This document shows, piece after piece, positions 1 through 64,000 of a stretch of 64,000 nt of DNA. Within the stretch, counting starts at the first letter, position 1, and every line of letters begins with the position of its first letter. The DNA is from Actinomyces sp. oral taxon 171 str. F0337. GTDB lineage: Bacteria; Actinomycetota; Actinomycetes; Actinomycetales; Actinomycetaceae. The DNA is taken from the NCBI RefSeq assembly GCF_005696555.1, contig NZ_CP040005.1, positions 558,001 through 622,000 on the forward strand, given 5' to 3'. The translations under genes and the position numbers were made by a program. A model generated the notes under the pieces. The model was not told the DNA's origin, did no database searches, and saw nothing but the letters and a program-made list of their open reading frames with translations.

Positions 1-242
1 ATTATGGGTTGATCCACTGTTTTTATCTCGACTTTGCTGCCTGTAACCCTATATCACTATTTACAAGTGAGGAAAATGGTTCCAGGTCGGGGAAAAACTA
101 TGAACGATCATCATGATTGTGAATAACACTTTATGGCGTTAGAAAGAGAATGAAGTTTTAGGGCGCAGAGAAACCTTTATGTGGTTGTGTTGATCTTACG
201 TTGCTTGCAGTTGGTGTGGCGTAAAACGATATTTCTTGAGGT
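1..242. other. AT-rich leader region with no recognised gene
   Basis: No convincing reading frame is seen. The DNA is visibly richer in A and T than the housekeeping part of the window and may contain the promoter of the membrane-protein gene that follows. Confidence 0.4.
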
Positions 243-1160
243 GTGATTCGGGGTAATATGCCAGACAATGCGTTGACTGTTAATGAAGTTTTGGCGAGAT
301 CGGGGTTGGCAGGGGCTATATCTGGAGTTATCTTGCTTCTGGTGGCGCTAGGTGGAGTAGTTGACGTCGCCTCAGGTAGGCGATATTTCAAAGAAGATTT
401 GGCTAGGTATGCAATAAACTGCTTAGGTGGTAAGGGAATCTCTGTAGAGTCAGTGCGCTCTGAAAAGTCTAGAAATATGTTGAACGGAATTATAATAGCT
501 ACGGGTTCATTTTCAGGTGAAGCGCAAGTTAAGGGAAGTTATGTTGAGGTCCTGAAATTTGTTGAGCGGAGTCTGGGGATTGAGATGCCTGAGGGGTGGG
601 AGGAGGTGCGCAATCGCCGTCTTAATGATAGAAAATGCAATATAAAGCACACCATAAAATGCCATCTAAAAGATGTGAATCAATGGGGCGATGAAGAAAA
701 GTATGAAATTATTAAATGCGCTCGCGATCTATCAAAAGTTTCTTTTATTGGTTGGTATATTTCAGACAAAGAATGTTCGGCGGATTGGCTTGGAAGGTGG
801 TATAAAATAAAGGTTGCGTCAGGATTGGCTGGGAATTTTCTTGGATTGGCTGGGACCGGGGGGACTCTAGGATTATTCGTCGGTCTCGTAGTTCGGCTTT
901 TTAATATCCCTAAGGGAGATGTGATGGGGTGGCAGGTCTCAGTTTTACCAGTGTTGGGCACTATTGTTGGGGGTTACATTGGCGGTCTGCGTATATTGTT
1001 GGTAAAGTATCGAGGTGCCTCTTCGTCGAAACAACCCATGGTTTACTTAGAATATTTCTTGGGTGCTGTTTGTTCTTGGTTATTGTTGTCGATTGTATTT
1101 GCAGGCGGCTTTGCGAGGTATCGGGATATGGTTGCAACTATTCTGCCGTGGTTGTTTTAG
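243..1160 (+). CDS. hypothetical membrane protein, AT-rich
   Basis: The function is not recognised. The 305-residue product has a hydrophobic segment near residues 21-44, then a polar domain of about 145 residues containing several cysteines. Three more hydrophobic segments follow near 192-222, 232-254 and 268-292. This suggests a four-helix membrane protein with one large soluble loop. The GTG start at 243 follows a weak GAG; an ATG at 258, preceded by GGGG, is an equally reasonable start. Base composition is much more AT-rich than the metabolic genes, which points to recent acquisition. No partner gene is visible, so no role is proposed. Confidence 0.55.
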   Translation: MIRGNMPDNALTVNEVLARSGLAGAISGVILLLVALGGVVDVASGRRYFKEDLARYAINCLGGKGISVESVRSEKSRNMLNGIIIATGSFSGEAQVKGSYVEVLKFVERSLGIEMPEGWEEVRNRRLNDRKCNIKHTIKCHLKDVNQWGDEEKYEIIKCARDLSKVSFIGWYISDKECSADWLGRWYKIKVASGLAGNFLGLAGTGGTLGLFVGLVVRLFNIPKGDVMGWQVSVLPVLGTIVGGYIGGLRILLVKYRGASSSKQPMVYLEYFLGAVCSWLLLSIVFAGGFARYRDMVATILPWLF

Positions 1161-2012
1161 GTCTTTTTCACTAGTTAATTACTGAGGTGTCAGTGATGGT
1201 GTGCTGATTAGGTGCTGCGGGCGCCGATGTGCTCGCCTGGACGTCCGCTGTCCTTGTGTGAGGTCAGTGGTGGCTGATTGCCTCTGGCGTCGGTACCGGG
1301 GTGCTGGTGATAAGCTGGCGTTTTGGCTGCGGCGGAGCTCTCATTGGTTTGGTCGCGCAGGAGGGGCGATGCTTGCCAACTTGAATGGGGCCCTGCTGTT
1401 GCCTGCGCTTTGGTGAAGGTGAGGAGATTGTGTGCTGCGGCGCAGGGCTGCGGCATTCGTGCCACCCCTCCAGGGTTTCGGTCACGATGCGAGCACTGCG
1501 TCCCACGAACTATGTCGTAATGCCGGTCTAGGGGCGGCTCTATTGAGTCGGTATGGTGCTATGGGAGGTCCGGCAGGTTGCTCGATATTCCTTCTGTTGA
1601 TCAGCCGGAATGGAAATAGGCGTCGTGTCATGTTAGCGACAAGGGGTGTGTATAGATTCCCTCGGAAAGTGTGGACATGCGTGCTTCATGTCTACGATAA
1701 GACTGTAAAATCAGGTCCACTACAAGATTGAGTGAGTTGTCGCCACCAGCATCAAGGTCTGGGGTCCTGTGTGTAGAATACTGAAGGTCGCTAAAAATCT
1801 TCCGAGAACCTGCGATAGCGGTTCTTGGAATCATATTAATCTGCATGATCTCGCGAATAAGCTTTGTGGTTTGAAAAGCCGGAGGCAAGTCATGTACGAG
1901 ATTCTCTCAGGCAGTACCGATCCCTCAGCAGGCTGGCCACTTACAGCCAGTTTATACATCAAAGTCGCTGATTGTATGGCTGTCGGGTGCGTGCGCTCCG
2001 CCAGCACCCTGC
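1161..2012. other. gene-poor stretch
   Basis: About 850 bases with no supported gene: the open frames here overlap each other and show no family features. One imperfect hairpin is visible at 1802-1828 (nine-base arms with one G-T pair). The composition is intermediate between the AT-rich left end and the GC-rich hipBA region, consistent with decayed foreign DNA. Confidence 0.4.
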
Positions 2013-2351
2013 TCAGGACGACGCCACTACCGGCTGGCCCTCGCTGGGCTGGGCCACCACGAAGCCCGGGCCGTGGAAGGCCAGCTGGAAGGACTCGCCC
2101 GAGCCGCGCCCAATAAGGGACCCCATCTTGAAACTGCTCTTGATCTGCAGTTGCAGGTCCGACGACCGGCAGATCGCGGCCTGCGGGACAACGAAGGTCG
2201 GCTGCTGCGAGCAGTCCAGAAGCATCAGTGGATCTTCGGAGGACACGGCCACCACGTCCTGCCCCTGAGCCACGAGGTTGAACAGCCCGCCGGCAAGCAG
2301 CCCAGGCGCCCGGGGAACGATCCCAGTTGCCGGAACCTTTGCTCTCTCCAA
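2013..2351 (-). pseudogene. truncated AIM24-family protein, C-terminal part only
   Basis: The translation carries the typical end of AIM24-family proteins: a GLLAGG segment, LDCSQQPTFV, then a stretch containing IGRGSGESFQLAFHGPGFVV and QPSEG. Intact members have roughly 220 residues, and only about 110 C-terminal residues are present. The frame opens upstream with a TTG and no ribosome binding site, and the missing N-terminal half would fall where the hipB promoter and start now lie. I infer the 3' remnant of a gene cut by the event that placed hipBA here. The tail is well conserved, so the truncation may be recent. Confidence 0.6.
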
Positions 2352-2402
2352 TCTCGCTGAACCGTGCGACGAGCATCATCGCCATAACTCTCAGATCAGG
2401 CT

Positions 2403-2413
2403 ACGATAATCGT
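2403..2413. promoter_or_regulatory. perfect 11-bp palindrome upstream of hipB
   Basis: ACGAT-A-ATCGT lies about 20 bases before the hipB start and overlaps a TACGAT that could serve as a -10 element. HipB-type antitoxins repress their own promoter through short palindromes, so this is a reasonable operator candidate. That role is inferred from position and symmetry. Confidence 0.35.
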
Positions 2414-2431
2414 CATAGCGGATGGAGGGAC

Positions 2432-2719
2432 ATGTCGGGCTATAGGATCAACCGTCAGGTGACGGAGTTCGGAGAGCACGTGCGCGGGTGGCGCATGGTG
2501 CTCGGCCTGACCGCGCAGCAGGTCTCCGAGCGGGCGGGCATAACCCGCGACACCCTGCGCAAGATCGAGTCGGGCAACCCCAACGTCAGTTTCAACAGCG
2601 TCACCCAGGTGCTGCGCGCCCTGGGCATCCTCGACCAGCTTGTCGACGCGGCCGATCCCCTGGCCAGCGACATCGGTCGCCTCCGTGCCGGCCGCCTCAC
2701 CAGAAAGCGCGCCCGATGA
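2432..2719 (+). CDS. hipB: HipB-like antitoxin, XRE-family DNA-binding protein
   Basis: A 95-residue helix-turn-helix protein. Residues 10-70 fit an XRE/Cro fold, with RGWRMVLGLTAQQVSERAGI followed by TRDTLRKIESGNP. The ATG at 2432 is chosen because GGAGG precedes it at good spacing; longer forms of this frame lack such a site. Its stop overlaps the start of the HipA-like kinase (ATGA at 2716-2719), the tight coupling usual in type II toxin-antitoxin operons. By family, it should neutralise HipA and repress the operon, possibly at the palindrome at 2403-2413. Confidence 0.85.
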   Translation: MSGYRINRQVTEFGEHVRGWRMVLGLTAQQVSERAGITRDTLRKIESGNPNVSFNSVTQVLRALGILDQLVDAADPLASDIGRLRAGRLTRKRAR

Positions 2720-3960
2720 CCACTATCGAGATCGTCTCCGATGCCAATGGTTCCCACCGCCTGGTCGGCCAAGCGCACGTCACCCGATCGCGCGGCCAGG
2801 TCTCCACCACCTTTCTCTACGACCCCACCTACCTCGCCGACGGTGGGATGAACATCGATCCTGGCCTGAGCCTGGTTTCCGGTGCTCAGTACCATCCCGG
2901 GCTCGTTGGAGCCTTTGCTGACAGCACGCCTGACCGCTGGGGCCGCAACCTCATCCGCAAGGCCGAACGATCGCGAGCCCGCGATGAGGGGCGCGTTCCC
3001 CGTCAGCTGGACGACCTCGACTTCCTCCTGGGTGTCAGCGACGACACTCGTCAGGGCGCCTTGCGCTTTCGGGCCCCCGGGAGCGACGAGTTCCTGGGAG
3101 AACCCTCGCGCGTTCTGCGGCTCGTCGCTCTCCCTGAGCTTCTGTACGCCAGCGACGAGCTGGCCTCCGACGATGACCCCTCCGACGCCGTCAAACGACT
3201 TCTCGACACAGGGACGACGGGCCTCGGAGGTGCGCGGCCCAAGGCCTCGGTCCGACTCGATGATGGCGGCCTCGCCATTGCGAAGTTTCCTCACTCCAGC
3301 GACTCCTGGGACGTCATGGCCTGGGAGGCCACTGCTCTCGACCTCCTTGAGACCGCGGGCGTTCGCGCACCCCAGCACCAGCTCACCCAGGTGGGCAATC
3401 GAAGCGTCCTTATCCTGCGGAGATTCGACAGAACCCGTGATGGCAGTCGTATCGGCTATATCAGTGCCATGACAGCCACTGGATCGTCCGACGGAGACCA
3501 GAAGGACTACGCCGACCTCGCCGAGGCGATTCGCGATCTCTCTCGCTCGCCCGTGCAAGACCTCCATGAGTTCTACGACCGAATCATCGCGAGCATCGCC
3601 CTCGGCAACACTGACGACCACCTGCGCAACCACGGGTTCCTCGCCGACCGTGGGCTCTGGAGACTCAGTCCCGTCTTTGACGTCAACCCGAATCCCGACC
3701 CCAGTCGGCCCCGTGCGATGTCGATCATGGGAGCAGACGCGATGCCCGACGAGATCGACGGGCTCCTGGCTATAGCAAACGACTACCGGCTCACTCAATC
3801 GGAGGCGCGGGAGCGAATCAGACGCATCACTGTGCCCCTGTCAGGCTGGCGGGGCCAGGCGCGGGCGAACCGAGTCCTCGAGCGGGAGATCACCATGATG
3901 TCCGAGTCCATCGAACCTCGCCTGGAAGCCCTCACCCGAGCCGCGCACTCCGAGGACTGA
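2716..3960 (+). CDS. hipA: HipA-like serine/threonine kinase toxin
   Basis: A 414-residue HipA-family kinase, which by family would phosphorylate a translation component such as a glutamyl-tRNA synthetase and cause growth arrest. Visible features are the glycine-rich P-loop segment TGLGGARPKA (about 168-177), the catalytic block NTDDHLRNHG (about 298-307, likely catalytic Asp300) and the metal-binding FDVNP (about 321-325). All the kinase residues expected for activity seem present. The start overlaps the end of hipB. Base composition is high-GC like the host, unlike the AT-rich DNA to the left, so the pair may have come from a related actinobacterium. The target is not deducible from this sequence. 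Confidence 0.88.
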   Translation: MTTIEIVSDANGSHRLVGQAHVTRSRGQVSTTFLYDPTYLADGGMNIDPGLSLVSGAQYHPGLVGAFADSTPDRWGRNLIRKAERSRARDEGRVPRQLDDLDFLLGVSDDTRQGALRFRAPGSDEFLGEPSRVLRLVALPELLYASDELASDDDPSDAVKRLLDTGTTGLGGARPKASVRLDDGGLAIAKFPHSSDSWDVMAWEATALDLLETAGVRAPQHQLTQVGNRSVLILRRFDRTRDGSRIGYISAMTATGSSDGDQKDYADLAEAIRDLSRSPVQDLHEFYDRIIASIALGNTDDHLRNHGFLADRGLWRLSPVFDVNPNPDPSRPRAMSIMGADAMPDEIDGLLAIANDYRLTQSEARERIRRITVPLSGWRGQARANRVLEREITMMSESIEPRLEALTRAAHSED

Positions 3961-4138
3961 AGCGGCGTCTCGTGAAGCGAATCGAGTATCCCCAGGGGCG
4001 GTGAAGGAAGCTTCTGTAGGCTGCGCCCGGCCTGACCTGGGTCCATCCTGGTCGCGGCCCGGAGCTACTACGTCCCTCGCTCGGGCCGGCTGCAGTCGGC
4101 CCACCACGTTCAGTCCAGGAAGGGAGCCCGGCAGCCCC

Positions 4139-5743
4139 ATGACCATCGACATGATCGTCGCACTCATCGGCGCCTCGGTTGTCGCCTACACGATCGCCAA
4201 CAGGTTCCGGCTCATCGCCCCGGTGCTTCTCATCGCCGCGGGTGTGGGAGTCGCCCTACTCCCGGTAGGGGAGGAGATGTACCTGCCCAGCACGGTGGTT
4301 CTCACGATCTTCCTGCCGATCCTCCTGTACTGGGAGTCGCTGTCAGTCTCCCTCAACCGGATGCGACGAAGCCTGCGCGGCATCATCCTCAGCGCCACGG
4401 TCCTTGTCGCCATCACGGCGGCCCTCATCGCGCTCATCGGTGTCCTCACAGGGTTAAGCGTGGGAGCCGCTCTCCTCATCGGGGCCTGCCTCGGCCCCAC
4501 CGATGCCACCGCCGTCTCCAGCTTGGAGCGCGGCATCAACCCCAACGGTCGTACCGTTCTTCAGGCCGAGTCGCTTCTCAACGACGGTACCGCCCTTGTC
4601 ATCTTCGCCATCGCCCTCCAAGCTGCGCAGGACTCCTCCGGCGTCACAGCCGGTCTCGTCACACGAGAGCTCCTCCTGTCCTTCGGGGGAGGGGTCGGTG
4701 CAGGAGTCCTCGTCGGCGCGGCGGTCACCAAGATCGGCATCCGGGTCCGCACCATTACCGACGACCCCATGCTGGCGACGATCACCGCCCTGGCCACCCC
4801 GTTCGTCACCTTCTTCCTCGCTGAAGAGGTCGGAGGCTCGGGCGTGCTCGCCGTCGTCACCTGCGGCATCGTCATCTCCCGCTTCGCCACCCCGCACATG
4901 TCCCTGGGCTCGCGAGTCCTGGGCGTCCCCTTCTGGACGATCCTCACCCACATCCTCAACACCATCCTCTTCGTCATGGTGGGTGTCGCGCTCCCCGGCA
5001 TCGTCGCCGAGCTCCCTCACGCCGACCTGGTACGCGGCCTCATCCTCATCCCCATCATCTATATCGCCATGGTGGCGGGGAGATTCGCAGGCCAGCACCT
5101 CATCATCTACTCCATCCGCGCCCTGGACCGCCGCCCCGAGCAGCGCCTGCGCCGCACCAATATCCGTGGCCGCATCGTCTCCACGGTTGCCGGCTTCCGC
5201 GGCGCGATCTCACTGGCAATGGCGCTGTCCATCCCAGTCTCCTTCGACGGTGCCGCCTACACCGAGCGCAACCTCATCATCCTCGTCGTCGCCGGTGCGA
5301 CCCTCCTGTCCCTCCTCATCCAAGGGATCGCCCTGCCCTACGTGGTCCGCTGGGCCAACGCCAGGCCCTCGGCCGGCACGCAGACCGCCGAGTGCGTCGA
5401 GTCGCAGGAGACCGAGGTCCTCGCCGACGTCCTCGCCGACACCATCAGCCAGCTCGATGCCATCGCAGAACGCGCGGGCGTCGACGACGACGCAGCCATC
5501 GAGGCGGTGCGCGCCGACTACCAACGTCGTCACAGCTCCGTGAGCAACGTCAGCGCAGAGGAGGAGGCGAGGGTCTACGGTGACCAGGAGAGCGCCCTGC
5601 GGCTCGCCGTCATCGAGCACCTGCGCGAGCGCGTGCACGACCTGCGCTTCGCCGGCCGCATCGACGACTCCACCGCCTCCAACGTCAACCGGCGGTTCGA
5701 CGCCGAGACCCTCCACATCAACGGCCCCATCGACGTTGAGTGA
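4139..5743 (+). CDS. Na+/H+ antiporter, CPA1 (NhaP) family
   Basis: A 534-residue membrane protein exchanging monovalent cations for protons, in pH and salt homeostasis. The N-terminal 400 residues contain about twelve hydrophobic segments. Family hallmarks are LGPTDATAV and ESLLNDGTALVIF, the latter carrying the conserved Asn-Asp pair of the ion site. The last 120 residues are a charged cytoplasmic tail. The ATG at 4139 is preferred because the N-terminus then begins with a membrane helix; a long 5' extension of the frame is proline- and arginine-rich and lacks family features. A purine-rich GGAAGGGAG lies slightly far upstream. A strong bidirectional terminator follows the gene. Confidence 0.85.
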   Translation: MTIDMIVALIGASVVAYTIANRFRLIAPVLLIAAGVGVALLPVGEEMYLPSTVVLTIFLPILLYWESLSVSLNRMRRSLRGIILSATVLVAITAALIALIGVLTGLSVGAALLIGACLGPTDATAVSSLERGINPNGRTVLQAESLLNDGTALVIFAIALQAAQDSSGVTAGLVTRELLLSFGGGVGAGVLVGAAVTKIGIRVRTITDDPMLATITALATPFVTFFLAEEVGGSGVLAVVTCGIVISRFATPHMSLGSRVLGVPFWTILTHILNTILFVMVGVALPGIVAELPHADLVRGLILIPIIYIAMVAGRFAGQHLIIYSIRALDRRPEQRLRRTNIRGRIVSTVAGFRGAISLAMALSIPVSFDGAAYTERNLIILVVAGATLLSLLIQGIALPYVVRWANARPSAGTQTAECVESQETEVLADVLADTISQLDAIAERAGVDDDAAIEAVRADYQRRHSSVSNVSAEEEARVYGDQESALRLAVIEHLRERVHDLRFAGRIDDSTASNVNRRFDAETLHINGPIDVE

Positions 5744-5772
5744 GTGGGCGAATGAGGATGAAGGGCGGCAGT

Positions 5773-5806
5773 GAGGGGGAGGGGTACCAGCGCACCCCAC
5801 CCCCTC
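5773..5806. terminator. bidirectional terminator between convergent genes
   Basis: Thirteen-base GC-rich arms (GAGGGGGAGGGGT at 5773-5785 and ACCCCACCCCCTC at 5794-5806, one mismatch) flank an eight-base loop. The hairpin sits between the convergent antiporter and GH16 genes and could end both transcripts. Confidence 0.6.
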
Positions 5807-5819
5807 CTGTGCCGGCCGG

Positions 5820-6680
5820 TCAGTCCATGGAGCGGACCTGCAGGTAGTCGATGTCGAACTGCGCTTCCTTGAAGTTCTTGGCGTCCAGCTGCCCCCAGTA
5901 GTGGCTCCCCGTCTGTGTGATGAGAAGAAGGTGGTAGGGGGTTTTGGCGCCGAAGCACCGATCGAAGGCCTGCTGGTTGCTGGAGCGCAGCACCTCATGG
6001 AATCGCTGGTTGTCGAAGAAGAACGTGATGCGTTCGGGAGTCTTCTCCATCCGGTAGGTGTGCCACGCACTCAGGTCCGGCCTGTTGCTGACGCTCTTGC
6101 CGCTCTTGCTCTTACCGGACTGGTTGAAGTGGACCGTCGACTCGGCGATTCCTTTGGCACGGCCACCCCCGTAGGTCTCGACGATGTCGATCTCTCCGCC
6201 ATTCGCGGCCCCGTCCGGCCTCAGCCAGATTCCAGCCCACAGTCCGAGGTTCTGCTGCGGGAAGCGTGCTCGTACCTCGACGGCGCCATACACGAAGGAG
6301 AAGAGTCCCTCGGTGGTCAGCGATGCCTCGTTGACGTGGCGAACGGTCTTGCCCGAGTCGTACCTGTTCTGCCAGCCGGTCTTGGGGGTCGAGCGCTTGC
6401 GCCAGAACAGGTGGCCCGCTCCACGATTCACGCTGTGGGTGTCATGCGTGACGACGCCCCAGTCGTAGTCCAGATACGTGTCACCCTTGGGCTCCTTCTC
6501 CCGCCACCGTGCGGTACTGAAGTCTGAGCCGTCCGTGAACTGCTCATCGAAGACAAGGGTGCTGAAGGATCGTGATGGAGTGCTTGCGAATGCTGCGGTG
6601 GGTGCGAGTACGCCTGCGGCTGTGGCTCCGGCGCCCAGTCCGAGGGTGGCGATCAGCGAACGTCGTGTCAAAGGGCTCAT
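5820..6680 (-). CDS. secreted glycoside hydrolase family 16 protein
   Basis: A 286-residue protein with an N-terminal signal of Tat type (twin arginine in LTRRSLIAT, hydrophobic stretch, then AFA near residue 32). The mature part is a GH16 beta-jelly-roll domain with the catalytic signature GEIDIVETYG; Glu163, Asp165 and Glu168 fit the nucleophile, helper and acid/base positions. Family members cleave beta-1,3/1,4-glucans, galactans or similar polymers; the substrate cannot be told here. AAGGAG lies six bases before the ATG. It lies downstream of the sialidase on the same strand, but a terminator and about 300 bases separate them. A 7-bp inverted repeat at 6762-6786 may control it. Confidence 0.85.
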   Translation of the reverse strand: MSPLTRRSLIATLGLGAGATAAGVLAPTAAFASTPSRSFSTLVFDEQFTDGSDFSTARWREKEPKGDTYLDYDWGVVTHDTHSVNRGAGHLFWRKRSTPKTGWQNRYDSGKTVRHVNEASLTTEGLFSFVYGAVEVRARFPQQNLGLWAGIWLRPDGAANGGEIDIVETYGGGRAKGIAESTVHFNQSGKSKSGKSVSNRPDLSAWHTYRMEKTPERITFFFDNQRFHEVLRSSNQQAFDRCFGAKTPYHLLLITQTGSHYWGQLDAKNFKEAQFDIDYLQVRSMD

Positions 6681-6997
6681 TGTTCTCCTTTTACAAGATG
6701 CATGAGGGAGTACTTCTGGTTGACATCTGATTTATGTGGCCTCACCTCCTTGTACTGCCAACGAGTACGTGCCGTAGGAGTACTCGGCTGGCATCGTCGT
6801 GTTGTCACGCGGAAATTGATCCACGATTGTAGTTATCCTACAAGTTGTTTAGTGGTTCGTCTCGTGAACGGATTCCTTGCCGTGGGGAGTCTGAGGGCGG
6901 TCTATTGGGCTGGAAACACGCAGTGAGGGGTGGGACGTGCAGGCGTCCCACCCCTCAGTCAGTGCTCGGAGCCGGATCGAGCCGGCTCATCGCGTGT
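6681..6997. other. intergenic region upstream of the GH16 gene
   Basis: No gene is supported. The region holds the sialidase terminator (6924-6957) and an inverted repeat, CGAGTAC at 6762-6768 with GTACTCG at 6780-6786, spaced by 11 bases, which may be an operator for the GH16 gene. Confidence 0.4.
6924..6957 (-). terminator. rho-independent terminator of the sialidase gene
   Basis: A perfect 14-base stem (TGAGGGGTGGGACG paired with CGTCCCACCCCTCA) with a six-base loop lies about 40 bases beyond the sialidase stop. Read on the minus strand it is followed by a short TTT run. Confidence 0.75.
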
Positions 6998-9696
6998 TCA
7001 GTTCTTCGTGCGGCGAGCTCGCAGAAGCAGGTACCCGCCGACAACCGCGACACCCGCAAGGCCCAGGACCAGCAGTGCGTTGGTCCCCGTCCGAGACAGG
7101 CTGCTCCCGGCCTTCGCCGCCTGCGTCGGTGAGGCGCTCGGCGCGCTGGCACCACCGGGCGACTGCGCCATGGTGCCGTCAGCCGGCCGATCAATCTCAT
7201 CGGGCTCCATACCCGGCTTCGACGTCGCCGCCGAGGTCCGGCTCGGCGCCGGGCTTGCGCTCGGTGACGGCTTACCCGACTGCGTCGGCACCGCGGTCGC
7301 CTTCGGGTCCACCGCCGACGGCACCCGACCCGTCGCGCCCGGCACGGAAGCCGAGCTCGGCTGCGGAGCCGGCTTCTCCGACGGCGCAGCACTCGGCTGC
7401 GTGCTCGGTACCTGCGTGGGCTCAGCGGAAGGCCTTGCCGTCGGGTCCTGTGTCGGCTCGGCGGCCGGAGCAGATGACGTCTCCGATGCCGGAGCGCTGC
7501 TCGGCTCGGGTGCAGAACTTGGCTCGGGCGCCGGCGCGGCCTCGGCGCTCGGGGCGGTCGTGGGCTCCGGCGCCGGGGCGCTGCTCGGTTCCGGCGCAGC
7601 ACTCGGCTCGGGCGCGGAGGACGGTGCAGGGGCAGGTGTGGGCTCAGTGCTCGACTCGGCCGTCGGGGCCTGCGTCGGTGACGGTGCCGGGCTCGGCTCC
7701 GGCTGCGCCTGGTTGCACTGCTCGCCGAGCCAGCTCATCGTGAAGTTGCGGTACCAGATGCCTCCGTAGTTGGCGCCGTCGCTGGCGTCCTCACTGAGCA
7801 GGCCGATGCTGCCGTCGGACTGCACCGCGATCGTCGTGTAGCCGACGAAGGGCTCATGGAAGACCTTGCTGGCCACCCAGGAGGCGCCGTCGTCGCAGGA
7901 CATCGAGATGGTGCCGCGGTCACGCGACCACGGCCGCGGGTTCGGCGAGTGGCTCAGCAGCAGCACCTTGGCGCGCGGGTCGTCGGGGGCAGCGTTCGGG
8001 AAGGCCCGGATGATCTGGGCGTTGTCCACCGAGTCGGGCAGGTTCTGGTCGGGCACCGGCTCGCTCCAGGTCTGCCCGCCGTCGGTGGACCGGGCCACCT
8101 TGCGGAAGCCGGAGCCGTCCGAGGCGCGCGAGTTGAGCATGAGGGAGCCGTCGGAGAGCTCAACGACCTTGTTCTCATCCATGCCGGTCCCGGTCGGCTG
8201 ACCGGCCTGCCAGGTCCTCCCGTGGTCGTCGGAGTAGACCGAGACCGCCTGCACCGCGCCGTCGGCAGTCCTGATCGTGTACTGCTGCACCAGGCGCCCG
8301 GCGTGAGGGCCGTGCTGGATCTGGATGCCCTGGCCCGAGGCCGCGAAGCGCGCGGTCCAGGGGTTGTCCTTCGTGATGTCCGCGGTGATGGTGCGGTGCG
8401 TCCAGGTCCAGCCGTTGTCCGTGGAGGTCGACACCTCGGCCTGGATGATGCCCCGGTTCTCGGGATCGGTGCCGGCGCGCGAGCCGCCCCAGCCCTGGTC
8501 GTAGGACTTGACGTGGAAGTTGAAGATTGTGCCCGTCTGGTGGTCGACGACATAGCTCGGGTCGGAGTAGCCGACCTTCTTGCCGGTCTCCGTGCCCTGG
8601 TGGATGTAGGTGGATGCCGACCAGGTCCTGCCGCCGTCGGTGGAGCGGCGCTGGACGATGTGGTTCGGGTTGGGGGCGTCGCTGCCGCCGTTGCCGTTGT
8701 CCTTCGGTCGCTCGTCGTAGGAGATGAGCAGGTCCCCGTTGGGGGCGGTGGTGATCGCCGGGATGCGGTAGTTGTCGGTGGCCGTGTTGGCGGCGAGGTG
8801 CTGGGCCTGGCTCATCGAGGCCGGCAGGTCCGTGCTCGCGTCGGGCGCCGGCGCGGGCTCGGCCTGCGGGTGCTCGCCGACGACGCTGATCGGGTTGCCG
8901 GTGGCGGTGAGCGTCTGGAGGGCGGTGCCGTCGGTGCCGGTCGCCGTCAGGGTGATCGACGGCGTCCACCGGCCGGCGTCGACGTCGGCCTGCGTGATCG
9001 TGTGAGTGAGCGGCTTGCAGTTGTAGACGGCGCCCTTGCCGGGCTTGAGACCGGCCCAGTGGCACTGGCGGGCCAGGTCGTCGAAGGAGGAGCCGGTGGC
9101 GGCGACGTTGATCGTCTTGTCCGACACCGAGCGGATGCGCACCGTGTAGCTGACGGTGTCGCCCAGCTTGTAGGTCTCCTGGGTCGTCGACGGGGTGAAG
9201 GACTCGACCCGCAGCGAGGTGGCCTTAACCGGGCTCGTCGCACCGCTGATCGTCTCCGGGGTGCTGAGGGCCTTCCCGGCGTACTCCACGGCCTTGACCT
9301 CGTAGGCGATCTGCGGGGTGAAGCCGCCGGCCTTGAGGTCCTCTGAGGTCACCGTGTGCGTGGCCAGGCCGGTGCAGTCGGTCTTGGTCGTTCCGGCGGG
9401 GACGTTGCGCCACCGGCACTTGGAGACGTTCCCGGACAGGTTCGTCGATGCCGGGGTGTAGGAGTGGGCCTCGCCGCTGGTGTTGGTGAGAGTGATGTTG
9501 AAAGTCATGACGTCGCCGACGGAGTAGAGGCCGTCCGTGGGCGCGTTCACCTGAGTGATGGTGACGTCGACCAGGCCGTCAGCCGTGGGGGTGGCGTCCG
9601 CCGGCGGTGCCGCGGCGATCAGACCGGTGGGGCCAGTGGCAGGGAGCCCAGGAGGGCGGGCAGGCGCCTCCGGGAGAAGGGACTGTGGGATGTCAT
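6998..9696 (-). pseudogene. nanH: sialidase NanH, LPXTG-type surface protein, frameshifted in the signal peptide
   Basis: An exo-alpha-sialidase that removes terminal sialic acids from host glycans, closely resembling A. viscosus NanH. Two N-terminal beta-sandwich repeats precede the catalytic propeller, which begins with YRIPAITTAPNGD and has several Asp-boxes (STDGGRTW, STDNGWTW, SDDHGRTW, STDGGQTW). A Pro/Ala/Ser-rich stalk and an LSRTG sorting motif, membrane helix and basic tail follow. A signal peptide starts at ATG 9696 (MTSHSPFSRRRLPALLGSLP) but hits a stop at 9619-9621. The continuing sequence LIAAAPPADA joins the mature protein only in another frame, so one base is missing near 9625-9640. 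Restored, the protein would have 899 residues. As read, the longest open frame starts at 9550 without a signal. A sequencing error, true inactivation or slippage are all possible. Confidence 0.85.
9619..9696 (-). other. isolated NanH signal-peptide fragment
   Basis: Twenty-five codons from ATG 9696 encode a basic n-region (SRRR) and a hydrophobic core, then PPV and a stop. Comparison with the known Actinomyces NanH leader places a single missing base just before this point: GGTGGGGCC occurs where the family sequence would need one extra C on the plus strand. Confidence 0.7.
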
Positions 9697-9935
9697 AGGT
9701 ATTCCGTTCTAAAAGGCGAGGCGACCTTGCCTGCGTCAGGAAAATGTTGACGACAGATGTCAGACGTCTTGCGATAAGGTAACGGAAGATCTCAATTCTG
9801 CAAAGTTGGGCGAGTCGCTGACGGTGTGTGAAATCTACTGTCCGTCAAGTTCTTCTCGACTGCCGGTCGTGTCGGTGAATGACTCCGTGATCGTGATTCG
9901 CGCCAGGAAAATGCGTGCCGTGTAGGTCCTCGGTG

Positions 9936-9960
9936 GTCCACATGTAAAAAATATGTGGAC
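9936..9960. terminator. hairpin downstream of the hxlR-type gene
   Basis: Perfect eight-base arms GTCCACAT and ATGTGGAC enclose an A-rich loop, just two bases beyond the regulator's stop codon. There is no T-tract, so a terminator is only one reading; a regulatory palindrome is another. Confidence 0.35.
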
Positions 9961-9962
9961 GT

Positions 9963-10328
9963 CTACATGAATTGACCTCGCTCTGTCACCACCTGATTTC
10001 CCCATTGTGTCAGGGCCCGTAAAGCGGGTAAGAAGGTTTGACCGAAGTCAGTGAGTGAGTAGAGCGTCTTTAGTGGCGGCTTATCACCAAAGACTCGACG
10101 CGATACAAGACCATCCATCTCGAGCTGTTTAAGCTGGAGGGTCAGTGTTGTGTCTGTCACTGATACAAGGTCGCTTCGTAGTTCACTGAAGCGCTTTGGC
10201 TCATGCTGCAGGTGATAAATAATGACCGCCTTCCATTTCCCTCCGACAAGATTCATGGCAACGCTGATCGGGCAGGAGTAGGTCTTGTCGTTGAAGTTGA
10301 CGAACTTGCTGATGCATTCGGTCTTCAT
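9963..10328 (-). CDS. HxlR-family transcriptional regulator
   Basis: A 121-residue winged-helix regulator. The family signature is clear: YSCPISVAMNLVGGKWK near residues 17-33, then RFSELRSDL and TLTLQLKQLEMDGLVSR in the DNA-reading part. Cys19 matches the redox- or electrophile-sensing cysteine found in many HxlR members such as YodB and HypR. It is divergent from an NmrA-like oxidoreductase gene, the arrangement by which these regulators control quinone or aldehyde detoxification genes. A perfect palindrome at 10354-10371 lies between the two and probably binds it. The pair is AT-richer than the backbone. Confidence 0.88.
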   Translation of the reverse strand: MKTECISKFVNFNDKTYSCPISVAMNLVGGKWKAVIIYHLQHEPKRFSELRSDLVSVTDTTLTLQLKQLEMDGLVSRRVFGDKPPLKTLYSLTDFGQTFLPALRALTQWGNQVVTERGQFM

Positions 10329-10353
10329 ATGTTCAGGCTTCCGTTTTTCGGGG

Positions 10354-10371
10354 ACTATCTAAAAAGATAGT
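10354..10371. promoter_or_regulatory. operator candidate for the HxlR-type regulator
   Basis: ACTATCT-AAAA-AGATAGT is a perfect seven-base dyad in the 123-base gap between the divergent regulator and oxidoreductase genes. It resembles ACTAT-spacer-ATAGT-like sites reported for HxlR/YodB-type repressors. It lies 26 bases upstream of the regulator start and about 80 upstream of the other. Confidence 0.55.
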
Positions 10372-10451
10372 TCTTGACGCTGTGATCTCGCTCCTGCGAC
10401 GCTGTCCTGCGTCAACCAGTGTTCGTTATGATTCATGGAGGAGAGCATAAC

Positions 10452-11399
10452 ATGTTGGATACGCCGATTATTGCTGTTGCCGGTGCAACCAGCAAGCAGG
10501 GGCGCAGTGTTGTGAGATCGTTGCTGCAGGGCGGAGGCTACAGGGTGCGGGCACTTACTCGGGATCCCGCATCGCAGGTAGCGCAGAGCCTTGAACGTCA
10601 GGGTGCTGAATTGGTGACGGGGTCGCTTTCGTTGGGGAGTGATAATGAGTGGGTTGACGCCTTTTCCGGTGCTCGTGCTGCATTCTTGATCACCCCTCCC
10701 ACTCCTCCGAGAGGATCTCGCGAATATGACCTGGGGTGTCGGATCGCTGATGCTGCAGTGAGGGCAGGGGTTGAACACGTTGTGTTTAGTGCCTTGGAGA
10801 ACGTTGATGAGATCACAAGTGGAAAGTTGTTCGCCCCTCATTTCACCGACAAGGCCCGGATTGCGGAGTACATCAGCGGCTTGCCTGTAGCCAGCACTTT
10901 TGTAATCCTCTCATTTTTCTACACCAATTTGATGGAGTATTATGTTCCCAGGGTGGAAGGTGGCTCGCTTGTCCTCCCTATATATCTTCCTGAAGATTTT
11001 CGGGCGCCGTTCGTCGATCCTGTCACGGCAACCGGTCCGGCTGTACGGGAAATCATCAGCAAGCCGGAGAAGTATGCCGGGGAAACCTTACCGATCGTGG
11101 GTGATGTAGTCTCCCCGCGCGAGATGGTGAGAGTGTTCCAGGATGTTACCGGGCTGCAAGCCGAATATCGCGATGCGTTCACGTATGACGGGTTGGCGCG
11201 CAACTTTCCTGAACTGGTTGCCGACGATCTTCATGCGCAGGAGATCCTGGGGATGGTCAACTATGCTGCTGAGTACGGTTACTTTCGGCAGGATCGTGAC
11301 CTGGAGTGGAGCCGCAGTATAGACCCGGAGGCGCTCACGTGGGAACAGTTCCTCCGTGCCACGGGTTGGCGCGGAGAGGCTCGTTCATATGGATTATGA
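10452..11399 (+). CDS. NmrA-like NAD(P)-binding oxidoreductase
   Basis: A 315-residue Rossmann-fold protein. It starts with a beta strand and nucleotide-binding loop, IAVAGATSKQGRSVVRSLL, followed by RALTRDP, typical of NmrA-like/atypical short-chain dehydrogenases and relatives of quinone oxidoreductase QorB. The ATG at 10452 is preceded by GGAGGAGA, which decides the start. Divergence from an HxlR regulator suggests induction by electrophilic or oxidative stress, an inference from context. The substrate is unknown. Confidence 0.8.
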   Translation: MLDTPIIAVAGATSKQGRSVVRSLLQGGGYRVRALTRDPASQVAQSLERQGAELVTGSLSLGSDNEWVDAFSGARAAFLITPPTPPRGSREYDLGCRIADAAVRAGVEHVVFSALENVDEITSGKLFAPHFTDKARIAEYISGLPVASTFVILSFFYTNLMEYYVPRVEGGSLVLPIYLPEDFRAPFVDPVTATGPAVREIISKPEKYAGETLPIVGDVVSPREMVRVFQDVTGLQAEYRDAFTYDGLARNFPELVADDLHAQEILGMVNYAAEYGYFRQDRDLEWSRSIDPEALTWEQFLRATGWRGEARSYGL

Positions 11400-11528
11400 T
11401 CCTGGAACTTGATGTCCGCTCCACGCGCTGATGCGATCGGCACTTGTGGGGCCTGAGAGGGCGTGCTGAGTCTCGCGCCACAAGGTGTTCATGTGTCGGT
11501 CTTCGCTGCGACCTCGAAGACGGTTCTC

Positions 11529-11580
11529 TCACTCACCGGCCAGGAAGTCGCGCAGGATCGCGTCCATCTGGTCGGTCTCA
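11529..11580 (-). pseudogene. short copy of the metX 3' end
   Basis: Read on the minus strand this gives ETDQMDAILRDFLAGE and a stop, matching the last residues of the MetX at 15706-16929 (EAEQMDAILRDFL). The nucleotide match covers about 39 bases with three differences. The complete metX lies 4.2 kb away in the same orientation, so the AT-rich lipoprotein and secretion-protein genes are bracketed by metX ends. Confidence 0.7.
11541..11579. repeat. direct repeat, copy 1 (metX tail)
   Basis: About 39 bases beginning CAGGAAGTCGCGCAGGATCG, repeated in the same orientation at 15721-15759 with differences only toward one end. The homology does not visibly extend beyond these limits. Confidence 0.75.
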
Positions 11581-11593
11581 GTTGGGGATGTTG

Positions 11594-12316
11594 TCACGGC
11601 GATGGTGACGGCCATGGTTTCAGGGGCGTGGCGCCACCGTCGTGAATTCCTAGCACTCGAGCGGTATCTTCGTTTTGTGGGTAGAATGTCAGCTCCTGTG
11701 TGGGGCCCGCAGCCACCTGGGGGACATGTGGAGCGAAGAGTTCCGTGATGGACTTAGCGATGGAACCGCCGTTGGCTATCTTCTCGACATCCGATTTTCG
11801 TTTAATGAGGACAGTGAGGATAGTGGTGTCCGGGTATCTCCATACTGCCGCCCAGTTACCGGTTTCCAGGGGGATTGTCACCCCTTCACCTGTGACGCCG
11901 TCCAGGGTGAATCGGGTTGCACGCTCCAAGGCTGCCGCTTCTGCGTAGGTGTGAGCGTCGTACAATGCCGGAACATCCACTTCATCGAGCGCTTTCTTCT
12001 GTTGGTATTTAACCTGGAACCCGTCTACTTCGCCTTTCTGTCCAATGAAACTGGATACATAACATCCGTAGGATCCCCAGGAGAACTCGTTGTTGTGTTC
12101 GTAGAAGAACAGTTCTACCTGCTGTCCCAGCTTCTCTTCGACCGCCCCTGCGGTGGTGGCTTCACATACTGGAATATTAGCGGCAACAGCGGCCGTGCTT
12201 GAGGCGGATACCTGAGCTGATTGGATAGAACTGATCGTCGAGCATCCCGCAAGAAGCAGTGAGGTCACCATGAATCCGCAGATGATGCGCTCGTGAGAGC
12301 TTTGGAGTGGTTTCAT
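11594..12316 (-). CDS. putative lipoprotein, paralogue of the next gene
   Basis: A 240-residue predicted lipoprotein: a basic n-region, hydrophobic core and lipobox LLAGC with the lipidated cysteine at residue 25. The function is not recognised. It aligns over its length with the neighbouring lipoprotein at 12376-13014. Both have an early VC, a central GCY/HCY, a block around LDGVTGEGVTI versus IDGMEGRGVTI, then AVW/AWEY, and end with VPQVAAGP versus VPSIATGP. Two shared cysteines suggest a disulfide. Both sit downstream of two type VII-secretion-like genes on the same strand, so a surface role connected with them is an inference. Composition is AT-richer than the backbone. Confidence 0.75.
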   Translation of the reverse strand: MKPLQSSHERIICGFMVTSLLLAGCSTISSIQSAQVSASSTAAVAANIPVCEATTAGAVEEKLGQQVELFFYEHNNEFSWGSYGCYVSSFIGQKGEVDGFQVKYQQKKALDEVDVPALYDAHTYAEAAALERATRFTLDGVTGEGVTIPLETGNWAAVWRYPDTTILTVLIKRKSDVEKIANGGSIAKSITELFAPHVPQVAAGPTQELTFYPQNEDTARVLGIHDGGATPLKPWPSPSP

Positions 12317-12375
12317 CGTTGACTGTGGCTGTGCCTTGAAATTTGAAAAATGTGCAGTGAGGATCAGGGTTTTCG

Positions 12376-13014
12376 TTAGGGGAAGCTGGATGTGTTGTCT
12401 GGCCCGGTTGCTATCGAGGGAACTTTGTTTCCGATTTGCTTAAGGAGTGATGTGAGAATTCTCGTATTCTGTGTTTTCAGCCTATCCTCGTCTCCACCTT
12501 GGTTGCTCATTGTCATAGAAAGAACGTATCCGTCTCGGTACTCCCAGGCAACGGCCGATTTTCCTAGTGCGTCGGTGATAGTGACGCCACGTCCCTCCAT
12601 TCCATCAATATTTAAAGGTGATGCACTTTTCAGTGCCGCTACACTTTCAAAGTTCCTCGATCCATCTCCTGGCACTCCGATCGCTGATGCAGCACGGTGG
12701 TCATACATGATCTCGATCATTGGTGTTGGTGGGGTGGATCCTGAGAAAAGAATGTAGCAATGTAGCTTTGTTGTCGTTTCTGTGTGTTTGTGGCTTGAGT
12801 GGAAGCTACTAGGCTTTCTTTTTATTGCAGCGGATATCTGTGATGCTGTTGCTAGGTCACAAACGACCGTGTCATCCGGCATCGTTGTTCGAGTGCTTGA
12901 ATTAGTCGGGGCGATTCCCTTGTGGCAAGAAGTCAAAGCAATGAAACATGCAACAAAAAGCGACAGTGTAGCAAATATAGACATTTTTGATGTCTGTTTA
13001 AAATGTTTTGCCAT
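12376..13014 (-). CDS. putative lipoprotein, second paralogue
   Basis: A 212-residue predicted lipoprotein with signal MSIFATLSLFVACFIALTSC, giving a lipobox ALTSC and modified cysteine near residue 30. It is diverged from, but alignable with, the preceding lipoprotein, including the two core cysteines and the conserved C-terminal VP-x-A-GP segment. The gene starts six bases after the stop of the 734-residue secretion-like protein, so the two are probably co-transcribed. No enzymatic motif is visible. Tandem paralogues of this sort often act as partner or immunity-like surface proteins, but nothing here proves that. Confidence 0.75.
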   Translation of the reverse strand: MAKHFKQTSKMSIFATLSLFVACFIALTSCHKGIAPTNSSTRTTMPDDTVVCDLATASQISAAIKRKPSSFHSSHKHTETTTKLHCYILFSGSTPPTPMIEIMYDHRAASAIGVPGDGSRNFESVAALKSASPLNIDGMEGRGVTITDALGKSAVAWEYRDGYVLSMTMSNQGGDEDRLKTQNTRILTSLLKQIGNKVPSIATGPDNTSSFP

Positions 13015-13020
13015 CTCATT

Positions 13021-15225
13021 TTAACTTCCGCTGGCCTCGGTGCCACTAGGCTTCCCGTGTACTCTTAGATTTGTCGCCGCTTCTGCGCCGTTGCTTCGGC
13101 TGCCAGCGTAGTTTCCATTAAAGTCGTCTTCTATTCCATCTAAGGTTGGACTGCTGTGGTCCTGCTGGATAGACGACGTCCACGATTTAACTTCCTTGTA
13201 TGTTTCGGGGTTCGCATTTTTTAGGTCGACTTTATAGTTTCCGTCGTTTCCTTGAGTGATCCATTTGTAGTCTCTCTTCTGATGGTTATCTTTTTCGAAG
13301 TCCTGCTGATCTAGTAGCCCGGAATTGGCGGCTTCTTGTACGGCTGATGCGTACAACCCTTCGTTCGGGGCTGCTGTCATGGCGGAGGTTCTCTGAACCG
13401 GCTTGTTGTTTCCATTGGTCGCGTCGGCAATTACGGGCGTCAGCATCGTTGTAAGTGCGGGTTTCGCGACCTGAGCGACAGCTGAGTTAACAACCATTCC
13501 TGCCGGTCCGCCCTCGATCGCACCAAGTCCGGCGAGCGTTGTGTCTGTGAAGACATTAATCGCAGCTCTAGAACTTGCTGAAGCAGCTTCCGCTTTCTTT
13601 TCACTATCTTTGTTCATGGCTTTCGCTTTTTCGTCTGCCAACCCTGCGAGAAAACCTGTGGCCATAACTCCATCATTGTATGCCAAATTTATAGACTTTA
13701 CTTGCTCGGTCTTATCGTTCGGGTACTGGGCCATTCTTTCCTGCGCTCGTCGATGAGTATACTCCCCAATTCCGGCGCTCACCGTTGCTGTCGCATCGGG
13801 ACTGTCTGCGATTTTATATCCAAGTGCGGTGATATCGTTGTATGTTGCTCCGGGGAGTGTGTGTGTCTGATTTGGTAGCCTTGGGTCGGTGGGGCTTCCG
13901 CCTGCCCACGTCGCTGTAACCTCAGGTGCGCAGTTTCCCAGGATCATGCCGACGCGAGTTTTAGCATCGTCATTGTAGAACTCTTCCTTTCCGTAGGAGG
14001 CAAGATTATGAATCGCTGTACCTGTGGCATCACTTGCGCGGGCGGCTTCCTCCGTAGAGGACGAAGCGCGTTTTGTTGACAAAGCGGCGAGGGCTGCGGT
14101 GAATCCAGAGTAGCCTGCAGCGGCTCCAGAGTAGCCCGCAGACTCCCAGTTTCGCTGTGCAAGTCTTTCCATTCTGGTGGTGTCGGCATCAGATTTCGAG
14201 CCTTTAGCTGGAGGTGCAAGAAAGTGCATGGCTGCATCTGGATTATTTCCCATTGCATCCAGCACTCCCGCCATTGGGTCAAAGGCTCTATCAGTAAGAA
14301 CCTGGCCGAGTCCAGGGTAATCTAGCGTTCCAGGCACAAGTTCGCCTGCGGCACTTTTGTAGTAAGGGTCTTTCTTTGCTTTCTCAGCATACTGCCGAAC
14401 TTTCTCCCAATCGATTTTTTCTAATCTGGGAGCCAGTTCATCTAGGAAACTGGTGGTGAAGTTTAGGTCATTTATGTGGTCACCATTAGTGTCATGGCCG
14501 CCCAGCATTGAATTGAGTACAGTGATGCGGCCATAGTGACCATCCTTGTTGACTGATGAGTATATTCTTTCAGCAACATCGGCAGTCTCCTTGGCGCTCC
14601 AGGTGTGTGATGCGCTGGCGAGCAACGTACCGAATAAGCCTGCTAAGTCTTTCCCGGAATCCGGGTAGCTGCTCACTCGATTTTTTTTATCATAGAAAAA
14701 GTTTGTGGCGTCTAGTGGTAACTGAGTGAGGTTCTCTGCCCCGATAGTGTCGATCACCCCTCGAGAGTAACTGGCATTGTCTTTGTTGGCGTCCATCGAC
14801 TTGTTGATGTCTTGGTAGCTGCGGCCACTCTTGGGTTTGCCGCCGCCAAGGACGGTTTGCAGGTCCTTGGCATCTAGCGCTCCTTGGCTCCAGGTGTCGA
14901 ACTCTTTCTTTCCTCCTTTCAAAACCGTGTCGGGAACGTTCTCCACCGTTATCGTTCCGCCGTCCATCTTGGCTACGCCACTCTGATTGAGCTCGATGAT
15001 GCGGTTCATCTCGCTCTCGATTCGATCGGCGCAAGAACGAACATCATTGATGTGGGTGGCTGAGTTGTTGCAGAACGTATCAACCGCTTTTGAAGGTGAG
15101 GGGTCTCCCAGGTTCTCACTCTCCCTGTCGATGCTCGCTCGGGCGCGTCCTGCCTCATCGGCCTTGTCTCGAAGTCCTTTGATCTTCTTTTTCAAGTTGT
15201 CAGGATTGAGCTTGATGGTGCCCAT
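13021..15225 (-). CDS. large type VII-secretion-associated protein (WXG-like N-terminus, DUF6571-like)
   Basis: A 734-residue protein without a classical signal peptide. The first 85 residues form two amphipathic helices like a WXG100-type hairpin (KLNPDNLKKKIKGLRDKADE, then a turn, then SATHINDVRSCADRIESEMN). The central 400 residues include VLDAMGNNPDAAMHFL, a phrase I associate with DUF6571-type actinobacterial proteins linked to ESX export. A hydrophobic, alanine- and glycine-rich segment lies near residues 555-600, and the polar C-terminal 120 residues show no known toxin fold. It is preceded by a 94-residue partner-like gene and followed by two lipoproteins. Secretion by an ESX machine encoded elsewhere is inferred. 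Confidence 0.65.
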   Translation of the reverse strand: MGTIKLNPDNLKKKIKGLRDKADEAGRARASIDRESENLGDPSPSKAVDTFCNNSATHINDVRSCADRIESEMNRIIELNQSGVAKMDGGTITVENVPDTVLKGGKKEFDTWSQGALDAKDLQTVLGGGKPKSGRSYQDINKSMDANKDNASYSRGVIDTIGAENLTQLPLDATNFFYDKKNRVSSYPDSGKDLAGLFGTLLASASHTWSAKETADVAERIYSSVNKDGHYGRITVLNSMLGGHDTNGDHINDLNFTTSFLDELAPRLEKIDWEKVRQYAEKAKKDPYYKSAAGELVPGTLDYPGLGQVLTDRAFDPMAGVLDAMGNNPDAAMHFLAPPAKGSKSDADTTRMERLAQRNWESAGYSGAAAGYSGFTAALAALSTKRASSSTEEAARASDATGTAIHNLASYGKEEFYNDDAKTRVGMILGNCAPEVTATWAGGSPTDPRLPNQTHTLPGATYNDITALGYKIADSPDATATVSAGIGEYTHRRAQERMAQYPNDKTEQVKSINLAYNDGVMATGFLAGLADEKAKAMNKDSEKKAEAASASSRAAINVFTDTTLAGLGAIEGGPAGMVVNSAVAQVAKPALTTMLTPVIADATNGNNKPVQRTSAMTAAPNEGLYASAVQEAANSGLLDQQDFEKDNHQKRDYKWITQGNDGNYKVDLKNANPETYKEVKSWTSSIQQDHSSPTLDGIEDDFNGNYAGSRSNGAEAATNLRVHGKPSGTEASGS

Positions 15226-15280
15226 TTGTGAATCTTTCTTTGATGTTACTGGTGAATATAGTAATAAGGTGTTGCTCGAT

Positions 15281-15565
15281 TCAGTCGTCTTTTAGGGCGT
15301 CAGAATCTTTTTCCTGATTGAGCGTGTCATAAAGCCCAGCAAAGTCGCCTGCCAGGTTATTAAGGGGCTCTGTGACTGAGCTGGCCTCCTGATCTGCGAG
15401 AGTGGATGTCCACGTGTCCGCGGCATTGATGCCCTGGGCGTACGTGCTCCCCGGGTTGGCTGCTTCTCCGTTCGGCCCGTCCTCGAAACCCAAGGACTTG
15501 GTCTTGGTGCCAACGAAGTCGGCAAGCTTTTGAAGGTTCTCGCGAGTCTTGGCCTTGTCCGCCAT
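15281..15565 (-). CDS. small helical ESX-like partner protein
   Basis: A 94-residue acidic protein predicted to be mostly helical, with no signal peptide. The ATG at 15565 is chosen because GGAGAG lies five bases before it; an ATG four codons upstream has no such site. A Trp in DTWTSTLAD takes a position similar to, but not matching, the WXG turn. It lies immediately upstream of the 734-residue secretion-like gene with a 55-base gap, a layout typical of ESX substrate pairs. Without a clear WXG motif, the assignment rests on size, composition and context. Confidence 0.6.
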   Translation of the reverse strand: MADKAKTRENLQKLADFVGTKTKSLGFEDGPNGEAANPGSTYAQGINAADTWTSTLADQEASSVTEPLNNLAGDFAGLYDTLNQEKDSDALKDD

Positions 15566-15705
15566 GCGTCTCTCCATTAAATATGTGAACGGTCGGCTAG
15601 ATGGCGTCCACTGTAGGTGCAGTGGTGAGGATGCTCAAGCGGTTTCAAGGTGCAGTCCAACCCAACGAGCGCTTCGGACTCCTGCTGGGTGGCCGGTTTG
15701 AGAGG

Positions 15706-16929
15706 TCAGGAAGCTTCAGTCAGGAAGTCGCGCAGGATCGCGTCCATCTGCTCGGCCTCGATGAGGAAGCCGTCATGCCCGTGCAGGGAGCTGATCGTCT
15801 CGCGCCGCGCGCCGGGGATGCCTTCGGTCAGCTCCTCGGCCTGGGCGGGCAGGAAGAGCCGGTCGGAGTCCACGTCCACCACGAGCGTGCGCGCCTGCAC
15901 CCTCGCCAGTGCGGCCTCGATGCCGCCGCGCCCCGTGCCGACGTCGTGCACCATCATCGAGTGGGTGACGATGAGGTAGGTGTTGGCGTCGAAGCGCGCC
16001 AGCAGCTTGCCGGCGTGGTAGTCCAGGTAGGACTCCACCTGGTAGCGCCCGCCCACCGCCGGGTCCTCCTCACCCTGGTGGCGCCGCCCGAAGCGCTCAT
16101 CGAGCTCGGCGGCGCTGCGGTAGGTTGTGTGCGCCAGCGCCCGCGCCAGCCCCAGTCCCCGCACCGGTCCCACCGAGTGGGAGTAGTAGTCGCCGTCGAA
16201 GAAGAAGGGGTCGGCCACGATCGCCAGCTCCTGCAGGTGGCACCAGGCCAGCTGGTCGGCGGTCGTTGAGGCGCCCGTGGCCACCAGCGCCAGGTTGCGC
16301 ACCCGCTGCGGGTGGGTGACCCCCCACTCGATCGCCCGGTGCCCGCCCAGCGACGCCCCGATGACCAGATGGAAGACCTCGATCCCCAGGGCGTCGGCCA
16401 GGCGCGACTCGGCCTCGACGGCGTCGCGCGTGGTCAGCCACGGGAAGCGCGACCCCCAGGGGCGTCCGTCCGGCGCCGTCGACGACGGGCCCGTCGAGCC
16501 CTGGCAGCCGCCCAGGATGTTGGCTGCCACCACGAAGTAGCGCTCGGTGTCGACGGCCCGCCCGGGCCCCACCAGGTCCGACCACCAGCCCGGCGTCGGG
16601 TGCCCGGGCCCCGCCTCCCCGGTGACGTGGGAGTCGCCGGTCAGCGCGTGCAGCACGAGGACCGCGTTGTCGCGCTGCGGGCTCAGCTCCCCCCAGGTCT
16701 CGAAGGCCAGGACCGTGTTGGGCAGGACCTCTCCGGACTCCAGGGGCAGGTCCCCGATCTCCAGGAACCGACGGTGCCCCGGCTCGTCACCGGGCCGCCA
16801 GGCGCCCGTGGGGGAACCGGCCTTGCGGTCCACCAGCTTGGAGGAGGCCGTCCCCACGCCGAAGGCGGCCGGCTCGGTCTCGGCGCTGCCGCTGGAGACG
16901 GGGTAGGAGGAGGACGTGGTCGCACTCAT
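15706..16929 (-). CDS. metX: homoserine O-acetyltransferase
   Basis: Transfers an acyl group (acetyl, by family) to L-homoserine, the first committed step of methionine synthesis in the direct-sulfhydrylation route. The 407-residue alpha/beta-hydrolase shows the nucleophile elbow GASLGG (Ser193), the aspartate block DSDRLF (about 354-359) and the histidine block HGHDGFL (His385). About 45 extra residues precede the conserved domain. It is 11 bases downstream of metY and should share its transcript. A short copy of its 3' end lies at 11529-11580, beyond a cargo of AT-rich genes. Confidence 0.95.
   Translation of the reverse strand: MSATTSSSYPVSSGSAETEPAAFGVGTASSKLVDRKAGSPTGAWRPGDEPGHRRFLEIGDLPLESGEVLPNTVLAFETWGELSPQRDNAVLVLHALTGDSHVTGEAGPGHPTPGWWSDLVGPGRAVDTERYFVVAANILGGCQGSTGPSSTAPDGRPWGSRFPWLTTRDAVEAESRLADALGIEVFHLVIGASLGGHRAIEWGVTHPQRVRNLALVATGASTTADQLAWCHLQELAIVADPFFFDGDYYSHSVGPVRGLGLARALAHTTYRSAAELDERFGRRHQGEEDPAVGGRYQVESYLDYHAGKLLARFDANTYLIVTHSMMVHDVGTGRGGIEAALARVQARTLVVDVDSDRLFLPAQAEELTEGIPGARRETISSLHGHDGFLIEAEQMDAILRDFLTEAS
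15721..15759. repeat. direct repeat, copy 2 (inside the metX 3' end)
   Basis: The in-gene counterpart of the repeat at 11541-11579. Together they bracket 4.1 kb of DNA with different composition. Confidence 0.75.
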
Positions 16930-16940
16930 GGCACGCCGCC

Positions 16941-18365
16941 TCAGGCCCCGGCCGTTGTGCTCGCGTCGCCCGCCCCGACGGCCCGGGCCGTGGCCAGGCC
17001 GCGCTCGAGGTCGGCCAGGATGTCGTCGATGTGCTCGATCCCCACGCTCAGGCGCACGGTCCCGGCGCTGATCCCGGCCGCGGCCAGGCCGGCATCGTCG
17101 AGCTGGGAGTGCGTCGTGGTGGCCGGGTGGATCGCCAGCGAGCGCACGTCCCCGATGTTGGCCAGGTTGGAGAACAGGCTCAGGGCGTCGATGAAGGCCG
17201 CCCCCGCCTCACGCCCGCCGGCCAGGTCGAAGGTGACGATCGAGCCCGCCCCGCGCGGGCAGTACTTGCGGTGCAGCTCGTAGTAGGGGCTGGAGGTCAG
17301 TCCCGAGTAGCGAACCGAGGCGACGTCATCGCGCCCCTCGAGCCACGTGGCCACCGCCAGGGCGTTGTCCACGTGCCGCTCCATGCGCAGCGAGAGCGTC
17401 TCGATGCCCTGGGCGATGAGGAAGGCCGAGTGCGGCGCCAGCGCGAAACCGAGGTCACGCTGGCCCTCGGCGCGCGCCTTGAGGATGAAGGCCAGGTTCG
17501 CGCCCAGCGGGCTGCCCACGCCCAGGTCCCGGGCGTAGACCAGGCCGTGGTAGGAATCGTCGGGCGTGTTGAAGCCCGGGAAACGCTCGGGCTGGGCCGC
17601 GAAGTCGAAGCTGCCCGAGTCCACGATCACGCCCGCCACGGACGAGCCGTGCCCGCCCAGGAACTTCGTCGCCGAGGCCACCACGATGTCCGCGCCCCAC
17701 TCGAAGGGACGGGTCAGGAAGGGTGAGGCCACCGTGTTGTCCACGACCAGCGGGATGCCCAGCTCGTGCGCGGCCGCCGAGATCGCCTCGATGTCCAGGA
17801 TGTCGCCGCGCGGGTTGGGGATCGACTCCCCGAAGAAGGCGACGGTGCGCTCATCGGCCAGCGCCGCCCAGGCCGCCGGGTCGCCCGTGTCGTCCACGAG
17901 GCGCGCCTCGATGCCCAGCCGCGGCAGGGTGTGGGTGAGCAGGTTCGTGGTACCTCCGTACAGGGAGGGCGAGGCCACGATGTTGTCGCCGGCCCCGCCC
18001 AGCGTCACGAGGGCGAGGGTCGTGGCCGCCTGACCCGACGACGTCAGCAGCGCCCCGACACCGCCCTCCAGCGCCGCGATCCGCTGCTCGACGATGTCAT
18101 TGGTGGGGTTTGTCAGGCGCGTGTAGATCGGGCCCAGGTCGCTCAGGGCGAAGCGGGCGGCCGCCTGATCGGCCGACTCGAAGACGTAGGAGGAGGTCTG
18201 GTAGATCGGGATGGCCCGAGCGTGGGCGGGTTCGGACATCGGGTCGTGCCCGGCCTGGACCTGCTTGGTCTCGAAGCGCCATCCCGCCGGGCTGGTGGGG
18301 GAGGGGACTGGATCCGCGCTCTGGGGGGCGGCCTGGTCGGGGGTGGTGGGGCGCTGGTCGGTCAT
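16941..18365 (-). CDS. metY: O-acetylhomoserine sulfhydrylase
   Basis: A PLP enzyme of the Cys/Met metabolism family that converts O-acetylhomoserine and sulfide to homocysteine. Hallmarks are QTSSYVF, TRLTNPTND, the cofactor-contacting SSGQAA and the Schiff-base lysine in SATKFLGGHG (Lys234). The ATG at 18365 is chosen over one 16 codons upstream because AAGGAGTCCTC directly precedes it. The product then has 474 residues, a bit longer than typical owing to a Pro-rich N-terminus. It is followed by metX after 11 bases. I looked for a SAM riboswitch upstream and could not recognise one. Confidence 0.95.
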   Translation of the reverse strand: MTDQRPTTPDQAAPQSADPVPSPTSPAGWRFETKQVQAGHDPMSEPAHARAIPIYQTSSYVFESADQAAARFALSDLGPIYTRLTNPTNDIVEQRIAALEGGVGALLTSSGQAATTLALVTLGGAGDNIVASPSLYGGTTNLLTHTLPRLGIEARLVDDTGDPAAWAALADERTVAFFGESIPNPRGDILDIEAISAAAHELGIPLVVDNTVASPFLTRPFEWGADIVVASATKFLGGHGSSVAGVIVDSGSFDFAAQPERFPGFNTPDDSYHGLVYARDLGVGSPLGANLAFILKARAEGQRDLGFALAPHSAFLIAQGIETLSLRMERHVDNALAVATWLEGRDDVASVRYSGLTSSPYYELHRKYCPRGAGSIVTFDLAGGREAGAAFIDALSLFSNLANIGDVRSLAIHPATTTHSQLDDAGLAAAGISAGTVRLSVGIEHIDDILADLERGLATARAVGAGDASTTAGA

Positions 18366-18674
18366 GAGGACTCCTTGGTGGTTCCCGGTGACCGGCGGCG
18401 ATGTCAGTGTCACGAGCGGTGCCTGCCCCGCGCCGGCGATTGCGGCGCGCTTCCGAACGGTTCCCCGGAGCCTGCTGCGACCGGCGTCGGATCCGACCCT
18501 GCAATCAGGAGGGAGCGAGGCGTCGTGGCGCTGAGTCGTCCGCCGTCACCGTTGCTGCAACTTCTCGATGGTGCGGGTGAGGGCGGGGACGCGCACGTGG
18601 GCCGACGGCGGCGTGCGCGTCAGCTGCGCATTCGCCCCGTGGTGGGGGCGTCCGGCCGAAGGGCCTCAGGACGA

Positions 18675-18688
18675 CGGAACATGTTCCG
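18675..18688. promoter_or_regulatory. perfect 14-bp palindrome upstream of metY-metX
   Basis: CGGAACATGTTCCG is fully symmetrical and lies about 310 bases upstream of the metY start. It could bind a dimeric repressor of sulfur metabolism, or resemble a LexA-like GAAC-N4-GTTC box. The regulator is not identifiable from this window. Confidence 0.35.
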
Positions 18689-18980
18689 ACTTTAGCGGTT
18701 TCCTCCGCGGGCGGTCCAAACGCGTGTCCGCAATGTGGCTGCCCAGAGGGCTCGATGCGGGTGCTGTGTCGGTTCGGTGTCGGTCCGGTGTCGGTCCGGC
18801 GCCCCGGCGTCGAGGGGCCGCACCGTTGTGCTCGAGGGTCTTTCGTAAGCGACGATCCGGCCGTTTAAACGCTGATCGACCTGCGCAAACGGTCATTTGT
18901 GCCGGATGTCATACCGGTCACGACCGTATGACGAAGGCTGAGAGCCCTGTCGGCGCAAGCGCAATCCATTAACTACAGGG

Positions 18981-18992
18981 GCGTAAGTTACG
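18981..18992 (+). promoter_or_regulatory. GCGTA-A-GTTACG motif ahead of the NlpC/P60 gene
   Basis: The motif contains the perfect palindrome CGTAA-G-TTACG. A nearly identical GCGTACGTTACG occurs at 24917-24928 in front of the other NlpC-like wall protein, and in both cases GTGTGA follows some 10-12 bases later. GTTAC-type repeats resemble sites of the actinobacterial cell-wall regulator MtrA; that link is a guess. Confidence 0.4.
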
Positions 18993-19202
18993 ATTGTGAA
19001 TAGTGTGAACTCTGTTTTCAGGTGGGACTAAAGAGACTAGGGTGGTTTTGTCTCATCCGGGCTGACGCTGTCTGCCGTCTTCGTCCCCTCATCTGCTCCG
19101 CGCCCTCGTGATCTCGCGGAACGGATCCTGACGGTAGGCCCGCGCCGGTCCCCGGGTGAGGCGTCATCCTCACGTTCAGCCCCATCACGACGGAGAACCC
19201 CT

Positions 19203-20612
19203 GTGAGCCCGATCCCCCCAAGACGGCACGGACACGGTGTCGTCGCCACCGCAGTCGTGGCCCTGGCATGCACCCTGGCGCCCTCGGTGCTTGCCGACCC
19301 TGTGGACCAGAGCGATATCGATCGTTCCAAGGCCTCTGAGCGCTCGACCTCCACCTCCATCGCCTCCCTGGAGACTCGGCTCGCCCAGGAGAGCAGCAAC
19401 CTGGAAGACGCTCAGATCAAGGCCCAGGTCGCCAACGAGGACTACCTGGCCGCTGTCGACGAGCTCAACACGGCCACCAAGGATGCCCAGGCCGCCCAGG
19501 CCAACGCCGACGCCGCCACCTCCAGCACCGCATCCGCCCGCTCCGACCTCGGCTCGATCGTCGTCCAGACCTACCAGGAGAGCGGCAACCCGCTCGACCC
19601 GCTCACCCCCTACCTCACCAGCGAGTCGCTGGCGGACCTGGCCGACGCCGACGTCGCCCTGGCCCGCGCCGGCGAGAGCAACAACGCCAAGGTCCAGAAC
19701 GTCGAGGCCCTCGAGACGGTGGCCACGAGCATGCAGGCCATCGCCGACCAGAAGGTCAAGGCCAAGGAGGCCGCCAAGACCTCCGCGGCGACTGCCAAGT
19801 CCGACGCCGAGGCCGCTGCCGGCGACGCCCAGAACGCCGTCGCCACCACTCGGACCAACCGCCAGAACCTCATCACTCAGCTGGCCGCGCAGCGCAACAC
19901 CACCGTCGAGCTGGAGACGAAGTACCAGGACCAGGTCGAGGCCGAGCGCAGGGCCCGCGAGGAGGCCGCCGCCCAGGCGGCCGCCAAGGCGGCCTCGGAG
20001 AAGGCCGCCGCCGACCTCGCTCAGAAGCAGGCCGAGCAGGCCGCCGCCCAGCCTCAGGAATCGGCCCCCGCTCCTCAGGAGCAGTCGAGCCGGCCCAGCT
20101 CGGGCCAGCGGGCCTCAGCCCAGGAACCCGCCACCACCTCTCAGCCGGAACCCGAAGCGGTCGGCGAGGAGGAAGCCGCCTCCGCTCCCGCTCCCGCCCC
20201 GGCCCCCGAGCCCGCGACGTCCTCCGAGCCGGCGCCGTCGCGCTCCGGCAATGCCGCCTCCACCGCGATCAGCACGGCCATGGGCTACATCGGCACCCCC
20301 TACGTGTGGGCCGGGGAGTCTGCGTCGGGCCTGGACTGCTCCGGACTGACGATGGTCTCCTACGCGGCCGCCGGTGTTGACCTCACGCACTCCTCGCGCG
20401 TGCAGTACGGGGAGGGCGCCCAGGTTCCGCTCGACGCCGTCCAGCCCGGGGACCTGGTCTTCTGGTCCTCCGACGGCAGCCAGTCCGGCATCTACCACGT
20501 CGCCATCTACCTGGGCGACGACATGATGATCGAGGCCCCGACCTTCGGCATGACCGTGCGCGTCACCTCCATGCGCTACTCCGGCGTCATGCCCTACGCG
20601 GTGCGCCTCTAA
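19203..20612 (+). CDS. secreted NlpC/P60 peptidoglycan endopeptidase, RipA-like
   Basis: A 469-residue exported cell-wall hydrolase. Residues 1-32 form a Sec signal (HGHGVVATAVVALACTLAPS). About 200 residues of Ala/Gln/Glu-rich coiled coil follow, then a Pro/Ala/Glu-rich linker and a C-terminal NlpC/P60 domain with catalytic Cys in GLDCSGL (about residue 378) and His in YHVAIYLG (about 432). The family cleaves gamma-D-Glu to diamino acid bonds in stem peptides; in mycobacteria and corynebacteria such coiled-coil forms separate daughter cells. GTG 19203 follows GGAGAACCCCT. The upstream region shares a motif with the pseudo-NlpC gene at 24991. Confidence 0.88.
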   Translation: MSPIPPRRHGHGVVATAVVALACTLAPSVLADPVDQSDIDRSKASERSTSTSIASLETRLAQESSNLEDAQIKAQVANEDYLAAVDELNTATKDAQAAQANADAATSSTASARSDLGSIVVQTYQESGNPLDPLTPYLTSESLADLADADVALARAGESNNAKVQNVEALETVATSMQAIADQKVKAKEAAKTSAATAKSDAEAAAGDAQNAVATTRTNRQNLITQLAAQRNTTVELETKYQDQVEAERRAREEAAAQAAAKAASEKAAADLAQKQAEQAAAQPQESAPAPQEQSSRPSSGQRASAQEPATTSQPEPEAVGEEEAASAPAPAPAPEPATSSEPAPSRSGNAASTAISTAMGYIGTPYVWAGESASGLDCSGLTMVSYAAAGVDLTHSSRVQYGEGAQVPLDAVQPGDLVFWSSDGSQSGIYHVAIYLGDDMMIEAPTFGMTVRVTSMRYSGVMPYAVRL

Positions 20613-20693
20613 AGCGGGGGCGGGCGGTTCGTCAGTCGCGAGCTGTGGGGTCGGTGCGGAGCGTGTATGCCGCCCCGCCCCGTCCGGCTAGCG

Positions 20694-21194
20694 TCAGTGG
20701 CCGTCGCGGGCGACGCGGTCGGCCTCGCGCTGGAAGGACTGGAGGATCTCCTCCTCGGCCTCCTCGCGGCCCACCCAGTGGGCGCCCTCGACCGACTTGC
20801 CCGGCTCGAGGTCCTTGTAGACCTCGAAGAAGTGCTGGATCTCCAGACGGTGGAACTCCGAGACGTCCTCGATATCGGTACGCCAGGAGGCACGCTGGTC
20901 GGCGCTGGGTACGCACAGGACCTTGTCGTCGCCGCCCTTCTCGTCGCGCATGCGGAACATGCCCAGCGCGCGGCAGCGGATGACGCAGCCGGGGAAGGTC
21001 GGCTCCTCCAGCAGGACCAGCGCGTCCAGAGGATCGCCGTCCTCACCGAGGGTCCCGTCGATGTAGCCGTAGTCGTCGGGGTAACGCGTTGAGGTGAAGA
21101 GCATGCGGTCCAGGCGGATCCGGCCGGTCTCGTGGTCGATCTCGTACTTGTTGCGGTTGCCCTTGGGAATCTCAATCGTGACGTCGAACTCCAC
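20694..21194 (-). CDS. ppa: inorganic pyrophosphatase
   Basis: A 166-residue family I soluble pyrophosphatase, hydrolysing PPi and so pulling biosynthetic reactions forward. The metal-binding signature GDPLDALVL (within [15 protein letters not shown]) and DDYGYIDGT near the N-terminus are typical. The start is GTG with AAGGAGG eight bases upstream. It is divergent from dacB, the usual actinobacterial neighbour. Confidence 0.95.
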
Positions 21195-21428
21195 GGGGAG
21201 CCTCCTTCGCTCGTGTCTTCAGCTCGTTGGGCGCTGGAACGGTGCCTGGTGGTCGGCGTCGATCCGGCGGGGCGGTATTGATGGCACTAGTGTGGCGCAC
21301 GACAGCGCCTGAGGTCGGTAAACGCGTACGCTGCACGTCGGTGCACCGGTGGCAGTAACCTCCTGGGCGCCCCACCTACCTGATATACAGGCCATCCCAG
21401 CCTGTCCACAACCCAGTCCGGAGGACGT

Positions 21429-22826
21429 ATGCGCAAGGTCCAGACCGCTGCCCTGACGGCGGCGAGCCTGCTGGTTTTCGGCGGCTACTACAGCCTGGGC
21501 GATGCTCTCGACCTGCTGCCCGGCCCGGTGACGGTCGCCTACGCCGACGTCGCCCCCCGGCCCTTCCCGACACCGGCCGGCCCCAGCGCCAAGACCGCCG
21601 CACCCTCCGGCCTGGATCAGGGGGCTCCCACGCCCTCCAAGGCGAGCCTGGACGGCTACGTCAAGGGTGTGGCCTCTGACGCCGCCCTGACCGGCGGGAA
21701 CGTGACAGCCTCTGTCATTGATGTCGCCACCGGCGAGGAGCTGCTGGACCGGTCGGCCGCCACCGGGGTGACGCCGGCCTCCACCAACAAGGTGCTCACC
21801 GCCTGGGCGGCCCTGTCCTCCATGGGGCCGGGTCACACCCTCCAGACCAAGACCGTCCTGGAGGGGCAGACCCTCACCCTCGTGGGCGGCGGTGACGTGC
21901 TGCTGGCTGAGGATGCAGGCGACCCGAGCGCCACGCCCGGCCACGCGGGCCTGGGCGACCTCGCCCGCGCCACCGCTGAGAAGCTCAAGTCCCAGGGGAC
22001 GACGTCGGTCTCCCTGCGCCTGGACGACACCCTGTTCAGCGGCCCCCAGTGGAACGACAAGTGGGAGGACGGCAACCAGCAGTACGTGGCCAAGGTCCAA
22101 CCGATCATGGTGGATGTCTCGGCCACCCAGAACCAGGGCTACCCGGATGACCCGGCCATGGAGGCCGCCCAGGCCTTCGCCAAGCACCTGAGCGAGGCCG
22201 GCATCACGCTTGATGGCGAGACGACCCGCGCCGCAGCATCCGGTGGGGCCAAGGAGGTGGCCTCGGTCTCCTCCGCCCCGCTGTCCGACGTCCTCTCCGT
22301 GTCGCTGAAGACCTCCGACAACACCATGACCGAGGTCGAGGGTCGGCTCGTGGCCGTGCAGGCCAAGGAGACCGCCGACTTCGCCGGGGCCTCCAAGGCC
22401 GTGCTCGCCCAGCTGGGCAAGGACGGCTTCGACACCTCCGGGGTGACGCTCCAGGACTCCTCCGGGCTGGCCAAGGGCAACAAGGTCCCAGCCAGGCTCC
22501 TGGCCCAGATCCTCGCCAAGGCCGCCGGAGGCGAGGGTGGCTCGGTCGGACGCACCCTCATCGCCGATCTGCCCGTTGCCGCCCTGGACGGGACCCTGAA
22601 AAAACGTCTGCACGACACCACCGCGGCCGGGACGGTGCGCGCCAAGACCGGGACGCTGCAACAGACGTCCTCCCTGGCCGGTGTCGTCACCACCGCCGAC
22701 GGACGCCAGCTGACCTTCGCGGTCATGGCCAACGACTTCTCCAAAGACCACAGCTCGGCGGCGGCGGTCGAAGCTGCGATCGACAACCACTTCGTGGCGC
22801 CTCTGGCCTCCTGCGGCTGCTCGTGA
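21429..22826 (+). CDS. dacB: D-alanyl-D-alanine carboxypeptidase/endopeptidase (PBP4 type)
   Basis: A 465-residue exported class C penicillin-binding protein that trims peptidoglycan stem peptides or cuts cross-links. An N-terminal hydrophobic signal or anchor (LTAASLLVFGGYYSLG) is followed by the active-site motifs PASTNK (Ser118-Lys121), TSDN (about 296-298) and AKTGTL (about 405). GGAGG lies just before the ATG. The product ends with the unusual CGCS. The next gene, a zinc metalloprotease, is 80 bases downstream, as in other actinobacteria. Confidence 0.93.
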   Translation: MRKVQTAALTAASLLVFGGYYSLGDALDLLPGPVTVAYADVAPRPFPTPAGPSAKTAAPSGLDQGAPTPSKASLDGYVKGVASDAALTGGNVTASVIDVATGEELLDRSAATGVTPASTNKVLTAWAALSSMGPGHTLQTKTVLEGQTLTLVGGGDVLLAEDAGDPSATPGHAGLGDLARATAEKLKSQGTTSVSLRLDDTLFSGPQWNDKWEDGNQQYVAKVQPIMVDVSATQNQGYPDDPAMEAAQAFAKHLSEAGITLDGETTRAAASGGAKEVASVSSAPLSDVLSVSLKTSDNTMTEVEGRLVAVQAKETADFAGASKAVLAQLGKDGFDTSGVTLQDSSGLAKGNKVPARLLAQILAKAAGGEGGSVGRTLIADLPVAALDGTLKKRLHDTTAAGTVRAKTGTLQQTSSLAGVVTTADGRQLTFAVMANDFSKDHSSAAAVEAAIDNHFVAPLASCGCS

Positions 22827-22907
22827 GGGACGCGGCAGCGCATCCGGAGGACCGGCGGAAGGCAAGGGCTCGGGGAGCTTGGTGACCTCGGTGAGAAAGG
22901 CGTAACG

Positions 22908-24110
22908 GTGACGACCCAGGGTACTGCGGCGGGACTCGTCGACTGGCGGACGGTGGAGCGCCTGACCGCGCTCATCCCGGCGGGTCCCAGCGCCTCGCGC
23001 TCAGCGCGCGCCAGCTCGGTGGCGGTCCTGCGCCGCTCCGCCCAGGAGGCACCGGCCTGGGTCGCCAGGATCACCGGCCTGAACCGGGCAGCCCAGCAGG
23101 TCGCCGACACCACGCGCGTGAGCGTCGTGGACCGGGCCGGCCTCGTGCGCGCCTCCACCCGGGCGCTGCGCGGCCTCATGGAGCAGGTGCCCGCTCCGCG
23201 GGCCTCGGAGGCGGTCCAGCTCGTCGGGGCCGCCGAGGTCGCCGGGGCGATGAGCCTGCTCGCCACCCGCCTCCTGGGGCAGGTGGTGCCCACGGCTCCG
23301 AGCAGGCCCCATGGTCATGGAACCGGCGCTGCGACGTCCCGCACGGCACCGGTCAGCGACATGACGGCAGGCGGAGGCGGGGAGGTGGGGTCGCCGCATC
23401 TCCTGCTCGTGGCCCCCAACGTGCTGGCGGTGCGCCGCCAGATGGACCTGGACATGCTCGACCTGCCCGCCTGGGTCTGCCTGCATGAGATGACCCACGC
23501 CGTCCAGCTGGCCGCTGCGCCCTGGCTCGGTCCCTACCTGTCCGACTCCATGCGCATGGTGATCGGCGCCGTCGTCGAGGCCGCATACGGCGGTGCCGGT
23601 AGCGCCGGTAGTGCCGGTAGCGCTGACGGGGCTGGCGACGCGGGTCCGCAGGTGCGGGGGAGGCGGCCGCAGCGAGGCCGGGCGGTGCGCATTGCGGCGC
23701 GCGCCGGCCGGGGGCGGGTCCTCGAGGGACTGATGAACGTCACGGATCGATCCGAGGTCGCCTCCCTGGCCGCTGCCCTGACCTTCCTGGAGGGGCACGC
23801 CGAGGTCGTCCTGGATGATGTGCACCCCAACCGGATGCCCTCGGTCCACCGGCTTCGGGCCGTGCTCTCACGCAGCCGCGCGGCCGACGGCGGCATCGGT
23901 CCCGGCCCCGGCCTGGGGTCGCTCCTGCTGCACCGCCTCATGGGCCTGGAGGCCAAGGAGGCCCAGTACGCCGACGGTGCCGCCTTCGTGCGCAGCGTCG
24001 TGACCCGCATCGGGCACGAGGGGCTCAACGCCGTGTGGACCGACCCCGAGCTGCTACCCACTCCTGCCGAGCTCGCCCGCCCCGACGTGTGGGTGCGCCG
24101 CGTGAGCTGA
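22908..24110 (+). CDS. zinc-dependent metalloprotease (DUF2342-type)
   Basis: A 400-residue protein of the actinobacterial family annotated as zinc-dependent metalloprotease or coenzyme F420 biosynthesis-associated protein. The key feature is VCLHEMTHAVQLAAAPWL, giving HExxH at about 193-197, with a later EGHAEVVLDD providing a possible third ligand. A Gly/Ala/Ser-rich insertion sits near residues 225-245. The substrate is not established. It follows dacB, and tilS, often between this gene and hpt in related genomes, is absent here. Confidence 0.8.
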   Translation: MTTQGTAAGLVDWRTVERLTALIPAGPSASRSARASSVAVLRRSAQEAPAWVARITGLNRAAQQVADTTRVSVVDRAGLVRASTRALRGLMEQVPAPRASEAVQLVGAAEVAGAMSLLATRLLGQVVPTAPSRPHGHGTGAATSRTAPVSDMTAGGGGEVGSPHLLLVAPNVLAVRRQMDLDMLDLPAWVCLHEMTHAVQLAAAPWLGPYLSDSMRMVIGAVVEAAYGGAGSAGSAGSADGAGDAGPQVRGRRPQRGRAVRIAARAGRGRVLEGLMNVTDRSEVASLAAALTFLEGHAEVVLDDVHPNRMPSVHRLRAVLSRSRAADGGIGPGPGLGSLLLHRLMGLEAKEAQYADGAAFVRSVVTRIGHEGLNAVWTDPELLPTPAELARPDVWVRRVS

Positions 24111-24225
24111 AGTGCCAGGTCGGGGCCCGTTATGGCAGGCTTATGGCGTCGACGCGGACCGGTGGCCTCCCCGGCCCTGGTGGCTCCGCGTAAGCCATGA
24201 CGACGCATGAGGAAGGCGGGGGCGT

Positions 24226-24780
24226 ATGGACGCCACGGACATGGGATCGGACCTTCAGCAGGTTCTCATCACCGAGGAGCAGATCGGTCAGCGCCTCGAT
24301 GAGATGGCCGCGCAGATCGACGCGGACTACGCCGGCCGCGACCCATTGCTCGTGGGGGTGCTCAAGGGGGCTGTCTACGTCATGGCGGACCTGTCGCGCC
24401 GGCTGCACATGAGCGCGCCGATGGACTGGATGGCGGTGTCCTCCTACGGCTCGGGCACCAAGTCCTCCGGCGTGGTGCGCATCCTCAAGGACCTGGACAC
24501 CGACGTCACCGACCGTCACATCCTCATCGTCGAGGACGTCATCGACTCCGGGCTGACCCTGTCCTGGCTGGTGGGCAACCTCTCCTCCCGCGGTGCGGCC
24601 TCGGTGGAGATCGCCACGCTGCTGCGCAAGCCCGACGCTGCCAAGGTCGAGGTGGACGTCAAGTACGTCGGCTTCGATATTCCTACGGAGTTCGTCGTCG
24701 GCTACGGGCTGGACTATGCCGAGCGGTATCGCAACCTGCCGTTCATCGGTACGTTGCGCCCTGAGGTCTACGGGGGCTGA
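24226..24780 (+). CDS. hpt: hypoxanthine phosphoribosyltransferase
   Basis: A 184-residue purine-salvage enzyme making IMP or GMP from the base and PRPP. The PRPP-binding signature [14 protein letters not shown] and the flexible-loop region [11 protein letters not shown] are present. ATG 24226 follows GGAAGGCGGGGG; an in-frame ATG five codons later is a possible alternative. ftsH follows after a 1.3-kb surface-protein gene, so the standard hpt-ftsH adjacency is interrupted. Confidence 0.94.
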
Positions 24781-24916
24781 CTGATTCAGGGCAACCTTGA
24801 CAAATCCTGATGGTAAGACGGAAAAATAAAGGACTGCGGCGTCTGGGTGCCGTTGTCGGGCGGTGAGTCGGGGTCCTTGAACTGCGATCTGCCCCCTTTT
24901 CAAGGTGGTCGGGGGT

Positions 24917-24928
24917 GCGTACGTTACG
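24917..24928 (+). promoter_or_regulatory. GCGTA-C-GTTACG motif ahead of the pseudo-NlpC gene
   Basis: Counterpart of the motif at 18981-18992, followed by a possible -10 region (TAAGATA) and GTGTGAG. Two wall-associated genes of the same fold sharing it suggests one regulator. Confidence 0.4.
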
Positions 24929-24990
24929 TTAAGATAACAAGTGTGAGTCGCCGGTGACCCCTGCCGGCGGGTGATGTGGAAGGACTGTTG

Positions 24991-26301
24991 GTGACAGTGA
25001 AGAAGGCTGTGCGTCGACGTGCCCCGAGGCTGGTCGGCCTCGTTGGTGCGGTGGTGCTGTCGTCCTCGCTGAGCATCCCCATGATGCCTTCCGTGGCCGC
25101 CGAGCCGACCGCTGGCGACACGTTTAATACGGCGGCTGAGATGACGCAGGTCAGAGGTGCTTCCGGCACCCTGACCACTCTCGGTGACGAGGCGCCCGGT
25201 GACGGTGGCGGTCTGACCTACAGCGTCGAGAGCACCAGTCCCGAGGGTGCGCTGGGTGCCGTCTCCGTCATGCTGGCCGACGGCCAGTGGGCCGTGCCGC
25301 AGGGCCTCCCCACCACCCCGACCGTCGCCTCGGACGGCGCCGCCGCCAGCGACGTGGTGGCCCGGACCCGGTCCTTCGTCAACGCCGGGGGGTCCCTGGT
25401 GTCGGACGCGTCGCGTCCCACGCCGCTGTCGGGCGCGAACCCTCGCGCCGGCGGCCCGGGCCCCTACCCGATCACCTCCTCGGCACTGGTGGGCATGGTG
25501 CTCTCCGGCTGGGACTACTCGCACACCACCTATGCGGCGGACCAGAACAGCCAGGTCGGCTACCGGGCCGACGTCGGGCACGACCTCTCCGGGAGCTGGA
25601 AGCCCGACGACCTGGCCGGCTGGTTCAACTCCCAGGGGCGTCTGTGGCTGAACACGCACGGCTCCATCAACCCCGGGGACATCGTCTTCTTCTCCCGCCC
25701 CACGCCCGGCGGGCAGAACGCCCCCGACTCGGCGTCCGCCCAGTCCGCGGTGTTCGGAAACGTTTACGACGTCGGCATCTACGTCGGCGACAACCAGGTC
25801 GTGCGGGCCTCGACCGGCACCGCCCAGGCGCAGGCCCTGGATGCCCAGGCGATGGCCGAGGTGGCTCTGGTGGCGCGCCCGCAGTGGTCCGCTCCGGAGA
25901 CCGGCGCGACCACACCAACGGATCAGCAGCGCCCCGGCACTGGTGCTAGCAGCACTGCGACGCCGGCCCCGGAGGCCTCGGCGTCGGCCTCGCCCCAGCA
26001 GGGGACTCCGCAGGGGCCGACTGCAGGGGCCCCGCCCTCCAACGGCGGCTCGGTGCCGGACGGCTCGAGTGCCGGCTCGCAGTCCTCGAGCGGGTCCGAA
26101 GGTAGTGACCACAACGAGGTCGTGGTGGGCGCCGGCAGCAGCCATGACACGACGAGGGTCTCGAGCGCCACCGAGCGGCCCGCCGCCCAGAGTGTCCGGG
26201 AGCGGTGGCTGCCGGTGACCGGTGCGGCGATCAGTGTGCTGTTCGTGGCGGCGATCCTGCTGTCCGGCGGCCTCATCGTCCTGCGCCTGCGCCGCGTCTG
26301 A
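24991..26301 (+). CDS. LPXTG wall-anchored protein with a degenerate NlpC/P60-like domain
   Basis: A 436-residue surface protein. A signal peptide (LVGLVGAVVLSSSLSIPMMP) precedes a domain with NlpC/P60 landmarks: SSALVGMVLSGWDY where catalytic enzymes have CSGLV, INPGDIVFF for PGDLVFF, and YDVGIYVGDNQVV for HVGIYIG. Cys is thus replaced by Ser and the catalytic His by Asp, so hydrolase activity is unlikely. A Ser/Pro/Gly-rich stalk leads to LPVTG, a membrane helix and a basic tail for sortase anchoring. GTG 24991 is chosen since GAAGGA lies upstream at good spacing; a GTG at 24976 is possible. It may bind peptidoglycan or regulate a true hydrolase, by inference. Confidence 0.75.
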   Translation: MTVKKAVRRRAPRLVGLVGAVVLSSSLSIPMMPSVAAEPTAGDTFNTAAEMTQVRGASGTLTTLGDEAPGDGGGLTYSVESTSPEGALGAVSVMLADGQWAVPQGLPTTPTVASDGAAASDVVARTRSFVNAGGSLVSDASRPTPLSGANPRAGGPGPYPITSSALVGMVLSGWDYSHTTYAADQNSQVGYRADVGHDLSGSWKPDDLAGWFNSQGRLWLNTHGSINPGDIVFFSRPTPGGQNAPDSASAQSAVFGNVYDVGIYVGDNQVVRASTGTAQAQALDAQAMAEVALVARPQWSAPETGATTPTDQQRPGTGASSTATPAPEASASASPQQGTPQGPTAGAPPSNGGSVPDGSSAGSQSSSGSEGSDHNEVVVGAGSSHDTTRVSSATERPAAQSVRERWLPVTGAAISVLFVAAILLSGGLIVLRLRRV

Positions 26302-26549
26302 AGCGGGGACGGTACGCGGGGCGGCTTGGCTGGGCTGCCGAGGACGCACCATAGGGGGCCGGACGGCGCCCCGGGCCGCAGTCCTCGGGCCCTACGGTGC
26401 CTCCTCTCGGCAAGACAGCCTCGAACCGGCCGGCTCTCCCGGATCTTCCCGGCCACGCCCGGCGCGAACGTGAGCAAGCGCAATGGGACCTTTGCCGTGC
26501 CATCGGCTAACGTCGGAGGGTCAAGTATGTTGAAGGGACCTACCGCACG
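26302..26549. other. intergenic region before ftsH
   Basis: About 250 bases, GC-rich, no gene recognised. GAAGGGA precedes the ftsH ATG at a rather long spacing. Confidence 0.4.
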
Positions 26550-28616
26550 ATGAAAGATTCTGGGCGTGAGCCCGGCCGCAAGGACTCGGATAAGCCGGGC
26601 AAGGCCGGCAAGAACGACCGCGGCAAGCGTGACCGCAAGCTCCGCGACACCCTGGGCAACCCGTTCCTGTGGCTGGTGCCCTTCCTTCTGGTCGTCATCC
26701 TCGGCTGGGCCGTGTTCTCCTCGATGTTCGGCTACCGCACCATCGACACCTCCGACGGCCTGACGCTTCTGCGGGACAAGCCGGACACGATCAAGTCGAT
26801 CACCGTCGTCGACGGCAACCAGCGCGTGGAGCTGGACCTCAACACCACCTACGTCCAGCCCAAGAAGAAGGGGATCGAGTCCCGCCCGGTGGGCAAGAAG
26901 GTCGAGTTCTCCTACACCGACGCCCAGGCCGAGCAGGTCGACCGCCTCGTGCAGGCCGCCGCCCCCAAGGAGGGCTTCAACTCCGTGGTGCCCACCACCA
27001 GCTGGTGGTCCTCCCTCATCCAGCTGCTTGTCCCCGCCATCCTCTTGGGCGGCTTCATGTGGTGGCTCCTGAGCCGCATGGGCGGCGGGCGCGGCGGCGC
27101 CATGGGCTTCGGCCGCTCCAAGGCGAAGGTCGGCTCCAAGGAGATGCCCGACGTCACCTTCGCCGACGTCGCCGGCGAGGACGAGGCCGTCGAGGAGCTC
27201 GAGGAGATCCGCGAGTTCCTCTCCGAGCCGGACAAGTTCCGAGCCGTCGGCGCCAAGATCCCCAAGGGCGTCCTCCTCTACGGCCCGCCCGGAACCGGTA
27301 AGACCCTCCTGGCCAAGGCCGTCGCCGGCGAGGCCGGCGTGCCCTTCTTCTCCATGGCGGCCTCCGAGTTCGTCGAGATGTTCGTCGGCGTGGGAGCCTC
27401 GCGCGTGCGCGACCTGTTCGACCAGGCCAAGGAGAACGCCCCCGCCATCATCTTCGTCGACGAGATCGACGCCGTCGGCCGCCACCGCGGTTCCGGCACC
27501 GGCGGCGGGCACGACGAGCGCGAGCAGACCCTCAACCAGCTCCTCGTCGAGATGGACGGCTTCGACGCCAACACCAACGTCATCCTCATCGCCGCCACCA
27601 ACCGCCCCGACGTCCTGGACCCGGCCCTCCTGCGCCCGGGCCGCTTCGACCGGCAGGTCAGCGTCGAGGCCCCCGACATGGCCGGGCGCGCCGCCATCCT
27701 CAAGGTCCACGCCAAGGGCAAGCCCTTGACCGACGACGTCGACCTCGACCTCGTGGCCAAGCGGACCCCCGGCTTCACCGGTGCGGACCTGGCCAACGTC
27801 CTCAACGAGGCCGCCCTGCTCACCGCCCGCTCCAACGCCCACCTCATCGACAACCGGGCCCTGGACGAGGCCATCGACCGTGTCATCGCCGGCCCGCAGA
27901 AGCGCACCCGCGTCATGCGCGACCACGAGAAGCGGGTCACCGCCTACCACGAGGCCGGTCACGCCCTGTGCGCGGCCGCCGGCGCCTACTCCGACCCGGT
28001 CACCAAGGTGACGATCCTGCCGCGCGGGCGCGCCCTGGGATACACGCAGGTCATGCCTCAGGACGACAAGTACTCCACCACCCGCAACGAGCTGCTCGAC
28101 CAGCTCGTCTACGCCATGGGCGGGAGGGCCGCCGAGGAGATCATCTTCCGCGACCCCACCACCGGCGCCTCCAACGACATCGAGAAGGCCACCGCCACGG
28201 CCCGCAAGATGGTCACCGACTACGGCATGACCAGCGCGGTCGGTGCCGTCAAGCTCGGCACCACCGAGAGTGAGACGGTCCTGGGGCTCAACGCCACCAA
28301 CCGTGACTTCTCCGAGCAGGTCGCCGCCACCGTCGACGCCGAGGTCCGCAGCCTGCTGGACACCGCCCACCGGGAGGCCTGGGAGATCCTCACCCGCAAC
28401 CGCGCCGTGCTCGACGAGCTGGCCGAGGAGCTCCTCACCCGCGAGACGCTCCTGGAGAAGGACCTGGAGAGGATCTTCGCGGCCGTCGTCAAGCAGCCCG
28501 AGCGGCCCCTGTGGCGCAGCGACGAGTCCCTGCCCGTCGTCGAGGCCGCCTCCGTCCCTGACGGTGAGTCCGGCGACTCCCACGGCAGCGACGACTTCTG
28601 GGGCTACAACCAGTGA
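26550..28616 (+). CDS. ftsH: ATP-dependent zinc metalloprotease FtsH
   Basis: A 688-residue membrane-anchored AAA+ protease for quality control of membrane and cytosolic proteins. The N-terminus is lysine-rich, with one membrane segment ([20 protein letters not shown]) and a second near residues 152-170 flanking the periplasmic-side domain. The AAA module has Walker A GPPGTGKT (about 244-251), Walker B IIFVDEID and the SRH region [19 protein letters not shown]. The protease domain has HEAGH (about 467-471). Folate genes follow, as is standard in actinobacteria. Confidence 0.96.
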
Positions 28617-28668
28617 GTCGAACCAGGCCCCGGCGGGCCCGGCAGGCGCAGAGAGACAGAGGCTGACC

Positions 28669-29241
28669 ATGAGCTACGACGACGAGGGCGTGCGGCGGGC
28701 GGTGCACGACCTGCTCGTCGCCATCGGGGAGGACCCCGAGCGCGACGGGCTGCGTGACACCCCCGAGCGCATGGCGCGCGCCTACGCGGAGATGTTCGCC
28801 GGTCTTGGGCAGGACCCGGCCGAGCACGTCGAGCGGGTCTTCGACGTCGGGCACGAGGAGATGGTCCTCGTGCGCGACATCCCCATGTACTCGGTGTGCG
28901 AGCACCACCTCCTGCCTTTCCACGGGTTGGCGCACGTGGGCTACATCCCCAGTGAGGACGGGCGCGTCACCGGCCTGTCCAAGGTGGCGCGCCTCGTGGA
29001 CGGCTACGCCCGGCGCCCCCAGGTCCAGGAGCGGCTCACCCGGCAGATCGCCGACGCCCTCGTCGAGCGTCTGGAGTGCCGGGGGGTGCTCGTGGTGGTC
29101 GAGGCCGAGCACCTGTGCATGTCGATGCGGGGCGTGCGCAAGCCCGGCTCCAACACGGTCACCTCCGCCGTGCGCGGCATCATGCGCAACGCCGCCACCC
29201 GATCCGAGGCCATGAGCCTGGTCCTGGGCCGGCGGTCCTGA
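28669..29241 (+). CDS. folE: GTP cyclohydrolase I
   Basis: A 190-residue enzyme making dihydroneopterin triphosphate from GTP, first step of folate synthesis. Zinc-site features are [10 protein letters not shown] and the later HLCMSMRG; the family signature [10 protein letters not shown] is also present. ATG 28669 begins the conserved domain at the expected place. The last 54 codons are duplicated at 30587-30751, beyond an inserted ATPase gene; this copy is the intact one, and it is now separated from folP by about 19 kb. Confidence 0.95.
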
Positions 29242-29263
29242 GCCGCCAGAAGACCTCGACACC
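29077..29263. repeat. 187-bp direct repeat, copy 1 (folE 3' end)
   Basis: Covers the last third of folE plus 22 bases after its stop. The second copy at 30587-30773 aligns without gaps at an offset of 1510 bases. I count six mismatches, all at synonymous positions. Confidence 0.92.
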
Positions 29264-29301
29264 CGAATCCAGTGGCTGCCTCCCCGGGTGGAATGGTGAC
29301 T

Positions 29302-30522
29302 TCATTTCCCGCGTCGACGGCGATGTTGAATCTCTGGGACTTCGAGGCGGGGTACGGCTCGCATCATGAACTTGTCGAAGTCCGGGACGGTGAAGGCAGC
29401 ATAACCGTGCTGGGGCGTGTATAGCAGCCCCATGTCAATGAGTTGAGATCTGATGGGTGCCACTTGTGATGACTCTCGTTTCATGAGGGAAGCGACATCG
29501 GCTGCTTTCTGGGGCTCGGAGCCGAGTTCCGCCATGGCTCTCATGTATGCGGTTTGAAGGGGGGTTGCACGGTCGAGTCGTACGCGGAAGAACGACCCGT
29601 CGAGCTTTGCTTCGTATGCTTCTTTAGCGGTACTGATGTCTTCTGCTGTGATGTGGTTTCCGCTCGCCACGATCCATGCTTGGTACCCCAGCTCCTGAAT
29701 GAAGTACGGGTAGCCGTGAGTGAGGCTGACTGCGAGGTCCACGGCATCTTCGTCGTAGGACACGTTCTCGGTTTCTGCGGGTCCCACAAGTGCTTGCCGG
29801 GCTTCCTCGGGGGTGAGGGAGTCGATGCGTGGGAACTTGAACAGTCTTTCGGCATAAGACTTGGCGTCTCCAGCGAGCTCGGCGATCTGTGGTAGGCCGG
29901 CTCCCACAAAAGTGATGGGAAGCTTTTTTTGGACGGACTTGTGAACCGCTTGTATGAGTGATTCAAGTTGAACAGTGGTGAGAAATTGAACTTCGTCGAT
30001 GAGTAGGACGATCCCGGTTTCTTTTTCCTTCGCAACATCTCCTACGGCTAGAAATACGTCCGTGAGGTCTAGCCCTAGGTCGCCGTGATCACCGTAGCCT
30101 TCGGATGGGTCTACGTCCCATGTGACGGAAAAAGTGCCGGATTGGTCGATCGATAGCACAAAGGAACTGAGTACTTCTGCGGCGTGTCGAGCGCGTTCGC
30201 TCCAGCGGCGACGAGGTGATATGTGTAGGAGTGCTGCGCGAAACTTGGAGAAGATGGACTGACGGAATGCTGTTTCGTCGTGCTTGCTCGCTTCAAGCTC
30301 GATTGACTCCCATCCTGCCAGCTCGGCGAGTTCTGCGAACCTGTTAAGCAGGACGGTCTTGCCGACGCCGCGCAGGCCGGTCATAATCATCGATTGCTCT
30401 GTCCGGCCTCGTTTGAGCCTCTGAAGTAGGATGGAAAACGCCTCGGTTTGCCCGTCGCGACCAATGAGGACCTCCGGTGCTGCTCCTGCGTTGGGTGTGT
30501 ACGGGTTGTTGATGTTGTCCAC
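29302..30522 (-). CDS. AAA ATPase with C-terminal winged-helix region, inserted behind folE
   Basis: A 406-residue P-loop ATPase of the AAA_16/ORC-like type. Walker A is GLRGVGKT (49-56) and Walker B IVLLIDEVQFL (171-181), with a sensor-like FVGAGLPQI. After about residue 270 a helical and winged-helix part follows (RDR-like ATPLQTAYMRAMAEL, then VASLMKRESSQVAPIRSQLI). Such single-gene ATPases are scattered on mobile DNA and are sometimes linked to transposition or defence, but the role of this one is unknown. The GTG start has only a weak binding site. The gene is AT-richer than its surroundings and lies exactly between two copies of the folE 3' end. Confidence 0.8.
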   Translation of the reverse strand: MDNINNPYTPNAGAAPEVLIGRDGQTEAFSILLQRLKRGRTEQSMIMTGLRGVGKTVLLNRFAELAELAGWESIELEASKHDETAFRQSIFSKFRAALLHISPRRRWSERARHAAEVLSSFVLSIDQSGTFSVTWDVDPSEGYGDHGDLGLDLTDVFLAVGDVAKEKETGIVLLIDEVQFLTTVQLESLIQAVHKSVQKKLPITFVGAGLPQIAELAGDAKSYAERLFKFPRIDSLTPEEARQALVGPAETENVSYDEDAVDLAVSLTHGYPYFIQELGYQAWIVASGNHITAEDISTAKEAYEAKLDGSFFRVRLDRATPLQTAYMRAMAELGSEPQKAADVASLMKRESSQVAPIRSQLIDMGLLYTPQHGYAAFTVPDFDKFMMRAVPRLEVPEIQHRRRRGK

Positions 30523-30546
30523 GCGGTCATCTTAGGATCTTTACTT

Positions 30547-30571
30547 AACTTTATCTAGTTCTAATAAAGTT
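30547..30571. promoter_or_regulatory. inverted repeat upstream of the ATPase gene
   Basis: Perfect eight-base arms AACTTTAT and ATAAAGTT with a nine-base centre lie 25 bases before the GTG start in a very AT-rich patch. This is a good candidate for the promoter or operator of the ATPase gene, or for an end of the inserted unit, as it directly abuts the second folE tail. Confidence 0.4.
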
Positions 30572-30586
30572 GGGCTGGGCGTAGGC

Positions 30587-30751
30587 TGCCGGGGCGTGCT
30601 CGTCGTCGTTGAGGCCGAGCACCTGTGCATGTCCATGCGGGGCGTGCGCAAGCCCGGCTCCAACACGGTCACCTCCGCCGTGCGTGGCATCATGCGCAAC
30701 GCCGCCACCCGATCCGAGGCCATGAGCCTGGTCCTGGGCCGGCGGTCCTGA
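30587..30751 (+). pseudogene. folE 3' fragment
   Basis: Encodes the last 54 residues of GTP cyclohydrolase I in frame, from [12 protein letters not shown] to the same stop as folE. It has no start codon or binding site. Every difference from folE is silent, so the fragment probably derives from a functional folE allele rather than from long decay. Confidence 0.9.
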
Positions 30752-30773
30752 GCCGCCAGAAGACCTCGACACC
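30587..30773. repeat. 187-bp direct repeat, copy 2
   Basis: Partner of 29077-29263. Both copies end with the same ...GACCTCGACACC sequence, after which the flanks diverge at once. Confidence 0.92.
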
Positions 30774-30800
30774 GGACAGGACTGGTGAAATAGTGGGGCG

Positions 30801-31211
30801 ATGAGTCCCACGTACAAGAGGCTGCTGGTGGCCGTCGATGCCGGGCTGCTGCTCTACTGGGCGGCCGTCTTCCTCAATCTCATTCCCGAGCACCTGCGTT
30901 TCAAGGACTACTCCAACCAGGTCATCCAGGCCTGGAACTGGTCCTTCTTCCCGCTCGACGTCGCCGCCGCACTGACCGTCTTCCTCGGCGCCCACCTGAC
31001 GCGCGTGGGCAGCAGGGTCGGTGACCTGGTGCTGACGGTCGGGCTCATGCTCACCTTCTGCGCCGGGTTCATGGCGATCTCCTTCTGGTCCTTCTACTGC
31101 GACTTCGACCCCATGTGGTGGGGATCCAACGCCCTGCTCATGATCGTCCCGGCGCTCGCCTTCGGCTCCATGGTCTGCAGGCGGCTCGAGACCGTGGAGA
31201 ACCGGGCATGA
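30801..31211 (+). CDS. DUF5360 (YvaD-like) membrane protein
   Basis: A 136-residue protein with four hydrophobic helices (near 8-28, 48-68, 72-92 and 108-126). The pattern and the SFWSFYCDFDPMWWGSN loop fit the DUF5360 family. In Bacillus the relative yvaD lies next to the SMR gene yvaE; here it overlaps an SMR pair by ATGA, so a helper or accessory role in that transport unit is inferred. The molecular function is unknown. Confidence 0.7.
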   Translation: MSPTYKRLLVAVDAGLLLYWAAVFLNLIPEHLRFKDYSNQVIQAWNWSFFPLDVAAALTVFLGAHLTRVGSRVGDLVLTVGLMLTFCAGFMAISFWSFYCDFDPMWWGSNALLMIVPALAFGSMVCRRLETVENRA

Positions 31212-31681
31212 CGGTCAAGGACGTGCTCTGCTCGTCGACGTGGGGGAGCGTGTGCCGCCCGGGCGCGCCCACGGGCCCGACGGTGCTCGGTGCGTTGAAG
31301 GAGTGCCTGGGGTCGACGGGTCGCGGAGTGTGCGCCTGGCCGGCGCTTGGAGGTGCCATCATCTCCGAGGTGTCGGCGACCCTCGCCCTGCGCCAGGCCT
31401 TGAACCAACCGGGTTTCTACGTCGTTGTCGGGAGCGGGTACGCGCTGGCCTTCATCCTCCTGTCGTTGACGCTCAGAGCGGGTATGCCGCTCGGCGTCGC
31501 CTACGGGCTCTGGTCGGCCGGGGGAGTGGCCGTGACGGCTATGGCCTCAAGACTCCTCTTCGGTGAGCCACTGACTCGCACCATGGTGGCCGGGATTGTG
31601 CTCATCATGGCCGGGGTGCTCCTCGTTGAGATCGGGGTGCAGCGCGCGGGTACGCAGGACAAGGACGGTGAGATGCCATGA
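31208..31681 (+). CDS. SMR-family small multidrug transporter, subunit 1
   Basis: The C-terminal 115 residues are a standard four-helix SMR protein: the membrane glutamate in IISEVSATLAL, then GMPLGVAYGLWSAGGVAVTA and RTMVAGIVLIMAGVLLVE. The frame from ATG 31208 (overlapping the previous stop) adds about 40 non-homologous residues in front. A GTG at 31328, with GCGGA just upstream, would give a normal-length protein and may be the true start. The next gene overlaps it (ATGA 31678-31681), making a heteromeric SMR pair that exports cationic drugs or guanidinium-like compounds. Confidence 0.8.
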   Translation: MTVKDVLCSSTWGSVCRPGAPTGPTVLGALKECLGSTGRGVCAWPALGGAIISEVSATLALRQALNQPGFYVVVGSGYALAFILLSLTLRAGMPLGVAYGLWSAGGVAVTAMASRLLFGEPLTRTMVAGIVLIMAGVLLVEIGVQRAGTQDKDGEMP

Positions 31682-32001
31682 GCGGGGTCTACCTTGTGGC
31701 GGCCATCGCCTCCGAGACCACCGGCACACTGTCACTCAAGCTCGCCTCCGACGGCAAGGGACTACGGTGGTACGGCGTTGTCATGGTCGGCTACCTGGCG
31801 GCCTTCGCCATGTTGACCCTGGCCCTCACAGAGGGACTGCCGCTCGGTGTCGCCTACGGGATCTGGTCGGCCGGGGGAGTGGCCGTCACGGCAATCGCCT
31901 CACGGCTCCTCTTCAGTGAGCCACTGACCCGCACCATGGTGGCCGGGATTGTGCTCATCATGGCCGGGGTGCTCCTCGTCGAGCTCGGCAGCCCGCACTG
32001 A
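31678..32001 (+). CDS. SMR-family small multidrug transporter, subunit 2
   Basis: A 107-residue four-helix SMR protein of standard length, with the essential glutamate Glu13 in IASETTGTLSLK. Its second half is nearly identical to the first subunit (GVAYG-WSAGGVAVTA and the SEPLTRTMVAGIVLIMAGVLL region), also at DNA level. This points to a recent duplication or ongoing gene conversion. Paired SMR subunits usually insert in opposite orientations. Confidence 0.88.
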   Translation: MSGVYLVAAIASETTGTLSLKLASDGKGLRWYGVVMVGYLAAFAMLTLALTEGLPLGVAYGIWSAGGVAVTAIASRLLFSEPLTRTMVAGIVLIMAGVLLVELGSPH

Positions 32002-32222
32002 CAACGCACTGGACACGATCAGGCCGTTCCTGTCTTGCACGGACTGGCCAAGCGGCCCCCTGAGGTGAGTGGCGTGGGTAGAAGGCTCTCTCGGCCGGGG
32101 ACATTCGACATCGACGGGTGCAGTCCACGAGCCCGAGGACATGATGGCCTTCCCCGAACGCGCGACGTGTCCCCGCCGGGCGCCATCAGCCCCCGGCTGC
32201 GCGGGATATCTCGGCCGGTGCC

Positions 32223-32360
32223 TCAGGCGGTGTGTACTGGGGATATCGGGTGGGGGAGGATAATGAAGATGGTGGTCCAGCGGTCGTCGCACTGACTCAC
32301 GTTCAGGCCGCCGCCCATGACCTTCATGCGTCGCTGCGTCCCCTCCATGCCCGGCCCGAG
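32223..32360 (-). pseudogene. 3' remnant of a sensor histidine kinase gene
   Basis: The translation GMEGTQRRMKVMGGGLNV followed by DRWTTIFIILP mirrors the C-terminal end of the kinase at 32986-34149 (QRIESLGGSLHI...DRWTTIFTIPL). About 22 bases around the DRWTTIF codons are identical in both. Only the last 40 or so residues exist, so it is a dead tail of a paralogous kinase. Confidence 0.55.
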
Positions 32361-32490
32361 GAGCCGCGGCAGCGACGAGGCCGGAGAAGTTCTGTGCCCT
32401 TGCGGGTCTAAGAAGAATCCGATCTGGTCAATATCTTGCAAGCTGCGAGTCGATGTTGAGATGGATGCTCTTGCGGATACGATATGAAAA

Positions 32491-32546
32491 AGGAAGTTCC
32501 CTTGATGTCGTCCAGATTTGTGTGGGCGGCATCAATGGAACTTCCT
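32491..32546. repeat. 17-bp inverted repeat with 22-base centre
   Basis: AGGAAGTTCCCTTGATG (32491-32507) and CATCAATGGAACTTCCT (32530-32546) pair with one mismatch. It lies about 110 bases beyond the small secreted-peptide gene and could be a terminator with a long loop or a recombination or protein-binding site. Confidence 0.5.
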
Positions 32547-32656
32547 CGTGAGCTGTTGGTTGCTGTCGCATGCGGTTCGAAAATGAATGATGATCGAGTA
32601 TCTGTGAATCGCACCTATTTTCCGAAGAACAGACGGGGCTTCGGTGGGTTATGTGG

Positions 32657-32839
32657 CTAGAGTTTGCAAGTGGTGAATATGCCTGCTAGGTCTACGCAAT
32701 TTACTTTCGTTGGCGCGTGAAAAGCGATAGGTTCATCGTGAGTATGCGCGGAGGTGGGGGCAGCGTGAGAAGGTGGACACAAAAGCAGGGCTCCTCCGAG
32801 AGCGGTGGCTGAGAGGATGGGGGAAATGGCCTTACGCAT
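32657..32839 (-). CDS. small secreted peptide, 60 residues, two cysteines
   Basis: A short but convincing gene: AAGGAG lies six bases before the ATG, and the product starts with a classic signal peptide (MRKAISPILSATALGGALLL, cleavage likely after SHA near residue 26). The mature part of about 34 residues has a His/Pro-rich start and ends NCVDLAGIFTTCKL, with two cysteines able to form a small loop. It lies 146 bases downstream of the sensor kinase gene on the same strand. No known family is recognised. A signalling peptide read by the kinase or an extra antimicrobial peptide are both possible. Confidence 0.65.
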   Translation of the reverse strand: MRKAISPILSATALGGALLLCPPSHAAPTSAHTHDEPIAFHAPTKVNCVDLAGIFTTCKL

Positions 32840-32985
32840 GTTCGACTCCTTGCGGTGGTGAGGTGTTGGCTTAAGTCTGACCTGCCTTCCGTGACTGCAC
32901 CAGCCTTCTTATGGATGAAATCGCATACGACTTTCTGCGGATGCCGGTCGTTCCGGCGTGCTCAAAGGTGGAAGTGGTTGGCGCG

Positions 32986-34149
32986 TCACTTCGTGGTTGT
33001 CTGAGGTGTGGGGCGGAGGGGGATGGTGAAGATGGTGGTCCAGCGGTCGAGGGTGCGGGTGATGTGGAGGGAGCCGCCTAGGGATTCGATGCGTTGCTGG
33101 GCTTGAATGAGACCGAGCTGGGATGAGGTGGCGATGCTGGTGGGGTGGTCGGGGTCGATGGGGTTGGTGCACATGCACTCGAGGGTGTTGTCGTCGGCCT
33201 CGATGGTGAGGGTGGCGGTGCTGGAGGGGGGTGTGTACTTGGCGGCGTTGTTGATGAGCTCGGCGATGATGCGTACGAGCTGTTGGCGGACGCCAGGGCC
33301 GATGCTGGGGTTGTCGAGCAGGTCGGTGCCCTGGGTGGTCAGGTGGGCGTCTCGGTGCGCGAGGGTTTCCCGGACAGCGCGGATGGTGTCAGTCAGGGGT
33401 GGTGGGGGTGAGGCGGCCAGTAGAAGGAGGGAGTCGTCTCCTTCGGCGGTGCTCATGGCTTTCAGGCTGCGTCGTAGTTGTTCGACGGCGGTGCGTACGG
33501 GGGTGATGATGGCTGCGAGCTGTTGGTTGAGGTGGGTGTTGTGGGGGTCGGCTAGGCGGGCTTGTTCGGCGATCATGACGGCGTGGCTGAGGTCGCGCAC
33601 GACGGTATCGTGAAGCTCGGAGACGACCAGGCGCCGTTGCTGGTCGAGCTTGCGCCGGCGCTCGTGCTCGGCGACGTTGGCCTGGAGGCGGTGATGACGG
33701 ATGACCTCACCGATCACCACGCAAGGAACACCGAAAGTTGCTGTTTGGATTAGCCCTAAATACCACGTTGGTGCTGCTGAGAGGTGTGACAACGTCGTCG
33801 CGAAGGCGAGGACGTAGATCATGTCGCGTCGGAGGCCTCGGCCCAGGAGCATGATGCAAAGCCCCCACGGCAGTACCACGGAAATGCCGCCAAGATCGTA
33901 TGGGGAGTTGGCGGCGAACCAGGCGACAGCCAGGCTTGCGGCTGCTCCTGCGGCGGGAAGCCGGGATGCCAGGGGCAGGCAGGCCAGGCTCATGGAGGTG
34001 ACCAGGAGTGCAGAGGCAGTATGAGGTACTCCCAAGGCCATCGGTGCGATGGTGAGGATGAAGATGGCAACTCCTGCATGGAGCAGGTGGGTGCGTCGCG
34101 TGGGGTGCCATGTGAAGGATGTCTGAGTGTCGAAGGCAAGAAAAGACAT
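32986..34149 (-). CDS. sensor histidine kinase, NarL/DesK type
   Basis: A 387-residue kinase with about five N-terminal membrane helices and no large extracellular domain. Next come a HisKA_3 dimerisation box ELHDTVVRDLSHAV containing the phospho-accepting His, and an HATPase domain with ELINNAAKYTP and later QLGLIQAQQRIESLGG. The ATG at 34149 is chosen because GAGAGCGG precedes it; an ATG 12 codons upstream has poor spacing. It is divergent from its likely partner, the LuxR-type response regulator at 34192. As the two adjoin the defensin operon, control of that operon is a sound inference. Confidence 0.85.
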   Translation of the reverse strand: MSFLAFDTQTSFTWHPTRRTHLLHAGVAIFILTIAPMALGVPHTASALLVTSMSLACLPLASRLPAAGAAASLAVAWFAANSPYDLGGISVVLPWGLCIMLLGRGLRRDMIYVLAFATTLSHLSAAPTWYLGLIQTATFGVPCVVIGEVIRHHRLQANVAEHERRRKLDQQRRLVVSELHDTVVRDLSHAVMIAEQARLADPHNTHLNQQLAAIITPVRTAVEQLRRSLKAMSTAEGDDSLLLLAASPPPPLTDTIRAVRETLAHRDAHLTTQGTDLLDNPSIGPGVRQQLVRIIAELINNAAKYTPPSSTATLTIEADDNTLECMCTNPIDPDHPTSIATSSQLGLIQAQQRIESLGGSLHITRTLDRWTTIFTIPLRPTPQTTTK

Positions 34150-34191
34150 ACGAACCGCTCTCGAGTCGGGCAAACTCAGTATCATTCTTCC

Positions 34192-34863
34192 ATGCGGACA
34201 GATGCTCTCTCGAATAGTTTAAGTGACAACAATAACTCGGAGAAGATCCGGGTCATCGTCGTTGATGACGACCCCTTTGTCTTGCAGGCCCTGAGGGCCT
34301 ACCTGAACGAAGCGCAGGAGATCGAGGTTCTCAGCACTTTCGGGTCTGCAACGGACGCCTTCGGCTTCCTGCGGAACTACCGGGTCGACGTGCTCATCAC
34401 CGATGTGCGGATGCCGGGAATGGACGGTCTTCAGCTCCTCACCAAGGTCAAGCAGGGGATGCCCGAGGTCGCCGTCATCGTCCTCACCTCCTTCGATGAC
34501 GATGAGGCCATGCGGACCGCGCTGGACCGGAAGGCCAACGGCTTCCTGCTCAAGGACTCCTCGGCGGAGGAGGTGATCCGGGCCGTCATCGCCGCCCACA
34601 ACGGCGGAACGACGATCTCCCCGGCCACCACCTCCCGCCTCGTCTCACAGTACCTGCGCCCCGTTCCAAGCTCGCGCCCCGGTGTTACTGAGGCTGAGCA
34701 AGCTGTGCTGGATCTCCTCTGCGAGGGGTACTCCAACGCTGAGATCGCCGACCAGCTCTTCATCTCAGAGGCCACGGTCAAGAGCCACGTTTCCCACCTC
34801 ATGAAGAAGTACGGCGTGTCCTCACGCCTCAAGCTGGTCGTCGCCACTCATCAGGAGAGGTGA
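34192..34863 (+). CDS. NarL/LuxR-type response regulator
   Basis: A 223-residue regulator. The receiver domain has the acidic pair in VIVVDDDPF, phospho-acceptor in LITDVRMPGMDG and the conserved Lys in FLLKDSS. The C-terminal LuxR helix-turn-helix includes LLCEGYSNAEIADQLFISEATVKSHVSHLMKKYG. The start ATG 34192 lies 42 bases from the divergent kinase start and has no strong binding site. A terminator hairpin overlaps the end of the gene. It probably activates the defensin operon and itself; no operator was identified. Confidence 0.88.
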   Translation: MRTDALSNSLSDNNNSEKIRVIVVDDDPFVLQALRAYLNEAQEIEVLSTFGSATDAFGFLRNYRVDVLITDVRMPGMDGLQLLTKVKQGMPEVAVIVLTSFDDDEAMRTALDRKANGFLLKDSSAEEVIRAVIAAHNGGTTISPATTSRLVSQYLRPVPSSRPGVTEAEQAVLDLLCEGYSNAEIADQLFISEATVKSHVSHLMKKYGVSSRLKLVVATHQER

Positions 34864-34887
34864 AGGCTATCCTCTCTCCTGATGAGT
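34846..34887. terminator. terminator hairpin at the end of the response regulator
   Basis: Perfect 13-base arms ACTCATCAGGAGA and TCTCCTGATGAGT. The first arm lies within the last codons of the regulator. It stands between two convergent genes and could serve both. Confidence 0.6.
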
Positions 34888-34904
34888 GGCTCCGGTCGGT
34901 TGTG

Positions 34905-36218
34905 TCACCTGGGGAGCCGGAGCGCTCCTGCCCCGTACCAGGTGTTGCCTCCGCCTGTGATGGGTTCGCATGCCAGAGCCTGCTTCTCGCTCGGGCATGA
35001 GATCGGGGTGGCCGACGTCGTCAGCTGCTTCTTGACGTCACCCGCCGGTACTTCGCGAGACCTGAGTTCCGCCGCCGCGGCCGCGACCTGGGGCGCCGCA
35101 AACGAGGTTCCGATCTGGTACCAGTAGTACCTGCAGGAACCCCCTCCTGAGGGGCAGTCGCTCAGGACCTCGTCGGTTCGAGGAGAGCCGTCGTCGTTGA
35201 GCGCGCCTAGCTCACGGAGTCTGTCCGCCGATGCCGTGGTGAGGATCCCCGACCCCGGCCCCTGGACCACGGCACCGCCCGGCCCTGCCAGAGGCGGCTC
35301 GCCCCCGAATGTGACGATGTCGAGTGCAGCGCCCACATTGGAGTAGCTGCTCCGAGCCCCCTTCTCGGTGATGGCCCCAACGGTGATGACGTCGTCGGAC
35401 TGGGCGGGCATGGTGACGCACTGATCGGTGACAGGACGCTCTGCCTGACCGGACCAGCCCGAGCTGTACGGGTCCGATGTGCCGTGGTCGAGATCGTAGG
35501 CCTCGTTGCCGGCGGCGGTTACGAGGACCACCCCGTGATCGGCGGCGTACTTCAGTGCCGAGGTCACCTTCTCCAGGTCGGCCTTCTGCTCTCCCCGCTG
35601 CTCGGCCGTGTCCGCGGGCGCGTTGTCGCAGTAGCGGAACCAGGGGTCGACGGTGAAGCTCATGACGAGGACGCTGAGATGCTCGTCGGCCCCGTACCGG
35701 ATCGCCTGGCTGACGGCGTCGGCGGAGAAAGTGCCCGTCCGGTCCCCGGCCTTGAGACTGACGATCCTGGCCCCCGGAGCGGCCCCGACGATGCCGTGCC
35801 CGTCCACGGCGGCGGCGATGATCCCGGCGACGGAGGTTCCGTGACCGAAGCCGTCATAGGTGGGATCGTCACAGGCGGTGTCTCTGTTGCAGGAGCCCCC
35901 CGACAGGAAGGACTTGCTGCTGGCGGAGTCGTATGCGGCGGCCAGATCGGGGTGGGAGGCGTCGACACCGGTATCGATGATGCCCACGGAGGCGCCTTTG
36001 CCGGTGGAGGGCGAGCCCGGGCGGTTCTGCCAACTGAGGTACCACTGTTTGGACTGGAGGGGATCGCCCGGAAGCAGTGAGCCGTGAGACGATGAGTTGG
36101 CCGAGGCGGCGCCGGCCGTCGTGCTCCCCGCGCCCAGGAGGAGGAACAGCGTAGCGCAGGCGGTCAGTGCCCTCCTGCGAAGATGAGGCGCACAAGCGGG
36201 TGCCACGATGTTCACCAC
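34905..36218 (-). CDS. secreted subtilisin-like serine protease (S8) of the defensin cluster
   Basis: A 437-residue subtilase. The N-terminus has a long signal (LTACATLFLLLGAGSTTAGAAS). Catalytic residues sit in IDTGVD (Asp82), FGHGTSVAG (His126) and IGTSFAAP (Ser372). Extra cysteine pairs suggest a disulfide-stabilised extracellular form; there is no C-terminal membrane anchor of mycosin type. GTG start with GGAGGTGG upstream. It is the last gene of the overlapping operon that begins with the 382-residue gene, and the exporter of that operon lacks its own leader peptidase. Removal of the defensin leader outside the cell is therefore the likely job. Confidence 0.85.
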   Translation of the reverse strand: MVNIVAPACAPHLRRRALTACATLFLLLGAGSTTAGAASANSSSHGSLLPGDPLQSKQWYLSWQNRPGSPSTGKGASVGIIDTGVDASHPDLAAAYDSASSKSFLSGGSCNRDTACDDPTYDGFGHGTSVAGIIAAAVDGHGIVGAAPGARIVSLKAGDRTGTFSADAVSQAIRYGADEHLSVLVMSFTVDPWFRYCDNAPADTAEQRGEQKADLEKVTSALKYAADHGVVLVTAAGNEAYDLDHGTSDPYSSGWSGQAERPVTDQCVTMPAQSDDVITVGAITEKGARSSYSNVGAALDIVTFGGEPPLAGPGGAVVQGPGSGILTTASADRLRELGALNDDGSPRTDEVLSDCPSGGGSCRYYWYQIGTSFAAPQVAAAAAELRSREVPAGDVKKQLTTSATPISCPSEKQALACEPITGGGNTWYGAGALRLPR

Positions 36219-36592
36219 CGGGCCACCTCCTCGTAGAGCTCGCGAACGGGGGCGAGGGTCAGGATCACCGAGCCGTTGTGCTCGATCCAGGACAGGAAGC
36301 CCGCCTCACCGTTGTATGGAGCGCGCTCCCTACCCACGACGAGGTCGACCGTGTGTCCACGACGGCGTGCGGCGGTCACCAGGGCCGCGTCCTTCTCGAT
36401 GTCTCCGGACAGGGCGTCGCCGTGCTTCTCCAGGAGGCCGCGCAGTGCGAGGAGGTCCGCCTCGACCGAGTCGCGGTTCTCCGTGGAGGGCTGATCGGTG
36501 CGGGGAATCCACCCCGTCATTCCGGGCTCGTTCCGGGAGGTCAGCACGGTCTGTATGGAGTCCTTGATGTCGGAGCGCTTGATTCGGTTCAT
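36212..36592 (-). CDS. hypothetical 126-residue protein of the defensin cluster
   Basis: The function is not recognised. The product is hydrophilic, with no signal or membrane segment, and overlaps the start of the protease gene by a few bases. The N-terminal 40 residues (MNRIKRSDIKDSIQTVLTSR, then GMTGWIPRTDQPST) look leader-like or unstructured. The rest is a compact alpha/beta segment ending in ILTLAPVRELYEEVARW. Location and translational coupling tie it to defensin maturation or export. Confidence 0.65.
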   Translation of the reverse strand: MNRIKRSDIKDSIQTVLTSRNEPGMTGWIPRTDQPSTENRDSVEADLLALRGLLEKHGDALSGDIEKDAALVTAARRRGHTVDLVVGRERAPYNGEAGFLSWIEHNGSVILTLAPVRELYEEVARW

Positions 36593-36618
36593 GATGGTGT
36601 TCCTTAGGTCGTGGCTGA

Positions 36619-38607
36619 TTACTGGTGATGGGACTGCTGAGGGGACTGGATGCGCTCACTCATCCAGTTCTCCTCCAGGCGACGGCGATCCACGATCGAC
36701 TGCCGGGAGCTGAAGACGTGGCCCTCGCCGGGGAAGACGGACAGGGTGACGTCGGCGTCGGCGACCAGGAGGTTCTCGTACAGGTGGAGCGACTGCTCGG
36801 GAGTCGTCGCTGAGTTCTCATCGGAGTCCCCGCAGGTCAGCAGGAAGGGGATATCCCGGTGTGCGCGAGTGCTGGGAAGAATGGTCATCATGCTGTATAG
36901 ACTGGGATCGGAGGCGGCGGTGCGCCGGTCGTGCTCGAATCCCGACGGCGTCGCGTACCGGTCGTACGCGCCGCTGCGCAGGAGTACCCCCCTGGGGGAG
37001 GACATGCCGCGCAGCACCGAGACAGCCGCGAGCGCCGCGCCGAAGCTGTGGCCACCCAGGAAAGGCGGGATCGGGGATCTCGGCAGCTCGGCGGTGATTA
37101 CCCCCAGGGCGGCCTCCCAGGCCTGGTGCAGCTCGGCCAGGATGTCCTCTGCGTGGACCTCGGCCAGTGCCTGGTAGTCGATGCCCACCCGCACTACGGG
37201 GCGCGAGCCCGCGTGGCACCACCGGACGCTGTCCGGCTGCAGCGAGCCCAGGTCGATGGGAGCGGGCTCGGAGGCCTCGATCTGCAGTGCCCAGGAGCTG
37301 TCGAACCAGACCAGCGGGACCGATCCGCGTGTCGACTCGGTCAGGGTGATGTCGACCGTACGCTCGGGAAGGACTCGGGTGATAACGGTTCCGGAGACGC
37401 TGCCGGCTGGATCTTCCGATGAGGGGCACCACAAAATGGGGGACGAGGAGGCATGAGGAGCGTCGGTTGCTTCGGCGGTTCCGCCGATTCCTACCAGCCG
37501 GTGGGAGCCGTCGGAGGTGATGACCTGGACATTGTCGTCGGCCCCGCCGGGAAGGAGGCGGTCAATCGGGTTATCGCTGGTCCAGGAGCCCCCGGCCCAC
37601 CGCAGGACGTGGGGTGCACCGAGCGCGACCCATACCCCGGTCAGTCCAGGGATCCCGGTGTAGTGGCTGACGCCGTAGGCGACGGTGGCGACTACCGAAC
37701 CATCCTCGGCGGAGTAGGAGATTGTCTCATCGATAAGGCGCTCGGTGTAGACCACAGCGCTGCGCCCGCCCAGGGGGCGGTGGGCCACCGATCCGCGGGG
37801 CAGATCGCCGATGTGTAATACCGACGACGGCGATGCGCCTTCCCGGTCTTCCCCGTTCTTTCCGTCGTGGAGGTCGACGAGGTAGTGGGGGACATGGTCC
37901 TCCCGCATGAAGGCGGCCAGTTCCTCGGGCGTGCTGGCCACTCCGATGAGGAAGGGGGAGCCGGCCTCGAGGAGGACCACCGAGCCCTGAGGCACCCCGG
38001 GAAGCGGTGCGTCGTCGAGCATGACGGTGCACAGTGAGGAGGTGAAGAACTCCTCCACCAGGGCGTCCGGCCACAGCTCGGCGTCGCCGCTGTGACGAGT
38101 GACGACCTCGGAGGGCTGGTACTCCTGACGCAGCCACACGACGTGGTCCCCGAAGTGCCACAGGCGGGTCGAGCCGGCCGGGTTGGGGCGAAGACCCAGA
38201 AGGGAGCGTGTGCTGATTCCCCACCGGGATGCGGTGGTTCCGACCTCGTCGCAGGCGCTGACCTCGACGCGCCCGTCGTCCTGCCAGGTGGACAGGACCC
38301 AGCCCCGCGGGCCGAAGGGCAGGGGCAGTCCGTCACCGCGCTCGGAGAAGAGGAACGGGTGGCCTGCGTTGACGGTTCCCAGGTAGCCTTGTGGCACCGG
38401 GGAGGAGACGACGTCGCCGGACTGCCGGTCGTAGGCGACCCCCCGGTAGCGGAGCAGGTCCATGCGCGTCCTGGGAGAGGTGCGGAAGACCGGGGCCTCC
38501 AGCACTGCTCGGGTGCCGGTGCGGTGGTCCACCAGCGTGTGGATGCTGAGCCGGTTGAGCCCTTCCCTCTGGTGCTCGATGGGAAGGGTCGTGACCGTCG
38601 CGCTCAT
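36619..38607 (-). CDS. S9-type (prolyl-oligopeptidase-like) hydrolase
   Basis: A 662-residue protein with a beta-propeller-like N-terminal two-thirds and a C-terminal alpha/beta-hydrolase domain. The catalytic set is visible: GGHSFGAAL (Ser521), GDSDEN (Asp594) and GEGHVF (His630). There is no signal peptide, so it acts in the cytoplasm. Prolyl-oligopeptidase relatives cut short peptides, and some ribosomal-peptide clusters use them to trim leaders or degrade cleaved leader. It overlaps the exporter by ATGA. Whether it acts on precursors, on leader fragments or as self-protection cannot be told. Confidence 0.8.
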   Translation of the reverse strand: MSATVTTLPIEHQREGLNRLSIHTLVDHRTGTRAVLEAPVFRTSPRTRMDLLRYRGVAYDRQSGDVVSSPVPQGYLGTVNAGHPFLFSERGDGLPLPFGPRGWVLSTWQDDGRVEVSACDEVGTTASRWGISTRSLLGLRPNPAGSTRLWHFGDHVVWLRQEYQPSEVVTRHSGDAELWPDALVEEFFTSSLCTVMLDDAPLPGVPQGSVVLLEAGSPFLIGVASTPEELAAFMREDHVPHYLVDLHDGKNGEDREGASPSSVLHIGDLPRGSVAHRPLGGRSAVVYTERLIDETISYSAEDGSVVATVAYGVSHYTGIPGLTGVWVALGAPHVLRWAGGSWTSDNPIDRLLPGGADDNVQVITSDGSHRLVGIGGTAEATDAPHASSSPILWCPSSEDPAGSVSGTVITRVLPERTVDITLTESTRGSVPLVWFDSSWALQIEASEPAPIDLGSLQPDSVRWCHAGSRPVVRVGIDYQALAEVHAEDILAELHQAWEAALGVITAELPRSPIPPFLGGHSFGAALAAVSVLRGMSSPRGVLLRSGAYDRYATPSGFEHDRRTAASDPSLYSMMTILPSTRAHRDIPFLLTCGDSDENSATTPEQSLHLYENLLVADADVTLSVFPGEGHVFSSRQSIVDRRRLEENWMSERIQSPQQSHHQ

Positions 38608-40358
38608 GCGAGCACTCCTTTCTCTACGCGAGCGAGGGTTGGTGTGGGCACCTCGCGGAGCCTGCCGAGCTCCATGCGGTAGGCCCGGTCGGTCATGGCG
38701 AAGAGGCGGGCGTCGTGGGTGGTGACGACGATGCAGTGATCGCGTTTGAGGTCGAGCAGCGTGGCGATGAGACGGTCAGTGGACTCGTCGTCGAGGGCTG
38801 CTGTGGGCTCATCGAGCAGGAGCACTCGCGGGTTGAGGGCGAGGGTTCGGGCGATCGCCAGGCGGGCGCGCTCTCCGCCGCTGATGCGTGCCCCGCGTTC
38901 CCCGAGCATCGTGCTCGTCCCGGAGCGGTCCCCCAGATGGGACAGATCGAGTCCGACTCGGCTGCACAGCTCGTGGACTCTGGCCTCGCTGATGCCGGGG
39001 CAGACCGCCTCGAAGTTCTCCTTCAGGGTGCTGCTGCGGAAGAATGGCTCCTGGGGGCAGTACTGAACGATGCTGTTCCAGGCCTCTGTACCGGTGACGA
39101 CGGGCGAGAACCCGGCGACGGTGATACTGCCCTGTGAGGGGTGGTTGGCCCCGGCGATCAGGCTGAGGAGGGTCGACTTCCCACTTCCGGACGGGCCGAC
39201 GATGGCGACGATCTCTCCGCACCGGGCGGTGAGGCTGACCGAGTCCAGAAGCACGGTGCTGCTCGTCCCGTTGGCGACCGAGTAATCGGTCTCCCTGACC
39301 AGGAGCGCTCCGCCGTTGGGGACGTCGACCGGTACCGGGGGAGTCTCGTACCACTCCTCCTGGGACTCAAGGAAGTCGCTCACGCGAGACAGCGCGGACC
39401 ATGACGTCGCCAGGCCCGTGCGGACCCCGGACGCTGCCTGGAGCGGGCCGTAGAGCTGGGGCGTGAGAGCGGCCAGGGCGGCCAGCGCCCCGGGAGTCAT
39501 GTCCCCCTGGACCACGGAGTATCCGCCGATGATGAGCACGGCCACGGTTCCCAGGGCACCGACGAGGTCCAGTGATGAGGAGAAGGCGCTGTCGAGGGTG
39601 ATCATGCGGGTGTAGGAGGCGCGTACACCGGCGGCCGTCTCCTCGGCCCGACGCCGGTCCGAGGGGATGTCGGCCGCTGTGCGGGAGAAGAGGTGACCGG
39701 TGACGCCGACGCGCTCCACCACGGTGCCGCTGAAGGCTGACATGGCGTCGAGCATGCGGTCGGTCGTGGCGCTGAGCGTCCGTGAGACCCGCTCCGTGGG
39801 CAGGGCCAGGATCAGTGCCAGTGCGAGGACCACCAGGGTGATCGTGAAGGACCGGGTCCACATGATGCTCAGCAGGATCCCCAGTCGGGCGATGAGGCCA
39901 AGGGCCTGCGGCAGAATAGTGGACACGAAGGTCTGGGCCTGCGCGGTGTCATTGGTGATCCGTGAGAGCAGGGAGCCTCCCGGCGCCGCGCTGACGGTGG
40001 ATGAGGACAATCGGGTCAGTTTGTTGAGCATGAGGATCCGCAGGCGCTCCTGGAAGCGCTGCCCGGTGAATGCGGTCATGCGTTGCGAGGCCACGCTGAC
40101 CGCCGTGCTGGCGACTGCGGCGCCGGCGGCCAGAAGGCCCGGTAGGAGAATGCCCGCCGTCGTTGGGTTCTGGGTCAGTCTGTCGATGATGCGCTGGAGC
40201 ATCAACGGAGAGATGGTGTCCAGGGTTGCCTGGACGGCAAGGAGGAGCGCCGCGATGATAATGGAGGGGGCGGAGGTTCGTAGCGCCCGGCCGCATGACG
40301 ACGCCAGGACGCGTCGCGCGGAGCTCAGGCCTGAAGGGCGAGCTGCCGAGTGCGCCAT
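38604..40358 (-). CDS. ABC exporter, fused permease and ATPase
   Basis: A 584-residue half-transporter: six membrane helices in the first 320 residues, then an ATPase with Walker A VGPSGSGKST, signature ISGGERARLA and Walker B VLLLDEPTAALDD. There is no N-terminal C39 peptidase domain, unlike classic bacteriocin exporters, so leaders must be removed by another enzyme. The ATG at 40358 is preferred since GGGAGGTG lies upstream; it overlaps the end of the MauE-like gene by 34 bases. Export of defensin precursors is the obvious proposal. Confidence 0.87.
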   Translation of the reverse strand: MAHSAARPSGLSSARRVLASSCGRALRTSAPSIIIAALLLAVQATLDTISPLMLQRIIDRLTQNPTTAGILLPGLLAAGAAVASTAVSVASQRMTAFTGQRFQERLRILMLNKLTRLSSSTVSAAPGGSLLSRITNDTAQAQTFVSTILPQALGLIARLGILLSIMWTRSFTITLVVLALALILALPTERVSRTLSATTDRMLDAMSAFSGTVVERVGVTGHLFSRTAADIPSDRRRAEETAAGVRASYTRMITLDSAFSSSLDLVGALGTVAVLIIGGYSVVQGDMTPGALAALAALTPQLYGPLQAASGVRTGLATSWSALSRVSDFLESQEEWYETPPVPVDVPNGGALLVRETDYSVANGTSSTVLLDSVSLTARCGEIVAIVGPSGSGKSTLLSLIAGANHPSQGSITVAGFSPVVTGTEAWNSIVQYCPQEPFFRSSTLKENFEAVCPGISEARVHELCSRVGLDLSHLGDRSGTSTMLGERGARISGGERARLAIARTLALNPRVLLLDEPTAALDDESTDRLIATLLDLKRDHCIVVTTHDARLFAMTDRAYRMELGRLREVPTPTLARVEKGVLA

Positions 40359-41116
40359 GACTGAAGCACCTCCCTGCACTCACGTAGGCCTGACTGGACG
40401 TGGGCGTCGGACGGGTCGGCGGAGCTCATCGAGACGACGGCGGGATAGGCGGAGACATCGACTCCTGCCTCGCGGAGCGAGGTGGCCTGTTCGGAGTCGC
40501 GGTCCACCCAGAGAATGGTCCCGTCGAGCTCGGAGTCGTCGACATCGTGGTTCTCTATCACCTTGAGCGCCGAGCACGCCGTGCAGGTCGGAGACAGGAC
40601 GATGAGGAGCTGATCGTGATGCGCGTCGTCTACCGCGGTGCGGCTCAGCCGGTTCCACAGCTGCATGGCGGCGGTCATCACAACGGCCGATACCAGGGCG
40701 ATCACCAGGCGAAGGGGCCGGGGGCTCGTGATCTCCTCGCTGCTGACAGTGCTGGCCAGCAGGGCGGCAGCGGTGAAGACGCAGCCCCAGATGTGGGCGG
40801 GACCGACTTTCATGCCCTCGATGCCGAAGCAGCCGCACTCCTGGCCCTTGAGCGTCGTGGCCCCGACCACGAATCCGACGTAGATAACGGCGAGTAGGAG
40901 GGAGGCGGCTCGATAGCTCGCAACGGCCAGCGCCATAGCGGACACGACGATCTCAGCGGCGATGACGAAGTTGCTGGAGAGATGGAAGCGCAGGAAGTTC
41001 GCCCCCTCGGGCCAGGCGAGGCGGGTGCGGGCGGCCGCCCAGATCTTGGCTCCCGCCGTCCCCAGGAGGACTCCGGTCGCTCCTCCGGTGAGCAGTGTGA
41101 CGAATAGGCTGTTCAT
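40325..41116 (-). CDS. MauE-like membrane protein fused to a thioredoxin-like domain
   Basis: A 263-residue protein. The N-terminal 155 residues form four membrane helices of the MauE/DoxX type with the hallmark GQECGCFG (Cys94, Cys96). The C-terminal 100 residues resemble thioredoxin, beginning QLLIVLSPTCTACSALK with a CxxC at Cys178-Cys181 and a later cis-Pro-like AYPAV. MauE proteins help form disulfides in methylamine dehydrogenase. In a cluster making three-disulfide peptides, a dedicated oxidase or isomerase is a strong inference. AGGAGAGG precedes the ATG, which overlaps the previous stop. Confidence 0.82.
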   Translation of the reverse strand: MNSLFVTLLTGGATGVLLGTAGAKIWAAARTRLAWPEGANFLRFHLSSNFVIAAEIVVSAMALAVASYRAASLLLAVIYVGFVVGATTLKGQECGCFGIEGMKVGPAHIWGCVFTAAALLASTVSSEEITSPRPLRLVIALVSAVVMTAAMQLWNRLSRTAVDDAHHDQLLIVLSPTCTACSALKVIENHDVDDSELDGTILWVDRDSEQATSLREAGVDVSAYPAVVSMSSADPSDAHVQSGLRECREVLQSWRTRQLALQA

Positions 41117-41358
41117 AATGACCTCTCCTGAGCATTGATGGTGGAATCTGAATCGATGATGATGCCGGACTCAATAGCGGACTCGATAAGTGGGGAAAGC
41201 GGGGCAGGGCTGGTGGAATGGAGGGCCTCATCAAGGAGGGACCCGTTCTCCTCATCCAGCTCATGGACGGAGAGGCGATGGAGGTCGGCGAGTGTCCATC
41301 CCCCGTTCTCCAGGTGTGTCAGGGTCATTCCGTCAGCGAGCCTCCAGCGCTCAGCCAT
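41113..41358 (-). CDS. hypothetical 81-residue protein of the defensin cluster
   Basis: Not recognised. It begins MAERWRLADGMTLTHLENGG, has WTLADLHRLSVHELDEE and ends with an acidic, polar tail. No signal or membrane segment. AAGGTGGGTGACCTC before ATG 41358 decides the start. It overlaps the 382-residue gene by 34 bases and the MauE-like gene by ATGA. Size and composition would suit a leader-binding or chaperone-like protein, but this is only a guess. Confidence 0.65.
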   Translation of the reverse strand: MAERWRLADGMTLTHLENGGWTLADLHRLSVHELDEENGSLLDEALHSTSPAPLSPLIESAIESGIIIDSDSTINAQERSL

Positions 41359-42473
41359 GAGGTCACCCACCTTTCTGTCTCTACGGTTTTCTTGACGTCC
41401 AGTGCGTACTTCTGGCGAAGGAAAGGGTCTTTTCCGATCAAAGTCATTCCGTCGATGTCGATGCAGCCTTGGGCGGCGAGGGAGCCGTCGGCCAGTTCCT
41501 CCTGCCAGGAGGGCCACAGCTCGGCGGCCTCCTTGACGGCTCGCAGCCGGGCTGCGGCGTGGTCGTTGACGGGCTCCTTACCGAATCTGCGGAACAGTGC
41601 GGCGTCGTGGGTGCGAATGCCGTTCCGGACCTCCATGGAGCGCTGCTCAACAGGAACCTGGGCGAAGGCGCCGACAACGTCTGGGTCATGGGCTGGGCGG
41701 TACAGCGAGTCCGATGACGACGATGAGTCGCTGGAGACTGTCCACAGGAGTTGGGCCGCCCGCGGTGGGAGTCCCTTGAGGGCCTCCTCCCACGAGGACA
41801 GTGACACGATCCTTGCGACATCGATCATCTGAATGGCGTCAATGCTGAGCCATTGTGGGTCTGGCTCCACGATGACTGGTTCCGAGTCCTCCGAGGCGTG
41901 CTCGTGCTCAGGCTCGTGTGAGTCCGACTTATCCTTCTTGGACAGTAGCCGATGGAAGAAGCCCCCGCCTTGGGAATCCTTCTTCGCCTCACTCGGAATG
42001 GAGCCGATGAGGTCCCGAATGCCCCGTGCGTCGATGTCGTTCGCCTCGGTCTCAGATGGTGCGGAGTCACCGTCCGGAGCGGGCACCGTGAGAGCATTGA
42101 GATAGCGCAGGATGATGTCGTCAACGGGCATTGATGCCGAGGAGAAGTGGGTGGCAGAGGTGTTCCGGCGCAGGGCCTGGGTCAGTACCTCTTCGGCGGC
42201 CTCGAGGCTGATGACGCCGGTGCTGTACTGCTCGGGCTGCAGGGTCTGAATAGAGTCGTTGGTGAGTCGCGTTCCGGGAGCCTTGTGAAGGACCTCGGTG
42301 AAGAGCGACTGTCCGAAGGGCGGCCTGACGTCCGCGATGCGGGCGAGGACGAACCGGAGCGAGGCGGACGTGTGCCTGGCTGCGAGCGTGGACTCATCAA
42401 CCTGCTCCCAGGTTCCTGCGCTGTTGATGAGTAGTTGGTTTCTGTTGACCCAAGGCGTATCGTGAAGACTCAT
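41325..42473 (-). CDS. hypothetical 382-residue protein, first gene of the defensin maturation operon
   Basis: Not recognised. The product is soluble, with no signal peptide; residues about 145-200 are charged and low-complexity (KKDSQGGGFFHRLLSKKDKS, then a Glu/His-rich run). The flanking parts look globular and the C-terminus is Trp-rich. The sequence before its ATG, AAGGTACACACCA, nearly copies that of two defensin genes (AAAGGAACACACCA), so it shares their translational control. It is the closest gene downstream of the defensins and may handle the precursor. Confidence 0.65.
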   Translation of the reverse strand: MSLHDTPWVNRNQLLINSAGTWEQVDESTLAARHTSASLRFVLARIADVRPPFGQSLFTEVLHKAPGTRLTNDSIQTLQPEQYSTGVISLEAAEEVLTQALRRNTSATHFSSASMPVDDIILRYLNALTVPAPDGDSAPSETEANDIDARGIRDLIGSIPSEAKKDSQGGGFFHRLLSKKDKSDSHEPEHEHASEDSEPVIVEPDPQWLSIDAIQMIDVARIVSLSSWEEALKGLPPRAAQLLWTVSSDSSSSSDSLYRPAHDPDVVGAFAQVPVEQRSMEVRNGIRTHDAALFRRFGKEPVNDHAAARLRAVKEAAELWPSWQEELADGSLAAQGCIDIDGMTLIGKDPFLRQKYALDVKKTVETERWVTSWLSAGGSLTE

Positions 42474-42510
42474 TGGTGTGTACCTTGATCTGGGGGACTG
42501 GATTGAGGGC

Positions 42511-42552
42511 GGGGCCTGCCCTGCGCCGCTGCTACGGTGCGGGACAGGCCCC
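42511..42552 (-). terminator. hairpin after defensin gene 1
   Basis: Arms GGGGCCTGCCC and GGGACAGGCCCC pair with one bulged base. The hairpin lies between the first defensin gene and the maturation operon with no T-tract, so it more likely acts as a partial attenuator or 3'-end stabiliser than a full stop. Confidence 0.5.
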
Positions 42553-42566
42553 GTGTTACGTCTGGA

Positions 42567-42767
42567 TCAGTAGCAGTGGCAGGTCTGGCGGATCTTGCCG
42601 CGGCAGTTTCCACCGGTGTATCCCTTGCTGACGCAATGGCGGTCGCACTCGTAGGCGTTCCAGGGGCAGCCGAAGCCCTCGGCCCCCTCGATGGGGGCGT
42701 GGGTTTCGGCGTTGAGGGCCTTGTCGGCGTCGACCAGGTTAGCGGTGCGGCGGGTGAACTTGTCCAT
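42567..42767 (-). CDS. defensin-like antimicrobial peptide precursor 1
   Basis: A 66-residue precursor: a 30-residue leader (MDKFTRRTANLVDADKALNA, then ETHAPIEGAE) and a predicted 36-residue mature peptide starting GFGCPWNAYECDRHC. Six cysteines follow C-x6-C-x3-C-x9-C-x7-C-x-C, the CSalpha-beta defensin pattern, with a GGNC gamma-core and CHCY end. The GFGC start and CxCY end recall plectasin and the Actinomyces defensin actifensin, which bind lipid II or act on Gram-positive walls. AAAGGA precedes the ATG by eight bases. Gene, 5' and 3' flanks form a module duplicated at defensin gene 3. Confidence 0.9.
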   Translation of the reverse strand: MDKFTRRTANLVDADKALNAETHAPIEGAEGFGCPWNAYECDRHCVSKGYTGGNCRGKIRQTCHCY

Positions 42768-42820
42768 TGGTGTGTTCCTTTCTGGTGGTCCTCCCCGGGC
42801 GGTTCCCGTGGGAGGTTGTG

Positions 42821-42868
42821 AGGTGCGCGGGTGAATGTGTCTGCGCACCTTCCCCGGATTGGGGGAAG
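42821..42868 (-). promoter_or_regulatory. structured 5' leader of defensin gene 1
   Basis: Two overlapping hairpins are possible: AGGTGCGC (42821-42828) with GCGCACCT (42843-42850), and CTTCCCC (42849-42855) with GGGGAAG (42862-42868). They share bases, so they could be alternatives. The second is conserved at defensin gene 3 (43756-43775). Confidence 0.45.
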
Positions 42869-42967
42869 CCTGTGATGCGATGCTGGCGGCACCGGGATGC
42901 CGGAGTCACTCGCAAGAAAGATGATTCAGATGGTGTGGTCCTGTGCGCTGCAATATCGCTGATTGAG

Positions 42968-43171
42968 TTAGTAACAGCGGCAGGAGGTCTTGAGTATTCC
43001 TCCGCAGTAGCCGCCCCGGTATCCGGAGTACCTGCAGTGACGGTCGCACGGAGACTCGTCAGTAGGGCAGTTGTATTCTGCTCCCTCGGTGGGTGTATGT
43101 GTCTCTGAATGAAGGGCCTGCTCAAATGTCACATCCGCAAGAGCGGTGGATCGGCGAACAAAATGAGGCAT
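42968..43171 (-). CDS. defensin-like antimicrobial peptide precursor 2
   Basis: A 67-residue precursor with leader MPHFVRRSTALADVTFEQAL plus HSETHTPTEGAE, and a predicted 35-residue peptide starting YNCPTDESPCDRHC. The six cysteines keep the exact spacing of the other copies, with GGYC core and CRCY end. The leader shares the ET-x2-P-x-EG-x-E ending. AAAGGATCACCCC precedes the ATG. A perfect hairpin (CTCGCAC/GTGCGAG, 43194-43212) lies in the 5' leader. This copy is the most diverged at DNA level from copies 1 and 3, so it is an older paralogue. Confidence 0.9.
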   Translation of the reverse strand: MPHFVRRSTALADVTFEQALHSETHTPTEGAEYNCPTDESPCDRHCRYSGYRGGYCGGILKTSCRCY

Positions 43172-43193
43172 GGGGTGATCCTTTTGTCATCTC

Positions 43194-43212
43194 TCGCACA
43201 GGTAGTGCGAGA
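43194..43212 (-). promoter_or_regulatory. 5' leader hairpin of defensin gene 2
   Basis: Seven-base perfect arms with a five-base loop (AGGTA), just upstream of the ribosome binding site. A TACACT sequence some 15 bases further upstream could be a -10 element. Confidence 0.4.
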
Positions 43213-43373
43213 CGTTAGTGTAAGCAGTAATGTCTTCGCCTTGCCTTGGCTGATATGAGAAGATTACGGGGATGCCTATCTGGAGGAAATTCTCCGAAGA
43301 GCGGTATTTATGGGAGCGAGTCCTCCCTAAGGATGACTTTCTATCTGATGTGAGAGGGTTGGGAAGGAAAATG

Positions 43374-43406
43374 TGGGCTGCTAGATGTTCAGCATCTGGC
43401 AGCCCA
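43374..43406 (-). terminator. terminator after defensin gene 3
   Basis: Stem TGGGCTGC/GCAGCCCA with an inner AGATG/CATCT pairing, followed on the minus strand by CATTTTCC. It is a plausible rho-independent terminator. Confidence 0.65.
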
Positions 43407-43467
43407 CGCTCGGGGCCCGTCCTTTATCGCAGCTACGGTGCGGGACGGGTCGCGAGTTGTGTCTGGA

Positions 43468-43674
43468 TCAGTAGCAGTGACACACGAGCTTGATGGGGCC
43501 GGCGCAATAGCCTCCCCTGTAACCGTGACTAAGGCAGTGGCGGTTACATACGGATGGGGCCCAGGGGCAGCTAAGGTCTTCGGTGCCCTCGATGGGGGCC
43601 TGGGTCTCGGAGCTGACGGCCTGGCTGAAGTCGCTGTCGCTCAGGGTGGTGGTGCGGCGGGTGAACTTGTCCAT
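43468..43674 (-). CDS. defensin-like antimicrobial peptide precursor 3
   Basis: A 68-residue precursor: leader MDKFTRRTTTLSDSDFSQAV plus SSETQAPIEGTE, predicted mature peptide of 36 residues starting DLSCPWAPSVCNRHC, with GGYC core and CHCY end. Cysteine spacing is identical to copies 1, 2 and 4. The leader, ribosome binding site (AAAGGAACACGCCA), 5' leader hairpin and 3' flank closely match copy 1, so copies 1 and 3 come from a tandem duplication of about 350 bases. The mature parts have diverged much more than the leaders, suggesting selection for different targets. Confidence 0.9.
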   Translation of the reverse strand: MDKFTRRTTTLSDSDFSQAVSSETQAPIEGTEDLSCPWAPSVCNRHCLSHGYRGGYCAGPIKLVCHCY

Positions 43675-43755
43675 TGGCGTGTTCCTTTCTGGTGGTCTCC
43701 CTGGATGATTCCTTTGGGAGGCTGTGGGGGTGTGCGGGTGAGTGCGTCCGGGCAC

Positions 43756-43775
43756 CTTCCCCGGACTGGGGGAAG
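43756..43775 (-). promoter_or_regulatory. 5' leader hairpin of defensin gene 3
   Basis: CTTCCCC and GGGGAAG around a short loop, the counterpart of the hairpin at 42849-42868. The conservation of this element in both duplicates, about 80 bases before the start, suggests a regulatory role. Confidence 0.45.
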
Positions 43776-43946
43776 ACTGTGATGTGGTGTCTGAGTCTGC
43801 GTTGTGCATGTATCTGCCGCCGAGTTGGTGTCACTCTATGGGGGTGGCTCGCACAGAAATACTCACCGAAGGTAGGAAATATTCCTTCCTGTCATCCGTG
43901 AGGGGGTGAGATGCTCTTCGAGGTGTCGAGTATGGTCAGTATGTGG

Positions 43947-43988
43947 CGTGCGGGGCCGCTTCCAAATGTCTGGAAGCGGCCCCGCACG
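43947..43988 (-). terminator. very strong hairpin after defensin gene 4
   Basis: A perfect 18-base stem (arms 43947-43964 and 43971-43988) with a six-base loop, starting ten bases after the stop codon of defensin 4. No T-tract follows, but its strength suggests termination or protection of the 3' end. Confidence 0.7.
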
Positions 43989-43997
43989 TGATGGGAG

Positions 43998-44204
43998 TTA
44001 GTGGCAGCGGCAGGTGGCGGCAGCGAATCCTCCGCAGAACCCTCCGCGATATCCTTTGCTCAAGCAGTGGTTGTGGCACTGATGTTCGTTGAAAGGGCAG
44101 GCGAAGCAGTCGCTTGTTTCGAGAGGGCTGCGGGTCTCGGCGTTCATGGCGTCATTGAATCTGCTATCGTTCAATGATTTGCGGCGCCGGGAGAACATGT
44201 CCAT
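43998..44204 (-). CDS. defensin-like antimicrobial peptide precursor 4, seven-cysteine variant
   Basis: A 68-residue precursor beginning MDMFSRRRKSLNDSRF, with leader end ETRSPLETSD and predicted mature part starting CFACPFNEHQCHNHC. Core spacing is the same as the others, with GGFC and CRCH. It differs by a seventh cysteine two residues before the usual first one and by a final His in place of Tyr. ATG 44204 is favoured because it aligns with the other leaders; ATG 44222, six codons earlier, lacks a binding site and both have weak ones. An unpaired cysteine would allow dimers, an alternative disulfide or modification. Confidence 0.87.
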   Translation of the reverse strand: MDMFSRRRKSLNDSRFNDAMNAETRSPLETSDCFACPFNEHQCHNHCLSKGYRGGFCGGFAAATCRCH

Positions 44205-44290
44205 GTAGATCTTCTTCTTCATGTGAGTTCTGTGTGGGGTGAGGAAGCTGTCATCGGATGTGGGTGTGTTTCCGAGTCTTCGGTATGTGA

Positions 44291-46771
44291 TCAGTCCTCT
44301 GCGAGCGCCATGACCGGCGGCACCGAGGCTGCCCGTCCGGCCGGGCGCAGTGAGGCCAGCAGGCCGACGGCCAGGGTCGCGGCGAACATGCCGATCAGCG
44401 CGAGGTAGGGGATGTGCACAGACATACCCTTAGCGGCCCCTCCCGCCGCAACCGTGCCTGCTGTGCCGAGGAACATTCCGATGAGGAGACCGAGGCTCCC
44501 CCCCACGGCCGCCAGGAGGGTCCCCTCGGTGACGATGAGGCGCCGGATCTCCTGGCGGGAGCTGCCGGTGGCGCGTAGAACCCCGATCTCTCGAATGCGT
44601 TCCAGAACTGAGACGTCCGTGGTGTTGGCCAGCCCGGACAGGGCGATGACGAGGGCGGCCCCCAGAACCAGGCAGACGATGAGGGCCATCCTCGTGATGA
44701 TGGATGACATCTGCTCACTTGCGGCGGCGCTACCGGCCACCATCAGAGCCTGACCTCGGACAGCCGCATTGAGGGCGTGCTCGGTATCGGATGTCATGGA
44801 ATTGCCGGTGGACCGAACCCACATGGTGGTGTTGGTAGGGGTATTGCCGTTGATGCGCTGAGCCACTGCCGGGCTGATGGCGGCGCCCCAGCCCTCCTGG
44901 ACGCGGGCCGTCAGCTCAACGCTGTCGGCAGCGCCGGTCAGGGTGACTGTGGCGCCATCTGGAATGTTATAGATGCCGCCCACAATGAGGGTCTTGTCAT
45001 TGAGGTCTTCCAAGCCGCTGGTGGACCGTGCGATCGGCGCGATAGTGCCGGTGTCGATGACGTCGACAGTAATGTCCTTCGACTTTCCATCGATGGTCTG
45101 GGTCAGGCCGAGGGAGGGAACGTAGGTGACGTCCTTGACCCCGTCGACTGCTTTGACCTGCTTCGTCAGCTGCGCGGTATCGGTTTGCGGTGTGACTCCG
45201 AAGATTCTGGCGTCCACTGGTGAGCTGTGGCCGAGGATGGCGTCGAAGGAGGCGTTCAAGGAGGACAGGCCGACGAAGAGTGCTGACCCCACTAGGACGC
45301 AGACGAAAAGTGTGGCTGCGGTCGCGGCGGACCGTCCGGAGTTGCGGGCCAGGTTCCGGGTAGCCAGGCGCAGGACCGGGAATCGCGCGTCACCACTGAT
45401 TCTGCCGATGAATCCGATGATGACGGTGACGAGCAGCGGAAGGCCGAGGATCGCGCCGAGGGTGACGACGGCGCTCCCGCATGCTGTGATGAAGATATCG
45501 GATGCCTGAACGCCGAGGGCGACCGCGGCCGCACCGATGACGGCAATGATGGCTCCGGCGACGGCGCTCCACATCCGCCTGCGTCCGGCCTGCTTGGTGC
45601 TCGCAACCTGCCCGGTGAGAGCCACGAGCGGTGAGATGCGGGTGGCTGTGCGCGCAGGGCGCAGGACGGCGATGAGGGTGACCAGCGTCCCCAAGGCGAC
45701 GGTGAGCCCAAGGGACACCGGCGAGATGGTGAGCTGATCGGCCTTGAGGTCCGCGAAGGTTCCCGAGGACACCTCGATGGCACCGATACCGGTTCCGAGT
45801 GCCGCGCCCAGGACGGAGCCGACCACACCCGTCATGAGTCCGGTGCGCAGCACGGCGAGCATCACCTGACGGCGGGTTGTGCCGATGCAGCGCATGAGGC
45901 CGACCATGCGCGTCTGGCGCGCCACCAGCGTGCTGAAGGTGGTGGCGATCACGATGATGGCGACCGCCGCGCAGACCGGGGACAGGAGGTTGAGGATGGT
46001 TGAGATGATCGTCCCTCCTAATTCTGCTTTAGCTCGCTGAGAGATGGCCTCGTCCGCGCTCTGGATGACGGCGGAGGGCTGGGTAGAGTGAATGATTTCG
46101 GACACATTCCTCATCAATGAACTGGTATCAGTTCCAGGTTTGGCGCTGACGTAGAGCCTGTAGTAATTGATTCTGGCTCCCATCGCTTGGAGCTGCTCGG
46201 CGGTGGCGTAGAGGGTGCCGGTGCCGGTGTCCTTGCTGTCGGCCCCGGCGGAGATGATGCCGACCACCGTGGGAGCCGAGTGGACGGCCTTAGCGTTGTC
46301 GTTGTCCTTGGTTGTGAGGCGGATGGTGTCGCCGACGCTCAGGCCCTGCTGCTCGGCGAGGTCGGAGTCGATGGCCACCTCACCGGTGGCGGTGGGGAGC
46401 CGGCCGCTGCTCAGGGTGGTGAACTTGGTGAGCGCCGGGACGTCCTGGACGGCGACCTGGGCTCCGACGGCGCTTAGCTGCTTGGGCAGGTCGAGCCACA
46501 GCATGTCCCAGTGGGCACCACGGACGGAGCTGACACCGTCAAGGGCGGAGACCCGGTTGAGGAGGGAGTCGTCCAGGGCGCCTTCCGTGCTGTTGGCTCT
46601 ACGACCGTCTTGGACGACGACGTCGGCGTCGCCTACGGACACCCGCGCGCTGGTCTGCGTTTGCGTGCGGAAGGAGTCGGAGATGATGAAGGCGAAGGCG
46701 ATGAGGGCGGCGCTCATGGCCACGGCCACGAGGGCGGCCGCGGTGCGCCGTAGGTCGAGGAGGGACGGCAT
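44291..46771 (-). CDS. ABC transporter permease, FtsX/MacB type (probable defensin immunity)
   Basis: An 826-residue permease of the two-unit type. An N-terminal helix and large extracellular domain are followed by three helices, then a second extracellular domain and three more helices near the C-terminus. The start at 46771 overlaps the ATPase stop by ATGA and follows GGAGGCCCGCTG; a much longer upstream extension of the frame is a Pro/His/Arg-rich shadow of the ATPase gene. FtsX-type transporters commonly remove cell-envelope antibiotics or sense them. Lying directly upstream of four defensin genes, it probably gives self-immunity, perhaps also signalling. Confidence 0.85.
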   Translation of the reverse strand: MPSLLDLRRTAAALVAVAMSAALIAFAFIISDSFRTQTQTSARVSVGDADVVVQDGRRANSTEGALDDSLLNRVSALDGVSSVRGAHWDMLWLDLPKQLSAVGAQVAVQDVPALTKFTTLSSGRLPTATGEVAIDSDLAEQQGLSVGDTIRLTTKDNDNAKAVHSAPTVVGIISAGADSKDTGTGTLYATAEQLQAMGARINYYRLYVSAKPGTDTSSLMRNVSEIIHSTQPSAVIQSADEAISQRAKAELGGTIISTILNLLSPVCAAVAIIVIATTFSTLVARQTRMVGLMRCIGTTRRQVMLAVLRTGLMTGVVGSVLGAALGTGIGAIEVSSGTFADLKADQLTISPVSLGLTVALGTLVTLIAVLRPARTATRISPLVALTGQVASTKQAGRRRMWSAVAGAIIAVIGAAAVALGVQASDIFITACGSAVVTLGAILGLPLLVTVIIGFIGRISGDARFPVLRLATRNLARNSGRSAATAATLFVCVLVGSALFVGLSSLNASFDAILGHSSPVDARIFGVTPQTDTAQLTKQVKAVDGVKDVTYVPSLGLTQTIDGKSKDITVDVIDTGTIAPIARSTSGLEDLNDKTLIVGGIYNIPDGATVTLTGAADSVELTARVQEGWGAAISPAVAQRINGNTPTNTTMWVRSTGNSMTSDTEHALNAAVRGQALMVAGSAAASEQMSSIITRMALIVCLVLGAALVIALSGLANTTDVSVLERIREIGVLRATGSSRQEIRRLIVTEGTLLAAVGGSLGLLIGMFLGTAGTVAAGGAAKGMSVHIPYLALIGMFAATLAVGLLASLRPAGRAASVPPVMALAED

Positions 46772-47835
46772 CAGCGGGCCTCCATTCCAGTGGCGTAGGG
46801 GCTGCCGAAGCCGAACATCTGGGTTGCGCTGGGAGGCGCGGCATGGCGTGCACTGTAGACCGCGGCGGGACCAGGAGTGGGGGCGACGGGGGTGGTGCTC
46901 GCCCCGGAGGTGCGGCGGGGCTCTGGTGCGCTCGCCGGGGTGATGGCCCGGCGAGCCGGCGTGGGGCGGCCCGGGGCTGTGACGGCGTCGAATCCCGTAG
47001 TGGGGCCGGCCGGGATTGTCGGTGTCGTCGTCGGTGGTGCGGGCGGAGCTGCCTGGGTGGGAGCGGCGGGTGTCTGCTGGGCCGGGCGGGCGGTCGGTGC
47101 GGTGTGGGTGCCGGGGGTGTGGTGGACGGTGTCGTCGTTGGTGATGCGTCCGTCGCGTAGGCGGATGATGCGGTTGGTGGTGGCTGCGGCTTGTTCGTCG
47201 TGGGTGACCATGACGACGGTCTGGCCCAGGGTCTGGCACATGTGGGCGAGGGTCTGTAGCAGGTTGGCGGCTGAGGCGGTGTCCAGGGCGCCGGTGGGTT
47301 CGTCGGCGAAGATGACTTTGGGGCGTCCCACGAGGGCGCGGGCTACGGCCACGCGCTGTTGCTGGCCGCCGGAGAGCTCGTTGGGGCGGTGGGATAGGCG
47401 GTCGGTGAGACCTAGGACTGAGATGACGGCGTCGTACCAGTCTCGGGCTGGTTTGCGGTGGGCCAGGCGCTGGGGCAGGAGGATATTCTCCTCGGCGGTC
47501 AGGGTGGGCAGCAGGTTGAAGGATTGGAAGATGAAGCCGAGCTGGTCGCGGCGTACGGCGGTGAGCTGCTTGTCCTTCATACCTGACAGGTCCTGTCCGG
47601 CGATGAAGACGCTGCCGGAGGTGGGGGTGTCCAGGCCCGCCAGGCAGTGCAGGAGGGTGGACTTGCCTGAGCCGGAGGGGCCCATGATGGCCGCGAACTC
47701 TCCTTCGGTGATGGTGAGGCTGACCGTGTCCAGGGCCACGACCTGGGCTTCGCCCTCGCCATAGATCTTGCTTAGCGCGCGGGCCTCAACCACCTTGTTG
47801 ACGGTGGGACTGATGTGTGGAATCTGGTGCGGCAT
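46771..47835 (-). CDS. ABC transporter ATP-binding protein, MacB/LolD type with long tail
   Basis: A 354-residue ATPase paired with the FtsX-like permease. Walker A GPSGSGKST, Q-loop FIFQSFNLLP, signature LSGGQQQRVAVARAL and Walker B VIFADEPTGALD are intact within the first 235 residues. About 115 extra Pro/Thr/Ala-rich residues follow, ending with FGFGSPYATGMEAR, which is unusual for the family and may be disordered. The start ATG 47835 has AAGAGAAG upstream. It is probably transcribed with the permease and perhaps through the defensin genes. Confidence 0.87.
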   Translation of the reverse strand: MPHQIPHISPTVNKVVEARALSKIYGEGEAQVVALDTVSLTITEGEFAAIMGPSGSGKSTLLHCLAGLDTPTSGSVFIAGQDLSGMKDKQLTAVRRDQLGFIFQSFNLLPTLTAEENILLPQRLAHRKPARDWYDAVISVLGLTDRLSHRPNELSGGQQQRVAVARALVGRPKVIFADEPTGALDTASAANLLQTLAHMCQTLGQTVVMVTHDEQAAATTNRIIRLRDGRITNDDTVHHTPGTHTAPTARPAQQTPAAPTQAAPPAPPTTTPTIPAGPTTGFDAVTAPGRPTPARRAITPASAPEPRRTSGASTTPVAPTPGPAAVYSARHAAPPSATQMFGFGSPYATGMEAR

Positions 47836-48231
47836 GGTGCTTCTCTTCCTTCCGGGCGGGGCCGCGGCCGGTGTGCCGCACAGTCCCCGCGATAGATGGG
47901 TGGATACCTTGAGGCTAGGAATCGCGGAGAAGAACCGGAATGCGTCGAAGGGACGGACTGCAGTGGCGTCTCCGCCTTTCGATGGAGGACCGCTGATGCC
48001 GGTCAGTCGCAGCCCCCAGTCACTTCGACCGAAACTTCATAATCGACCCGGCTCCGCGTCTTCTATGAAGTTTCGGTCGAAGTGAGGTGCCCTGACCCAG
48101 CCGGATCGTGTTCCGGCTCTCAGTTTGCGGCGGGCTGAAGATGTTTCGGTCCTCCCGCAGCGGCGGGCCAACCGTTAGCCTGACCCCGTGACGATTCTTC
48201 CAGCCGCCGCCCCGGCCCCCTGCCGGGGTTC
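47836..48231. other. divergent intergenic region between the ABC transporter and folP
   Basis: About 400 bases without a gene. Its main feature is the long perfect inverted repeat at 48020-48085. Promoters for both the defensin immunity genes and folP must lie here. Confidence 0.5.
48020..48085. repeat. perfect 22-bp inverted repeat with 22-base centre
   Basis: Arms at 48020-48041 and 48064-48085 are perfectly complementary: the left begins TCACTTCGACCG and the right ends CGGTCGAAGTGA. Each arm also contains TTCG-AC-CGAA symmetry. It lies between divergent genes, where a terminator is not expected, at the border between accessory and core DNA. Confidence 0.85.
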
Positions 48232-49074
48232 GTGCCCCGCGACCGGACGCTCCTCATGGGCGTCCTCAACGTCACTCCTGACTCCTTCTCCGACGGCGGC
48301 CGTTGGGCCGCCCCCGAGGCGGCCGCCGCCCACGCCCGCGAGCTCATCACCCAGGGCGCCGACATCATCGACATCGGCGGGGAGTCCACCCGCCCCGGCG
48401 CCCAGAGGGTCGACGTCGACACCGAGATCTCCCGCGTCCTGCCCGTGGTGCGCGCGCTCCTCGCCGACGGGACAGACGGGACAGGCACTGCCGGCAGCGC
48501 CGTCATCTCGGTGGACACCATCCATGCCGCCACCGCCGAGGCCGCCATCGACGCCGGCGCCCACATCATCAACGACGTCTCCGGAGGCCTGGCCGACCCC
48601 GCCATGCACGGCCTCATCGCCCGCACCGGCGTCGTCTACGTCTGCCAGCACTGGCGCGGCGACCCCGAGACCATGGACCGGCTCACCGACTACCCCGGCG
48701 GCGTCGTCGCCGGGGTCGAGGCGGAGCTGCGCGAGCGCCTGAGTGAGCTCGACGCCGCCGGGGTGGACCGCTCCCAGGTGGTCCTGGACCCCGGACTCGG
48801 CTTCGCCAAAACCCACGCCCAGTCCTGGGAGCTGCTGGCGGCCACCTCCCGCCTCATCGCCGACCTCGGTCAGCCGATACTGGTCGGCTCCTCCCGCAAG
48901 CGCTTCCTCGCCCAGGCCGCCGAGGCCGAGGCCACCCCCGTCCAGCGCGACGCCGCCACCGCCGCCACCACCGCCCTGGCCGCCGCCGCAGGCGCCTGGG
49001 CCGTCAGAGTCCACGAGGTCCCGGCCAACCGGGCCGCCGTCCGCACCGCCTCCCTCTGGAAGGAACATCAGTGA
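48232..49074 (+). CDS. folP: dihydropteroate synthase
   Basis: A 280-residue TIM-barrel enzyme that joins pterin diphosphate and p-aminobenzoate, the sulfonamide target. Signatures are MGVLNVTPDSFSDGG and DIIDIGGESTRPG, with the C-terminal GSSRKRF. The GTG start at 48232 is the only one that begins shortly before the conserved core. It overlaps the folB-folK start by four bases. Confidence 0.94.
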   Translation: MPRDRTLLMGVLNVTPDSFSDGGRWAAPEAAAAHARELITQGADIIDIGGESTRPGAQRVDVDTEISRVLPVVRALLADGTDGTGTAGSAVISVDTIHAATAEAAIDAGAHIINDVSGGLADPAMHGLIARTGVVYVCQHWRGDPETMDRLTDYPGGVVAGVEAELRERLSELDAAGVDRSQVVLDPGLGFAKTHAQSWELLAATSRLIADLGQPILVGSSRKRFLAQAAEAEATPVQRDAATAATTALAAAAGAWAVRVHEVPANRAAVRTASLWKEHQ

Positions 49075-51821
49075 GCACCACCGTCTCCGCGACCACCGAC
49101 CGGATCAGCCTCGTCGGCCTGTCCGCCCGTGGCCACCACGGCGTCCTGCCCTTCGAACGTGAGGAGGGCCAGCTCTTCACGGTCGATGTCATCCTCGACC
49201 TGGGGCAGCGCGGTACCGCCGTGGCCGCCGTCACCGACTCGGTGACCGACGCCGTCGACTACTCCCGCGTGGCCAACGGCATCGTGAGCATCATCGAGGG
49301 GGAGCCGGTCAACCTCATCGAGTCCCTGGCGGACCGGATCGCCGAGCGGGTCCTGTCCTTCCCTCGCGTCGTGGCCGCCGAGGTCACTGTGCACAAGCCC
49401 CAGGCCCCTCTCGACGTCGCCTTCGAGGACGTCTCGGTGACCATCCACCGGGTGGCCGACGCCGCAGCCGGACACGGTGGGGCTCCTGCCTCCAGCCAGG
49501 CCGCCTGGGCCGCGCAGGCCGAGGCGCCGGTGGCCGTGTCGGCCCAGTCCTACGCGTCCCCCTCCTCCTCAGCCTCCCCGGTGGCCGCCGTCTCACCGGC
49601 GGCGCCCTCCTACGAGCCCCCCGCCGCGACTGCCGCGGCACCCCTCGTCTCGGAGGTCCCCGACTTCGCGGGCTCCTCCTTCACAGGCGGCGACGCATCC
49701 GCTGCCGCCGCCCCGGTGGTGCCGACCTCCGAGCCTCCCATCACCCCGACGCCCTCGCCGGCCTCGCCGCTGGAGGCGCCGGCCCGCTCGTCCTTCGCGG
49801 CCGCCGCACCCTCAATCCCCACGCCGATGCCGGTCGAGCCCAGCGTTCCCGGCGGGGGCGTCGAGTCGACCCGGTCCTGGGCACCGGACTGGGCCACCGA
49901 CGGCGCAGACTCCTCCGTCTCGTCGGACTCCTCCTGGGCTCCCGAGGCTCCCGAGATCTCGGAGGCACTCAGCCAGTCCTCCAGCGCGGCAGCCGGTTCC
50001 CACGCCGCATCGAGCGCGCTGGAGACCCCATCGACCAGCGCCCCCACCGCGGCCTCCGCCGGCAGGACCGCCGGTGCTGACGGATTCGTGAGCCTGGCGG
50101 CCGATGCGCTGGGTTCGGTTCCCGTTGTTACTGAGCCGGAGCCCGCCGCCTCCAGCTATGCCGAGGAGGCGGCTGCCGACTCTTCCGCAGGGACCTTGTC
50201 CGAGCCGACCTCTGCGGCCGATGACCTCGGCGTCCAGCTGCCCCACGAGGGCCGCCACGTGGCCTCCTCCGAGGAGGATGAGCGGCTGGTCGCCCCGGCC
50301 GTCGACAGCTCCGCGGACCTGCTGAGTGGGCCCGTCGCCTTCGGCGAGTCCGGCTCCTACAGCGGGGCAGCCTACAACCAGGCCGGTTATGCCGGGGACT
50401 ATGCCGGGGACACTGCCCCCGAGACGGCGGGCTCCGACGCGGCCGGCCTCTCCTTCCCCGCGCCGGGCGGTGACGCCTCCAGCTTCGGGACCACCGACGC
50501 CAACGGATTCATTGACGCCTCCTCCGCCCCGGTCTCCCAGACCCCGGCCGAGCCCGAGCCCAGTCCCTTCGCCGTCCCCGACGAGTACCCCGGTACCGTG
50601 GGCCAGGAGGGCGCGGCACCTGCCCATTTGGAGTCCTCCTCCACCCAGCCCTCCGTCTCTGAGGACCTCTCCCAGCCCGCCGGCGGCTCGTACGCCGCGC
50701 CGTCGGCGCAGTCCGACTTCCTGGGCGCTGCCTCCCCCGGCGCCGCACCGGCGGCTCCCGCCGCGCCTGAGGTTCCGGCCGCTCCGGTCGACCCGCTCGC
50801 CGAGCGGCCCGCACGCCCCGTCGGCGTCGTCTTCGGTCTGGGCGCCAACGTCGGCGGCGTCGTGGACTCCCTGCGCACGGCCGTCCAGAGCCTCAAGGCC
50901 GCCGAAGGCATCGAGGTCACTCAGGTGGCGCCGCTGGCCCGTACTGTCGCCGTCGTGGCCGAGGGTGCCGATCCCCAGCCCGACTACCTCAACACGGTGG
51001 TCACAGCCATGACGACCCTGTCCCCGCGAGAGCTGCTTGAGGTCTGCCAGTCCTTGGAGGTCGCGGCCGGGCGCGTGCGCACCGAGCCGTGGGGCGTGCG
51101 CACCCTGGACGTCGACCTGGTGGAGGTCGAGGGCGTCACCTCCACCGACCCGGCCCTGTCCCTGCCGCACCCACGTGCCGCCGAGCGCGCCTTCGTCCTC
51201 GTGCCGTGGAGCCAGGCCGACCCCTTCGCCGAGCTGGCCGGGCACTCCGTGTCCGAGCTTGCCGAGAACGCCCCCGACCGGGGTGGCCTGCGCTGGCTGG
51301 CCTTCGACTGGCTCGAATCCGATGCTCTCCCGGACAAGCCCACCGGCCCCTACGTGGAGCCCCCGGTGGAACAGGACGCCGCTGGCGCCGAGCCCGAGCT
51401 GGTCTACGACGCCACCCGTGACGAGTCCTCCGTGGCCGACTCCTCCCTGTCCGCCGACTACGCCGGCGGTATCTCCGAGGGCTCATCGGCCGCCGCGGAA
51501 CCCACCGCCTCGGCGCAGCCCTTCAGCGACCAGGCACCGGTCGAGTCCTCCCCCTTCGGCCAGCCGTCTTTCGACGCCTCCAACGAAGCGAATGCCTGGT
51601 CCGGGCGAGTCCCGCAGATCGACTCGCCCTACCAGGCCGCCTCGGCCCCCGAGGCGGCCGGCCCGCAGGGCGCCCACGCCCCCGGCCACACGGCCGGCCC
51701 GGACGAGTTCCCCAACGACCAGCAGGATGACGCCTCCGGGGGCGCCTGGAAGTCCCCGCTCCAGTGGAATGACGTCATCGGCGGTGGCGCCCAGGGGACA
51801 GGTCCCCGCCAGGACGCCTGA
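49071..51821 (+). CDS. folKB: dihydroneopterin aldolase / HPPK fusion with long disordered linker
   Basis: A 916-residue fusion. Residues about 1-130 are FolB (dihydroneopterin aldolase, starting DRISLVGLSARGHHGVLPFE). Residues about 581-755 are FolK (pyrophosphokinase, with VFGLGANVG and RTLDVDLVEVEG). Between them lie some 450 residues of Ala/Ser/Pro/Glu-rich low-complexity sequence, and about 160 similar residues follow FolK. Two successive folate steps are thus on one chain. Typical FolB-FolK fusions are some 300 residues, so the linkers are remarkable. The start GTG overlaps folP. Confidence 0.9.
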   Translation: MSTTVSATTDRISLVGLSARGHHGVLPFEREEGQLFTVDVILDLGQRGTAVAAVTDSVTDAVDYSRVANGIVSIIEGEPVNLIESLADRIAERVLSFPRVVAAEVTVHKPQAPLDVAFEDVSVTIHRVADAAAGHGGAPASSQAAWAAQAEAPVAVSAQSYASPSSSASPVAAVSPAAPSYEPPAATAAAPLVSEVPDFAGSSFTGGDASAAAAPVVPTSEPPITPTPSPASPLEAPARSSFAAAAPSIPTPMPVEPSVPGGGVESTRSWAPDWATDGADSSVSSDSSWAPEAPEISEALSQSSSAAAGSHAASSALETPSTSAPTAASAGRTAGADGFVSLAADALGSVPVVTEPEPAASSYAEEAAADSSAGTLSEPTSAADDLGVQLPHEGRHVASSEEDERLVAPAVDSSADLLSGPVAFGESGSYSGAAYNQAGYAGDYAGDTAPETAGSDAAGLSFPAPGGDASSFGTTDANGFIDASSAPVSQTPAEPEPSPFAVPDEYPGTVGQEGAAPAHLESSSTQPSVSEDLSQPAGGSYAAPSAQSDFLGAASPGAAPAAPAAPEVPAAPVDPLAERPARPVGVVFGLGANVGGVVDSLRTAVQSLKAAEGIEVTQVAPLARTVAVVAEGADPQPDYLNTVVTAMTTLSPRELLEVCQSLEVAAGRVRTEPWGVRTLDVDLVEVEGVTSTDPALSLPHPRAAERAFVLVPWSQADPFAELAGHSVSELAENAPDRGGLRWLAFDWLESDALPDKPTGPYVEPPVEQDAAGAEPELVYDATRDESSVADSSLSADYAGGISEGSSAAAEPTASAQPFSDQAPVESSPFGQPSFDASNEANAWSGRVPQIDSPYQAASAPEAAGPQGAHAPGHTAGPDEFPNDQQDDASGGAWKSPLQWNDVIGGGAQGTGPRQDA

Positions 51822-52321
51822 TGCGGCGCACCCGCTGGACCAGTGCCGTCACCTGGTTCGTCGCCGCCGCGGTGGTCTCCTGGGTGGCCGGTGACCTCCT
51901 GCTGCGCCACGTCGGCTGGGTCCCGGTCCTCTCCCCCTGGGGGGCGGTGACTGCGCTGGTCATCGCCGGTATCGTCCTGGTGTCCGGTCTGGCGGTCAGG
52001 CGCCTGCGGGCGCGTGAGCACACCTGGATCACCCCGACCGGCGCCGCCACCACGGCCGCCGCCGCCCAGGCCTCAGCCATCGTGGGGGCGGTCCTGGGCG
52101 GCGTCTACGGCGGCGGGATCATCCTGGCTCTCGTGACACCGCGCTCGCCGGCCATGACTCACCTGGCCTGGACCTCGACCGGATGCCTCATCGCCTGCCT
52201 CGTGTGGTGCGTCATCGGCTTCGTCGTCGAGCAGTGGTGCTCCATCTCCGGTGACGGTGACGACGACAGCTCGTCCGGCACCTCCGGACGGGCCCCCGAA
52301 GGACCAGGAGCTCCCGCATGA
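51821..52321 (+). CDS. DUF3180 membrane protein
   Basis: A 166-residue protein with four hydrophobic helices (near 8-26, 38-58, 78-100 and 114-136) and an acidic Ser-rich tail. It fits the actinobacterial DUF3180 family, which routinely follows folK. Its start overlaps the previous stop by one base. The function is unknown. Confidence 0.8.
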   Translation: MRRTRWTSAVTWFVAAAVVSWVAGDLLLRHVGWVPVLSPWGAVTALVIAGIVLVSGLAVRRLRAREHTWITPTGAATTAAAAQASAIVGAVLGGVYGGGIILALVTPRSPAMTHLAWTSTGCLIACLVWCVIGFVVEQWCSISGDGDDDSSSGTSGRAPEGPGAPA

Positions 52322-52902
52322 ACAGTCCCGACACCGTGGCCAGTGCCGTCCCCGTCACCCCCGCCGTCCCGGACCCGGCCTCCGGCCGCGCCTGCGACCC
52401 GCCTACGCCGCCACCCGCCGGAGCCGATCCCTTCGCCCCCGACGGCGTCGTCTTCCACCCGGTCTCGCACCGCCTCATCACCGCCCGTTTCCTGGGGGCC
52501 GGTATCGTCAGTGCCGTCCTCCTCATCGGCTCCGCCATCCCCGGCGTGCTCGTCTCTCGCGCGTTCTTCATCCCGGCGGCGCTCGCCGCGGTCCTGTTCG
52601 TCTGGCTGCTCTGGCTCATCCCGCGCCAGGTGCGGGCCATGGGCTACGCCCTGGCGGACAACCACCTCCTGTGGCGCCACGGCGTCATGTTCCGCTCCAT
52701 CACAGTCACCCCGTACGGGCGCATGCAGTTCGTGGACACCTCCCAGGGACCGCTCGCCCGCCGGCTGGGCATCGCCGAGGTCAGGCTCCACACGGCCTCG
52801 GCCAGTACCGATGCCACGATCAACGGGCTGCCGGTGGTCGAGGCCGAGAACCTGCGCCGGGTCCTGTCCCAGCGCGGTGAGGAGAGGATGGCCGGGCTGT
52901 GA
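52318..52902 (+). CDS. bacterial PH-domain membrane protein (YdbS-like)
   Basis: A 194-residue protein with two membrane helices (about 55-95) and a bacterial PH-like domain (YALADNHLLWRHGVMFRSIT, then TPYGRMQFVDTSQGPLARRL). It is coupled by overlapping ATGA to the gene before and GTGA to the next. In Bacillus, ydbS and ydbT form such a pair and affect sensitivity to some antimicrobial peptides. The biochemical function is unknown. Confidence 0.8.
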   Translation: MNSPDTVASAVPVTPAVPDPASGRACDPPTPPPAGADPFAPDGVVFHPVSHRLITARFLGAGIVSAVLLIGSAIPGVLVSRAFFIPAALAAVLFVWLLWLIPRQVRAMGYALADNHLLWRHGVMFRSITVTPYGRMQFVDTSQGPLARRLGIAEVRLHTASASTDATINGLPVVEAENLRRVLSQRGEERMAGL

Positions 52903-54659
52903 GCTCCAGCTGGGAGAGCAGGCTGGAGGCATCCCGGAAGGCGAGGGCGGAGGCCTCGGGTGAGGGCGAGCCCGCCGCCTCCCGGGACCTGCCCCTTCCC
53001 GACAACGTCACCTGGCACCGGGTCAGCGTCATCACGCCGCTGCTGGAGGGCTGGAAGATCGTCACCGGTGTCCTCGCCTTCGTCACGGCTCAGAACCTCG
53101 ACGAGCTGGTGCGCGCCTATCGCTTCATCTCCGAGCACGGCTTCTCCCTGGGCGGTCAGGTCGGGTACTACTTGCTCGGCCTCATCGCGCTCATCGCCGT
53201 GTGGGTGGTGCTCGGGCTGCTCAGCTGGTGGCGGCGCGCCTACGCCGTGGACGCCGACGGCGTCTACCTGCGCTCGGGCATCCTCAGCCGCAAGCTGCGT
53301 ACGGCCCGTCTGCCGCGGATCCAGTCCGTCGACGTCGTCCACCCCCTGCTCGGACGCATCTTCGGCGTGGGGAGGCTGATCGTCGAGGTCGCCGGCGGCC
53401 GGAACTCGCGGGTCGTCATCGGCTTCCTCACCACCCGCGAGCTTCAGGCCCTGCGTGACCGCATCCTCGACCTGGCCGCCGGACAGATAGACATGCCCGG
53501 ACCCGCCTCGGAGGACGGTGCCGTCCAAGACAACGGAGCGGGCTACGACACTGGCGGCATCGACGGTCTCGCTTCCACCGCCCGGCCCGAGGGCCTCACA
53601 CCGGAGGGGACGCCGGGCTCGGAGGCCGCCCCCTCCACCAGGCGGCGCTCCACGCAGCTGCGGGCCTCTCACTTCCAGGAGCACCCGCTCTACAGTGTCG
53701 ACGGCGCCACCCTCCTCGGGTCCCTGCTGCGCAGCTCCTCGGTCTACGTGCTCGGGCTGACGGTCATCGGCACGCTTGCGGTCGGGATCCTCATCGTCAT
53801 CTCGGACTTCGTGACCGGCCGCGAAGCGCTGACGATCATCTCCTCCTACATCACGATCGTCATCGCGATGGCGACCATCGTGTGGAGCCACTTCAACAGC
53901 GCCTGGAACTTCCACGCCGCCGCCACCCCCAGCGGTATCCGCATGAGCTACGGCCTCACCGCCGAGACCTCCCGGACGCTGCCGCCCGGGCGGGTCCATG
54001 GCGTCGGGCTCACCGGGCCGATCCTGTGGCGCCGCAAGGACTGGTGGAAGGTGAATGTCACCGTGGCCGGCCGCGATGAGAACCCCCACGACGGCCAGAC
54101 TCGCGAGATCGGCAACATGCTCCTGCCCGTGGGCAGCCGGGACACCGCCCTGCGCGCGCTGTGGCTCGTGGTCCCCGACCTGGGCGTGCCCGATCCGGAT
54201 ACCTTGCTCAGCCAGGCCCTTACCGGCCGCGACGACGAAGGCGTCGGCGACCCGCAGGCCCCGGCGGGCTCAGTCGAGCGCGGCTTCGTGCGCATCAGCC
54301 GCCGCGGACGGATCTTCCGCCCCCTGACCTGGCGGCGCGCAGCGATCATCCTCACCGACACCTGCGTCATCATCCGCCACGGCCGCTGGCGGCGGCGGGT
54401 GTCCGTCATCCCCTACGAACGCATCCAGTCCCTCAATGTCCAGCGAGGGCCGCTGGATCGCAGGCTGAGCCTGGCCTCCCTCCGCCTCGACATGGTCGCC
54501 CGCGAGGTCCCCACCTCGATCACGAACCTCGACGCCGCCGACGCCAAGGCCCTCGCGGCGCAGATCAGTCAGCGGGCGCTGCACCGCTCCAGCGCCGAGC
54601 AGCTCGACCGGTGGCTCGCGCGCGCCGTCGCCGCCACTCAGGCCGCTGATCCCTCGTAG
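52899..54659 (+). CDS. bacterial PH-domain membrane protein (YdbT-like)
   Basis: A 586-residue protein with repeated helix pairs and PH-like domains: YAVDADGVYLRSGILSRKLR near residue 110, then PRIQSVDVVHPLLGRIFG, and a second set near the C-terminus (IPYERIQSLNVQRGPLDRRL). A polar, low-complexity insert lies near residues 205-250. It is coupled to the smaller PH-domain gene upstream. It faces a DUF2520 gene on the other strand with a one-base gap. Confidence 0.82.
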   Translation: MSSSWESRLEASRKARAEASGEGEPAASRDLPLPDNVTWHRVSVITPLLEGWKIVTGVLAFVTAQNLDELVRAYRFISEHGFSLGGQVGYYLLGLIALIAVWVVLGLLSWWRRAYAVDADGVYLRSGILSRKLRTARLPRIQSVDVVHPLLGRIFGVGRLIVEVAGGRNSRVVIGFLTTRELQALRDRILDLAAGQIDMPGPASEDGAVQDNGAGYDTGGIDGLASTARPEGLTPEGTPGSEAAPSTRRRSTQLRASHFQEHPLYSVDGATLLGSLLRSSSVYVLGLTVIGTLAVGILIVISDFVTGREALTIISSYITIVIAMATIVWSHFNSAWNFHAAATPSGIRMSYGLTAETSRTLPPGRVHGVGLTGPILWRRKDWWKVNVTVAGRDENPHDGQTREIGNMLLPVGSRDTALRALWLVVPDLGVPDPDTLLSQALTGRDDEGVGDPQAPAGSVERGFVRISRRGRIFRPLTWRRAAIILTDTCVIIRHGRWRRRVSVIPYERIQSLNVQRGPLDRRLSLASLRLDMVAREVPTSITNLDAADAKALAAQISQRALHRSSAEQLDRWLARAVAATQAADPS

Positions 54660-54660
54660 G

Positions 54661-55644
54661 TCAGCCCTCGAGCCGCTCCGGGCCCAGGACCTCGCGCAGC
54701 CGCAGGGCCTGCTCGGCGGTCAGCCGGCCGGTGGCCTCGCAGCGCTCGGTGGTGGCGGCGGCCAGCTGCCGGTAGGAGGCGACGACGTCGTCGAGACCCC
54801 GCCCCTCGCTGTCGCGCAGCGAGGAGAGCGCCTCCAGGTGGGAGGCCACCGTCCCGGCGTCACCCCGCGAGACCGGGCCGGTCAGTCCCGCCTCGCCCTC
54901 ATGCAGGGCCCGGTCCAGGGCCGCCGTGAGCAGAGGGCCGAGCGTGGCCGCACCGTCCTCGACCCCGGCGGCCGCCAGCACCCGGACGGCCTGCGTCGCC
55001 ACGGTCAGCAGGTGGTTGGCGCCATGGGCGAGGGCCGCGTGGTAGGTCGGGCGCGCCGACTCCTCCAGGACGAAGGGCTCCCCGCCGAGCTCGACCACCA
55101 GCGCCTGCGCGATCGGAAGCACCGCGGCGGGCGCGGTCACGGCCATCGGGCAGCCGACGAGCCGGGCCACATCCGTGGAGAACCCGGAGAAGGTCATTGC
55201 CGGGTGGATCGCCAGCGGGATCGCCCCGCAGCGCTGGGCCGGCGCGAGCACCGCGACCCCGTAGCGACCCGAGGTGTGGGCCACCAGCTGGCCCGGCTGC
55301 CAGCGCCCCAGGTCCGCCAGCCCCTGGACGAGCGGCTCGAGGGCGTCGTCGGGCACGGCCAGCAGGACCAGCTCAGCGCGCTCGACGATCTCCTCGACCT
55401 CCAGGACCGGGACACCCGGCAGCAGCATCTCGGCGCGTTCACGCGAGTCCTCCGAGACCGCGTGGACGCCGACCACCTGGTGCTCCACCGCGCGCAACGC
55501 GCAGCCCAGGACCGCGCCGACACGCCCGGCGGAGATGATGCCGACGCCCAGCCGGCCCGGCCTGCTCGGAGTGGCCGCGGGGACGGAGGCCTGAGCCGCG
55601 TGCCCGCCGCCTACGCCGGGACCCGTGCCATCGATGTCGCTCAT
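54661..55644 (-). CDS. Rossmann-fold protein with DUF2520 domain
   Basis: A 327-residue NAD(P)-binding protein: GVGIISAGRVGAVLGCALR near residue 34, an IHPAMTF signature and a helical C-terminal DUF2520 part with AHGANHLLTVA. Family members often sit beside panC and may be ketopantoate-reductase-like. Here it is divergent from panC across 72 bases. The substrate is not established. Confidence 0.82.
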   Translation of the reverse strand: MSDIDGTGPGVGGGHAAQASVPAATPSRPGRLGVGIISAGRVGAVLGCALRAVEHQVVGVHAVSEDSRERAEMLLPGVPVLEVEEIVERAELVLLAVPDDALEPLVQGLADLGRWQPGQLVAHTSGRYGVAVLAPAQRCGAIPLAIHPAMTFSGFSTDVARLVGCPMAVTAPAAVLPIAQALVVELGGEPFVLEESARPTYHAALAHGANHLLTVATQAVRVLAAAGVEDGAATLGPLLTAALDRALHEGEAGLTGPVSRGDAGTVASHLEALSSLRDSEGRGLDDVVASYRQLAAATTERCEATGRLTAEQALRLREVLGPERLEG

Positions 55645-55716
55645 GCCCCGATGCTCTCATGCCCGCGGCTCCCGGCGGATTCGGCACCGCCCAGCAGGGC
55701 GACTAGCGTGGGGTGC

Positions 55717-56715
55717 GTGAGCACCGAACCCGCACCGACGCCCGTTCCCGCACCCCGATCAACCGGCGCCGCAACCGTCCTCGCCCGCAGCCGAGCCGAC
55801 CTCGTCTCCGCCCTGGCCGAGTCCCCCGACCCGCGGGCGGTCGTCATGACCATGGGCGCCCTCCACGAGGGCCACTTCGACCTCGTGCGTGAGGCCGCCC
55901 GCCGCGTCGGGCCGACCGGCACAGTGGTGGTCACCATCTTCGTCAACCCCTTGCAGTTCGCCCCCACCGAGGACCTCGACTCCTACCCGCGTGACCTCGA
56001 GGGCGACCTGGATGGCCTCACCCGGACCCTCACCGGTGCCGACGGCGCCCTCGGCGTGGGACGGCTCATCGTCTTCGCCCCCACCCCTGAGATCATCTAC
56101 CCCTCCGGGCAGCCGGCCGTGCGCATCGACCCCGGCCCCATCGCCACCGTCCTGGAGGGCCGTACCCGCCCCACCCACTTCGCCGGCGTCTGCCAGGTGG
56201 TGCTCACCCTCATGCACCTGACCGCCCCGCGCTGGGCGCTGTTCGGCCGCAAGGACGCCCAACAGCTGGCGATCATCGAGTCCATGGTGCGCGACCTCGC
56301 CGTCCCGCTGGAGATCGTGCCGGTCGACATCCGCCGCGAGAGCGACGGCCTGGCCATGAGCTCGCGCAACGCCTACCTCAGCCCTGACCAGCGCCGTCAG
56401 GCCCTGGCCCTGTCACGAGCGCTCCAGGCCGGCCGGGATGCCGCCGCTCAGGGGGCCGGCTCCGGGGCCCGACCCGACCCCGCCGACATCCGCCGCGCCG
56501 CCCTGGCGTCCCTGGAGGAGGCCGACGGCGTCGAGGTCGACTACGTGGCCCTCGTCGCCCCGGACAGCTTCGAGGACCTGGCCGACGCCGGCCTCGGCCT
56601 GCCGCGCAGCGAGCCGGCGGGGGAAGGGCTTCCCGCCACAGGACTGCTGGCCGTCGCCGCGCGCGTCGGCACCACCCGCCTCATCGACAACACCCTCATC
56701 GACCTGCGTCCCTGA
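55717..56715 (+). CDS. panC: pantothenate synthetase
   Basis: A 332-residue ligase of pantoate and beta-alanine. TMGALHEGH (about 45-53), [17 protein letters not shown] and MSSRNAYLS are the classic ATP-site motifs. The GTG at 55717 gives a Pro-rich N-terminus before the conserved core; a longer upstream frame is non-homologous. A long low-complexity insert ([16 protein letters not shown]) sits near residue 255. panD follows after 151 bases, supplying the beta-alanine. Confidence 0.94.
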
Positions 56716-56866
56716 GCGTCCTGCCCGCCTGGGCGCTTGCGCGGGCAGGCCGCCGCGAACCGGGGCCGACCCCGGCACGCCACGCCGTCCGCAGTCCTGT
56801 CAGGTCGCTCACCCTGTGCCGCACCGTACAGTGCGCCGGGCCCACCGCCGTCTACGCTGTGCCGCG

Positions 56867-57322
56867 ATGAGCCCCCGCACCCGGACGATGATGACGTCCA
56901 AGATTCACCGTGCCACCGTGACGCAGGCCGACCTCGACTACGTCGGCTCGATCACGGTGGACGTCGACCTGCTCGAGGCGGCCGACCTGCTGCCCGGCGA
57001 ACGCGTCGACATCTGCAACTGCACCAACGGCAACCGTCTGTCCACCTACGTCATCCCCGGCGAGCGCGGCGGCGGAGAGATCTGCGTCAACGGCGCCGCC
57101 GCCCACCTGGTCAGTCCCGGCGACGTCGTCATCCTCATCGCCTACTCCCAGATGTCCGACGCCGAGGCCCGCACCTACCTGCCCCACGTCGTCTTCGTCG
57201 ACGCGGCCAACCGGATCGTGGAGCGCGGTACCGACCCCGGCCAGATCCCGGCCGACTCCGACGTCGCCCGCCTCCAGGGGCTGCGTCCCTCCGGCATCCC
57301 CCTGGCCGACGCCCGCGCCTGA
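56867..57322 (+). CDS. panD: aspartate 1-decarboxylase
   Basis: Makes beta-alanine from aspartate for pantothenate. The proenzyme cleaves itself at Gly-Ser in DYVGSITVD (Ser28 becoming the pyruvoyl group). From ATG 56867 the product has 151 residues; ATGs at 56888 and 56891 ([10 protein letters not shown]) match the usual family start better and may be used. [13 protein letters not shown] and VNGAAAHL are conserved. Confidence 0.92.
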
Positions 57323-57406
57323 GCGCTCCGCGGGCCGGGACCGCCGCCGTACCAGGCCGCCTCGAACTGCCCCAGACACCGCCGTGCTCCGATAAAGTCG
57401 GGAAGC

Positions 57407-58606
57407 GTGCTGGGGCAGATCAAGGACGAGGACATCTACGAGCTCTACACCACCCGAGAGCTGACGATCGAGGGCGTGCGCACGGCGCTGCCAGGCCTCA
57501 CCGTTGAGGGCAACGACGGCGACGGAACTCACCTCCGCCTCCGCGACGGCCACCTGCTGGTCCTCGAGCTGGAGGAGACCTCTCTGGACGTGCAGCTCGA
57601 CTTCGTCGACTACGTCAAGGAGGTCTCCGGCTACCCCGATCTGCCCTATTGCTACCGGCTCACCTGGCCCAAGAGCTGGTTCCGAGGCGGCTCGGCCACC
57701 AAGAGGGCCCTGGCGCCGGCGCAGACCCTCGCCCGCTGGAACGACGGCGTCGTGGCCCTGTTCTTCGAGCGCGTGGTACGGCCGCAGGGAGCCCTGTCCG
57801 CGCCCGACTTCGATCCCGACGTCTACGAGAAGGACTGGGAACGGCTCGACGAGGACCTCCAGGTGGTCAAGATGCGGGCCTATGTGCGCGAGTCCGTCTG
57901 CCCCGATCCGGTCGAAGCCTGGATGCGCGCCATCTGGCGGGTGGCCCCGCACTGGAGCCCCACCGAGTACACCGGTCAGGCACGCATGCTGCCACTGAAC
58001 GAGGCCACGATCGAGGCCGCCGATGAGCGCAGGTATGTCGACGACGTCGGGGTCTTCCTGACCGGACCTGCGCCGATCAATACGGTGACGCTTTGCATCC
58101 GCGGGGAGGACGCCCACGGCACGTACCTCGTTGAGTGGGAGGCTGGGCTGGAGCCCCTGAGCGTCGGCGACCTGGACCTCCTCCACGAGCTGCTGCTCGA
58201 GGCCTGCGACGAGCTCGGTGCCGACCTGGCCTGGGCACAGGTCCTCGACGGATGGCAGTACTCCTACGACGGCGACGTCATGCCCGGCTACTTCAGAGCC
58301 GAGCAGCCCCAGTCCCTGGCCGCCGACGGCGACGTCCTGAGCGGACTTCCCTCCACCCCGGTCCCGTGGTGCTACCTCGGGCCCGACTACACCAGGCTGC
58401 TCTCCTCCTTCCTGACTCGCACACCGCCCCAGTGGGAGCAGCGCACCACGGCCCGCGGCACCGCCCTGCGCCTGAGCCGGGTGCCGGTCAAGGGCGAGGC
58501 CCTGGGCCCCACCTGGTTCCCGGCCGAGTACTGCGTGTCCGTGCGCCGCGACAGGAAGGGAGAGGAAACGGTGACCGGGGCCGCCGTCGTGCCCGCCTGG
58601 ACTTGA
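57407..58606 (+). CDS. hypothetical 399-residue protein between panD and lysS
   Basis: Not recognised. A soluble acidic protein rich in Trp and Tyr, with no signal, membrane segment or catalytic motif that I can name. Blocks such as PYCYRLTWPKSWFRGG and WMRAIWRVAPHWSP look globular. High-GC codon use matches the backbone, so it is probably an old resident gene. Confidence 0.7.
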   Translation: MLGQIKDEDIYELYTTRELTIEGVRTALPGLTVEGNDGDGTHLRLRDGHLLVLELEETSLDVQLDFVDYVKEVSGYPDLPYCYRLTWPKSWFRGGSATKRALAPAQTLARWNDGVVALFFERVVRPQGALSAPDFDPDVYEKDWERLDEDLQVVKMRAYVRESVCPDPVEAWMRAIWRVAPHWSPTEYTGQARMLPLNEATIEAADERRYVDDVGVFLTGPAPINTVTLCIRGEDAHGTYLVEWEAGLEPLSVGDLDLLHELLLEACDELGADLAWAQVLDGWQYSYDGDVMPGYFRAEQPQSLAADGDVLSGLPSTPVPWCYLGPDYTRLLSSFLTRTPPQWEQRTTARGTALRLSRVPVKGEALGPTWFPAEYCVSVRRDRKGEETVTGAAVVPAWT

Positions 58607-58712
58607 CCGGAGGATCCGCCGCCAGCCGGTGTGACCAGGATCGGAGGTGGTTCGGGCGTCGTCGTGCCCCAGGGAGCCGCCGGGGCGGGCGGGCGCCGTT
58701 AGACTCCTTCAC

Positions 58713-60413
58713 GTGACTGACGAGAGCACCCCCAGCCCCGACCCGATCACCACCGACGCCCCCGCCGACTCCCGGTCGCCGAAGTCGGCGATGTCTGCGG
58801 GCGATTCATCGGACCAGCCCAAGCAGCCCAAGGCCGACCCGGGCCCGGGCGAGCAGTTCGAGGTCCGCGCCGGCAAACGCGAGCGCCTGCGCGGCGAGGG
58901 CTGGGACCCCTACCCGGTCTCCGTGCCCGTCACCACCACCATCGCCGCCGTGCGCGAGGGCTACGCCCACCTCGCGGCCGGAGACGAGACCGACGACGTC
59001 GTCGGCGTGGCCGGCCGTGTCGTCTTCCTGCGCAACACCGGCCGCCTGTGCTTCGTCACCCTCCAGGACGGGGCCGGCACCACCCTGCAGGCCATGCTCT
59101 CGGCCAAGGCCCTGCCCGCCGAGGGCCACACCGCGCTCGCGGCCTTCAAGGCCGACGTCGACCTGGGCGACCACCTCTTCGTCCACGGCCGCGTCATCTC
59201 CTCGCGCCGCGGCGAGCTGTCCGTCATGGCCGAGCCCGTCCTGCGCGAGGGCGCCGAGGCCGCCTCCGCCGGGGACGACGACGTCGAGGTCCCCGCCTGG
59301 CGGATCGCCTCCAAGGCGCTGCGCCCCCTGCCCAAGACCTGGACCAACGAGGCCGGTGAGGCGGTGACGCTCTCGGAGGAGCAGCGCGTGCGCCGTCGCG
59401 AGCTCGACCTGCTCACCCGGCCCGCTGCCCGCGACATGGTGCGCACCCGCGCCGCCGTCGTGCGCTCCATCCGCGAGAACTTCTTCCGCCGCGACTACCT
59501 GGAGCTGGAGACCCCCATGCTCCAGGTCATTCACGGCGGGGCGGCCGCGCGCCCGTTCATCACCCATATGAACGCCTTCGACATGGACCTCTACCTGCGC
59601 ATCGCCACGGAGATCTACCTCAAGCGCGCCGTGGTCGGCGGCGTCGACCGCGTCTTCGAGATCAACCGCAACTTCCGCAACGAGGGCGCCGACTCCTCCC
59701 ACTCCCCGGAGTTCACGGCCCTGGAGGCCTACGAGGCCTACTCCGACTACGACGGCATGGCCGAGCTGACCCGCAACCTCGTCCAGCAGGCAGCCCGCGA
59801 CGCCTTCGACCTGCCCGAGGGCGGGGAGGTCGTCACCCTGGCCGACGGCACCGAGTACGACCTGTCGGGCCAGTGGGACAAGATCGACCTCTACACCTCC
59901 GTCTCCGAGGCCCTCGGCGAGGAGATCACGGTGGAGACCCCGCGTGAGCGGCTGGTCGCCCACGCCGAGAGGATTGGCCTGGAGATCGACGACTACGCCG
60001 TGGCCGGCAAGGTCGTCGAGGACATCTTCGAGGAGCTCGTCGGCAACAAGCTGTGGGCGCCCACCTTCGTCTACGACTTCCCCGAGGACACCTCGCCGCT
60101 GACCCGCTACCACCGCAGCAAGCCGGGCCTGACCGAGAAGTGGGACCTCTACGTGCGCGGCTTCGAGACCGCCACCGCCTACTCCGAGCTCGCCGACCCC
60201 GTGGTCCAGCGCGAGCGCTTCGAGGCCCAGGCCCTGGCGGCCGCCAAGGGCGACCCCGAGGCCATGATCCTGGACGAGGACTTCCTGGTCGCCATGGAGC
60301 AGGGCTTCCCGCCCAGCGGCGGCATGGGCATGGGCATCGACCGCCTCCTCATGGTGCTCACCGGCCAGGGAATCCGCGAGACCATCACCTTCCCGCTGGT
60401 CAAGCGGAGCTGA
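58713..60413 (+). CDS. lysS: lysyl-tRNA synthetase, class II
   Basis: Charges tRNA-Lys. The 566-residue enzyme has an extended Pro/Ser-rich N-terminus of about 50 residues and an OB-fold anticodon domain ([20 protein letters not shown]). Class II motifs 2 ([19 protein letters not shown]) and 3 ([16 protein letters not shown]) follow. The GTG start at 58713 fits the family. The lsr2 and clpC genes that often follow lysS in actinobacteria are not seen here. Confidence 0.95.
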
Positions 60414-60425
60414 CCCCTCGAGCCC

Positions 60426-61373
60426 TTACTCGGGACCGCGAAACGTCTTTCGGTAGGCGCCGGGTGTGGTGCCCACGTGTCTGAGAAAGTGACGACGCAA
60501 GGTGCCGGCCGTCCCTAGACCCGTGCGTGTGGCGATGGCCTCCAGAGACAGGCCGGTCGTCTCAAGCAGATCCATGGCGGCCAGCACACGCTGGTGGACA
60601 AGCCACTGCAGCGGAGTCTGCCCTGTCTCGGCGACGAACCTGCGTGCCAGCTGCCGTTCAGAGAGGTGTGCACGGCGAGCAAGATCCGCTACGCCCACTG
60701 GGCGATCGAGGTGCGCCACGACCCAGGTGGTCAGTTCCGCCAGCCTGTTCTCCGGATGACGGGGGCGGGCTGCCGGCGCGACGTACTGGGCCTGGCCTCC
60801 TGCGCGGTGGGGTGGAACGACCATTCGCCGTGCGATGCGATTGGCTGTTGCGGCCCCATAATCACGGCGCACAAGATGCAGGCACAGGTCGATACCGGCG
60901 GCGACCCCGGCGCTGCTGGCCACATGCCCGTGGTCGATGTACAGGACATCGGGTGTGACGTCCACGGCCGGGTAGGCTGCGCGTAGTTCCTCGGCGTCCT
61001 GCCAGTGGGTCGTGGCTGACAGTCCGTCCAGAAGCCCCGTTGGGGCGAGTGCGAAGGCCCCGGTGCATATGGAGACGACTCGGGTGCCGCGGGAGTGTGC
61101 TGATCGCAGTGCCTCGAGTACGTCATCACTGGGCGTGGTATGGGGGCTGTATCCGGGAACGACGATGGTATCGGCCCGGCGCAGAGAGGAAGGACCACCT
61201 ACTCCTGCGATCTGGAATCCGGTGGACGACAGCACCTGGCAGCCATCAGATGTCACAACCTCGAAGGAGTACTCGTCCTCCTCAGGATGGCCGAAGACCT
61301 GAGCGGCTGTGGACAGGTCGAAGGCGACGACGCCTGGCAGGGCCAGAGCGACAACGGTATGCGTCATGCGCAC
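60426..61373 (-). CDS. GlxA-type AraC-family regulator with DJ-1/PfpI domain
   Basis: A 315-residue regulator. Residues 1-185 form a DJ-1/PfpI-like domain with the cysteine elbow VVSICTGAFALA. The C-terminal 100 residues are an AraC helix-turn-helix pair (VGVADLARRAHLSERQLARRF and LSLEAIATRTGLGTAGTLRRHF). The start is uncertain between the first codon and ATG two codons later. It is divergent from a cupin gene, its likely target. The effector is unknown. Confidence 0.85.
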   Translation of the reverse strand: MRMTHTVVALALPGVVAFDLSTAAQVFGHPEEDEYSFEVVTSDGCQVLSSTGFQIAGVGGPSSLRRADTIVVPGYSPHTTPSDDVLEALRSAHSRGTRVVSICTGAFALAPTGLLDGLSATTHWQDAEELRAAYPAVDVTPDVLYIDHGHVASSAGVAAGIDLCLHLVRRDYGAATANRIARRMVVPPHRAGGQAQYVAPAARPRHPENRLAELTTWVVAHLDRPVGVADLARRAHLSERQLARRFVAETGQTPLQWLVHQRVLAAMDLLETTGLSLEAIATRTGLGTAGTLRRHFLRHVGTTPGAYRKTFRGPE

Positions 61374-61561
61374 ATGATGGCAGGAATTGCGTGCAGTATG
61401 TCGTTCCTGCCGCTCGTGCTCACTCGTCGTGACGACCAGACTGCAGTGATGAGTCGACTTGTTGTCGTCAACCTGTTCGAGCGGGGCGAGCAGCTGAGTA
61501 TCACCTCGAGCCGTCAGGCGTCGCCCGAACAGGCAGGTATCGAGAGAAAGGCAGGTGAGCG

Positions 61562-61873
61562 ATGAAGATCGTCACCGCTGCTGATGTCGCACTTGACCAC
61601 GCTTGGGCCGCCATCGACCTGGCCCGTATCGCGGACGCCACGGTACGGCTTCACTGGACTGACGAACCCTATGTCTGGCACACCAACGACGGCGTTGAGG
61701 TCTTCGTCGTTCTCGACGGAGCAGTCGACATGCACTATCGCGACGAGGCCGGGACCCAGGTGACTCGGCTGGAACCCGGACGCATCTTCGTCGCAGAGGA
61801 TGGCGACGAACATGTTGCCCACCCTGTTGGAACGGCCCGGATCCTCGTCATCGAGCAGGCCGGATCCATCTGA
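61562..61873 (+). CDS. small cupin-domain protein
   Basis: A 103-residue single cupin barrel with FVVLDGAVDMHYRDEAG and a second motif around DGDEHVAHPVGTARILVIE. AGGTGAGCG precedes the ATG. Metal-binding His/Glu residues are partly present, so sugar-isomerase-like, dioxygenase or binding roles are all open. It is probably controlled by the divergent GlxA-type regulator. Confidence 0.78.
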   Translation: MKIVTAADVALDHAWAAIDLARIADATVRLHWTDEPYVWHTNDGVEVFVVLDGAVDMHYRDEAGTQVTRLEPGRIFVAEDGDEHVAHPVGTARILVIEQAGSI

Positions 61874-61953
61874 CCGCACCGTTGCCCGCAGAGACGACTC
61901 CCAGGACTGTGCACCAGTATGGTGCGGATGGGCGGACAGGCCGCTGCGGGCGG

Positions 61954-62010
61954 CTAGGCGCCGAACATCTCCAGGCGGCGCTGGGCGGACTCGCGCTCGG
62001 CGCTCGAATG
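61954..62010 (-). pseudogene. possible 3' remnant of an unidentified gene
   Basis: On the minus strand the codons give HSSAERESAQRRLEMFGA and a stop, which looks like a natural charged C-terminus. No longer gene is attached. It lies directly upstream of the AbiL-like pair, as other gene tails in this window border accessory genes. This is weak evidence based on appearance only. Confidence 0.2.
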
Positions 62011-62085
62011 GTGAGGTTGGCGCCATGAACGTTGAACTTTGGGAAAAAACTTCCCCAAACGAGTTGTTCACACTAGGGTTGCGGT

Positions 62086-63387
62086 ATGTTGCTGGACTTC
62101 ACCGTGGCGAACTACCGCTGCTACGCAGAGGAGGCGACCCTTGATCTCACTCGGGGTTCGCTCAAGACTCTGACGCCGCGTGGCGGCTCCTCCTGGCAGG
62201 AGCAGACATGGCGCGTGGCGGCGATCTTCGGTGCCAACGCCTCAGGCAAGTCCACCCTCCTGGACGCACTTGACTGCCTACACCATGCCGTCGGTGATCA
62301 GCGGGACATCCTGTATCAGCCCTTCAGTCTCGATCGTGACCACGCGGCGCAGCCGTCCCGTTTCTCCATTGGTTTCACCCACGAGAACGAGCGCTACAGC
62401 TACAGTGTCGAGGCGCATCGCTGGGGCATTTCGCGTGAGGAGCTCTGGGCAGCGGGGCAGCGCTGGCGGAAGGTCTTCGTGCGTACCCAGGGCCCCGAGG
62501 ATGACGAGCCCACGGTCGAGTCCGGCACCACCCTCAAGGGTGCCACGAACGAGGTTCGTCGAATCACGACGTCCAAGGACCTCTTCCTCGCCATCGCTCT
62601 CAAGTACAAGCACGCCACCCTTGCTCCGATTGCGCGCAGTTTGCGAGCCATGCGCTTCATCCACCATAGTGATGAGGAGCGCAGCTCGCGTCTGCGGTGG
62701 GTGATGAGTCGGCTCACGGACGCCCCTGAGCAGTGGACTGGCATCACGAATGCTATTGCTCAGGTTGCCGATCTTGGCATCGTCGGTCTCGAGGTCGAGA
62801 GGCAGGAGGTCCCTCGGGAGGTGCTTGAACTTCTGCGACGGTTTCCGTGGAGCGAGGACGAGGATTCTGAGGTTCCCGCCGAGGTGCTCAAGGAGCTCCA
62901 GCGTCACCTCGTCCTCCACCACCGCGGTGCCGACGGTGAGGAGTACCCATTGGCGAGCAGCCAGCAGAGTCAAGGAACTCTCACCTGGCTGGCGACGGTC
63001 GGTCCCGCCATCGATGCCTTGCAACTGGGCCAGGTGCTGTGTGTCGACGAGCTCGACGCGAGCCTCCACCCCACACTGACCGCCACGCTGGTGGACATGT
63101 TCAAGGACCCGGACTTCAATCCCCGGGGTGCCCAGATCGTCTTCACAACCCATGACACGGCGCTCCTGGACAATTCTCCCGTCCAGCTCCTGGAGGCGGG
63201 CGAGGTGTGGATGACGGAGAAGTCCCCCTTCGGTGCCAGTGAGCTCTTCTCGCTCGCAGACTTCCCCTCCAACCGCAAGGGCACGAACAAGCAGCGCCGC
63301 TACCTCGCCGGTGCCTTCGGTGCTATCCCTCGGGTAGACACCTCCAGCCTCCGCCGGTACCTCTCAACGCCGGCGGAGGCGAAGTGA
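62086..63387 (+). CDS. AAA/ABC-type ATPase of an AbiL (RloA-like) defence pair
   Basis: A 433-residue ATPase of the OLD/RloA/AbiLi type. It starts at once with LLDFTVANYRCYAEEATLDL and has Walker A FGANASGKST (about 49-57), an ABC-like SSQQSQGTLTW signature, Walker B VLCVDELDASLHP and FTTHDTALLDN. It has no TOPRIM domain of its own; the partner gene follows one base after its stop. Such pairs abort phage infection. An imperfect dyad, TTTGGGAA with TTCCCCAAA, lies just upstream and may be a promoter or operator. Confidence 0.83.
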   Translation: MLLDFTVANYRCYAEEATLDLTRGSLKTLTPRGGSSWQEQTWRVAAIFGANASGKSTLLDALDCLHHAVGDQRDILYQPFSLDRDHAAQPSRFSIGFTHENERYSYSVEAHRWGISREELWAAGQRWRKVFVRTQGPEDDEPTVESGTTLKGATNEVRRITTSKDLFLAIALKYKHATLAPIARSLRAMRFIHHSDEERSSRLRWVMSRLTDAPEQWTGITNAIAQVADLGIVGLEVERQEVPREVLELLRRFPWSEDEDSEVPAEVLKELQRHLVLHHRGADGEEYPLASSQQSQGTLTWLATVGPAIDALQLGQVLCVDELDASLHPTLTATLVDMFKDPDFNPRGAQIVFTTHDTALLDNSPVQLLEAGEVWMTEKSPFGASELFSLADFPSNRKGTNKQRRYLAGAFGAIPRVDTSSLRRYLSTPAEAK

Positions 63388-63388
63388 G

Positions 63389-63997
63389 ATGACACCACCG
63401 AGAAGGAAACGGCGCAGCCAACGAACCGAACTGCGCACCGTTCTCCTCGTGACTAATGGGCGGGTCACCGAGAACGCCTACCTGCAGCAGCTGTGCCGAC
63501 GTGTGGACCGCGACAGAGTCTCAGCCAAAGTGAAGGTCATCAACGGTGACCCGCTCACCGTCGTCAAGGAGCTCAGCGGACCTCGGTCAGATCTCAGCGA
63601 CTACAGGGAGGTGTGGATCGTCGTCGACCACGATGGCCGGGAACGTCATGACTTCCTCAAGGAATGCCGGAAATTGAGCAGCAGCCAGACCGTTGTCCAT
63701 GGCATCGTCTCCGTGCCCTGCTTCGAGGTCTGGCTCAACGCCCATTACGACCCCGTGAAGAACTACCGGAACCAGGCGGACGCTCAGGCTCATTACCTGG
63801 AGTTGACGGGGCTCAGCAAGAAGAACGCCAAGGCGCTCCCTGACGACTTCCCCTGGGATGGGGCCGCACAGGCCGTGGTCAGGTGCCATCTGCCGACGGA
63901 CAGCCTCCCTGAGCCTGACACTCAAGGGCCTTGCCCATCGACAACGATGCCCCACCTGCTCCGCGGTCTTGGACTCCTCAGCGCTGACGAGTTCTAA
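63389..63997 (+). CDS. RloB/AbiLii-like protein, TOPRIM-type nuclease partner
   Basis: A 202-residue protein with an early acidic position in GRVTENAYLQQL (Glu28) and a paired acidic motif IVVDHDGRERHDF (Asp80, Asp82), as in the RloB family, whose fold resembles TOPRIM nucleases. SVPCFEVWLNAHY is a further family block. It is coupled to the ATPase gene and ends three bases before the window edge. Two-gene RloA-RloB/AbiL modules act as toxin-like phage defence. Confidence 0.8.
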   Translation: MTPPRRKRRSQRTELRTVLLVTNGRVTENAYLQQLCRRVDRDRVSAKVKVINGDPLTVVKELSGPRSDLSDYREVWIVVDHDGRERHDFLKECRKLSSSQTVVHGIVSVPCFEVWLNAHYDPVKNYRNQADAQAHYLELTGLSKKNAKALPDDFPWDGAAQAVVRCHLPTDSLPEPDTQGPCPSTTMPHLLRGLGLLSADEF

Positions 63998-64000
63998 AAC

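Follow-up and report, generated by a model that had tools for sequence, protein, structure and literature searches.

The window analysed here is a 64,000-nucleotide stretch of the genome of Actinomyces sp. oral taxon 171 str. F0337. Four neighbouring minus-strand genes for defensin precursors, D1 to D4, are read directly as open reading frames at 42567-44204, where the first-pass annotation had placed them, flanked downstream by afnB-I and upstream by ABC transporter genes, as in the actifensin operon. The genes of the cluster are as follows.

32986..34185, minus strand: sensor histidine kinase adjoining AfnB (PF02518, PF07730), matched in 7/9 other clusters
34021..34863, plus strand: AfnB, LuxR-type response regulator (PF00072 and PF00196); ORF bounds, the real start probably lying further in
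34905..36218, minus strand: AfnC, subtilisin-like S8 protease, mycosin-like (PF00082, E 1.2e-39; TIGR03921 under cut-off)
36212..36592, minus strand: AfnD, 126-aa protein with no Pfam match, present in 9/9 other clusters
36619..38607, minus strand: AfnE, S9 / prolyl-oligopeptidase-like hydrolase (PF00326, 34.1 bits vs 22.6)
38604..40361, minus strand: AfnF, ABC exporter (membrane and ATPase parts; PF00664, PF00005), candidate peptide exporter
40325..41116, minus strand: AfnG, MauE-like membrane domain (QECGCFG) and thioredoxin-like C-terminus with CxxC (SPTCTACS)
41113..41358, minus strand: AfnH, 81 aa, actinodefensin-associated protein B (NF038044, 86.3 bits vs 45)
41325..42473, minus strand: AfnI, actinodefensin-associated protein A (NF038043, 659 bits vs 250)
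42567..42767, minus strand: D1, defensin precursor, 66 aa, mature peptide GFGCPWNAYECDRHCVSKGYTGGNCRGKIRQTCHCY
42968..43171, minus strand: D2, defensin precursor, 67 aa
43468..43674, minus strand: D3, defensin precursor, 68 aa
43998..44204, minus strand: D4, defensin precursor, 68 aa
44291..46789, minus strand: AfnJ, MacB/FtsX-type ABC permease (PF02687)
46771..47835, minus strand: AfnK, ABC ATPase (PF00005)

Each precursor joins a leader of 30-32 residues to a CS-alpha-beta defensin of 35-36 residues, and the cleavage region ahead of the mature part carries the motif G-x-E (or TS), reading EGAE, EGAE, EGTE and ETSD in D1 to D4. All four mature parts show the spacing C-x6-C-x3-C-x9-C-x7-C-x-C, the GG-x-C core and a terminal CxCY or CxCH, just as they had been described, and G-Y-x-G-G-x-C, C-x3-C and C-x-C with the six conserved Cys are found in 4/4 precursors in the window. 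The earlier label of six-cysteine peptides holds for these conserved Cys but overlooks an extra seventh Cys in the mature part of D4 (CFACPF...). An alternative upstream ATG for D4 is possible at 44222. The mature parts are distinct from one another (44-54% pairwise identity), as had been claimed, but the leaders, called conserved, are merely 37-67% identical. D2 is 92.5% identical to a precursor in another locus (L053), and the D4 class adjoins the permease gene in all four genomes that have it.

The four precursors pass the cut-offs of both Pfam Defensin_2 (E-values 3.8e-11, 9.5e-10, 1.1e-11 and 2.3e-8 for D1 to D4, the D4 scan beginning at 44222) and NCBIfam NF038042 'actinodefensin' (97.6, 103.8, 108.3 and 91.9 bits, the cut-off being 65 and D1 scanned minus its first residue), indicating that their shared spacing pattern is not due to chance. 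In the whole genome, D1 to D4 are the only matches to the actinodefensin family model, and a search with D3 alone returns the same four and one weak match with an internal stop (E 0.08, 34% identity).

Relation to known actinodefensins

Actinodefensin NF038042 occurs in 10/49 genomes of the genus, own genome counted, so that related precursors do exist in other Actinomyces. NF038044 is found in the same 10 genomes, and among 213 genomes of the family NF038043 exceeds its cut-off in these 10 as well. AfnI, H, G, F, E, D, C and J are present in 9/9 other actinodefensin genomes, where the cluster lies on two contigs in two genomes (G014 and G020) and AfnE is in two pieces in two others (G015 and G028). 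Genome G005 has a broken precursor; within the 20 kb of it that were read, AfnI, H, G and F were not detected, whereas AfnJ, K, E, D, C, the regulator and the kinase were. This joint absence suggests that I-H-G-F are tied to the making of the peptide.

Actifensin of A. ruminicola DPC7226 is encoded by a single gene and has five residues between C4 and C5, whereas the present locus has four genes with a C4-C5 spacing of seven. Across 27 precursors of the genus, C4-C5 is 7 in 22 and C1-C2 is 6 in 21. PMC6989792 quotes a C6 defensin motif with 4-5 residues between C4 and C5; since the spacing is seven in D1 to D4, in those 22 genus precursors and in actinomycesin, the bacterial family is not defined by that motif.

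The mature peptide of D1 is identical in 36/36 residues to actinomycesin (AMSIN; PDB 2RU0), which comes from Actinomyces sp. oral taxon 171 F0337 and has a CS-alpha-beta fold by NMR (PMC8819291). The fold is assigned to D1 through this identity and to D2-D4 through the Defensin_2 profile alone. The genes were rightly recognised as coding for actifensin-type CS-alpha-beta defensins in a bacterium, but actinomycesin, not actifensin, is the nearer precedent. The spacing is a frequent one among actinodefensins. Nor is the array unusual: multi-copy operons, the TS-leader variant, seventh-Cys paralogues and lipid II binding are already in print (PMC6989792, PMC8819291, PMC12284004), as are arrays of up to seven copies (PMC6989792), differences in copy number and the placing of the clusters between ABC transporter genes. 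AMSIN and its paralogue AMSIN-1 (PMC8819291) are likewise clustered beside ABC transporter genes, and AMSIN-1 has a seventh N-terminal Cys, as in D4. Actifensin (PMC6989792) shares the precursor family, the helper genes and the GA/TS leader variants with the present locus; the second permease of its operon, AfnL, was not seen beside AfnK in the ORF list of this window. PMC6989792 gives seven copies for F0337, whereas we find four. The locus proteins are members of NF038042, NF038043 and NF038044, all over the curated cut-offs, the A and B model names carrying no function. We put the probability of a multi-copy actifensin/actinodefensin bacteriocin locus at about 0.85.

Others have established the fold and disulfides of relatives, the binding of lipid II by actifensin (Kd about 30 nM) and that of a soluble wall precursor standing in for lipid II by AMSIN (PMC8819291). 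Given the kinase/regulator pair within the cluster, one might suppose that the peptides chiefly signal to the neighbouring kinase, but the antibacterial activity and wall-precursor binding of actifensin and AMSIN, and the reported positive selection on surface sites, make this very improbable. For the peptides, the family, the fold, the target and the existence of multi-copy arrays have all been published, and this is a known bacteriocin locus. In the literature searched we found neither the kinship of AfnI with lasso cyclase C, nor AfnG as a MauE-like CxxC protein, nor the leader RNA of D1 and D3; the maturation machinery and leader RNA of the actinodefensin locus look under-described.

AfnI, AfnH and AfnG compared with the lasso-peptide machinery

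Lasso clusters as a rule have the gene order A-C-B1-B2-D. In the actinodefensin cluster the precursor is likewise followed by a C-like protein, a B1-like protein and then an ABC exporter, but the C-like protein lacks SGGxDS, a MauE/CxxC protein stands at the B2 position, B2 is not found and the product is a disulfide defensin. For B2, the transglutaminase-like leader protease (PF13471), no match was seen in the own genome at E up to 0.001, with 14/19 candidates scored. The lasso C comparison set was drawn from PF13471 matches in 31/297 genomes; 12 loci were examined, and the 6 in which an SGGxDS protein adjoins B2 on the same strand were kept (of those left out, 5 have no SGGxDS and 1 has it on the opposite strand).

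AfnI aligns with lasso cyclase C in HHalign with a score of 54.3 (probability 88%, E 3.3e-6), whereas the best of 100 column shuffles reaches 25.0 and the best of nine unrelated families 21.6. The match lies in the C-terminal 161 columns, and the N-terminal part of AfnI scores 24.4 against at most 22.4. The SGGxDS ATP-binding motif is present in 0/35 AfnI rows. By sequence comparison, AfnI is a shrunken, diverged relative of the C-terminal part of lasso cyclase C / Asn-synthetase that lacks SGGxDS. Its predicted structure has a pLDDT of 46.6, at which a fold search is meaningless. For AfnH, a lasso B1 entry ranks first, weakly, in both fold searches with the model, so the modelled fold appears weakly to resemble RRE / the lasso leader-binding protein B1.

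These likenesses could be meaningless: the peptides would then be ordinary class II bacteriocins, undergoing export, oxidation and cleavage only, and the leader would guide no processing. A review places actifensin in class II without enzymatic modification, searches of Pfam, PDB sequences and NCBIfam with AfnI rows find no synthetase, and the comparison of AfnH with lasso B1 by sequence gives no decisive result. AfnF was also considered as a lasso exporter, but a 19-row tree (of 22 rows, 3 were left out, including two AfnK frames; 9/10 AfnF included; an ABC row from 3/6 lasso loci) is unresolved and shows no clear grouping with lasso exporters. The margin of the AfnI score over its controls, the first rank of B1 for AfnH and the shared precursor-C-B1 order nevertheless speak against this plain reading, and we regard it as rather unlikely. 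Since AfnI is homologous to a macrolactam-forming enzyme, AfnI and AfnH might instead add a covalent modification (e.g. a lactam) to some peptides, making the native products more than plain disulfide defensins; with SGGxDS missing from every AfnI row and the native actifensin mass reported to be accounted for by minus 6 Da alone, this is scarcely credible.

AfnG scores 26.7 bits against the MauE profile, just under the cut-off of 27. Four of six AfnG relatives match MauE with E below 0.01, one gives 0.49 and one no match, with 0/6 over the cut-off, and the thioredoxin profile gives E 0.31 for one relative. The CxxC is present in the window copy and in 9/9 relatives, and AfnG is a candidate disulfide-forming enzyme.

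Leader RNA and the proposed mechanism

The following RNA and repeat elements lie among the precursor genes.

42510..42553, unstranded: 19-bp inverted repeat (84%) after D1, from a repeat search
42765..42878, minus strand: structured 5' leader RNA of D1, running up to the start codon (fold z -3.8, alignment A5)
43411-43482: 72-nt repeat after D3, related to the post-D1 repeat
43672..43785, minus strand: structured 5' leader RNA of D3 (own fold z -1.25, no better than shuffles)
43947..43988, unstranded: perfect 18-bp inverted repeat with 6-nt loop after D4, from a repeat search, with no clear T run

The 5' leader of D1 and D3 is a conserved structured RNA, absent from D2 and D4 and found also in 7/9 other actinodefensin genomes. 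That of D1 has the hairpins CTTCCCC..GGGGAAG and GGTGCGC..GCGCACC and a third one. Covariance model R1 scores the D1 and D3 leaders at 118.9 and 109.6 bits, values that are not independent because R1 was built from a set holding both. A weak R1 match in genome G047 (E 0.0024) was taken as chance, and Rfam has no family in 32000-48000.

The CTTCCCC-N-GGGGAAG element could be a DNA operator for AfnB and not part of an RNA. In the first hairpin, 5/6 pairs are invariant in 13 rows, like a protein-binding sequence, and a two-component system is present in the cluster. However, the spacer of the element before precursor genes varies from 4 to 7 bases, the second hairpin keeps its pairing through changes (over all helices in 13 rows, 95.4% of cells are paired, vs 39-61% when slid), and 7/9 leaders folded one by one beat shuffles, with z below -2.6. 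We hold the operator to be conceivable, at less than even odds. The 18-bp repeat after D4 is a possible terminator or processing hairpin; the terminator scan did not call it. The promoter/terminator scan gave 1 promoter (0.4 by chance) and 2 terminators (1.7 by chance), nothing usable.

Under the bacteriocin reading, expression would be controlled by AfnB with its kinase and, in the case of D1 and D3, by the 5' leader RNA. Leaders would be recognised in the cell by AfnH, through its putative leader-binding fold, together with AfnI, a lasso cyclase C relative taken to be non-catalytic; AfnF would export the precursors, AfnG would form the three disulfides, possibly with an extra intermolecular one in D4, and AfnC and/or AfnE would cut the leader off after the acidic residue. 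With that cut and three disulfides, the calculated average masses are 4065.5 Da for D1, 3979.4 for D2, 3961.5 for D3 and 3928.4 for D4, and a D4 dimer linked through the seventh Cys would weigh about twice as much. AfnJK may provide self-protection, and the mature peptides would bind lipid II and halt the wall synthesis of competing Gram-positive bacteria. The roles given to AfnH, AfnI and AfnG are put forward tentatively. That one machinery makes a mixed cocktail, as first proposed, is a candidate reading, in keeping with there being one set of helper genes. With a structured leader RNA on two of the four precursor genes and none on the other two, D1-D4 may not all be expressed together.

It is conceivable, though we would not wager on it, that actinodefensins are RiPP-like: AfnH and a catalytically dead AfnI would form a leader-guided chaperone/delivery pair and AfnG a dedicated disulfide former, lasso machinery would have been refitted, and a new three-hairpin class of 5' leader RNA would gate some paralogues. 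It is mainly from animals, plants and fungi that the defensin fold is known. As peptides, D1 to D4 contribute little that is new, and the weight lies in the machinery. If defensins are indeed made with refitted lasso-peptide proteins, the present division into RiPPs and unmodified class II bacteriocins would be wrong for actinodefensins, and the AfnI/AfnH/AfnG set could aid the production of disulfide-rich peptides in bacteria. The leader RNA offers a testable handle on the timing of each paralogue.

Four actinodefensin precursors in an Actinomyces cluster

The first-pass annotation reported four different bacterial defensin precursors side by side; the observation is confirmed and its title accurate. 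The four minus-strand genes (D1-D4) adjoin one another, flanked by the gene of an ABC permease on one side and a gene for a 382-aa protein on the other, and all four mature parts carry the single spacing C-x6-C-x3-C-x9-C-x7-C-x-C.

Precursor genes in the window
42567-44204, minus strand: D1-D4 array
D1: 66 aa, leader ending EGAE
D2: 67 aa, leader ending EGAE
D3: 68 aa, leader ending EGTE
43998-44204, minus strand: D4, 68 aa, leader ending ETSD

The proposed profile check establishes the peptide family, as all four precursors pass the cut-offs of Pfam Defensin_2 and the NCBIfam model actinodefensin (NF038042). They are the only matches to the latter in their own genome (3.10 Mb, one contig), where D3 as query finds one further weak match with an internal stop (E 0.08). 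The mature part of D4 carries a seventh cysteine, which the six-cysteine description, correct for the spacing in all four, left unmentioned.

Related precursors do occur in other Actinomyces: actinodefensins are found in 10 of the 49 genus genomes searched, nine of them besides this one; 27 matches exceed the cut-off and three pieces fall below it. Direct reading of the loci likewise gives 27 precursors, at one to six copies per genome, with a C4-C5 spacing of 7 in 22, 8 in three and 5 in two. The seventh-cysteine type occurs in four genomes and adjoins the permease gene in each; across them its mature part shows 92-100% identity, compared with an all-pair mean of 51.3%.

Seventh-cysteine copies in the window and in loci of other genomes
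Window 43998-44204
L048 710-916
L052 10291-10497
L053 7443-7649

The claim of conserved leaders holds in part. Among D1-D4, pairwise identities are 37-67% for leaders and 44-54% for mature parts, indicating that leader conservation is hardly above peptide conservation. For the 24 precursors that begin with ATG and contain no masked base, the basis of the identity means, leaders average 56.9% and mature parts 51.3%; in 165 of 276 pairs the leader is the more similar part. The leaders do, however, stand out among the 10 MDKF-type rows, at 74.7% versus 55.8% for mature parts.

The peptides themselves are already known. The mature peptide of D1 is established as actinomycesin (PDB 2RU0) by identity in 36/36 residues. 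According to the accessible text of PMC8819291, actinomycesin comes from Actinomyces sp. oral taxon 171 F0337, has a CS-alpha-beta fold by NMR, has paralogues clustered between ABC transporter genes and binds a soluble wall precursor standing in for lipid II; a dimer model is given for the paralogue AMSIN-1, which has an N-terminal seventh cysteine, and positive selection is also reported. The available part of PMC6989792 counts 37, later 47, homologous genes, with up to seven copies per operon, and describes conserved helper genes and a TS leader variant, and that of PMC12284004 describes actifensin as binding lipid II. The interpretation in the annotation is mostly correct, and the surprise is gone because D1 is actinomycesin and the fold, clustering, paralogues and lipid II binding are in print.

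Helper genes and a broken locus

The cluster is established as conserved. The helper genes AfnI, H, G, F, E, D and C, 3' of D1, and the permease AfnJ, beyond D4, are present in all nine other actinodefensin genomes, the regulator in eight and the kinase in seven; the two kinases not found would fall past contig ends. The locus lies on two contigs in G014 and G020, and AfnE is in two pieces in G015 and G028. The AfnH model (NF038044) matches exactly the 10 of 49 genus genomes that carry the peptides, and the AfnI model (NF038043) exceeds its cut-off in the same 10 among 213 family genomes.

A histidine kinase gene lies alongside the gene of the LuxR-type response regulator AfnB (window 32986-34863), and this conserved kinase is absent from the afnB-L list in the accessible text of PMC6989792. 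A 16-nt copy of the defensin start-codon surroundings lies at the AfnI start (window 42471-42486; CATTGGTGTGTACCTT, + strand), so that AfnI, D1 and D3 have a ribosome-binding context in common.

The locus is broken in another genome, G005, where a leader RNA is followed by a precursor start running into unrelated sequence (L115 8072-8300), and at a distance of 5 kb there is a piece from the rear of a defensin core, containing four cysteines (L115 13182-13250). AfnI, H, G and F were not found in the 20-kb stretch of this locus, which retains J, the ATPase K, E, D, C, regulator and kinase, and genome searches give no match to NF038042, NF038043 or NF038044. This loss of I-H-G-F with retention of the rest suggests that I-H-G-F form the making half of the locus and that the other half can persist alone; since the latter includes J-K, AfnJ and AfnK are candidates for self-protection.

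AfnI and AfnG

The genes afnG-I are described as hypothetical, of unknown function, in the accessible text of PMC6989792. Profile comparison establishes at the sequence level that AfnI is related to lasso cyclase C. A profile of 35 AfnI rows aligns by HHalign with six lasso C proteins, chosen beside PF13471 matches with the same gene order, over 161 columns (probability 87.8%, E 3.3e-6, score 54.3). The best score in 100 column shuffles is 25.0, and nine further families encoded in the actinodefensin cluster score no higher than 21.6 against lasso C and 19.2 against AfnI. A weak, collinear alignment also links AfnI residues 1-140 to an earlier part of C (score 24.4, with shuffles reaching 22.4). 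The SGGxDS motif is missing from all 35 rows. Counting against the relation, no row has a synthetase match in Pfam or NCBIfam, the rows have no PDB sequence match, and the AfnI structure model was too poor for use.

AfnG (263 aa) combines a MauE-like membrane part containing QECGCFG (26.7 bits against a cut-off of 27) with a C-terminal part carrying SPTC-x-ACS. Both motifs occur in all nine relatives read; the MauE cut-off is reached by none of the six scanned, one of which has no match at all. Because the adjoining genes encode three-disulfide peptides, a natural reading is that AfnG would be a dedicated disulfide former. The available parts of the literature searched, which leaves out most subscription papers, yielded neither a relation of AfnI/AfnH to lasso machinery nor a MauE protein for actifensin loci.

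The 5' leader RNA and the proposed working

D1 and D3 share a 5' leader of about 112 bases that runs up to the start codon and is established as conserved; D2 and D4 are without a leader of this type.

Conserved, structured leaders (three hairpins)
42765-42878, minus strand: 5' leader of D1
43672-43785, minus strand: 5' leader of D3

In seven other genomes, precursor genes are preceded by related leaders. The exact repeat CTTCCCC-N4-8-GGGGAAG is present in 13 of the 49 genus genomes, including eight of the 10 with actinodefensins; in the window's own genome it lies at two places only, the D1 and D3 leaders. The covariance model R1, made from an alignment of 11 leaders, matches 10 of the 49 genomes, among them G047 weakly (E 0.0024) and the broken locus of G005; G015 and G048 carry actinodefensins and have no R1 match. 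No Rfam family matches the leader, and no actifensin leader RNA was found in the same literature.

Single-sequence folding of nine of the 11 leaders gives z between -2.6 and -7.1 for seven, and -1.25 and -1.41 for the remaining two, of which D3 is one. Over 13 distinct rows, 95.4% of cells are paired versus 39-61% in slid versions and a shuffled mean of 93.5% (95.4% is reached in 5/500 shuffles). The covariation score is reached by 0/500 shuffles, and two pairs are changed on both sides; neither pairs of that kind (141/500) nor further pair types (168/500) are in excess. All of these counts cover the first two hairpins only, and fitting the rows to the model flatters them. The first hairpin is nearly invariant and could, alone, be a DNA operator.

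Beyond these established points, the cluster as a whole probably works as follows. Expression would be set by two-component signalling together with the leader RNA. The leader peptide would be held by AfnH/AfnI, with AfnF as the putative exporter, AfnG providing the oxidation step and AfnC/AfnE the cutting. The defensin would bind the lipid II of neighbours, while AfnJK may protect the producer.
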